Of a DNA stretch of 40,692 nucleotides, positions 1 through 40,692 are shown piece by piece (the first letter of the stretch is position 1; every line of letters begins with the position of its first letter). Made by a program: the position numbers and the translations under genes. The notes below the pieces were generated by a model. That model ran no database searches, was not told the origin of the DNA, and saw nothing but the letters and a program-made list of their open reading frames with translations. Source of the DNA: Acidimicrobiaceae bacterium (GTDB lineage: Bacteria > Actinomycetota > Acidimicrobiia > Acidimicrobiales > Bog-793); NCBI GenBank assembly GCA_027306925.1, contig DAHUXW010000072.1, forward strand, positions 1-40,692, written 5' to 3'.

Positions 1-480
1 AGCCGTGGCAGCCGCGGCGCTCCCCGCGCCGGCCGAGCTCGCGGCAGCCGCCGCGGCCGTGGCAGCCGCGGCGACGGACGCGGCCTGCGACGCGGTGCGC
101 TCGACCGCAGGAAGTGCCGCGAGGTCGAGCGCGAGCGCGCGCCGTGCCCGTGCGAGCGCGGCGTCCGCGGCGGACGGCTGCGGCGGAGTCGTCGCGACCG
201 GCGCGGCGACCGGAGCCGCGCTCGAGGCAGGCACGCTGCGCTGCACAGCGACATCGGCCGCAGCGGCGCCTGCGAGCGCGATCGCCGTGACGATGGCCGC
301 GGGCGCGATGCGCCGGCGGTCGTTGGCCCGCTCCATCGTGCGCGCGGCGTTCGTGCGCCGTGCAGCGATGCGCCGACGGGCGGCGCCGAGCTCCGCCGGA
401 ACGACGGGGCCGTCCGTCGCAGCGCGAGCGGTCGACGCCGTCGTCGCAGCCGGGGACGGCCGGCGCTCAGTCGTCGCCAC
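1..480 (-). CDS. Ala-rich hypothetical protein with an apparent N-terminal TM segment, 3' truncated by window edge
   Basis: Reverse-strand frame from GTG (478-480) reads VATTERRPSPAATTAS...RRIAPAAIVTAIALAGAAAADVAVQ... to the window edge; overlaps the stop of the 467-1012 CDS by 14 bp, as in coupled genes. Low complexity limits confidence. Confidence 0.45.
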   Translation of the reverse strand, partial: MATTERRPSPAATTASTARAATDGPVVPAELGAARRRIAARRTNAARTMERANDRRRIAPAAIVTAIALAGAAAADVAVQRSVPASSAAPVAAPVATTPPQPSAADAALARARRALALDLAALPAVERTASQAASVAAAATAAAAAASSAGAGSAAAATA

Positions 481-1012
481 GGCCGCTGCTCGTCCCGCTC
501 GCGCCGCTCGTCGCGTGGGTCGCCGGCGCGGTCGTGGTCGTCGGAGCGGTCGCGGCGGCGCTCCCCAGCGCGGCGCTGCGCTGCTGGAGAGTGGCCTCCT
601 CGGCTCGCAACGCGGTGGCGCGCTGGGCGAGCTGCGCGGCCTCGGAGGCGAGCTGCGCTCGCTCGCTCGCCAGCGCCTGGGACTGCTGGGTGAGCGCGGC
701 CCGCTCCGCAGCGACGGCACGGGCGGACGCGGAGAGCCCCGACGCGGACCGCTCGGCGCGGGCGAGCGTCTCGGCGAGGCGGGCGCGCGCCGCGGCCGTC
801 TCGCGCCCGAGCGCGGTCGCCTGGGCGACGACTGCACCGACCGCCTGCGGCGCGCCGTTGGGCGCGGCGGTCGTCGTGGTCGACGAGACCGCAACGGAGC
901 TCGGCGACGCAGAGTTCGCCGTCGCGGGCACGCTCGCCACGGCGGCGGCGCCACCGGCGACGGCGCCACCGGCCGCGAGCAGGGCGACGACCCGGCTGCG
1001 GCGGGCGCTCAT
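467..1012 (-). CDS. Secreted Ala-rich coiled-coil protein of unknown function
   Basis: 181-aa ORF with signal-peptide-like N-terminus (MSARRSRVVALLAAGGAVAGGAAAVASVPATA) and a heptad-like coiled-coil (ARARLAETLARAERSASGL...QSQALASERAQLASEAAQLAQRATALRAEEATLQQ). Confidence 0.55.
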   Translation of the reverse strand: MSARRSRVVALLAAGGAVAGGAAAVASVPATANSASPSSVAVSSTTTTAAPNGAPQAVGAVVAQATALGRETAAARARLAETLARAERSASGLSASARAVAAERAALTQQSQALASERAQLASEAAQLAQRATALRAEEATLQQRSAALGSAAATAPTTTTAPATHATSGASGTSSGRGDD

Positions 1013-1162
1013 CGCCCACCCCCCGGGCCGCTCGGACGGGTCGCGTTCGTCGCGGCCTGGGACAAGGATGCGGTGCGGTCCATGGGTGCAGTATCCGCCC
1101 CGTTCCTGACGCCACGATGAGCTGACGGTGAGGGTCCTCTCACACTGGAGGTGGTGGGCCCG

Positions 1163-2128
1163 TCACGCGGAGCGTTCGCCAGCGAGCTCCTCGGCGAGCA
1201 GCTCGTAGGAGCGCAGGCGGGCGCCGTGGTCGTGCGTGATCGTGACGGCGAGCACCTCGTCGACGCCGTAGCTGCTCGCGAGCGCGCGCAGCTCGGCGGC
1301 GACGCGTTCCGGGCGACCCACGACGAGGCGCGCGAGCTGTTCGTCGACCTCGGCGTCGGGGGCGTCGTCGATTGCGCCGAGCATCGGGATCGGTCCCGGG
1401 TCGGCCACGCGCCGCAGGCGGCGGCGCCAACGCGCGACCGGTCGCGCGAGCTCGAGCGCCTCCGCGTCGCTCGTCGCGCACACTACCGACACCGCGACGC
1501 TCGCGATCGGGTGCGGCGCAAAGGGCGACGGCGCGAACTCGGCGCGATATCGCGCGACGGCCTGCTGTCCCCCGACCGGATTGATGAAGTGCGCGAAGCA
1601 CAGCGCGGTGCCGAGGCGGGCCGCGAGCAGGGCGCCGTAGCCGCTCGAGCTGAGGATCCACGGGTCCGGTCCGGTCCGTGGCACGGGCGTCGCGCGCAGC
1701 GGGCGGAACGGATGGCTCTCGGGGAAGTCGTCGCCCAGCCACGCGAGCAGCTCGGCGACCTGCTCCGGAAAGTCGTCGCGCGAAGCGGTCGTGCGGTCGC
1801 GCCGGAGCGCGAGCGCGGTGCGCCCGCCGCCCCCGGGCGCACGCCCGACTCCGAGGTCGATACGTCCGGGGTGAAGCGCGGCGAGCGTGCGGAACTGCTC
1901 CGCGACCTTGAGCGGGCTGTAGTGGGGGAGCATGACGCCGCCGGAGCCCACGCGGATCGAGTGCGTCGACGCTGCGACGTGGGCGACCACGACCTCGGGA
2001 GCGCTCCCCGCGAGCCCGGTCGTCGCGTGGTGCTCGGCGAGCCGCGCGAGCTCGACGGTGTTCACGAGCGCGTCGGTCGCGTCGCTGCCCGCAGCGACGG
2101 GGCTCTGGTCGAGCACGGAGATCAGCAT
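1163..2128 (-). CDS. LLM-class flavin-dependent oxidoreductase (luciferase-like)
   Basis: MLISVLDQSPVAAG...ELARLAEHHATTGLAGSAPEVVVAHVAASTHSIRVGSGGVMLPHYSPLKVAEQFRTLAALHPGRIDLGVGRAPG is typical of bacterial luciferase-like monooxygenases; internal Met chosen as start. Confidence 0.85.
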   Translation of the reverse strand: MLISVLDQSPVAAGSDATDALVNTVELARLAEHHATTGLAGSAPEVVVAHVAASTHSIRVGSGGVMLPHYSPLKVAEQFRTLAALHPGRIDLGVGRAPGGGGRTALALRRDRTTASRDDFPEQVAELLAWLGDDFPESHPFRPLRATPVPRTGPDPWILSSSGYGALLAARLGTALCFAHFINPVGGQQAVARYRAEFAPSPFAPHPIASVAVSVVCATSDAEALELARPVARWRRRLRRVADPGPIPMLGAIDDAPDAEVDEQLARLVVGRPERVAAELRALASSYGVDEVLAVTITHDHGARLRSYELLAEELAGERSA

Positions 2129-2237
2129 CCCGAGAGGAGCAACGTCGCGCGGTGCCCGGCTGTTCCGACGCGGCACTCGGCCGCGCGAACCGGCGCCGGG
2201 GTCGGACGGCCGCGTGGCCGGAAGGTAGCGTGGGCGG

Positions 2238-2498
2238 GTGAGCGATGCGACCGACGGGCCGATCCGCACCTCGACGTCAGGCGCGCCCGTTGACGGGCTC
2301 GTCGCCGGCGCCCACGGCCTGGAGTTCACGTGCCCGAGGTGCGGGGCGGCCGCCGTCGTCGCCCGCTTCTACGGCCCGTGCGACGTGTGTCGCGACGAGC
2401 TCGGGCGCACGATGCAGATCGCGCCACGCGCGGTCGAGGTCGAGGCGTACGCACCGAAGCTCAACGTCGTGCCGAACCACGTAGCCACGAAGGAGTGA
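2238..2498 (+). CDS. Small zinc-ribbon-like protein (two CxxC motifs)
   Basis: 86-aa ORF, FTCPRCGAAAVVARFYGPCDVCRDELGR; 4 bp upstream of the MetE-like gene, probably coupled. Confidence 0.6.
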   Translation: MSDATDGPIRTSTSGAPVDGLVAGAHGLEFTCPRCGAAAVVARFYGPCDVCRDELGRTMQIAPRAVEVEAYAPKLNVVPNHVATKE

Positions 2499-2502
2499 CG
2501 AG

Positions 2503-3621
2503 ATGGCGATGACGACAGTGCCACCGTTTCGCGCCGACCACGTCGGCAGCCTGCTGCGGCCCGCGGCGCTGCTCGAGGCGCGGGAGCGGTTCGCCGCGGG
2601 TGCGATCACGGCGGACGAGCTGCGCGCGGTCGAGGACGCCGCGATCCGCGACGTCGTCGCCGCCCAGGAGGCCGCCGGGCTGCAGTCGGCGACCGACGGC
2701 GAGTTCCGGCGGGCGTCGTGGCACATGGACTTCATCTACCAGCTCGGCGGGATCACGAAGACCGACGGGAACATCGCGGTCTCGTTCCGCAACGAGGCGG
2801 GCAACATCGAGTTCACGCCCGCGGCGTTGCGAGTCGAGTCGAGGATCGGGCTGAGCCACACGATCTTCGAGGACGCGTTCACCTTCCTCCAGTCCGCGGT
2901 CACGACGGCGGTACCGAAGCTGACGATCCCGTCGCCGAGCATGGTCCACTACCGCGGCGGCCGGGCCGCGGTCGACCCCGCGATCTACCCGGAGATGGAC
3001 CAGTTCTGGTCCGATCTCAGCGGTGCGTACGCGGCGGAGGTCGCCGCGCTCGGCGCGCTCGGCTGCACGTACCTGCAGCTCGACGACACGAGCCTCGCCT
3101 ACCTGAACGACCCCGAGCAGCGGGCGTTCATCGCCTCCCAGGGCGGCGACCCGGACCACCAGCACGAGACCTACATCAAGAACATCAACGCGGCGCTCGC
3201 GGGCCGTCCTGCGGGCATGCGGGTGACGACCCACATGTGCCGCGGCAACTTCCGCTCGTCCTGGGCGGCGGAGGGCGGCTACGACTTCGTCGCGGAGGCG
3301 CTCTTCAACGACTTGCAGGTCGACGGCTTCTTCCTCGAGTACGACGACGAGCGCTCGGGCGGATTCGAACCGCTCCGGTTCGTCCCCCCGGGCAAGTTCG
3401 TCGTGCTCGGGCTGGTGACGACGAAGCGCGGCGCGCTCGAGTCGAAGGACGACCTGAAGCGGCGGATCGACGAGGCCGCGAAGTACGTGCCCCTCGACCA
3501 GCTGTGCCTCTCGCCGCAATGCGGCTTCTCGTCCACGGTCGAGGGCAACTCGCTCACGCAGGACGAGCAGTTCGCGAAGTTGCGGCTCATCGTCGAGACG
3601 GCGCACGAGGTGTGGGGATGA
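2503..3621 (+). CDS. Cobalamin-independent methionine synthase MetE C-terminal-like / YxjG-type methyltransferase family protein
   Basis: 372 aa; [22 protein letters not shown]..., TDGEFRR..W, THMCRGN motifs typical of the MetE C-terminal domain family. Confidence 0.85.
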
Positions 3622-4475
3622 CGCCGGCGCCCGTGCACGCGAGCGGTGAGATCACGTTCGCGCGCACGACCGTGCACCGGCTCGGGTTCGGTGCGATGCG
3701 GATCACCGGACCCGGCATATGGGGGCCGCCCGCCGACCACGACGAGGCGGTGCGCGTGCTCCGGCGCGCGGTCGAGCTCGGCGTCGACTTCATCGACACG
3801 GCCGACTCCTACGGGCCGTACGTGAGCGAGGAGCTCATCCGCGAGGCGCTGCATCCCTACCCCGACGGTCTCGTCGTCGCGACGAAGGCAGGGTTGTGCC
3901 GGACCGGGCCGGACGCGTGGCACCCCGTCGGTCGGCCCGAGTACCTGCGCCAGGAGTGCGAGATGAGCCTGCGGCGCCTTGGCGTCGAGCGGATCGACCT
4001 GTTCCAGCTCCACCGGATCGACCCGCTCGTGCCCGCGGCCGAGCAGTTCGGCCTCTTGCGCGAGCTGCTCGAAGAGGGCAAGGTCGCCGCCGTCGGCCTC
4101 TCGGAGGTGTCCGTCGGCGACATCGAAGCGGCGCGGGCGGTGGTGCCGGTCGCGACCGTGCAGAACCTCTACAACCTCTCGAACCGCTCCGCCGAGCCGG
4201 TGCTCGACCACTGTGCCTCCCAAGGGATCGGCTTCATCCCGTGGTTCCCGATCGCCAGCGGCGCGCTGACCCGGGGCCGCGGACCGATCGGCCGGGTCGC
4301 GAGCGAGCTCGGCGCGACGGCGGCCCAGGTCTCGCTTGCGTGGCTCCTCGCGCGTTCCCCGGTGGTCATGCCGATCCCCGGTACGTCGAGCGTCGTCCAC
4401 CTCGAGGAGAACTGCGCAGCCGCGCAGCTGCAGCTCTCGCCGGACCAGTTCACGGCGCTGTCGGGCGCGGCGTAG
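3618..4475 (+). CDS. Aldo/keto reductase
   Basis: [10 protein letters not shown]..., [48 protein letters not shown] overlaps preceding stop by 4 bp. Confidence 0.9.
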
Positions 4476-4484
4476 CCGCGCCGC

Positions 4485-4506
4485 CCGGCGGGCGCGGGCC
4501 CGCCGG
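4485..4506. terminator. GC-rich hairpin between convergent AKR and FNT genes
   Basis: CCGGCGGGC-GCGG-GCCCGCCGG, 9-bp perfect stem, no T-tract. Confidence 0.45.
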
Positions 4507-4521
4507 CGGGTGGCGCGCGAG

Positions 4522-5466
4522 TCAGTCGTGGTCGGCGTCCGCGGCTGCGGCGCGGTGGTCGGCCAACGGGTGCCGGCTGCGCACGAGGCGGAGCACGGTC
4601 GTGAGGCCGGGGCCGCGTGTGAGGTTCGCGAGCACGATCCACGCGAACCACTCGAGCCATGCGACGTAGCCGAAGTTCGCGAGCGTCGTGTCGAGCGCGA
4701 CGAACGAGATGATCGAGTCGAGGACCGAGTCGGACAACTGCGCGTCCGCGGGCAGAAACGCGATGGCCACGGACGCGACGATCCGCGCGCCGTCGGAGTC
4801 CGTGCCGTTGTGCATGCGGGTGAGCAGGGTGATCGCAGCACCCGCGAGGATCCCGAGGCTGAAGCTGTGGGCGTCCACGCCGGCGCGTACCTAGTGGCTC
4901 CCGGGCCGGATGGCCGTCGTCCCGAGCGAGGGGAACGCCGAGTCGACGATCCACGCGATCGGCGCGTCGCCGGCGAGGTTCCCGGCGAGCGTGCCGACTC
5001 GCAGGCACAGCAGCGCGCGCACGTTCGCCTCGCCTGCCGCGACGACGGTCACGGGCACGAGGAAGCCCTCGGTGGACAGCTCGCTCTGGCCGAGCAGGAG
5101 CCCGACGAACCCCACGGAGGACGCGAGTCCGCCGAGCAGCAGGCTCCCGGTCTCGTGGACGACGACGAGCAACGCGAGCACGCCGAACGCGACCTCCAGC
5201 CCGCCGGTGGCTCCGGTCGCGAGGAGATCGGGCCACGATCGCGCGAGGCGGGGCCGCCCCTCGCGGACGATCCGGTCGATCGACCGCTCGAGCCCGCGGT
5301 GCGCCCCGGCGCGTCGCCGCGACGGGGCGCGAGGATACCGAGGTGCGCCGTGACCGTACTTTCCCCGTGCGGGCGACTCCCACACCGCCGGGGCCGGGAG
5401 GTGCGTGGATTCGCCTCCCGGTGCCCTAGTCGGCCTCGGCGAGCACCCGCTCGCGTGGCGGCGCAC
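4522..5466 (-). pseudogene. Formate/nitrite transporter (FNT) family protein interrupted by a single in-frame TAG
   Basis: ORF 4891-5466 gives FNT N-terminal region (LLATGATGGLEVAFGVLALLVV...SELSTEGFLVPVTVVAAGEANVRALLCLRVGTLAGNLAG) ending in ...RPGSH-TAG; ORF 4522-4878 continues in the SAME frame (VRAG-VDAHSFSLGILAGAAITLLTRMHNGTDSDGARIVASVAIAFL...). Stop is at 4891-4893. Confidence 0.75.
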
Positions 5467-6610
5467 CGCCCGCGTCGACCAGCCGCTCGGCGCGGGCGGC
5501 CGTGGCGGCCTCGTCCCAGCGCTGCTCGATACGCCCGAAGCGCCAGATCGCGAGCGCGACGACCCAGGTCACGACGAAGAGCCCGACGATCGCGAAGCCG
5601 GCGCTGTTGATGTTGAAGCGTTCGAAGAAGCCGGCGACGCTACCGGTCAGGTGCAGTTCCTGGGAGACGAGTCCGGCGATCTCGACGGTCCCGATGAGGA
5701 ACGCCACCACGACCGAGAGTCCGGTGATCGTGATGTTGTAGTACACCTTTCGGACCGGCCGGGAGAACGCCCATCCGTACGCGAAGTTCATGAAGCAGCC
5801 GTCCGCGGTGTCGAGCAGGCTCATCCCGGCTGCGAAGAGGATCGGGAGCGACAAGATCCCGTAGAAGGGAAGGCCGCTCGCGACCGCCGTGCCCGAGAGC
5901 ACGAGCAGCGCGACCTCGGTCGCGGTGTCGAAGCCGAGACCGAAGAGCACGCCGATCGGGTACATCTTCCAGGGCGAGTCGATCCGGCGCGCGAGCCGGC
6001 CGAAGAAGCGGTTCATCAGCCCGCGTTTGTCCAGCTGCTCCTCGAGCTCCTCGTCGTCGTACTCGCCGCGGCGCATGTTCCTGAACACCTGCACGATCGA
6101 GACGAGCACGACGACGTTGAGCGCCGCGATGAGGTAGAGGAAGAAGCCCGAGACCGACGTGCCGATCACGGTCGTGACCTGGTGGAGACCGGAGGCACCG
6201 TTGCGCACCTGCCCGTCGAGCGCACGGATCCCGAAGTTCAGGAGCACCGCGAGGACGAAGACGACGCTCGAGTGGCCGAGCGAGAAGAAGAAGCCGACGC
6301 TCATGGGGCGCTTGCCCTCCGCCATGAGCTTGCGCGTCGTGTTGTCGATGGCCGAGATGTGGTCCGCGTCGAATGCGTGGCGCATTCCGAGCGTGTACGC
6401 GAGCAGACCGGTGCCCACGCCGAAGATCTCGGTCTTGCTCACGTGGTAGTGGTGGCGAGTCGCGGCAAGCAGGAGCAGCAGGCCGACGACGTGGAGCGCG
6501 ACGACGGTGCCGGCCATCGCGGACATCCGAGTCCACTCGGCCGGCGTGAGCGCCCGTGCGATTCGCGAGCGGATGGAGCTGCGGGCGCTCGGCGGCGGGG
6601 CGCTGTCCAT
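5426..6610 (-). CDS. HoxN/NixA-type nickel/cobalt transporter
   Basis: NiCoT signature segments: GMRHAFDADHISAIDNTTRKLMAEGKRPMSVGFFFSLGHSSVVF and LGFDTATEVALL; multiple TM segments. Start chosen at MDSAPPP. Confidence 0.9.
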   Translation of the reverse strand: MDSAPPPSARSSIRSRIARALTPAEWTRMSAMAGTVVALHVVGLLLLLAATRHHYHVSKTEIFGVGTGLLAYTLGMRHAFDADHISAIDNTTRKLMAEGKRPMSVGFFFSLGHSSVVFVLAVLLNFGIRALDGQVRNGASGLHQVTTVIGTSVSGFFLYLIAALNVVVLVSIVQVFRNMRRGEYDDEELEEQLDKRGLMNRFFGRLARRIDSPWKMYPIGVLFGLGFDTATEVALLVLSGTAVASGLPFYGILSLPILFAAGMSLLDTADGCFMNFAYGWAFSRPVRKVYYNITITGLSVVVAFLIGTVEIAGLVSQELHLTGSVAGFFERFNINSAGFAIVGLFVVTWVVALAIWRFGRIEQRWDEAATAARAERLVDAGGAPPRERVLAEAD

Positions 6611-6671
6611 CGGTGCCACCTCGTCGGTATCGGCAGGCGCGGGTTCCTGCGCTCGCCCCGACTCTACCCAA

Positions 6672-6688
6672 ATGCGAACTGGTTGCGA
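6672..6688. promoter_or_regulatory. Putative Nur-box-like (nickel-Fur) operator
   Basis: ATGCGA-ACTGG-TTGCGA: two hexamers separated by exactly 5 nt, similar to the published TTGCAA-N5-TTGCAA Nur box; in the divergent interval of NiCoT and a Fur-family gene. Confidence 0.4.
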
Positions 6689-6834
6689 GAGCGCGCCGCG
6701 CTCTCGGCCGCCGCCGGCGCGCGTGGCCGGCCGGCACCGCGGGGCGCGGCGGGACGGGCAGGTGCGGCGGAGTCCGGGCCGGCGCGCGCCCGCCGGCCAC
6801 CTCGGGCGACCCGGCGCATCGTACAATCGCCGCG

Positions 6835-7290
6835 ATGAGCGCGTTGGCCGCAGGCACCGGCCCGACCTCGGTTGACGACGTGCTCGCGCGGCTTCGCGCG
6901 CGCGGCGGCCGCGTGACGAACGCGCGCCGTCAGCTGCTCGAGGCCCTCTTCTCCTCGACCGGGCACCGGACAGCCGAGGACCTCGCGGCCGAGATCCAGG
7001 GCCGCGCACCCGACGTGCACATCTCGACGGTCTACCGGAACCTCGACGAGCTCGAGCGCCTCGGCGTCGTCGTGCACGCGCATCTGGGCCACGGACCCGC
7101 CACCTACCATCTCTCGTCGCACTCGCACAGCCACCTCGTGTGTGGCGAGTGCGGCGTCGCGATCGAGGCGCCCGACGAGATGTTCATGTGCCTCGCGGAC
7201 GACGCGGAGTCGAGCTTCGGGTTCCACATCGATCCGCACCACTTCGCGGTTCTCGGCACCTGCAAGGGGTGCGTGAAGCCGACGTCTTGA
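6835..7290 (+). CDS. Fur-family transcriptional regulator (possibly Nur-like)
   Basis: GGRVTNARRQLLEALFSSTGHRTAEDLAAEIQ...VHISTVYRNLDELERLGVV, HSHSHLVCGECG, HHFAVLGTCKGC: Fur fold with CxxC zinc sites; divergent from nickel transporter. Confidence 0.9.
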   Translation: MSALAAGTGPTSVDDVLARLRARGGRVTNARRQLLEALFSSTGHRTAEDLAAEIQGRAPDVHISTVYRNLDELERLGVVVHAHLGHGPATYHLSSHSHSHLVCGECGVAIEAPDEMFMCLADDAESSFGFHIDPHHFAVLGTCKGCVKPTS

Positions 7291-7347
7291 GCCGTCCGGC
7301 CCCTGGCGTGGGCCGTCCCGCGGCCCGACGGGGTGGGACGGACCGGG

Positions 7348-9918
7348 TCAGGCGCGCTCGCCGGCGAGCGGGCGCTCGCCCACCGCGACGTCGTCGGACG
7401 AGCGCACCGCCTCGCGCACCGCGCTGGCCTCCAGCGGGCGCGAGAACAGGAAGCCCTGGCCCCACTCGCACTGCTCGCCACGCAGATGTGCGAGCTGTGT
7501 CTCGTCCTCGACGCCCTCGGCGATCGTCGACAGGCCGAGGTAGCGGCCGAGGTGGATGAGCGCGTCGAGGAAGTTCTGGCCGTCCTCGGAGTCGAGGCGG
7601 GCGACGAACGAACGGTCGATCTTCAACACGTCGACGGGGAACTCGCGAAGGTACGAGAGCGAGGAGTATCCGGTGCCGAAGTCGTCGATCGCGATCTGGA
7701 CGCCGAGCCGCTTCAGGGCTCGGAGCCGCCGCGCGGTCGTCGCGGTGTCCGCGAGGAGCATCGACTCGGTGAGCTCGACCGAGAGGTGGCGCGCCTCGAG
7801 CCCCGAGTCGTCGAGCGCGTCGCGCACGTGCTCGACGAGCGTGTCGTAGTGGAGCTGGCGCGCGGCGACGTTCACGGACACGCCGACCGGCCATCCCGCG
7901 TCGTGCCACTCGCGGGCCTGGCGGCACGCCTCGCGCAGCACGAATCGCCCGACGTCGACGATGAGGTCCGAGGACTCGAGGATCGGGATGAACTCGTCCG
8001 GCCCGACGATCCCTCGCTGCGGGTGGCGCCAGCGCAGGAGCGCCTCCACGCCGCTCGTGCGCCCGGTCCGCAGGTTCACGATCGGCTGGTAGACGAGGAA
8101 GAGCTGGCCGTTCGCGAACGCGTCGTGGAGGTCGGTCTCGAGCGAGAGCTTCTTCGTGACCGCCTCGCGCATCTCGGGATCGAAGACGACGTGCCGGCCT
8201 TTGCCGGCCGCCTTCGCGCGGTAGAGCGCGATGTCGGCGTCGCGCAGCAGGTCGTCCGGTGTCTGACGCACGCCGGTCGCCACGCCGATGCTCGCCGAGA
8301 GCACGATGCGTCCCTTGCCGGTGTCGCCGAGCGAGAACGGCTCCGAGACGACATCCGACAGCCTGCGTGCGAGGGTCTCCGCGCCACCGTGAGCGCCGGC
8401 GTCCGCGACGAGCACGACGAACTCGTCTCCACCGAGCCTTCCGACCGTGTCCCGCGGTCCGACTGACTGCGCGAGCCGCGCGGCCAGCTCCTCGAGCAGC
8501 TCGTCGCCCGCGTTGTGCCCGAGGTTGTCGTTCACGACCTTGAAGTCTTCGAGGTCGAGGAACATCGCGGCGATCGTCGTACCGTTCGCGCGGGCGTCCG
8601 CGACGAGGTCGTGCGCGCGGTCGCCGATGAGCAGGCGGTTCGGGAGCCCGGTGAGCGGGTCGTGCAGGGCCTGGTAGCGAAGCTCGGCGGTCCGTTGCTC
8701 GACGAGCACGAGCGCGGATCGGCGCGACCGGATGAGGAGGTCGACGAGGGCCGCGAGCAGGGCCGTGAGCAGCAGACCGCCGATCAAGATGGCCAGCGCC
8801 TCGGTCGCTGGCGACGCGACCGTCGCGTGCGGGCGGATCGCGATCTTCACAGTGAAGGTGCCACTGTCGCCGATCCGTATCGACCTGCTCGACGCGCCGG
8901 CAGGAAGCCTCCCGGACCTCGCGAGGACCGCGGGCGGCGAGCCAGGGTTCGCGTACTCGAGCACGAGCGCCGCGATGCCGGGGTCGGCGGCGACCGGGCG
9001 GAGGATCTGGGACGCGTCGAAGAGCCCGATGGTCCAGCCCTCGAACACGCTGCGGCGCGCGGCGACCGTCGTCGGCGGCCCGTGGCCCGAGTAGACGGGG
9101 CTGAGCATCGCGAATATCGAGCGTCCGCGCACGATCGCGCCGAGCGCGCTCGCTCGGTCGCCGGTGACCTCGAGGAGGCGGGCGATCGGGGTCACCGCCG
9201 CGCTCCCCGTGCGCTCGGACCACGAGAGCAACGGCGCGATCGGCGAGGTGCAGTAGTTGTGGCCGGGCCCCACGTACGCGGGCAGGTACCGCGCGAGCGC
9301 GGCGGCGGTCGCCGTCGGGAGGCGGTGCTCGGTCGTCGCGAGTCGCGTGAAGCAGTACGAGCCGTCGCGCGCCGGGGCCGCGTGCGCGCTTCCGAGCAGC
9401 GCGGGCGGGATGCCGAGGGGGGGCTCCCGCCTCACGAACGAGAGGAATGCGGGGAGCTGAGGCGCGCTGAGGCGTTCGACGTAGCTGAACGAGAACGCGC
9501 CCGGATAGGTGTCGGACACGCCGAGGCGGGCGAGCAGCTCGGTGATGTCCGCGCCGCCGACCGCCGGGTGCGTCGCGATGACCGCGTTCACGGTTGCGAG
9601 CAGGTCGCTGTCGCGCTGCATGGAGGACCCGAGGACGAAGCGCGCGTCCGCGAGGTCCGACTCGACCGAGCGCTGGTTGACGCTGTGCGCGTACGAGTAC
9701 CACGTCGTCGACCCGAAAATCGAGGCGCCGCAGCCGACGACGGCGATCGCGATGGCGACGACGCGCCACGCCGAGCGCGCGGGGACGGAGCGGTGCGCGA
9801 CCGCGCCGCGGTGCGGCGCGCCGCGCGGGCGGCGTCCCGCCAGCCGGCGCTCGGGTACGTACCTGCGCGGGCGGCGAGAGCCGGGACGTCGCGGCCTGCG
9901 CCGACGAAGCGTTGCCAT
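7348..9918 (-). CDS. CHASE-like sensor domain, GGDEF and EAL bifunctional cyclic-di-GMP protein
   Basis: TM plus extracellular domain, then LTGLPNRLLIGDRAHDL, GRLGGDEFVVLV, SGVEALLRWRHPQRG, SVELTESMLL, IDDFGTGYSSLSYLREFPVDVLKIDRSFV. Confidence 0.92.
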   Translation of the reverse strand: MATLRRRRPRRPGSRRPRRYVPERRLAGRRPRGAPHRGAVAHRSVPARSAWRVVAIAIAVVGCGASIFGSTTWYSYAHSVNQRSVESDLADARFVLGSSMQRDSDLLATVNAVIATHPAVGGADITELLARLGVSDTYPGAFSFSYVERLSAPQLPAFLSFVRREPPLGIPPALLGSAHAAPARDGSYCFTRLATTEHRLPTATAAALARYLPAYVGPGHNYCTSPIAPLLSWSERTGSAAVTPIARLLEVTGDRASALGAIVRGRSIFAMLSPVYSGHGPPTTVAARRSVFEGWTIGLFDASQILRPVAADPGIAALVLEYANPGSPPAVLARSGRLPAGASSRSIRIGDSGTFTVKIAIRPHATVASPATEALAILIGGLLLTALLAALVDLLIRSRRSALVLVEQRTAELRYQALHDPLTGLPNRLLIGDRAHDLVADARANGTTIAAMFLDLEDFKVVNDNLGHNAGDELLEELAARLAQSVGPRDTVGRLGGDEFVVLVADAGAHGGAETLARRLSDVVSEPFSLGDTGKGRIVLSASIGVATGVRQTPDDLLRDADIALYRAKAAGKGRHVVFDPEMREAVTKKLSLETDLHDAFANGQLFLVYQPIVNLRTGRTSGVEALLRWRHPQRGIVGPDEFIPILESSDLIVDVGRFVLREACRQAREWHDAGWPVGVSVNVAARQLHYDTLVEHVRDALDDSGLEARHLSVELTESMLLADTATTARRLRALKRLGVQIAIDDFGTGYSSLSYLREFPVDVLKIDRSFVARLDSEDGQNFLDALIHLGRYLGLSTIAEGVEDETQLAHLRGEQCEWGQGFLFSRPLEASAVREAVRSSDDVAVGERPLAGERA

Positions 9919-9978
9919 CGAATCCGCGTTCCTCGCAGACCTTCGGTCGACTGTCGGCTGGATCTACCTGCTCGTCAA

Positions 9979-10767
9979 TTACGGCCGTGGTGCGCCGTGA
10001 CTTGAGAGATCGGCGAGAAGCGGCGGGATGTCCGCGAGCGCCGCCGCCGTGCGCCGGCGCGGGTGGGCGACCGACGGACGGTCGACGAGCTCGCGGCGCC
10101 AGGTCGTGTGGTACGGGACGTGGATCGCCCATCCGCCGATCTCGAGCACGGGCTCGACGTCCGAGCGCTCGCTGTTGCCCACCATGAGGAACTCCTCGGC
10201 CGGGCATGCGAGCGTTCGGAGGAGCTCCTCGTAGGTCGCGGTCGACTTCTCGCTCACGATCTCGACGTGCGCCAGGTGCCGACGCAAGCCGCTGCGCTCG
10301 AGCTTCCGCTCCTGGTCGACGAGGTCGCCTTTCGTCACGAGCACGACCGGGTGCGTCCGCGCGAGCGCCTCGAGCGCCTCCTCGGCTCCGGGGAGCACCT
10401 CGACCGGGTGCGCCATGAGGCGCCGGCCGATGTCCAGCACCGAGCGGACGAGTGACCCGTCGACCGAGCCGAGGTCGAGGTCGAGCACGGTCTCGATCGC
10501 GCTGAGCGTGAAGCCCTTCGCCCCGTAGCCGAACAGCTCGAGGTTCTGCGCCTCGCGCTCGTGGAGCATCTCGGCGAGCACGCAGGGCGTCGTCGAGCCC
10601 GCGAGGAGCTCGCCGAGCTCCCTCGCCGCCTCGTCGAACAGGTCCTGGCATCGCCACAGCGTGTCGTCTCCGTCGACACCGACGAGGCGCACGGGTCTCA
10701 CGGCCACCTCCGGGTCCGACGCTCGACGGCGCAGGGAGCGAGCCGGCGCCGCGGCGCGCCCCGCCAT
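9979..10767 (-). CDS. HAD-family hydrolase
   Basis: VGVDGDDTLW (motif I), VVLVTKGD (motif II), EFLMVGNSERSDVEP (motif IV). Confidence 0.85.
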   Translation of the reverse strand: MAGRAAAPARSLRRRASDPEVAVRPVRLVGVDGDDTLWRCQDLFDEAARELGELLAGSTTPCVLAEMLHEREAQNLELFGYGAKGFTLSAIETVLDLDLGSVDGSLVRSVLDIGRRLMAHPVEVLPGAEEALEALARTHPVVLVTKGDLVDQERKLERSGLRRHLAHVEIVSEKSTATYEELLRTLACPAEEFLMVGNSERSDVEPVLEIGGWAIHVPYHTTWRRELVDRPSVAHPRRRTAAALADIPPLLADLSSHGAPRP

Positions 10768-10845
10768 GCTAGGCGCCGCCGCGCCGGCGCCCGTCCGCGG
10801 TACCGCGCTGCCGCCCGTCCCCGACCGCCCGTCGCGACCCGCCGG

Positions 10846-11328
10846 TCAGGCGTCGGCGACGTCGACCACGGTCGCGCCAGTCGCGCGCACGAGATCTGCG
10901 GGCGAGACCGTGAACACGCTGCGCGGCGTGCCTGCAGCAGCCCACACGTGCTCGTGCGCGAGCACTCGCTCGTCCATGTAGACGGCGATCGCGTCGTCGT
11001 GGCCGACCGGCGGCACGCCGCCGATCGCGTATCCGGTCCGTGCGCGCACGAACGCGCCGCTCGCTCGCTCGACGTCGTCGCCGACCACGATCGCGAGCTT
11101 CGCCTCGTCGACCCGGTCCGCGCCGGAGGCGAGGACGAGTACGGGCGCGTCCTCCCGGACCGCCCGGAACACGAGCGACTTCAGGATCTGCGCGACGTCA
11201 CAGCCGAGCGCCTCGGCGGCCTCGGCGGCCGACCGGGTGCTCTCGGGCATCTCTCGCACGTCGCCGCGCAGGCCGAGGCGCGCGAGGGCGCCGGCCACCC
11301 GTGAGCTGCTCGCGCTCGGCGTCGCCAC
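10846..11328 (-). CDS. YbaK/EbsC (Cys-tRNA(Pro)/prolyl-tRNA deacylase) domain protein
   Basis: VAQILKSLVFRA...DAPVLVLASGADRVDEAKLA..., ARTGYAIGGVPPVGH, VFTVSPADLVRATGATVVDV; GTG start at 11326-11328. Confidence 0.85.
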   Translation of the reverse strand: MATPSASSSRVAGALARLGLRGDVREMPESTRSAAEAAEALGCDVAQILKSLVFRAVREDAPVLVLASGADRVDEAKLAIVVGDDVERASGAFVRARTGYAIGGVPPVGHDDAIAVYMDERVLAHEHVWAAAGTPRSVFTVSPADLVRATGATVVDVADA

Positions 11329-11352
11329 GCGAGCAGCGTACCGAGGCGTTGA

Positions 11353-12625
11353 ATGGTAAGGGGCCGCGCGATAGTTAAGCGCGCGATGTAGTCTGACTGT
11401 GTGGAGCTCAGCGAGGAGAGCCTGGCGCGGTTCTTCTCCTTGACCTCCCCGTTCCTCGACGAGCGCCAGCGCCGGCTCGTCGCGGCCGCGGTCGCAGACG
11501 TGCTCGGTCGTGGTGGACAGGCCCGGGTCGCCACGGCTGCGGGTATCAGTCGCAACACCGTGATCGGGGGCGCGAAGGAGCTCGCCGAGCATCCTGTCCT
11601 CCAGGACCGCGTCCGCCGGCCGGGAGCTGGGCCGAAGCGCCGCATCGACGTCGATCCGGAGCTGCTCGTCACGCTCGACTCCCTCGTCGAGCCCGGTAGC
11701 CGCGGGGACCCGATGAGCCCGCTGCGCTGGACGCTCAAGTCGACTCGAGTCCTTGCCGCCGAGCTCGCCCGCCTCGGCCATCGCGCCGGGGCGAACCTCG
11801 TCGGCGAGCTGCTGCACTACATGGGCTACAGCCTCCAGGCCAACGCCAAGGTCACCGAGGGTGCCCAGCACCCCGACAGGGACGCGCAGTTCTGCTACAT
11901 CAACGATCGAGCCGCCGAGCACCTTGGCGCAGGTGAGCCGGTGATCAGTGTCGACTGCACGAAGAAGGAGAACGTCGGCGACTACGCGAACGTCGGGCGT
12001 GAATGGGAACCCGAGGGAACGCCGACACGCACCCAGGTGCACGACTTTCCCGACGAGGAGATGGGAAAGGCGATCCCCTACGGCGTCCTCGACATTGGCG
12101 CGAACGAAGGCTGGGTGAACGTCGGCGACGACCACGACACCCCAGCATTTGCCGTCGCGTCGATCGCCCGGTGGTGGGAGCGCATGGGAAAGGCTCGCTA
12201 CCCCGAGGCGACGAGGCTGATGATCACCGCGGACGCGGGCGGCTCGAACGCCTACCGATCACGGGTGTTCAAGGTCGAGCTCGCGAAGCTCGCGGCGACG
12301 ATCGGGCTCGTGATCACCGTCTGCCACATGCCGCCTGGGACCTCGAAGTGGAACAAGATCGAGCACCGCCTCTTCAGCTTCATCACGATGGACTGGAGGG
12401 GAAAGCCGCTCACCACCTACCGGGCCGTCGTCGAGCTCATCGCTACGACGACGGCCACGACCGGACTGCGGGTCGAGGCAGATCTCGATACCCGCCCCTA
12501 TCCGGTCGGGGTCAAGATCAGCGGCAAAGAGCTCGCTGCGGTCCCTCTCCGGCCGCACGACTGGCATCCCGACTGGAACTACTCGATCCTGCCACCCTAA
12601 CCGCGCACTTTATTGACCCACGAGC
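11353..12625 (+). mobile_element. ISAzo13-family-like insertion sequence (ends approximate)
   Basis: Intact ISAzo13/Rhodopirellula-type DDE transposase; partial inverted similarity of flanks: left TTAAGCGCGCGAT vs right reverse complement TAAAGTGCGCGGT. Boundaries not certain. Confidence 0.6.
11401..12600 (+). CDS. ISAzo13-family transposase
   Basis: FFSLTSPFLDERQRRLVAA..., ISVDCTKKENVGDYANVGREWEP, HDFPDEEMGKAIPYGVLDIGANEGWVNVG, ITADAGGSNAYRSRVFK, CHMPPGTSKWNKIEHRLFSFI. Confidence 0.92.
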   Translation: MELSEESLARFFSLTSPFLDERQRRLVAAAVADVLGRGGQARVATAAGISRNTVIGGAKELAEHPVLQDRVRRPGAGPKRRIDVDPELLVTLDSLVEPGSRGDPMSPLRWTLKSTRVLAAELARLGHRAGANLVGELLHYMGYSLQANAKVTEGAQHPDRDAQFCYINDRAAEHLGAGEPVISVDCTKKENVGDYANVGREWEPEGTPTRTQVHDFPDEEMGKAIPYGVLDIGANEGWVNVGDDHDTPAFAVASIARWWERMGKARYPEATRLMITADAGGSNAYRSRVFKVELAKLAATIGLVITVCHMPPGTSKWNKIEHRLFSFITMDWRGKPLTTYRAVVELIATTTATTGLRVEADLDTRPYPVGVKISGKELAAVPLRPHDWHPDWNYSILPP

Positions 12626-13050
12626 CCGTACTTCAAAGGTGGATTGTGGCGCTCATGTTCTGCCCACTTGCCGCTCGGGTGCATCGGGATGGTGAAACGT
12701 GGCCTAGTTCTACTTGGGCTCTCAAACGCTTGACGTTGTGACAGGTTTCAAGCAGCAGCTCCAAGGTGCGCGTTGATGAAGGTGAGGGGGATCTGGATCA
12801 AACATCGCCGATCGTGCACCTTAATTACGCTTTCCAGTGATAGCCCTGGGAAGCGGCGGCGGACCAGATTGGCCACGCCTCGATTGGCGTCACCAAGAGT
12901 GAATTGCTTAGGTGAGAACTAGCCTCCCCTTGATTTGAATTAACGAAAAATGTACAATTCGCAGTCGATCGGCCAACGCCTCTATGACGGACTCTAGCAA
13001 CGCTTCGACCGGTCACGAAATGCAGCCATGAGCCGCGGGTCGACAAGGGG

Positions 13051-14730
13051 ATGGTCGTGCGAATATTGGTGGAGAAGTATCCGTCTGGTAGCAGTGTTCG
13101 GTTACGATTATCGGTCTTCGCCCTCGCCGTGCTCGCTGTGATGTTGGCATTCACTACCGTCTCCACCAAGTCCGCGACTGCTTCGGCGAAGAACGCCAAT
13201 TTGGATGGCACATGGAAAGTGGTCGCCGGGGGCTCGACTGGCTTCCTCGTTATTTCCGGTGAGAACGTTAATACCGGTTCCTTCGGCGGCGAGATTGAGG
13301 GAGGAAGTTCGAGGAGCCCGTTGAAAATCGTGGCTGGCCGAGTGTCGGGTAATCAGTTTTCATTGACGTGTGAGATCGCGGGGACTGTCGTCGGCGAGCA
13401 TGGCGCTCAATTCGACTACGGCGGTACCGTGAACGGCAATGACATGAGTATCAAAGAGACTGGACTTCGCGTTTGGCACAACGGACATCCCGTCGATGCG
13501 ACGTACAAGAATCCGGGTCCCTGGCCCGGCACACGTGAGTCCAAGGGTCCAGCCGTATCGAGTGTCACACCGGCCGCGGGCCTCATAGCGGGTGGCACCA
13601 ACATCGCCATCTCGGGCTCGGGGTTCTTGAAAGCTGATGGCGTCCACTTTCGAATGTCCGACGGCAAGTTGATCAGCGTCGCATCCTTCAGTGTCGCGAG
13701 TGATTCACTGATTAACGCGGTTCTCCCGAATATCGAGAATCAGGCGGATTTCAAACTGAACCTGTTCCCCTCGGACGTCATCGTATCGGTGGGGACCAAA
13801 GATTCTCCGATATCGACGCATGACGCATTCACCTTTGAGCGACTCACCGTCACTGGATTGAGTATTCACACTGGTCTTCCCGATGGTGGCACTGATGTGA
13901 AAGTGAAGGGAAGCGGATTTATCGGCGTCACGAAGGTTGAATTTAGGCCCGCGCGATTGGTTTCGCTCGATTCGGCTCTGGAAGGAGTGATCGTTCGAGT
14001 CGAGAGTCCCACCGAGCTGTTGGTACAGGTCCCCAAGGGCAAAAATCTAATTTCGCCGGGATTGACTTCCTATTTGACCAACGTCGTGGTGTCGGTAGGT
14101 TCGCTAGATAGTGCCGTCACCAAGGCTGACCAGTATTCCTATGAATTCTTGCTGCTGACCAAGGTGTCGCCGTCGAGCGGCCCCTTTACGGGCGGCAATG
14201 AAATTCTGCTATCAGGAAGCGACTTCCCTCAAGTCTCAAACGTCTACTTTCTCTACGACCCCAACAAAGCGGGTGTGAACGCCCGTTACACCCTGGTGAG
14301 CCCCAATCGAATTCGAGTTCTCGTGCCAGATATGTCTGGCTTCGCACCGCCAGGGATTCATAGTCTCAAGGTAGACATCATCGTGACGGCTCTAGGTACT
14401 TCAACGAAGGCCCATCCGACCGATCAATACATATTGGCTAATCTTGAGGTTCGTTCCCTCTCACCGAGCACTGGTCCCGCCGGAGGCACGACGAGAGTCA
14501 CCCTGAGTGGCTCGGGTCTCACCGGGGCGACGGCCGTGACCCTGAGTAATGGCACGCAGTCATTCAAGGTCACCCCGGTCGTCTCGTCGGACACCTCGCT
14601 CACCTTCACCACGCCCTCGCTCGCCAAGCTCAAGAGCGTCACCGCGCTGGGCTTTCACGTCACCGTGTCGGTGGGGAGCGTGACGAGCAGTACGGGCAAG
14701 AGTCCACTCTTCACCTATTTGAAGAAATAG
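13051..14730 (+). CDS. Secreted protein with four IPT/TIG-like domains
   Basis: Signal-peptide-like N-terminus (RLRLSVFALAVLAVMLAFTTVSTKSATASA) and four repeats: VSSVTPAAGLIAGGTNIAISGSGFL, VTGLSIHTGLPDGGTDVKVKGSGFI, LTKVSPSSGPFTGGNEILLSGSDFP, VRSLSPSTGPAGGTTRVTLSGSGLT. Lower GC than surroundings. Confidence 0.85.
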   Translation: MVVRILVEKYPSGSSVRLRLSVFALAVLAVMLAFTTVSTKSATASAKNANLDGTWKVVAGGSTGFLVISGENVNTGSFGGEIEGGSSRSPLKIVAGRVSGNQFSLTCEIAGTVVGEHGAQFDYGGTVNGNDMSIKETGLRVWHNGHPVDATYKNPGPWPGTRESKGPAVSSVTPAAGLIAGGTNIAISGSGFLKADGVHFRMSDGKLISVASFSVASDSLINAVLPNIENQADFKLNLFPSDVIVSVGTKDSPISTHDAFTFERLTVTGLSIHTGLPDGGTDVKVKGSGFIGVTKVEFRPARLVSLDSALEGVIVRVESPTELLVQVPKGKNLISPGLTSYLTNVVVSVGSLDSAVTKADQYSYEFLLLTKVSPSSGPFTGGNEILLSGSDFPQVSNVYFLYDPNKAGVNARYTLVSPNRIRVLVPDMSGFAPPGIHSLKVDIIVTALGTSTKAHPTDQYILANLEVRSLSPSTGPAGGTTRVTLSGSGLTGATAVTLSNGTQSFKVTPVVSSDTSLTFTTPSLAKLKSVTALGFHVTVSVGSVTSSTGKSPLFTYLKK

Positions 14731-14868
14731 GGGTCCCGTGATTTGAAAGGAGCAACCTGTTTTCAATCTGGCGGCTTCAAGGAGTCAACGCAACACTTGG
14801 TGAGTCACTCTTGAGATGACGACAATCCAGGGAGATCCCGCGGAAAGCCCAATTAACCAAAGAGCAGC

Positions 14869-15137
14869 GACAACTCGCGTTTCGACTCAGGAAGGTTGGT
14901 TGGACGCTCAAGGCAATCGGCAGGGCCGTCGGATTCAGTCACACGAGCATTCGCGCCATCTTGTTGAGTCATCAGTAGGGGGTCGCTCCCTACTCGTGGG
15001 TTCTTCGTAGTGGCCGTCGTAATGTCCACGAGCGTGAAGAGATCCTGCTGGGGCTTCATCGTGGTGAGTCGATGCGCGCCATTGCCCGCGCTCTTGGTCG
15101 TGCGCACTCGACAGTAAGCCGAGAGGTAGCCGCGTGG
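14869..15137 (+). pseudogene. Truncated IS30-like transposase N-terminus with internal TAG
   Basis: One frame reads LTKEQRQLAFRLRKVGWTLKAIGRAVGFSHTSIRAILLSHQ-TAG-GVAPYSWVLRSGRRNVHEREEILLGLHRGESMRAIARALGRAHSTVSREVAA, then loses similarity just before tRNA-Gly; IS30-type HTH motif. Confidence 0.65.
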
Positions 15138-15183
15138 CCCAGCGACGTTGACGCTGTCCAGGTGCGCTACCAGGCAATACCGG

Positions 15184-15257
<74 letters not shown>

Positions 15258-15368
15258 GAGACGCGCCTCGGAGTCTAGCGGAGCCCCCGACCGCCCTTGA
15301 GCTGGACCTTCGACGGCGCGCGTGCGCCGTCCTACACTCTGGCCGGCCGAGGAGAGGGGGCAGCTGTC

Positions 15369-18038
15369 GTGCCGTACGTGTTCGACTTCGACCACCCACA
15401 CGACGTCGCGCCGCGCCGGTTGCGGGCGCTGCTCGGCGGCAAGGGGGCGAACCTCGCCGAGATGACCTCCGTGCTCGGGCTGCCCGTGCCGCCGGGGTTC
15501 ACGATCTCGACCGAGGCGTGCCGCGAGTACCTCGCGCGCGGGTGGCCGGAGGTGCTCGACGAGGAGATCGCCGAGCACCTCGGCAACCTCGAGCGGTCGT
15601 TCGGCCGGCGCCTCGGCGACGGCGAGGACCCGCTCCTCGTCTCGGTGCGCTCGGGCGCGCAGTTCTCGATGCCAGGCATGATGGACACGGTCCTCGACCT
15701 CGGGCTGAACGACCGGTCGGTCGCGGGCCTCGCTGCGCAGACGGCCGACGAGCGGTTCGCGTACGACTCGTACCGGCGGTTCGTCGCGATGTACGCCCGC
15801 ATCGTGCTCGGCCTCGACGCGGCGCCGTTCGACGCGGCGTTCGAGGACGAGAAGGTCGCGGCCGGCGTCGAGAGCGACGCCGCGCTGCCGACCGACGCGC
15901 TTCGCCGTGTCGTCGCGACCTCGAAGGCCCTGGTCGAGCGGGCGACGGGCGCGGCCTTCCCCGACGAGCCGGCGGCGCAGCTGCGCGGCGCGATCGAGGC
16001 CGTGTTCTCGTCGTGGCTCGGACCGCGGGCGCGCGCGTATCGCGAGCGGGAGCACATCGCCCACGATCTCGGGACCGCGGTGACGGTGCAGGCCATGGTC
16101 TTCGGCAACCGCGACGACGACTCCGGGACCGGCGTGGCGTTCACCCGGGACCCGGCGACGGGCGAGCGCCGTCCCTACGGCGACTTCCTCGTGAACGCGC
16201 AGGGCGAGGACGTAGTCGCCGGCATCCGCAACACGCTCCCGCTCGCGGCGCTCGCCGAGCGTTTCCCGGACGTCCACGGCCAGCTCGTCGAGGTCTTCGA
16301 ACGGCTCGAGGCGCACTTTCGCGACATGTGCGACATCGAGTTCACGATCGAGCAGGGCCGGCTGTGGATGCTCCAGACGCGGGTCGGCAAGCGCACGGGC
16401 CGGGCCGCGCTCCGCATGGCCGTCGACATGGTCGACGAGCCCGTGATCGCGCTCAGCCACGCCGAGGCCGTCGCACGTGTCAGGCCGGAACAGATCGACG
16501 GCGTGCTCCACCCGCAGTTCGCCGGCGGGGATGTAGTCGTCGCCACGCGTGGCCTCGGAGCGTCGCCGGGCGCGGCGGTCGGTCGTGTCGTGCTGAGCGC
16601 GGACGCCGCGGTCGACGCGGCCGCCCGGGGCGAGAGCGTCGTGCTCGTGACCAACGAGACGTCCCCCGAGGACGTCCGCGGGATGCTCGCCGCCACCGGG
16701 ATCCTGACCCGTCGCGGCGGCCTCGTGAGCCACGCCGCGGTCGTCGCCCGCGGCTGGGGAAAGCCGGCGGTCGTCGGCGCCGAGCGCGTCGAGATCTCGG
16801 GCGACGAGGTGCGGATCGCCGGCCAGGTCGTGCGCGCCGGCGACATGATCTCGATCGACGGATCGTCCGGGGTGGTGGTCGTCGGGGCCGTCGAGCTCGC
16901 GTCCGCCGAACCGCCCGAGACGCTCGAGACCGTGCTCGCGTGGGCCGACGAGATCCGAGCCGGCCGGCTGGGCGTGCGTGCGAACGCGGACAACGGGCCG
17001 GACGCGGCGAACGCGCGCCGGCTCGGTGCCGAGGGCATCGGCCTGTGCAGGACCGAGCACATGTTCCTCGCCGAGGACCGGCTCCCCATCGTCCGACGCA
17101 TGATCCTCGCGACGGACCCCACCGAGGAGGCCGCGGCGCTCGCGGCGCTCCGTGAGGTCCAGCGCGAGGACTTCGCCCACATCCTCGAGGCGATGGACGG
17201 CCTGCCGGTCACCGTGCGCCTCCTCGACCCGCCGCTGCACGAGTTCCTGCCGGACGTGTCCGCGCTCGCGCTCAAGGCGGCGATGGAGGGGCTCAGCCCG
17301 ATCGAGGAGCGCCTGTACGAGGCGGCGCGCTCCTGGCACGAGCTCAACCCGATGCTCGGGACGCGAGGGGTCAGGCTCGGGATCGTCAAGCCGGGCCTCT
17401 ACGCGATGCAGGTCAGCGCGCTCGTCGACGCGGCCGTGGAACGGCTCGCGCTCGGCGGTCGTCCGGTCATCGAGGTCATGATCCCCCTCACCGTCTCGCG
17501 CGAGGAGCTCGCGCTCGCACGCAGCTGGGTCGAGGATGCGATCGCCGAGTCGCGTGCGGCCGCCCGCGGGCTCGACATCCGGATCGGCACGATGGTGGAG
17601 ACACCGAGGGCGGCGCTTCGCGCGGGGGAGCTCGCGCAGGCCGCGGACTTCTTCTCGTTCGGCACGAACGACCTCACCCAGATGACGTTCGGGTTCTCGC
17701 GCGACGACGTCGAGGCGCGAATGATGGCGATCTACCTCGAGCGGGGTCTCATCCCGGCGAACCCGTTCGAGCGCATCGACGCCGAGGGCGTCGGCGAGCT
17801 CGTCCGGACCGCCGCGCTGCGCGGGCGCGAGGCGAACCCGTCGATCAAGCTCGGCATCTGCGGCGAGCACGGCGGCGATCCCGAGTCGATCGCCTTCTTC
17901 GCGGAGATCGGCCTCGACTACGTGAGCTGCTCGCCGTTCCGGATACCGATCGCGCGCCTCGCCGCCGCGCAGGCGTTGCTCGCGCTCGACGCACGAGGAA
18001 TCGGCCGGGACGTCGCCGCCGCGGACGCGACGGCCTAG
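15369..18038 (+). CDS. ppdK: Pyruvate, phosphate dikinase
   Basis: LLGGKGANLAEMTSVLGLPVPPGFTISTEAC, SVRSGAQFSMPGMMDTVLDLGLN, GILTRRGGLVSHAAVVARGWGKPAVVG, FFSFGTNDLTQMTFGFSRDDV, LGICGEHGGDPESI. Confidence 0.95.
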   Translation: MPYVFDFDHPHDVAPRRLRALLGGKGANLAEMTSVLGLPVPPGFTISTEACREYLARGWPEVLDEEIAEHLGNLERSFGRRLGDGEDPLLVSVRSGAQFSMPGMMDTVLDLGLNDRSVAGLAAQTADERFAYDSYRRFVAMYARIVLGLDAAPFDAAFEDEKVAAGVESDAALPTDALRRVVATSKALVERATGAAFPDEPAAQLRGAIEAVFSSWLGPRARAYREREHIAHDLGTAVTVQAMVFGNRDDDSGTGVAFTRDPATGERRPYGDFLVNAQGEDVVAGIRNTLPLAALAERFPDVHGQLVEVFERLEAHFRDMCDIEFTIEQGRLWMLQTRVGKRTGRAALRMAVDMVDEPVIALSHAEAVARVRPEQIDGVLHPQFAGGDVVVATRGLGASPGAAVGRVVLSADAAVDAAARGESVVLVTNETSPEDVRGMLAATGILTRRGGLVSHAAVVARGWGKPAVVGAERVEISGDEVRIAGQVVRAGDMISIDGSSGVVVVGAVELASAEPPETLETVLAWADEIRAGRLGVRANADNGPDAANARRLGAEGIGLCRTEHMFLAEDRLPIVRRMILATDPTEEAAALAALREVQREDFAHILEAMDGLPVTVRLLDPPLHEFLPDVSALALKAAMEGLSPIEERLYEAARSWHELNPMLGTRGVRLGIVKPGLYAMQVSALVDAAVERLALGGRPVIEVMIPLTVSREELALARSWVEDAIAESRAAARGLDIRIGTMVETPRAALRAGELAQAADFFSFGTNDLTQMTFGFSRDDVEARMMAIYLERGLIPANPFERIDAEGVGELVRTAALRGREANPSIKLGICGEHGGDPESIAFFAEIGLDYVSCSPFRIPIARLAAAQALLALDARGIGRDVAAADATA

Positions 18039-19336
18039 GCCGCGCCTTCGACCGGGCCCGCGGCGAGCGGGCCCGATGGAGGCCCCGAGCGACGGCGCGC
18101 CCGTGCGAGCATCGCGATCCCGACGAGCGCCGCGCCCTCGCACGACGCCGCACCGACGCCGAGGCCGGTCCGCGCACCCGCGAGGTCCGTCACCCACCCG
18201 ATGATCGGCCCGCCGATCGGGGTCGATCCCATGAACGCGACCGACCACAGGGCCATCACTCGGCCGCGCATCGCCGGCGCTGCGGCGAGCTGCAGCGTGG
18301 AGTTGCTCCTCGAGAGGAACGAGACGCTCCCGTAGCCGACCGCGACGAGCGCGACGATCTCCGCGCCGATGTCCGGGGCGACGGCCGAGAGCAGGATCGC
18401 GCCGCCGAAGATCGACGCGGCCACGGTGAGCTCACGAAGGCCGGTGCCGCCGCGCGCCGCGGTCACCAGCCCGCCGATCACGGCGCCGGCACCCATCGCG
18501 GCCGTGATGAACCCGTACGCGCGCGCGCCGCCGTGGAACGTCTGCTGCGCGAGGACGGGAAGCGTGACCTGGAACTCGTACGCGAGGGTCCCGACGACCG
18601 CGATCATCACGAGCGGCACCGCGAGCTCGGGGTTGTGCGCGACGTACGCGAACCCCTCGCGCAGCTGTCCCCGCCCGCGCGCCACCGGTGGGCTCGGGCG
18701 GAGCTGAGCGCGGTCCATGGTCGTGAGCGATCCGACGACTGCGACGAAGCTCAGCGCGTTCGCGATGAAGCACCAGCCGACGCCGACGGTCGCGATGAGG
18801 AGCCCGGCGACCGCCGGGCCGATCGCCCGTGCCGCGTTGACGAGGGTCGAGTTCAGGCTCACCGCGTTCCGCAGGTGTTCGGCGCCGACCATCTCGAGCA
18901 CGAAAGCCTGTCGCGACGGGTTCTCGAAGCAGTTGTTGAGACCGAGGACCACCGCGAGCGCGCAGATCTCCCAGAAGCGGATCGAACCGGCGACGACGAG
19001 CACCCCGAGCGCGATCGCCTGCACGCCCATCATCGACTGGAGCACGACCATGAGACGCCGCTTGTCGACGCGGTCCGCGACGACGCCGGCGTATGGACCG
19101 AGGACGAGCACCGGCAGCGTCTGGAGAGCGACGACGAGACCGAGGTCGGTCGGCGAGTGCGTCGTCGTGATCACGAGCCACGCCTGCGCGGTCGCCTGCA
19201 TCCACGTGCCGATGAGGGAGATCGCTTGACCGGTGAAGAAGCGCCGGTAGTTCGGGTTCGCGAGCGCCGCAAACATCTGTCGGCCGAACGCGGCGCCCTG
19301 CGGCTCCGCCGCTCGCCGCGCGCCGCGCCCGGTCAC
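18035..19336 (-). CDS. MFS transporter (MFS_3 / enterobactin-exporter-like)
   Basis: FAALANPNYRRFFTGQAISLIGTWMQATAQAWLV...GVVADRVDKRRLM...NSTLVNAARAIGPAVAG; GTG start (19334-19336) overlaps the MarR stop by 4 bp. Confidence 0.88.
   Translation of the reverse strand: MTGRGARRAAEPQGAAFGRQMFAALANPNYRRFFTGQAISLIGTWMQATAQAWLVITTTHSPTDLGLVVALQTLPVLVLGPYAGVVADRVDKRRLMVVLQSMMGVQAIALGVLVVAGSIRFWEICALAVVLGLNNCFENPSRQAFVLEMVGAEHLRNAVSLNSTLVNAARAIGPAVAGLLIATVGVGWCFIANALSFVAVVGSLTTMDRAQLRPSPPVARGRGQLREGFAYVAHNPELAVPLVMIAVVGTLAYEFQVTLPVLAQQTFHGGARAYGFITAAMGAGAVIGGLVTAARGGTGLRELTVAASIFGGAILLSAVAPDIGAEIVALVAVGYGSVSFLSRSNSTLQLAAAPAMRGRVMALWSVAFMGSTPIGGPIIGWVTDLAGARTGLGVGAASCEGAALVGIAMLARARRRSGPPSGPLAAGPVEGAA
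18053..18075. terminator. GC-rich hairpin at ppdK/MFS convergent junction
   Basis: CGGGCCCGC-GGCGA-GCGGGCCCG, perfect 9-bp stem just past the ppdK stop. Confidence 0.4.
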
Positions 19337-19866
19337 CGCGGCCGGTTCCTCAGCCGTTCGCCGAGCAGCTCGATCACGTCGAGCGCGGCGGCGAGCGTCC
19401 GTCGCTGCACCGGATCGAGCCGCTCGAGCTCCTCCCGTAGCGCGGACGCGCTCTCGGCCCGCTCCTTGTCGAGCAGGCGGCGGCCGCGGGCGGTCGCTTC
19501 GATCCGTGCGACCCGGCGGTCGTCGGGATCGGCGTCGCGTCGGGCGAGGCCCGCGTCCTCGAGCTTCGCGAGCACTCGCGACACGAGCGTCGCGTTCAGG
19601 CCCTCGCGCGCGGCGAGGTCGGTGGATCGCTGCGGCCCTGCGTGGACGAGCGCCGAGAGCACGGCGACCTGGGTGGGGGACAGCCCCTCGCGTGCACCGG
19701 GAGGGCGCGCGTGGCGGTGGATCCGTCGGATCGCGTGCTGGAGCCGCGCGGCGTCGTCCACGGCCGCAGCACCCCGCACGGTCGCGGTGCCCGAGTCCGC
19801 GCGCCGCGCGGCGCCCGAGTCCGCGCGCCGCGCGGTGCCCGACGATTGTTGCTTGCCGGCAAGCAT
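19333..19866 (-). CDS. MarR-family transcriptional regulator
   Basis: LSPTQVAVLSALVHAGPQRSTDLAAREGLNATLVSRVLAKLEDAGLARRDADPDDRRVARIEATARGRRLL; coupled to downstream MFS gene. Start could lie further downstream. Confidence 0.88.
   Translation of the reverse strand: MLAGKQQSSGTARRADSGAARRADSGTATVRGAAAVDDAARLQHAIRRIHRHARPPGAREGLSPTQVAVLSALVHAGPQRSTDLAAREGLNATLVSRVLAKLEDAGLARRDADPDDRRVARIEATARGRRLLDKERAESASALREELERLDPVQRRTLAAALDVIELLGERLRNRPR
19787..19842. repeat. 24-bp tandem repeat, about 2.3 copies, in the 5' part of the marR-like ORF
   Basis: GYGCCCGAGTCCGCGCGCCGCGCG twice plus GTGCCCGA; encodes RRADSGAA/RRADSGTA. Confidence 0.8.
19850..19865. promoter_or_regulatory. Perfect 16-bp palindrome, putative MarR operator
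   Basis: TGCTTGCCGGCAAGCA, overlapping the annotated start codon of the MarR ORF. Confidence 0.55.
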
Positions 19867-19969
19867 ATGGGTGAGCGTAGGCGCTGCCCGGGCATCCGCG
19901 CCGCGCGGCGCGCCCGCGGTACGGTCGCCGTGACGTGCGGGAGGGGCCCGTGCTGCCCGAGGAGGGTCG

Positions 19970-21007
19970 ATGAAGACCGACGTCGCTTCGGCCCGGGCGC
20001 TCGCATCGGCGATGCTCCGGGCGGCCGGGATGGACGCGCAGCCCGCGGCACGGACCGCCTGGGCGCTCGCGTCCGCCGAGTCGTGGGGGCGCGCGTCGCA
20101 CGGGTTGCTCCGACTCCCGTACTACCTGGAGCGCTTCTCGGCGGGAGGCTCCGACCCGCGGGCGGTTCTCCGGCTCGTCCGCTCGACGGCCGTGACCGCC
20201 GTGCTCGACGGCGGCAACGGGCTCGGCCACCACCACGTCTTCGAGGCAGCGACGAAGGCGAGCGCCATGGCCCGCGAGCACGGTCTCGCAGCGGTCGCCG
20301 TCGCGAACTCGGGCCACTGCGGCGTGCTCGGCCTGTACGTCGAGCCCATGCTCGACGCGGGGCTGGTCGGCATCGTGCTCTCCACGGGACCCGCGGTGAT
20401 GCCGCCCCCGGGAGGCTCGAGCGCGGTCGTCTCGACGAGCCCGATCGCAGCGGGTATCCCGATGCGCCCGCACGCCGCGGTCGTCGACATGGCCATGAGC
20501 GCGGTCGCCCGCGGCAGGATCGCCGCGAGTGCGGCCGCCGGCGAGGAGATCCCCACCGGCTGGGCGTTCGACGCCGACGGGGTCACGACGACCGACCCGC
20601 GCGAGGCCCTCGCGGGCCTGCTCGCCCCGTTCGGCGGTGCGAAGGGCTTCGCGCTCGCGCTGGTCGTCGAGTCGCTCACCGCGGGGATCGTCGGGCCCAG
20701 CCTCGCGACCGAGATCGCGGACCCGCTCGACGGCTCGGCGATCGCGGCGCCACAACGGATCGCGCATCTCGTGCTGGCGCTCGACCCGGCGTGCCTCGAC
20801 GCGGACGGCGCCTCCGGCGACCGGCTCGAGCGCCTGGCCGCGTCGGTCGCCGCGGCAGGCGGGCGCGTTCCAGGGGCGCGGAACCGCCACACGTCCGAGA
20901 TCGCGGACGACGACGAGCTCACGATTCCCGACCGGCTCGCGTCGAGTCTCGTGGCGCTCGCGGCCAGCCTCGGTGTCGATCCTCCCGGGAGCTTCGCGGA
21001 CCGCTGA
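19970..21007 (+). CDS. Malate/L-lactate dehydrogenase (Ldh) family oxidoreductase; candidate (R)-sulfolactate dehydrogenase (ComC-like)
   Basis: Ldh2-type motifs SWGRASHGLLRLPYYLER, NGLGHHHVFEA, AVANSGHCGVLGLYVEPM, GAKGFALALVVESLT; adjacent to suyAB-like genes. Substrate is inference. Confidence 0.85.
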   Translation: MKTDVASARALASAMLRAAGMDAQPAARTAWALASAESWGRASHGLLRLPYYLERFSAGGSDPRAVLRLVRSTAVTAVLDGGNGLGHHHVFEAATKASAMAREHGLAAVAVANSGHCGVLGLYVEPMLDAGLVGIVLSTGPAVMPPPGGSSAVVSTSPIAAGIPMRPHAAVVDMAMSAVARGRIAASAAAGEEIPTGWAFDADGVTTTDPREALAGLLAPFGGAKGFALALVVESLTAGIVGPSLATEIADPLDGSAIAAPQRIAHLVLALDPACLDADGASGDRLERLAASVAAAGGRVPGARNRHTSEIADDDELTIPDRLASSLVALAASLGVDPPGSFADR

Positions 21008-21102
21008 CCGCGCGGCCCCGGCTGCGGCGGACGAGCGCGGGCGCGCCCGTGGCCGTCCCGTGCGCACCGGCACGCCGGCCGTAGGCGGGGGCTCGCGGGA
21101 TC

Positions 21103-21131
21103 TTGACGAGCTGACGGGCCCCAGGTAGCCT
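21103..21131 (+). promoter_or_regulatory. Putative sigma70-type promoter of the suyA-like gene
   Basis: TTGACG (21103-21108), 17-nt spacer, TAGCCT (21126-21131). Confidence 0.5.
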
Positions 21132-21136
21132 CCCAC

Positions 21137-21156
21137 TGGAAAGAGGTCAGAGGTCT
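21137..21156. promoter_or_regulatory. Shared operator-like element upstream of suyA-like gene
   Basis: TGGAAAGAGGTCAGAGGTCT; first 15 nt identical to the element at 29456. Confidence 0.55.
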
Positions 21157-21180
21157 GTGAGAGCGATTGCGGAGGCGACT

Positions 21181-21498
21181 GTGAGCGAAGCGACCGAGGG
21201 ATCGGGCGGCGGCCTCGCCGTCCTCGTCCACAACGAAGGCGACGACGTAGGCGTCGCGATCACCGACCTCATGCCCGGGGATGTCGTCGCCGGATGGCTC
21301 GACTCGGGCAGGCGTCAGACGATCGTCGTGAGCGAGGTCATCCCGCTCGGCCACAAGGTGTCGCTCGTTGACCTCGCCGAGGGCGCCGACGTCAACGAGT
21401 ACACGGTCCGGATCGCCGTCACGCGGGCGCCGATCGCTCGTGGCCACCACGTCCACACCCACAACGTAAGGAGCGCGAGATGGCAGCAGAGCGCCTGA
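21181..21498 (+). CDS. UxaA-family small subunit (SAF domain), SuyA-like (sulfolactate sulfo-lyase alpha)
   Basis: FLAVLVHNEGDDVGVAITDLMPGD-like SAF segment (GLAVLVHNEGDDVGVAITDLMPGDVV...IPLGHKVSLVDLAEG); GTG at 21181 has GGAGG 5 nt upstream. The ORF could open at 21157. Confidence 0.75.
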   Translation: MSEATEGSGGGLAVLVHNEGDDVGVAITDLMPGDVVAGWLDSGRRQTIVVSEVIPLGHKVSLVDLAEGADVNEYTVRIAVTRAPIARGHHVHTHNVRSARWQQSA

Positions 21499-22637
21499 CC
21501 GGTTATCGGCGAGCGGACGGCCGCGTCGGCATCCGCAACCACGTCGTCGTCCTCCCGGTCGACGACCTGTCGAACGCGGCCGCCGAGGGCATCGCCCGCC
21601 TCGTGCCGGGCGTGCTCGCCCTCCCCCACGCGTACGGCCGGCTGCAGTTCGGTGCGGACCTCGAGCTCACGTTCTCGACGCTCATCGGCACCGGTACGAA
21701 CCCGAACGTCGCCGCAGTCGTCGTCGTCGGCATCGAGCCGGCGTGGACCGCCCGCATCGCGGACGCGATCGAGGCGAGCGGCAAGCCGGTCGCACGGCTC
21801 TCGATCGAACGGCACGGAGACTTCGCGACGATCGCCGAGGGCGCCCGCCAGGCGGCCCGCATGCTGCAGGACGCGAGCGCGATCGAGCGCGTCGAGGTCC
21901 GCCGCGAGGAGGTCATGGTCTCGATCAAGTGCGGCGAGTCGGACACGACGAGCGGGCTCGGCTCGTGCCCGACGACGTCGGTGCTCGTCGACCGGCACGT
22001 CGACGGCGGCGGCACCGTGCTGTTCGGCGAGACGAGCGAGCTCACCGGTGGCGAGCACATCATCGCGGAGCGCTGCGTCGACGAGCACGTCCGCAAGCGG
22101 TTCACGGACTTCTACGACAGCTACATCGCGATGATCGAGCGGACCGGGGCCAACCTGCTGGGCTCGCAGCCCACCGAGGGCAACATCCGCGGCGGTCTGT
22201 CGACCATCGAGGAGAAGGCGATGGGCAACATCGCGAAGACCGGCACGGTGCCGGTCGTCGACGCGCTGGAGCCCGCCGAGCGGCCGACCCGGGCGGGGCT
22301 CAACTTCATGGACACGTCGTGCGCGGCCGCCGAGGCCATCACGCTCATGGCGGCGGCGGGCGCGGTGATCCACATCTTCCCGACTGGACAGGGCAACGTC
22401 ATCGGGAACCCGATCGAGCCGGTGATCAAGCTCCCGGCGAACCCGGTGACCGCGGCCACGATGTCGGAGCACATCGACCTCGATGTCTCGGCGATCCTCA
22501 CCGGCGAGATGACGCTCGCGGCCGCAGGCGACCTGCTCGATGATCTCGTCGAGCGTACGATCTGCGGGCGGCTCACCGCGGCCGAAGTGCTCGGGCACCG
22601 CGAGTACGTCCTCACGAAGCTCTACCAGAGCGCATAG
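21480..22637 (+). CDS. UxaA-family large subunit, SuyB-like (sulfolactate sulfo-lyase beta)
   Basis: GYRRADGRVGIRNHVVVLPVDDLSNAAAEGIA...LPHAYGRLQFGADLEL...KCGESDTTSGLGSCPT...SQPTEGNIRGGLSTIEEKAMGNI...FPTGQGNVIGNPIEPVIKL...EVLGHREYVLTKLYQSA; recalls SuyB more than altronate/galactarate dehydratases. Confidence 0.75.
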   Translation: MAAERLTGYRRADGRVGIRNHVVVLPVDDLSNAAAEGIARLVPGVLALPHAYGRLQFGADLELTFSTLIGTGTNPNVAAVVVVGIEPAWTARIADAIEASGKPVARLSIERHGDFATIAEGARQAARMLQDASAIERVEVRREEVMVSIKCGESDTTSGLGSCPTTSVLVDRHVDGGGTVLFGETSELTGGEHIIAERCVDEHVRKRFTDFYDSYIAMIERTGANLLGSQPTEGNIRGGLSTIEEKAMGNIAKTGTVPVVDALEPAERPTRAGLNFMDTSCAAAEAITLMAAAGAVIHIFPTGQGNVIGNPIEPVIKLPANPVTAATMSEHIDLDVSAILTGEMTLAAAGDLLDDLVERTICGRLTAAEVLGHREYVLTKLYQSA

Positions 22638-22641
22638 GGAA

Positions 22642-22657
22642 TCCGGCGCGCGCCGGA
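22642..22657. terminator. Perfect palindrome after suyB-like gene (possible attenuator/terminator)
   Basis: TCCGGCGCGCGCCGGA, 16 bp, 4 nt after the stop; no loop or T-tract, so weak. Confidence 0.3.
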
Positions 22658-22765
22658 CGACCGCGTACCGTGGATGCGGTCGAATCACTGTAAATCTACC
22701 TGCAAAGTATGTTGCATTGAAAGTGTCCGGACACGTCGTCCGGGTTACACGAGGGGGGAGCGCAG

Positions 22766-23830
22766 TTGAACAGCAAACGGGAATCGAAGGCGCGTTTCAC
22801 ACGGGTGCGCGCGGCGGCAGCCGGGCTCGCCGTCGCGTCCGTCGCGGTCGGCGGGATCACCGCGGCGTCGGGGGGAGCGTCCGGAAGCGTGCGCCACGCG
22901 TCCGGGCCCTCGTGGGCCGACGTGAACGTCGGGATCGCGCTGTCGCCGCCGAAGGTCATCTTCATGGCGCCGTACGTAGCGCAGGCCCAGGGCTACTTCG
23001 CGAAGGAGCACCTGCACGTCCACTTCATCAGCATGCCGAACGGACTGCAGACCGAGCTCGGGACGACCTCGGGCACGATCAACTTCGGTCTCAGCTCCGC
23101 GACCGACGCGATCCAGTCCGCCGCCGCGGGCGCGCCGATCCACGCGGTCGCGTCCTACGGGACGACGCTCGACACGGTCTGCGTCGCCGCGCCGGGCATC
23201 AAGAGCGCGAAGCAGCTCATCGGGCAGCCGGTCGGGTCGACCGGGACGGACGGGTTCTCGGAGACGACGCTCGCCGCCTGCCTCTCGCCGTCCGGCGTGA
23301 CGATCAACCAGACGAAGCCGATCACCATGACGCGCTCGGAGTTCGTCCCGGCGCTGGAGACGGGGCGGATCAAGGCTGCGGTCTTCCACGCGGACGACGC
23401 GTACGTCATCCTGCACGCCCTGAAGGGCGCGACGGTCCTCGACCGTCAGTACCAGACGGTGCCCAACTGGTGGTACGGCGGGATCACGGTGCTCGACAGC
23501 TACGCACGTCACCACGTCCAGGTCACGGAGCGCTTCCTCACCGCGCTGACACTTGCGAACCGGTGGATGAACAACACGAATAACACCGCGAAGCTCATCG
23601 ACCTCGGCGTGAAGACGACCCAGGAGGACCGGGGTGCCGTGACGTACGCGGTGCACTTCCTCCAGCAGGCCAAGACGTGGCCGAACGGGCTCGGGCTCTC
23701 GCAGAGCTCGGAGTACTTCACGGCGAAGAAGCTGAAGACGCTGAAGGAGATCGACCGGATCCCCTCGTACTCGCAGGTCGTCGACGAGACGTACATGAAG
23801 GCCGTGATCAAGAAGCTCGGCAACGGCTGA
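22766..23830 (+). CDS. ABC transporter substrate-binding protein, NMT1/SsuA/TauA-like
   Basis: Signal peptide, then NVGIALSPPKVIFMAPYVAQAQGYFAKEHLHVHFISMPNGLQTELGTTSGTINFGLSSATDAI; TTG start with GGGGGGAG RBS. Confidence 0.88.
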   Translation: MNSKRESKARFTRVRAAAAGLAVASVAVGGITAASGGASGSVRHASGPSWADVNVGIALSPPKVIFMAPYVAQAQGYFAKEHLHVHFISMPNGLQTELGTTSGTINFGLSSATDAIQSAAAGAPIHAVASYGTTLDTVCVAAPGIKSAKQLIGQPVGSTGTDGFSETTLAACLSPSGVTINQTKPITMTRSEFVPALETGRIKAAVFHADDAYVILHALKGATVLDRQYQTVPNWWYGGITVLDSYARHHVQVTERFLTALTLANRWMNNTNNTAKLIDLGVKTTQEDRGAVTYAVHFLQQAKTWPNGLGLSQSSEYFTAKKLKTLKEIDRIPSYSQVVDETYMKAVIKKLGNG

Positions 23831-23871
23831 GCGGCTGAGCCGACCAGACCGAGAAGGACAGGAACCCACAC

Positions 23872-24651
23872 GTGACCACGAGACCGAGTAGCCGCTTCGA
23901 CGAGCTGACCGACCCGGACATCCAGGCGGCTCTCGCCGAGCGGCCACTCGTTCTCGTGCCGTGCGGGAGCACCGAGCAGCACGGCCCGCACCTTCCGACG
24001 GGGACGGACTACTTCGCGAGCCTCGCGGTCTGCGACCGTGTCGCCCGCGAGCTCGGTGGGCTCGTGCTGCCCGGGATGCAGTTCGGCGTCACGCCGATCC
24101 ACATGGGCTTCACCGGTACCGTGTCGCTCTCGGCGGAGACGTTCCAGCAGGTGCTTCTCGACATGGTGACCTCCTTGGCCTCGCACGGGGTCAAGGAGGT
24201 CGCCTTCGTCAACTGGCACGAGGGGAACATCGCGGCGATCGCCACGGTCGCAAGTCGCCTTACCCAGGAACAGGGTGTGAACGTCGTGGTCGCGCACGCG
24301 TGCTACGTCGCCGAGGAGCTCTACGGAGACGAGCTCGGCGGGCTGACTCACGGCGGCGCGATCGAGGCCGCGGCGGTTCTCGGGTGGCGCCCGGAGCTCG
24401 TGCACTACGACCGGATCGACCCGTCGGCGCACTCGCCCGGTGAACGCGCCGCGGACCACGCGCGCCGCGGGCGTGCGTTCCAGACGGTTCTGCGCGACAT
24501 CAGGGAGATCAGCGACAGCGGGTGGTACGGCTCCTCGGAGACGTTGAGCGCGGACCGGGGCGCCGAGATCGTCGACGCCGTCGCCGTGGTCGTGGCGACC
24601 GAGCTGAACGCCCGCTTCGAGCGCCTCGCGCGAATGCGCGGCGGTCGCTGA
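23872..24651 (+). CDS. Creatininase (creatinine amidohydrolase) family protein
   Basis: LVLVPCGSTEQHGPHLPTGTDYFAS, GMQFGVTPIHMGFTGTVSLS, VNWHEGNIAAI, THGGAIEAA: conserved metal-site motifs. Confidence 0.9.
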   Translation: MTTRPSSRFDELTDPDIQAALAERPLVLVPCGSTEQHGPHLPTGTDYFASLAVCDRVARELGGLVLPGMQFGVTPIHMGFTGTVSLSAETFQQVLLDMVTSLASHGVKEVAFVNWHEGNIAAIATVASRLTQEQGVNVVVAHACYVAEELYGDELGGLTHGGAIEAAAVLGWRPELVHYDRIDPSAHSPGERAADHARRGRAFQTVLRDIREISDSGWYGSSETLSADRGAEIVDAVAVVVATELNARFERLARMRGGR

Positions 24652-24653
24652 CG

Positions 24654-25016
24654 ATGGCGAGCGTGCTGCGCGTCGAGGACGCCCGGCGGCTGGAGCTGCG
24701 CGGGCGCACGGCGCTCGAGCTTCTCGGTGGCGGCAAAGGGCCGGACATGACCGTGCGGATCGTCGAGGTCGCGCCGGAGGCACCCGGCGCCGAGGCGCGG
24801 CCATTGCACGTGCACGACGGCGTCGGGGAGTTCATCTGGCTCCTCGCCGGGTCGGGCACGCTCCACACCGGAGCGGGGACGCTCGCCGTCGAGGCGGGCG
24901 AAGGCGTCTACGTCCCGGCCGGCGAGCACCACAAGGTCTCCCCTGCGGGCGAGGTGCCGCTCCGGCTGTTGTGCGTGTTCGCCACGGGCGACATCGCGTC
25001 GCGGACCCGCGAGTAG
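24654..25016 (+). CDS. Cupin-domain protein
   Basis: RPLHVHDGVGEFIWLLAGSGTLHTGAGTLAVEAGEGVYVPAGEHHKV. Confidence 0.85.
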   Translation: MASVLRVEDARRLELRGRTALELLGGGKGPDMTVRIVEVAPEAPGAEARPLHVHDGVGEFIWLLAGSGTLHTGAGTLAVEAGEGVYVPAGEHHKVSPAGEVPLRLLCVFATGDIASRTRE

Positions 25017-25018
25017 CG

Positions 25019-26008
25019 GTGGGGCCCACCGACCGCCCCGGGCGCGTGCTGTGCCTGCGCCCGGAGGCGGACTTCGCTGCGCTCGGCGTCGAGGTGCCCG
25101 CGGCGCTCGACGTGCAGTTCGCGGCCGACGAGCGGTCGATCGACGGCATCGAGCCGGACGTGCGCTGCCTGGTGCTGCCGTCGGCCGGCGCAGCGCTCGG
25201 CGCCGAGCTGTTCGCCGGTGCACGCGGGCTGACGCTCGTCCAGTACACGGGCGCCGGCACCGACCGGATCGCCGACGAGATCGTCGACGAGCTCGGCTGC
25301 GCGGTCTGCAACGTTCCCGGAGCGAGCGCGAAGGACGTCGCCGCGTACGTCCTGCTCACCTCGGGGGCACTTCTTCGACGGATCGGGGCGGGCGACGCGC
25401 TCGTGCGCTCTGGACGCTACGCAGAGGCGCGCGCGGCGCTCGCGCCCGCGCACGTCCGGGGCTTTCGGGGCCTGCGGGTCGGGATCGTCGGGTTCGGCGC
25501 GATCGGCGTCGAGACCGCGCTCGCGTTCGACGCCCTCGGCGCAGAGCCTCGCTGGTACGACCCGGTCGCCGCGGACCGGCCCGAGATGCAGCGCTTCGCC
25601 CGGTCGGAGCTCGACGCCTTGCTGCGATGGGCCGAGGTGCTGACCGTCCACGTGCCGCTCACGCCGGCGACGAGGGGGCTCGTCGGTCGCTCCGAGCTCG
25701 CGCTCCTCCCGGACGGCGCGGTCGTCGTCAACGCCGCCCGGGGCGGGATCGTGGACGAGGTGGCCCTCGTGGACGCGCTCGAGTCGGGACAGCTCGGCGG
25801 CGCCGCGCTCGACGTCTACGAGTCCGAGCCACTGCCCGCGACGTCGCCGCTGCTCGACGCCGCCTCGCGGCTCGGGACGCGACTCGTGCTGACGCCGCAC
25901 ATCGCGGGTGTCACGCCCGAGGCGTCGCGCGAGCTGTTCGTGCGTGCGTGGTCGAACGTCCTCGCCGTCGTGGGCGAGGCGCGCGAGCCCGCGCACCGGG
26001 TGCGCTGA
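25019..26008 (+). CDS. D-isomer-specific 2-hydroxyacid dehydrogenase (candidate SlcC-like)
   Basis: YTGAGTDRI, VCNVPGASAKDVAAYVLL, GLRVGIVGFGAIGVETA, NAARGGIVDEVALVDALESGQLGGAALDVYESEPLP, TPHIAGVTPEA. Confidence 0.9.
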   Translation: MGPTDRPGRVLCLRPEADFAALGVEVPAALDVQFAADERSIDGIEPDVRCLVLPSAGAALGAELFAGARGLTLVQYTGAGTDRIADEIVDELGCAVCNVPGASAKDVAAYVLLTSGALLRRIGAGDALVRSGRYAEARAALAPAHVRGFRGLRVGIVGFGAIGVETALAFDALGAEPRWYDPVAADRPEMQRFARSELDALLRWAEVLTVHVPLTPATRGLVGRSELALLPDGAVVVNAARGGIVDEVALVDALESGQLGGAALDVYESEPLPATSPLLDAASRLGTRLVLTPHIAGVTPEASRELFVRAWSNVLAVVGEAREPAHRVR

Positions 26009-26056
26009 CGTGTGCCGCGCGAAGGGCGCGACGCCGGCCGACACGGAGGTTGCCTC

Positions 26057-27343
26057 ATGACGCCGCACATAGACCACATGAATCTGCTGGCGACCGCGCG
26101 CCTCGGCGACGGCGTCGGCGGCGGCGAGGGCCTCGCGATGCACGTCGCCGCCGACGGCTCGCGCACCTTGTTCGTCGCGTCGGAGCACGCACCGTGCGAC
26201 TTCGTGGCGGTCGACGTGAGCGACCCGCGAGCACCCTCGGTCGTGTTCCGTCAGGACCTCCCGGGCGCGGGGATCCGGTCGAACAACCTCGCGATCCACG
26301 ACGACCTGCTCGCGGTCACGCGCCAGGTGTCGCAGAAGGGCGCGCCGCCGGGCGGTGTCGAGCTCTTCGACATCTCGCAGCCGACCGCGCCGCGCCCGAT
26401 CGGCTATTTCGACGCTTCGGGCGGCGAGTCGCTCGGCACGCACTTCGTCTGGCTCGGCGCGGACGGCTACGCGTACCTCGCGAGCGGCGCGTCTGACTTC
26501 ACGCCACGGGACGCGCGCGACCGCTTCATGTTCCGGATCCTCGACGTCTCGTCGCCGACGCGTCCCGTCGAGGCGGGACGTTGGTGGTTGCCCGGCATCG
26601 CGGTCTCCGACGTCGACGCGGCACCCGAACGTCCCTCCGAGCGGCTCGCCGCGGCCCACGGAGCGGAGATCACCGCGGAGCAGCGCGCCGCTCGTCGCTT
26701 CGAGTCCGGCGGCTCCTGCTCGTGGGACTTCGGCTTTCGCGTCCACAACGTCACGGTGCTCCCGGAACGCCCGGACCGGGCCTACCTCGCCCACACGTCC
26801 GCGGGTGCGTACATCTTCGACATCTCGGACCGTTCGCGACCGCATCCCGTCGGCCACCTCGACTACGCGACGCCGCTTCCCGGAGCCGCGCACACGTTCG
26901 TGCCACTCGGCGCGAGCGGGTTCGGCCTGCTCTCGGACGAGACTCTCGAGGAGGGCGCCGCGGACTACCCCCAGAACGTCTGGGTCGTGGACGCGCGGCT
27001 CGAGTCGCGCCCGGTGATCGTCGGGTCCCTCGAGCTCCCGTGGCCGTCCGACGTGCCCGCGACCGGGAGGTTCGGGGCGCACAACCTCCACGAGTACCCG
27101 CCCGGCCAGGGCGCGCTCCGGTCCTTCGGGCTCGCGGTGGCCGCGATGTTCGGGCTCGGGGTCGCGGTCTTCGACGTCGGCGATCCCCTGCGGGCGCGTG
27201 CGGTCGCGCACTTCTCGCCCGGTCCCGAGGACGACGGGCCGGGAACCGGTCAGTTGAACGACGTGTTCCTGGACGACCGTGGCGTGCTCTACGCGCTCGA
27301 CCGTCGCAGCGACTACTGCTTCGTGCTCGAGCTCGACCTGTGA
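26057..27343 (+). CDS. LVIVD-repeat / beta-propeller-like protein of unknown function
   Basis: Recurring blocks: FVAVDVSDPRAPSVV, VELFDISQPTAPRPIGYF, FRILDVSSPTRPVEAGRW, YIFDISDRSRPHPVGHL, VAVFDVGDPLRARAVAHF; ACGGAGGT RBS. Confidence 0.75.
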   Translation: MTPHIDHMNLLATARLGDGVGGGEGLAMHVAADGSRTLFVASEHAPCDFVAVDVSDPRAPSVVFRQDLPGAGIRSNNLAIHDDLLAVTRQVSQKGAPPGGVELFDISQPTAPRPIGYFDASGGESLGTHFVWLGADGYAYLASGASDFTPRDARDRFMFRILDVSSPTRPVEAGRWWLPGIAVSDVDAAPERPSERLAAAHGAEITAEQRAARRFESGGSCSWDFGFRVHNVTVLPERPDRAYLAHTSAGAYIFDISDRSRPHPVGHLDYATPLPGAAHTFVPLGASGFGLLSDETLEEGAADYPQNVWVVDARLESRPVIVGSLELPWPSDVPATGRFGAHNLHEYPPGQGALRSFGLAVAAMFGLGVAVFDVGDPLRARAVAHFSPGPEDDGPGTGQLNDVFLDDRGVLYALDRRSDYCFVLELDL

Positions 27344-27422
27344 GGGCGTGCGCCCGGCGAGAGCTCGGCTGCGCGTGCTGCCCGGGAACGGGCCCGGCGG
27401 GAGAGGACAAGGAGAGGTGACG

Positions 27423-28505
27423 ATGGGCGACGAAGGCGGCAAGGTGCGGCTCGCGGCGGTCGGGCTCGGCCGGTGGGGTCGGGTCATGGCGGCTGCCTAC
27501 CACCGGAGCGACGTGATCGAGCTGCGCAGCTGCTTCAGCCGGAACCCCGAGCGACGCGGCCGGTTCGCGGCGGACTTCGGGTGCGACGAGGTGTCTTCGC
27601 TGGAGGAGCTGTGCGCGCGCGACGACATCGAGGGTCTGGTCGTCACCGTGCCGAACGACCAGCACGCGCCAGTCATCGAGGCGGCCGCGCGGGCCGGAAA
27701 GCACGTGTACGTGGAGAAGCCGGTCGCGGTCACGACGGTGGACCTCCGGCGCATCGGGGACGCGGTCCGCGGCTCCGGCGTCGTGTTCGCGTGCGGGCAC
27801 AGCGCCCGTCGCCTCGCCGGCGTGCGGGAGATGCGCCGCATGCTCGACAGCGGCGAGATCGGCACGCCGTCGATGGTCGAAGCCGTGTTCTCGAACGAGC
27901 GCGGACTCGAGCTGAAGGACGGCGACTGGCGCGGTGACCCCGCGCAGTGCCCGGGTGGACCGCTGACCCAGCTCGGGATCCACCAGATCGACAACTTGAA
28001 CTTCCTGTTCGGGACTCCGGCGCGCGTGAGCGCGGTCGGGCGCCCGGGTGCGGTCGCGGTCGCCAACACGATGGTCGCCGCCGCGCTCCTCGAGTTCGAG
28101 GGCGGGGTCATCGGCTATCTCGGGGCGGACTGGCTGACGCCGGGCGCGTTCACGATGGACCTCTACTGCACGGCGGCGCGACTGCGCTACGAGCTCGACT
28201 TCAGCTGGTGGAGCAACTCCGCGGACACCGACGCGCACACGCGGCTCGTGAAGGTCGAGATCGGCGCGAACAGCTCCGATCCCGACGACCGCGTGCTTCG
28301 CGAGAGCGTTCTCGCGCTCGCCCCCCGCGACCATCTCCGCGAGGAGGTCGAGGAGTACGCCCGGGCGATCCGCGGACAGGACGAGGTCGAGGTCGGGCTC
28401 GACGTCTCGGTGTCCAACGTCGCCGTGGTGCTCGCCGCTGCCCGTGCGATCGGCGAGCGACGCTCGGTCGAGGTCGCGGAGGTGCTCGCGGAGCTCGGCG
28501 CCTAG
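27423..28505 (+). CDS. Gfo/Idh/MocA-family oxidoreductase
   Basis: VRLAAVGLGRWGRVMAAAYHRS, LVVTVPNDQHAPVIEAAARAGKHVYVEKPVAVT, GHSARRL, GGPLTQLGIHQIDNLNFLFG. Confidence 0.9.
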   Translation: MGDEGGKVRLAAVGLGRWGRVMAAAYHRSDVIELRSCFSRNPERRGRFAADFGCDEVSSLEELCARDDIEGLVVTVPNDQHAPVIEAAARAGKHVYVEKPVAVTTVDLRRIGDAVRGSGVVFACGHSARRLAGVREMRRMLDSGEIGTPSMVEAVFSNERGLELKDGDWRGDPAQCPGGPLTQLGIHQIDNLNFLFGTPARVSAVGRPGAVAVANTMVAAALLEFEGGVIGYLGADWLTPGAFTMDLYCTAARLRYELDFSWWSNSADTDAHTRLVKVEIGANSSDPDDRVLRESVLALAPRDHLREEVEEYARAIRGQDEVEVGLDVSVSNVAVVLAAARAIGERRSVEVAEVLAELGA

Positions 28506-29297
28506 TCAGCCGAGCGCGACGGTCGGCGCGGTGTCCCCGTCGAGCCCGATCTCGGGCGCGACGGGGACACCGGCACCGTCGAGCTCGATCGACTCGCGCC
28601 GGACGCGCTCGAACGCGGCCCGCCGCGCGCCGTCGATGTGCACGAACGCGGCGTCGCGGGCGGCGTCCGCGTCGCCGGTGCTGATCGCCTCGTAGAGCGC
28701 AAGGTGGTCGTGCCGGGACTGCTCGAGGCGTCCGGGCACCGACAGGGTCGTCTCCATCCCCGAGGCGAGCATCTCCTGTAGGACGCCGACCATCTGCGAG
28801 AGGAAGCGGTTCTTCGCCATCTCGACGATGCGGAGGTGGAAGTCGGCGTCGAGAGCTCCGACGCGCTCGAGGTCGATCGGCGCGGCCCGCGCGGCGTCCT
28901 CGACGGCGAGGACCTCGGCGAGCGACTGCAGCTCCTCGTCCGTCGCGGCGCCAGCGGCCCAACCCGCGGCCGAGACCTCGAGCACCTCGCGCATCGCGAA
29001 CAGCTCCCCGAGCGTGAGCTCGAGGTTCGAGAGTCGCGCCCGCATCGCGCTCGCGGCATCCTGGCGGACGAACACCCCCTGGCCGTGCCGCACGACGAGC
29101 CGGCCGCGCGCTTCCAGGGTCTTTACGGCCTCGCGCAGCGCCGGACGGCTGACGCCGAGCATGCTCGCCATCTCGCGCTCGGCGGGCAGCCGCTCGCCCT
29201 CGGCGAGCCGCTCGCTCGCGATGAGCTCCTCGATGCGCGCGACGATGCGGTCCGTGAGGTTACCGGCCTGCTTTATCGGACTCCACAGAGGGTCCAC
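28506..29297 (-). CDS. GntR-family regulator, FadR/FCD subfamily
   Basis: DRIVARIEELIASERLAEGERLPAEREMASMLGVSRPALREAVKTLEARGRLVVRHGQGVFV (wHTH) and all-helical FCD C-terminus (DADFHLRIVEMAKNRFL, HLALYEAISTGDADAARDAAFVHI). Confidence 0.92.
   Translation of the reverse strand: MDPLWSPIKQAGNLTDRIVARIEELIASERLAEGERLPAEREMASMLGVSRPALREAVKTLEARGRLVVRHGQGVFVRQDAASAMRARLSNLELTLGELFAMREVLEVSAAGWAAGAATDEELQSLAEVLAVEDAARAAPIDLERVGALDADFHLRIVEMAKNRFLSQMVGVLQEMLASGMETTLSVPGRLEQSRHDHLALYEAISTGDADAARDAAFVHIDGARRAAFERVRRESIELDGAGVPVAPEIGLDGDTAPTVALG
28530..28571. terminator. Strong 42-nt hairpin between convergent Gfo/Idh and GntR genes
   Basis: GGTGTCCCCGTCG-A-GCCCGA-TC-TCGGGC-G-CGACGGGGACACC: 13 + 6 perfect pairs with a single mismatch; 25 nt past the Gfo/Idh stop and inside the gntR 3' end. 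Confidence 0.65.
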
Positions 29298-29375
29298 CGC
29301 GACGTCCTTCCGCGCCGTCCGCCGGCGCCCCCACGAGACGCCCAGCTCACGGTCTGTCCGAGCATAGACGCCCAA

Positions 29376-29387
29376 TGGTCAGAGGTC
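29376..29387. promoter_or_regulatory. Operator-like element upstream of the gntR gene
   Basis: TGGTCAGAGGTC; on the minus strand it overlaps a possible -35 (ATGACC) 17 nt from a possible -10 (TATGCT, complement of 29361-29366). Confidence 0.45.
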
Positions 29388-29424
29388 ATCCCTTGCAGGC
29401 GGCGGGCAGTCGCGGGGAGTCGCC

Positions 29425-29454
29425 TTGTTCCGTGCAGTCACCCGTGGGTACAGT
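29425..29454 (+). promoter_or_regulatory. Putative promoter of the ABC transporter genes
   Basis: TTGTTC (29425-29430), 18-nt spacer, TACAGT (29449-29454). Confidence 0.4.
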
Positions 29455-29455
29455 G

Positions 29456-29473
29456 TGGAAAGAGGTCAGACCT
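29456..29473. promoter_or_regulatory. Operator-like element with perfect AGGTC-A-GACCT palindrome upstream of ABC ATPase
   Basis: TGGAAAGAGGTCAGACCT; shares TGGAAAGAGGTCAGA with the suyA upstream site. FadR-type GntR operators are typically TGGTnnnACCA-like. Confidence 0.6.
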
Positions 29474-29490
29474 GAAGCGGGGGGAACGGT

Positions 29491-30327
29491 ATGACGGCAA
29501 TGCGGGCGGCTTCCGACCGGGGAGCCCCGGCGGAACGGGCGCAGGCGGCTGCGGCCGCCGGCCCGGGGCGAGGCGAGATCCGCTGCAGCGGCCTGTACAA
29601 GTGGTACGGGCAGACCGCAGTCCTCTCGGGCCTCGACCTCACGGTCGCGAACGGCGAGTTCGTCTGCGTCGTCGGCCCCTCGGGCTGTGGGAAGACGACG
29701 CTGCTCAGGATGATGGCAGGGCTCGCCGAGTACGACCACGGCACGATCACGATCGGGGGCGAGAAGGTCACGGCCCCGCTCGCGCAGGTCGCGGTCGTTT
29801 TCCAGCACTTCGGGCTGTTTCCCTGGAAGACCGTCTACAACAACGTCGCGCTCCCGCTTCGTGCCGCCGGTCTCGACAAGGCCGAGGTGCGCCGGCGAGT
29901 CGCCGAGGCCATCGCGCTCGTCGGGCTCGAGGGCGTCGACGATCGCTACCCCGCACAGCTCTCGGGCGGGATGAAACAGCGCGTCGGGCTCGCCCGCACG
30001 CTCGCCTTGCGGCCCGAGGTCATCCTGCTCGACGAGCCGTTCGCCGCGGTCGACGCGCAGACGCGCGAGATCCTCCAGGAGGAGCTCCTCGGGCTGTGGA
30101 GCCGTCACCGCCAGACGGCGCTGTTCATCACGCACAGCATCGACGAGGCGATCACGCTCGCCGACCGGGTCGTCGTGATGGGCACGAAGCCCGGACGGGT
30201 CGTCGACGACATCGTCGTGCCGATCCCGCGGCCCCGCACCGTCGGCTCGGTGCGGCGCCACGAGTCCTACGCGCCGCTCCGCGAGCGCATCTGGGAGCAG
30301 TTGCGGGCCTCCGGCTCGCCGACGTGA
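29491..30327 (+). CDS. ABC transporter ATP-binding protein (SsuB/TauB-like)
   Basis: [17 protein letters not shown] (Walker A), [48 protein letters not shown]. Confidence 0.93.
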
Positions 30328-30340
30328 GAGGTTCGCGAAC

Positions 30341-31249
30341 ATGTCTCTGACCCGAAACGACCCGCCCGTCGCCGGCGTCGCGGACGGCGCACGCACCGCG
30401 TCCGCGAGCCTCGCGGCGTCCGACGCCGAGGCGATCGGCCGCGAGGTCATCGCAGCCCGCCGGCGCCGCTCGAAGCGTGACCGGCGCAAGTTCCTCGCGG
30501 TCCGGCTCGTGTCGCTGGCCGTCGTCTTCGGGGCGTGGCAGCTGTACGGGATGCACACGATCGCGATCCTGTTCGCGCCGATCACGACGGTCGTGCACTC
30601 GGGGTACAACCTGTTCGCGCACGCCCAGCTCGGGTCCCAGCTCGGCTACAGCATGTGGACGTTCGCGATCGGCTACCTGATCGGTGTCGCGGTGGGCATC
30701 GCGGTCGGGATGCTCATGGGCGCGTACCGCGTGGTCGAGGCCGCGGTCTCGCTCTACGTGTTCGCGCTGTACGCGACGCCGATGGTCGCGCTCGTGCCGA
30801 TCATGACCTTGTGGATCGGCTTCGACGCGACCGCGCAGATCGTGATCATCGCGCTCTTCGTAACGTGGCCGATGATCGTCACGGTGTTCCACGGCGTCCG
30901 CCAGATCGACGCCGAGCTCATGGAGGTCTCCCGATCGCTCCGCCTGAACAGGCGTCAGACGTGGGTGCACGTGCTGCTCCCCGGGGCCGTCCCGTTCGTC
31001 ATCACCGGTGCGACCCAGGGTGTCGCGATGGGGCTCGTCGGCGTCATCATCGCCGAGCTCCAGACCCAGCTGACCGGGCTCGGCGCGGCCCTCCAGACCG
31101 AGGCCCAGACGTACCACACCGCGGGAGCACTCGCCGTCGTCCTCTTGATCATGGTCCTCGGCGTGACGCTGCGGGCGATCCTCGGGCTGGTCCAGAGGTT
31201 CCTCGTCCCGTGGATGCGCCTCGACCGTGGGGACGGCAAGCGGCGCTGA
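30341..31249 (+). CDS. ABC transporter permease (SsuC/TauC-like)
   Basis: BPD inner-membrane signature region: [47 protein letters not shown]; multiple TM segments. Confidence 0.9.
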
Positions 31250-31256
31250 CCCGGAT

Positions 31257-31283
31257 CCACCGCCGCTCGCGCCGCGGCGGTGG
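31257..31283 (+). terminator. GC-rich hairpin after permease
   Basis: CCACCGCCGC-TCGCGCC-GCGGCGGTGG, perfect 10-bp stem 8 nt after the stop. Confidence 0.5.
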
Positions 31284-31421
31284 TCGACGGCACTCGTCCG
31301 GCGCTCGGTAAGATCCGCTCGATCCGGCGGAGTCGTGGGCGTTGTGGCGCGTGGGGCGGCTCGTACCCGCGCTGCGCGCTTCGCCGGCGACGACCGTGCG
31401 ACCGGACGCGAAGGAGGACCG

Positions 31422-31919
31422 GTGGAGCTCCGCCTCACGGTGAACGGCGCCCAGGTGTCGGGCGACGTCGAGCCGCGCACGCTCCTCGTGCACCACTTGC
31501 GCACCGCGCTGGGCCTCACCGGCACGAAGGTCGGCTGCGACACGTCGTCGTGCGGGGCGTGCACCGTGCTGCTCGACGGCCGCTCCGTGAAGTCCTGCAC
31601 CGTGCTCGCCGTCCAGGCGGACGGGTGCGAGGTGACGACGATCGAGGGGCTCGCGGACGGCGACGAGCTCCACCCGCTGCAGGCGGCGTTCCACGACCAC
31701 CATGCGCTCCAGTGCGGGTACTGCACGCCCGGCATGATCATGGCGGCGGTCTCGCTTCTTCGCGAGCGCCGCCCGCTCGACGACGCCGCGGTCCGCCGGG
31801 GTCTCGAGGGCAACCTCTGCCGGTGCACGGGGTACCGGGGCATCGTCGAGGCGGTGCTCGCGGTCGCGGCGAGCGAGGACGCGCGTCCCGGCGCTGCCGG
31901 CGCGGCCGTCGCCCGATGA
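31422..31919 (+). CDS. (2Fe-2S)-binding subunit of molybdenum hydroxylase (CoxS-like)
   Basis: [53 protein letters not shown]. Confidence 0.93.
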
Positions 31920-32731
31920 TCCCCGCGCCGTTCGCGTACGAGCGCGCCGCGTCGGTGGAGGACGCCGTCGCGCGGCTCGCGCGGCACGGCGAGGACGCGA
32001 AGGTCCTCGCGGGCGGCCACTCGCTGATCCCGCTGCTTCGCCTGCGCTTCGCCCGGCCCTCGGTGCTCGTCGACATCGGCCGGGTTCCGGGGCTCGACGG
32101 CGTCCGCGACGACGGCGAGCTCTCGATCGGTGCGATGACGCGCTACTGCGACGTCGAGGCCTCGCCGCTGGTCGCCGAGCACGCGCCGCTGCTCGCCGCC
32201 GCCGCCGCCGAGGTCGGCGACGAGCAGGTGCGGCACCGGGGGACGATCGGCGGGTCGATCTGCCACGGCGACCCGGCGTCGGACGTGGCCGCGGCGCTGC
32301 TCGCGCTCGGTGCGACGGTCGTCGTGCGCGGCCCGGGCGGCGAGCGGCGCATCGCGCTGGAGGAGTTCTTCGTCGGGTTCCTCGAGACCGCGATCGCTCG
32401 CGACGAGATCCTCGTCGAGGTGCGCGTCCCCGTGACGAGCGCGCCGTGGGCGTTCGAGAAGTTCAACCGTCGTGCGCAGGACTGGGCGATCGTCGGGTGC
32501 GCGGTGCTCGCCGGCTCGGAGCCGCGGGTCGCGCTCGTGAACATGGCGACGACTCCGCGACGCGCCCCGCTCGTGGAGGAAGCCCTTGCACGCGGCGCGT
32601 CCGCGCGGGAAGCGGCCGATCTCGCGTCCGAGGGGACCGAGCCCCCGTCCGACGCGAACGCGTCCGCGCAGTTCCGCCGCCATCTCGCGAGCGTGCTCGT
32701 GCGCCGGGCCCTCGAGCGGGCGTCGCGATGA
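31916..32731 (+). CDS. FAD-binding subunit of molybdenum hydroxylase (CoxM-like)
   Basis: [58 protein letters not shown] overlap with the upstream gene. Confidence 0.92.
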
Positions 32732-32813
32732 CCGTGCACGGCGCCGCGCCTGCGGTGGCGACGATCGAGGTGCGACCGCGCACGCGCGTCGGGCGCGAAG
32801 GGAGCCGGTCCCG

Positions 32814-33551
32814 ATGGAGCTGAACCACGAGTTCACGGTCGACATGCCGGTGGAGCGCGCGTGGGCGCTGCTCGTCGACGTCGAGCGCATCGCGCCGTGC
32901 ATGCCGGGAGCCACGCTCGAGTCGGCCGAGGACGGGCGGTACTCGGGCACCGTGAAGGTGAAGGTCGGTCCCGTCACGACGCAGTACCGCGGCACCGTGT
33001 CCTTCGTCGAGCAGGACGAGGGCGCGCGTCGCGCGGTGCTCCGTGCCGAGGGCCGGGAGACGAAGGGGCAGGGCAACGCGACTGCCACGATCACCGCGGC
33101 CTTCGCACCGGACGGCCATGCGACGACGGTCACGTTGGCGACGGACCTCGTCGTGACCGGGCGCGTCGCGCAGTTCGGCCGCGGCGTCATCGCGGAGGTG
33201 AGCGCCCGCCTGCTCCAGCAGTTCGTCGAGTGCCTCGCCGCGACCTTCGCCGGCGCGCCGCCCACGGAGACCTCCTCCGACGTGCCGCCCGCCGCAGGCG
33301 CGACCGACGTGCCACCCACCGGGAGCCCGGACGACGAGCGGCCCACCGGGAGCCCGGCCGACGTGCCGCCCGGTGGGCAGGCGCGGGTGGGCGGGACCGC
33401 ACCCGCGACGGGTGACGCGGTCGACCTGCTCGCCATCGCACGGTCGATGCTCTCGACGCGCGCCAAGATCGTCGCGGTGGCGGTCCTCGTCGCGGTGGCC
33501 GGGTGCCTCGTCGCACGTCTGCGGCACCCGAGCCGCCGGGCGCGGCGATGA
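32814..33551 (+). CDS. CoxG-like SRPBCC protein with C-terminal membrane anchor
   Basis: [64 protein letters not shown]; Pro-rich linker and [20 protein letters not shown]. Confidence 0.88.
33315..33357. repeat. Short direct repeat in CoxG linker
   Basis: CCCACCGGGAGCCCGG at 33315-33330 and 33342-33357 (27-nt period), encoding [17 protein letters not shown]. Confidence 0.7.
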
Positions 33552-33591
33552 CCCGCCGTCGCGGGCTGCGCCCGGGGCGACGGTGGTAGGC

Positions 33592-35901
33592 GTGCCGTTC
33601 ATCGGGCGCTCGATGACTCGCCGGGAGGACCGCGCGCTCGTGCGCGGCGAGGCGCGCTTCACCGACGACCTCGGTGCCGCGGACGACGTGCCCATCGTCG
33701 ACGCCGTGCACATGGTCGTCGTGCGGAGCACGGTCGCGCACGCGCGGATCGTCGGCGTGGATGCGACCGAGGCGCTCGCCCTGCCCGGGACCGTGGCGGT
33801 CGTCACCGGTGCGGACCTCGCGGGCACGGTCTCGCCGTACCCGGTCGTGAGCCGGGACGGCGCGACGCTCGCGGACGCGCCCGTCGAAGTCGTCGCGACC
33901 GGGACCGTGCGCTACGTGGGCGAGCCGGTGGCAGCGGTCCTCGCCCGGAGCCGAGCCACGGCGGAGGACGCGGCCGAGCTCGTCGTCGTCGACTACGAGC
34001 CCCTCGAGCCGGTCGCGAGCGTCGACGACGCGCGCCGGCGTGTGGCCGTCGTGCACGACGCAGCGCCGGACAACGTGCTCGTGCGTTGGTCGCACCGATC
34101 GGGAGACGTCGACGGCGCCTTTCGGGACGCGCGGCGCGTCGCCCGCTGCCACCTCCACATCCCGCGCCTCGTCGCCGCGCCGATCGAGGTGCGCGCGTGC
34201 GTGGCCGCCCACGACGCAGCGGACGACCTCGTCACGCTCTGGGCGTCCGCCCAGGACCCCTGGCGCCAGTCGGCGCAGCTCGCGGCCGTGCTCCGCCGAC
34301 CGGAGGCGTCGATCCGGGTCGTGGTGCCCGAGGTCGGCGGAGCGTTCGGCTCGAAGGGCTCGCTCGTGCCCGAGTACGCGCTCGCCGCGTGGTGCGCGAT
34401 CCACCACCGTGTCGCGGTGCGGTGGTTCGAGGACCGCAGCGAGAACTTCCTCGCCGCGTACCAGGGCCGCGGGATGCAGGCCGACGTCGAGCTCGCGCTC
34501 GGCGACGGCGGGCGCTTCCTCGCGCTGCGCGCGGACATCGCTGCCGACATCGGTGCGTACCTCTACCCGAACACGCCCAACGTCGCGGTCACGACGGCGA
34601 TGCTCATGACCGGCTGCTACGACATCGCCGCGGCAGAGGTGCGCGTCGAGGGCCTCGCGACGACGAAGGTGCCGACCGGGCCGTACCGCGGCGCCGGGCG
34701 CCCGGAGGCGGCGTTCTTCGTCGAGCGGGTCGTCGACGTCGCCGCTCGGGCGACCGGGCTCGACCCTGTCGAGATCAGGCGGCGCAACCTCGTCGCGCCG
34801 GGCGCGTTCCCGCACGACAACGGGCTCGGTCACCGGTACGACTCGGGCAACTACCCGGCCGCGCTCGACGAGGCGTGCCGGCTGCTCGGCTACGACGCGC
34901 TCCGGGCCGAGCAGCGCGACGCCCGGGCGTCGGGTCGCCTGCTCGGCGTCGGGATCGCGAGCTACGTGGAGCGGGCGGCTCCCGGCGGTTGGGAGAGCGC
35001 CGAGGCCCTGCTCGCCCCCGGGGGACGCGTCGTCGTGCGCGTCGGCTCGTCACCGCACGGGCAGGGCCACGAGACGACGTTCGCCCAGGTCGCCGCGGAC
35101 GCACTCGGCGTCGCGCCCGACGCGATCGACGTGCGCCACGGCGACAGCTCGGCCGGTCCGCCGGGCGTCGGGACCTACGGGAGCCGCTCGGTCACGCTCG
35201 GTGGCTCGGCCGTGCTGCAGGCGTGCGAGGGGCTGCTCGCGCGCGCGACGGTCGCCGCCGCCACGCTCTGCGGGGTCGACCCCGCGGACCTCGACTACCG
35301 CGACGGGCGTTGGTCGAGACGGGACCGACCGGACGAGGGCGTCGGCCTCGCGGACGTCGCGGCTGCAGCGCTCGACGCGGGCGCGCCGATGCGCGCTGAC
35401 GCTCGCTTCACGATCGCCTCGCCGGTCTTCTCGTTCGGCACCTACGGCGCGGCGGTCGAGATCGACCCGGAGACGGGTCGGGTCGAGATCCTCCGCATCG
35501 CCGCGGTCGACGACGCCGGCGTGGTCGTCAACCCGTTGCTCGCCGAGGGCCAGGTCGTCGGCTCGTCCGTGCAGGGCGTCGGTGCGTCGCTGTACGAGGA
35601 GGTCGTGCACGACGCGGACGGTCAACCGGTCAGCGGGAGCTTCGTGAGCTACGGGATCCCGAGCGCCCCGGACGTCGCGTTCGAGCTCGAGACAGCGCTC
35701 CTGTGCACGCCGAGCCCGCTGAACCCGCTCGGTGCGAAGGGTATCGGCGAGGCCGGCTCGATCGGGGTCCCCGCCGCGGTCGACAACGCGGTCGTCGACG
35801 CGCTCGCGCCGTTCGGCGTCGAGCACGTCGACCCCCCGTACTCGCCCGAGCGGATCTGGGGCCTGGTCGCGGGCCGCCCGGACGCGCGCGCGGGCGGCTG
35901 A
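33592..35901 (+). CDS. Molybdopterin-binding large subunit of xanthine dehydrogenase/CODH family (form-II CoxL-like)
   Basis: [102 protein letters not shown]. Confidence 0.92.
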
Positions 35902-35904
35902 CGC

Positions 35905-35938
35905 CGCGCGGCGCGGCCGCCGAGCGCTGCGCCGCGCG
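35905..35938 (+). terminator. GC-rich hairpin after molybdenum hydroxylase operon
   Basis: CGCGCGGCGC-14 nt-GCGCCGCGCG, perfect 10-bp stem just past the stop. Confidence 0.4.
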
Positions 35939-35984
35939 ACCGACCGGGACGTACGCACGGCGCCGCTGGTAGCGTCGGCGGACC

Positions 35985-36977
35985 ATGGCGATCGGACTGG
36001 GCCTCGACGTCGGGGGGACGAAGATCCTCGCGTGCGCGGTGACCGACGCGGGCGAGCTCGTGGTCGAGACGCGCGTCGACTCGCCCCGCTCGCCGGACCG
36101 GCTGCTGAGCGCGCTCGTCGAGGCCACGGACGCGCTCGTCGCGCTGCTTGGCGCGGACAGGGATTCCGTGGTCGGGGTCGGGGTCGGGGTGCCGAGCCTC
36201 GTCGGCTCGGACGGATCGCTCTTCGACAGTCCGAACTTGCCGGCGCTCGAGGGCCTGCCGGTGCGCGCGGCGTTCGCCGAGCGCCTCGAGCAGGTCGCGC
36301 CCGGGCGCGCCGCCGGCGCCGCGCGGTGGCGTCTCGTGATCGACAACGACGCGACGTGCGCGGCCGCGGGCGAGCTCGCCTTCGGCGCGGCGCGCGGTCA
36401 CGGCGACGTCGTCCTGCTCACGATCGGGACGGGCATCGGCGGTGGCGTGATCGCCGCGGGCCGGCTGCTGCGGGGCGCGCGTGGCTTCGCCGGCGAGGTC
36501 GGCCACATCGTCGTCGACCCGAGCGGACCGCCGTGCCACTGCGGGCGGAACGGCTGCCTCGAGCAGCTCGCCTCGGGGTCCGCGCTCGCTCGCATCGCGA
36601 GGGGCGCGGCACTCGCCGGACGGGCGGGCCGCGTGCTCGAGCTCGCGGGCGGCGACGTCGACGCGGTCCGGGGCGAGCACGTTCTCGCGGCGGCGCGCGA
36701 GGGCGATCCTGCCGCCCGGGAGCTGTTCGCCGAGCTCGCGCACAATCTCGCGGTCGGCGTAGCGAACCTCGTCGAGGTGCTCGACCCGGGCGTGGTGCTC
36801 ATCGGCGGCGGCCTCGCGGCGGCCGGCGAGCTGCTCCTCGACCCGACGGTCGCGGCCTTCGCGGTCGAGGATCGCCGCGGCCGGGGCGCCCAGTCGGTCC
36901 CGATCGTGCTCGCGGAGCTCGGCCCGCGCGCCGGGGCGTTCGGCGCCGCCGCGCTCGCGCTCGGCCTCGTCGGCTGA
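35985..36977 (+). CDS. ROK-family sugar kinase (glucokinase-like)
   Basis: GLDVGGTKILACAV, IDNDATCAAAGELAFGAARGHGDVVLLTIGTGIGGGVI, GEVGHIVVDPSGPPCHCGRNGCLEQLASG. Confidence 0.92.
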   Translation: MAIGLGLDVGGTKILACAVTDAGELVVETRVDSPRSPDRLLSALVEATDALVALLGADRDSVVGVGVGVPSLVGSDGSLFDSPNLPALEGLPVRAAFAERLEQVAPGRAAGAARWRLVIDNDATCAAAGELAFGAARGHGDVVLLTIGTGIGGGVIAAGRLLRGARGFAGEVGHIVVDPSGPPCHCGRNGCLEQLASGSALARIARGAALAGRAGRVLELAGGDVDAVRGEHVLAAAREGDPAARELFAELAHNLAVGVANLVEVLDPGVVLIGGGLAAAGELLLDPTVAAFAVEDRRGRGAQSVPIVLAELGPRAGAFGAAALALGLVG

Positions 36978-37071
36978 ACGCCACCGCACTGCTCCGCGTC
37001 CGGGCTCGCCGGGACGCGGCCAGGCGCGCGATCCTACGGCGAGCCTCCGCAGCCCTGCGAAGACCCGGGAG

Positions 37072-37146
37072 TCGGGGAGGCGGGATTCGAACCCGCGGCC
37101 TCCTGCTCCCAAAGCAGGCGCGCTAACCAAGCTGCGCTACTCCCCG
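37072..37146 (-). tRNA. tRNA-Pro (TGG)
   Basis: Reverse complement CGGGGAGTAGCGCAGCTTGGTTAGCGCGCCTGCTTTGGGAGCAGGAGGCCGCGGGTTCGAATCCCGCCTCCCCGA; anticodon loop TTTGGGA. Confidence 0.95.
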
Positions 37147-37258
37147 CGGCGGCGCTCTCGCCGTCGTGGCCCGGCCAGATGCTAGGGGACGCGTGCGGGT
37201 CGCCCGTCACCTGTCCGTCGGGGCGTCGCCCGCCGCACCGGTAGACTCCCCGCTTCGT

Positions 37259-38626
37259 ATGCGTACCTCCGCTCAGCCCCTCGAGGGCAATCAGGTCAAG
37301 CTCACCGTCGAGGTCGACGAGGAGGAGATACGCCGAGCGGAGGAAGACACGCTCCGTCGGCTCACCCGCGAGGCCCGGATCCCGGGCTTCCGGCCGGGCA
37401 AGGTGCCGCGACGCCTGCTCGAAGCTCGCCTCGGCACGAAGGTCATCCGGGAGGAGGTCCTTCGCGACGCGCTTCCGCGCCTCTACTCGGACGCCGTCGA
37501 GGAGGCCGAGCTCGACGTCATCACGTCGCCCGAGATCGACATCACGGCGGGCGAGGAGGGCGGTCCGGTCGCGTTCGACGCGGTCGTCGAGGTGCGGCCA
37601 CGCGTCACGATCGTCGGCTACGACGGGCTCGCGGTCACGCTACCGAGCCCGGTCCCGACCGCCGAGGAGGTCGACGCCCAGGTCGACCGGCTCCGCTCGC
37701 AGTTCGCCGAGCTCACCGAGGTCGACCGTCCGGCACGCGTCGGCGACCTCGTGACCCTCGACCTGCACGGCACCCGTGACGGCGCGCCGGCCGAGGGCCT
37801 CACCGCCGACGACCTCGTCTACGAGGTCGGAACCGGGGGCATCGTCGACGGGATCGACGAGCGCCTGACGGGCGCCGCCGCGGGCGACGAGCTCGAGCTC
37901 GACGCGAGCGACGCACCGGGAGGGCCGGCGCAGCTGCACGTCGCGGTCAAGCAGGTGCGGGAGAAGCTCCTTCCCGACGCCGACGACTCGTTCGCCGCCG
38001 ACGCGTCGGAGTTCGAGACGCTCGCCGAGCTGCGCGGGGACCTCACGACGCGCATCGGCGAGGTGAAGCGCCTCCAGGCACAGCTCGCGCTGCGCGAAGC
38101 GGCCGTCGAAGCGCTCGTGGAGCTCGTCGCGGACGAGCCGCCGGCGGTCCTCGTCGCGGCGGAGACCGAGCGCCTCGTGAACGACCTCGTGCACCGCCTC
38201 TCGCACCAGGGGGCGACGCTCGAGCAGTACCTCGAGAGCACGGGCCAGCTGCCCGAGAGCCTGCTCGCCGAGCTCGACGAGCAGGCGAAGAAGCAGGTCA
38301 AGGCAGATCTCGCGCTGCGCGCGCTCGTCGAGGCGGAGTCCATCGAGGTCGACGAGTCCGAGCTCGACGAGGAGATCGTCCGGATCGCCGGGCAGGAGAA
38401 GATGACGCCGGCCCGCGTGCGCACGGCGCTCGAGCAGGACGGGCGGCTCGCTGGGCTACGCTCGCAGATGGCATCAGCGAAAGCTCTGGCGTGGCTCGTC
38501 GAGCACGTCGGCATCGTGGACGAGGAGGGAAGGCCGATGGACCGATCGGAGCTGCTCCTCGACCGTGCCGGCCCGGCTGACGGCGGGGCGGAGGCGGCGG
38601 ACGCCGCCGGGGAGGCGCGAGCGTGA
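37259..38626 (+). CDS. tig: Trigger factor
   Basis: [47 protein letters not shown]; upstream of clpP/clpX. Confidence 0.95.
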
Positions 38627-39252
38627 CCGCGTACAGCTACCTCGTCCCCACGGTCGTCGAGTCCTCGAGCCGCGGCGAGCGCGCGTACGACCTGTACTCG
38701 CGGCTGCTCAGGGAGCGCATCATCTTCATCGGCACGCCGGTCGACGACACGGTCGCGAACCTCGTCTGCGCGCAGATGCTCTTCCTCGAGTCCGAGGACG
38801 GCGAGAAGGACATCAACATCTACATCAACTCGCCGGGCGGCGACATCACCGCGCTCTTCGCGATCTACGACACGATGAAGTACGTCCGTGCCGAGAAGTC
38901 GACCTTCTGCTTCGGCCAGGCCGCGTCGGCCGCGGCCGTGCTGCTCGCGGCGGGGACGAAGGGGAAGCGGTTCGCGCTGCCCCACGCGCGCATCATGCTG
39001 CACCAGCCCTACGGGGGCGCGGCAGGCCAGGCGACCGACATCGAGCTCCAGGCGAAGGAGATCCTTCGCATGCGCGACATGCTCAACGAGATGCTCGCCG
39101 AGGACACGGGTCAGTCGATCGAGCGGATCCAGCGGGACACCGACCGGGACTTCATCATGAGCGCCGCCGAGGCGCGCGACTACGGGGTCATCGACGAGGT
39201 CATCACCTCGCGCGAGATCCCCGACGCCATGACCGCAGTGGGCGCAGCCTGA
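38623..39252 (+). CDS. clpP: ATP-dependent Clp protease proteolytic subunit
   Basis: [92 protein letters not shown]. Confidence 0.97.
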
Positions 39253-39266
39253 TCGAGGGAGGGGAC

Positions 39267-40692
<1,426 letters not shown>

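Follow-up and report, generated by a model that had tools for sequence, protein, structure and literature searches.

The window, the whole 40,692-nucleotide stretch of DNA analysed here, carries what appears on balance to be a C3-sulfonate locus, in which a conserved enzyme module converts a precursor into sulfolactate or sulfopyruvate for the sulfolactate sulfo-lyase SuyAB. The nine genes named in the first-pass annotation are all intact and open on the + strand within positions 19970–28505, located as described and supported by Pfam, NCBIfam and PDB matches, and kinship places the host, proposed there as a high-GC actinobacterium, as a metagenome-assembled genome of the Acidimicrobiales; the bacterium is an uncultured one of soil or peat. 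Start positions are corrected to near 24654 for the cupin, 25019 for the D-2-hydroxyacid dehydrogenase, 26057 for the LVIVD protein and 27423 for the Gfo/Idh/MocA dehydrogenase (hereafter Gfo). The SuyA and SuyB genes share 19 bases, and gaps of 2 bases separate the cupin gene from the creatininase gene on one side and the D-2-hydroxyacid dehydrogenase gene on the other. The set is retained in orthologous loci of two related genomes, with 57–84% identity for most genes, indicating that the grouping is not by chance; the LVIVD protein of G009 is only 29% identical to that of the window. The locus extends beyond 28505 to about 35900, adding genes for a GntR regulator in divergent orientation, an ABC transporter of SsuB/SsuC type and a CoxSML-like molybdo-hydroxylase of form II. 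No sulfite exporter or sulfite oxidase gene lies within it, and a scan for Sigma-70-type promoters found none.

SuyAB forms the core of the locus. The small subunit (21157–21498, + strand) is a SuyA-like SAF-domain protein that lacks a Pfam match, resembles the altronate-hydrolase SAF domain 3k3s (8.5e-11) and is 36% identical over 90 aa to SuyA of Cupriavidus pinatubonensis. The large subunit (21480–22637, + strand) matches the UxaA C-terminal domain (2e-78) and a second Pfam domain (1e-34), and shares 57% identity with C. pinatubonensis SuyB, whose gene adjoins hpsN/hpsO. In the tree, a SuyB clade of 31 rows with 100/100 support holds the window protein together with SuyB of the C. pinatubonensis hpsN-hpsO-hpsU-hpsP-suyAB cluster, leaving UxaA and GarD outside. 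These altronate and galactarate dehydratases resemble the window protein at the superfamily level, through the SAF and C-terminal domains, but are marked by a four-cysteine set (PMC6336799) of which the window protein lacks three. Specifically, Leu, Arg and a gap stand at the positions of Cys132, Cys166 and Cys199 of E. coli UxaA, with Cys264 retained, and the same loss is common to all SuyB rows in the alignment. Tree and cysteines together rule out an altronate or galactarate dehydratase at 21480–22637, the very grouping that the first-pass annotation had named as evidence against its sulfolactate reading. Clade placement, an incomplete cysteine set and an adjoining separate SAF small subunit all occur here, and phylogeny shows SuyAB to be an orthologue of sulfolactate sulfo-lyase, with that activity predicted.

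The Ldh_2-family dehydrogenase (19970–21007, + strand; Pfam Ldh_2 2e-82) sits within a clade of 16 rows, supported at 100/100, that comprises actinobacterial, SuyAB-linked Ldh proteins of ComC type; this establishes it phylogenetically as ComC-type and suggests a sulfolactate dehydrogenase. Its best NCBIfam match is L-sulfolactate dehydrogenase (NF040650) at 185.6 bits, under the 500-bit cut-off, so membership of that curated family is not claimed. The sulfolactate or C3-sulfonate core and the ComC assignment proposed earlier are thus upheld, at the level of sequence, by the phylogeny of SuyB and Ldh. The accompanying proposal of an SlcC partner fares differently. The D-2-hydroxyacid dehydrogenase (25019–26008, + strand; 2-Hacid_dh_C 2e-45) retains the Arg/Glu/His catalytic motifs and lies outside every SuyAB-linked SlcC clade in the tree, forming instead a 100/100 clade with the proteins of loci L047, G009, L051 and L122, a clade confined to loci where creatininase and Gfo genes are present as well. 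It is therefore rejected as SlcC, and an SlcC and ComC racemase pair is not demonstrated at the window.

SuyAB pathways with SlcC and ComC are known from Paracoccus and Chromohalobacter, and the hpsRNOUPsuyAB cluster from C. pinatubonensis JMP134; most of 80 SuyAB loci carry SlcC- and ComC-type genes alongside. The window resembles these systems in its adjacent SuyA and SuyB, GntR-type regulator, ComC-type Ldh, transporter and SuyB clade, but differs in its non-SlcC D-2-hydroxyacid dehydrogenase, its SsuABC-type transporter, the absence of a SuyZ exporter from the locus, and its additional creatininase, cupin, Gfo, LVIVD and molybdo-hydroxylase genes.

The creatininase-family metallohydrolase (23872–24651, + strand; Pfam creatininase 2e-57) shares the family fold and EQHG metal motif with creatininase, MftE and IolN, but scores far under all three curated cut-offs (114 of 235, 108 of 172 and 68 of 245 bits, respectively) and forms its own clade with an NWHEGN motif. 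Across 11 module members representing three phyla, the EQHG and NWHE motifs do not vary. It is followed by the single-domain cupin (24654–25016, + strand; Cupin_2 9e-14). The LVIVD beta-propeller (26057–27343, + strand; LVIVD 2e-7) is a probable metal-dependent hydrolase, matching the 5hrm/5ioj profile at 9e-15 and having the same haloalkylphosphorus hydrolase as its best fold match (3e-12). It shares the propeller and three aligned histidines with that enzyme of Sphingobium TCM1, but identity is about 17% and the gene context differs; His129, His279 and His345 are invariant in 9 relatives. The Gfo protein (27423–28505, + strand) gives family profile matches of 7e-22 and 5e-26, carries an EKP motif, lies close to the solved structure 3db2 (4e-120) and is 47–53% identical to the Gfo proteins of Bacillota loci. 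A GH188 or sulfoquinovosidase assignment is rejected for it, 3db2 being the nearest solved structure and no match being named sulfoquinovosidase. Relatives of the creatininase, Gfo and LVIVD proteins encoded on plasmids have gene contexts that revealed no common function. Among the openly available papers retrieved, none names a creatininase in connection with sulfonate pathways, and a literature search for creatininase together with related gene clusters brought up nothing useful.

The flanking genes complete the locus. An NMT1/SsuA-type periplasmic binding protein (22766–23830, + strand; Pfam 1e-20, SsuA_fam 2e-12) is complemented by an SsuB/TauB-type ABC ATPase (29491–30327, + strand), which has NCBIfam matches to SaoA, nitrate and taurine ATPases and is conserved in L047, G009 and L051, and by an SsuC/TauC-type permease (30341–31249, + strand; SaoP 1e-26, SsuC 1e-25). 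The regulator is of the GntR/FCD (FadR) type (28506–29375, − strand; Pfam FCD 1e-25, GntR 5e-18) and adjoins SuyAB in many loci. Additionally, the molybdo-hydroxylase comprises a [2Fe-2S] subunit (31413–31919), an FAD subunit (31916–32731) and a Mo-binding large subunit (33598–35901), all on the + strand and matching glyceraldehyde dehydrogenase gamma (5e-69), beta (1e-74) and alpha (1e-183), each under cut-off. A CoxG-like protein (32808–33551, + strand), a tentative assignment by sequence inspection, with no NCBIfam match, lies among them. The large subunit carries the form-II motif YRGAGR and no CSFR, excluding an aerobic CO dehydrogenase (form I CoxL). The G009 hydroxylase is only 42% identical, and the genes are not seen in L047, where the contig ends soon after.

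The creatininase, cupin, D-2-hydroxyacid dehydrogenase and Gfo genes recur beside SuyAB in Actinomycetota (L047, G009, L051), Acidobacteriota (L122) and Bacillota (G716), as well as on the same 9.4-kb contig in G1470, frequently joined by the LVIVD propeller and an aldehyde oxidoreductase of Mo or W type. They are therefore not random neighbours: the first-pass annotation correctly set the creatininase, cupin, LVIVD and Gfo genes outside textbook pathways, but they belong to a conserved module rather than being strays. Recurrence in two other phyla suggests that the extra enzymes are probably part of an undescribed route feeding sulfite cleavage, although we know of no module enzyme with a sulfonate substrate. 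A plain sulfolactate operon, in which SuyAB carries out the chemistry, ComC or Gfo interconverts sulfolactate enantiomers with the module D-2-hydroxyacid dehydrogenase, and the creatininase, cupin, LVIVD and molybdo-hydroxylase are accessory or unrelated, is unlikely. Two dehydrogenases of opposite type are usual in SuyAB loci, L051 and L122 have the D-2-hydroxyacid dehydrogenase and Gfo with no Ldh seen beside SuyAB, and the module in L122 is preceded by the carrier DctA, which also adjoins ordinary SuyAB-SlcC-ComC genes (L030). However, ComC is retained as well in the window and G009, and a bare racemase fails to account for creatininase, cupin and Gfo genes that co-travel across three phyla, with or without SuyAB.

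The module is separable, since it also occurs without SuyAB, and its presence in six genomes lacking a SuyB-clade gene (G175, G299, G1171, G1242, G1512, G996) indicates that its link to sulfonates is not exclusive. These six genomes leave room for two adjacent pathways, the module degrading a non-sulfonated acid and lying near SuyAB merely because the two share uptake or regulation, as do Bacillota modules beside TRAP transporter, isopropylmalate-synthase-like and succinate-CoA-ligase-like genes and other Actinomycetota modules beside an oligopeptide ABC transporter, an FAD oxidoreductase and hydrolases. Such an arrangement is rendered rather improbable, marginally more so than the plain operon, by SuyAB adjacency in three phyla with gene orders that differ. 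The same-strand G716 series, in which the creatininase gene immediately follows SuyB, runs SuyA, SuyB, creatininase, cupin, D-2-hydroxyacid dehydrogenase, isopropylmalate-synthase-like HMGL, aldehyde:ferredoxin oxidoreductase, FAD protein, ferredoxin, TTT transporter, LVIVD, ferredoxin, Gfo, SucC, SucD and GntR. Moreover, where genomes were chosen solely for a creatininase or Gfo, 4 of 12 hold SuyB-clade genes, compared with 5 of 98 relatives within the order (Fisher p 0.008, uncorrected for kinship). That SuyAB instead acts on another beta-substituted 2-hydroxyacid, the locus having nothing to do with sulfonates, is highly improbable. Split UxaA relatives of 36–40% identity do adjoin Ldh, one also a D-2-hydroxyacid dehydrogenase, without sulfonate genes (L044, L158), but the window protein is 57–59% identical to SuyB encoded beside hpsN/hpsO and sulfate-exporter genes, with an identical cysteine signature and the 100/100 clade in common.

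Among the sulfonates of the sulfur cycle, sulfolactate is a common currency, and to our knowledge only a few routes lead into it. That the module is conserved next to SuyAB across three phyla points to another natural source of sulfolactate, among soil and peat bacteria not yet in culture and among anaerobes. It also offers candidate roles for four groups of orphan enzymes, one of them the family to which 3db2, a solved structure with no assigned function, belongs. A broader reading, held more tentatively than that of the window locus, is an undescribed organosulfonate pathway of Actinomycetota, Acidobacteriota and Bacillota, in which the creatininase-family hydrolase, cupin, module D-2-hydroxyacid dehydrogenase, Gfo/Idh/MocA protein, propeller metallohydrolase and Mo or W aldehyde oxidoreductase may supply sulfolactate to SuyAB, with SuyAB-less variants perhaps treating an unsulfonated analogue.

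In the proposed C3-sulfonate route of the window, the SsuABC-type transporter would import a C3-sulfonate, either free or as part of a larger molecule, which the creatininase-family hydrolase, cupin, Gfo dehydrogenase and propeller hydrolase would open and oxidise to sulfopyruvate or sulfolactate, the molybdo-hydroxylase possibly acting as the oxidant of an aldehyde or ring. The module D-2-hydroxyacid dehydrogenase, with ComC where present, would set the (R)-sulfolactate configuration, and SuyAB would eliminate sulfite from (R)-sulfolactate to leave pyruvate. A similar arrangement, with an ABC transporter and an upstream module feeding sulfolactate to SlcC/ComC/SuyAB, is found in the tandem sulfofucolytic-sulfolactate pathway of Paracoccus wurundjeri (PMC12421959), but no sulfofucose genes of the SfcH, SfcD, SfcF or SfcE types are seen in the window locus. 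The sulfite released would be exported, oxidised or assimilated via proteins encoded elsewhere in the genome; G000 carries sulfite-oxidase-fold, TauE and sulfite/nitrite-reductase genes.

The first-pass annotation read nine plus-strand genes at 19970-28505 as a candidate sulfolactate operon with unusual additions; Pfam, NCBIfam and PDB matches back all nine, and the locus extends further, to 35901. Specifically, a minus-strand GntR/FCD regulator (28506-29375) is followed by an SsuB-type ATPase and SsuC-type permease (29491-31249) and by the three subunits of a form II molybdo-hydroxylase with a CoxG-like gene (31413-35901). The genes for the small and large sulfo-lyase subunits, SuyA (21157-21498) and SuyB (21480-22637), overlap, and spacings of 2 bases separate creatininase, cupin and D-2-hydroxyacid dehydrogenase, an arrangement as in a tight operon. 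The host genome is a 2.87-Mb MAG, and the nearest SuyB (84%) belongs to an Acidimicrobiaceae MAG from palsa soil, which suggests the order Acidimicrobiales. GC dips to 0.58 at 12001-14000, against about 0.72 for the window, and this interval contains no Rfam match. In the actinobacterial genome G009, a second SsuA-like binding protein (L034, 7566-8675), 50% identical to that genome's first, lies 3' of the permease.

Against plasmids (tblastn), the large subunit finds one group at 56-72%, followed by a drop to 43% or less. Members of this close group belong to sulfonate gene clusters: the C. pinatubonensis relative adjoins hpsN and hpsO in a gene order matching the published hpsRNOUPsuyAB (PMC11382572), a Paracoccus locus contains hisD-like (hpsN) genes, a sulfate exporter and a sulfite oxidase, and the P. 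aestuarii and P. seriniphilus loci contain a D-2-hydroxyacid dehydrogenase, an Ldh and a sulfate exporter. A tree built from 51 sequences puts the window protein in a SuyB clade of 31 rows (support 100/100) that leaves E. coli UxaA, GarD and other split relatives outside, and the proposed SuyB identity thereby withstands the tree comparison suggested for it. Four cysteines are conserved in UxaA/GarD enzymes, SuyAB excepted (PMC6336799); one of them remains in every SuyB row, window included. Because these cysteines are missing from some split relatives outside the clade as well, the tree carries the main weight. Descent thus supports SuyAB well as a very probable sulfolactate-cleaving enzyme. 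Two split UxaA relatives (36-39%), in L158 (G481:C48) and on a Variovorax plasmid (L044), likewise lack the family cysteines and neighbour Ldh, with a D-2-hydroxyacid dehydrogenase gene also present in L044. The window's own genome encodes, on one 20-kb contig, a second UxaA-family gene (35% to SuyB; C65:15-836, L002) and a GhrB-like D-2-hydroxyacid dehydrogenase (C65:19006-19863, L141), perhaps a sugar-acid pathway.

The two dehydrogenases fare differently. The Ldh (19970-21007), annotated as ComC-like, is indeed nested inside a 100/100 clade of SuyAB-linked actinobacterial Ldh proteins. The D-2-hydroxyacid dehydrogenase (25019-26008) had been proposed for comparison with SlcC, an assignment that is ruled out: it falls apart from SlcC, in a 100/100 clade with proteins of L047, G009, L051 and L122, every one of which has creatininase and a Gfo/Idh/MocA oxidoreductase (Gfo). 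Across the wider locus set, dehydrogenases accompanying creatininase form three separate clades, one of the window type, which takes in L160, one of Actinomycetota and one of Bacillota, none of the three inside SlcC. The module seems to require a D-2-hydroxyacid dehydrogenase step and probably recruited it on more than one occasion.

SlcC- and ComC-type genes occur in most of 80 bacterial SuyB loci, and creatininase, cupin, D-2-hydroxyacid dehydrogenase and Gfo adjoin SuyAB in four (L047, G009, L051 and L122). L047 retains the window's gene order; L051 is rearranged and divergent; the acidobacterial L122 is divergent, with DctA replacing the ABC transporter. Creatininase or Gfo queries, rather than SuyB, uncovered further module loci. 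In the Bacillota genome G716, a single strand encodes SuyA, SuyB, creatininase, cupin, D-2-hydroxyacid dehydrogenase and an isopropylmalate-synthase-like enzyme, then aldehyde:ferredoxin oxidoreductase, an FAD protein, ferredoxin and tripartite tricarboxylate transporter genes, and finally LVIVD, ferredoxin, Gfo, SucC, SucD and GntR. In genome G1470, a single contig places cupin, Gfo, creatininase and D-2-hydroxyacid dehydrogenase no more than about 6 kb from SuyB. Genome G1286 splits the genes between two loci: one combines LVIVD and an amidohydrolase-like gene with SuyZ, SuyA and SuyB, and the other carries Gfo, creatininase and D-2-hydroxyacid dehydrogenase. G1171, which has no SuyB, combines SsuABC-type and CoxSML genes with LVIVD, an FAD oxidoreductase, Gfo, creatininase and D-2-hydroxyacid dehydrogenase within 18 kb. 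Occurring with and without SuyAB, the module is thus a genuine unit that can stand apart from SuyAB and has repeatedly been linked to it. A SuyB-clade gene is present in 4 of 12 genomes picked by creatininase or Gfo versus 5 of 98 relatives searched (p 0.008), a figure taken as no more than supportive because the two samples differ in taxonomy. On the best reading, somewhat favoured, the extra genes would act as a module upstream of SuyAB and feed it.

Other SuyAB surroundings were also observed. The actinobacterial L193 (G1286:C331, 472-12838) is a second kind of sulfonate cluster, containing hpsN- and hpsO-like genes, an SsuABC-type transporter, SuyA, SuyB and an HpcH-like aldolase, together with a Gfo at 36% and a distantly related creatininase at 28%. 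Compact GntR-SuyA-SuyB-SlcC-ComC-SuyZ operons (L059-L061, L063, L066-L068, L070) reside in actinobacteria of small-genome and freshwater type, among them IMCC19121 with its complete genome.

The EQHG metal motif persists in the module's creatininase proteins, which also have an NWHEGN motif in common. The LVIVD protein, a beta-propeller, matches the Sphingobium TCM1 haloalkylphosphorus hydrolase by profile (9e-15), and this enzyme is again the top match of its predicted model (mean pLDDT 69, from only four sequences). Its three invariant histidines line up with His258, His389 and His475 of 5ioj, which serve as metal ligands there; we infer that it is a hydrolase. The molybdo-hydroxylase is weakly linked to the module, because the window and G009 large subunits are just 42% identical. 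It would fit that this enzyme and the G716 tungsten-type aldehyde oxidoreductase perform the same oxidation step, with different enzymes in aerobes and anaerobes. The window locus itself contains no sulfite exporter or oxidase gene; elsewhere in the genome lie two sulfite-oxidase-fold loci, three TauE-type genes and one sulfite/nitrite reductase, all with putative roles.
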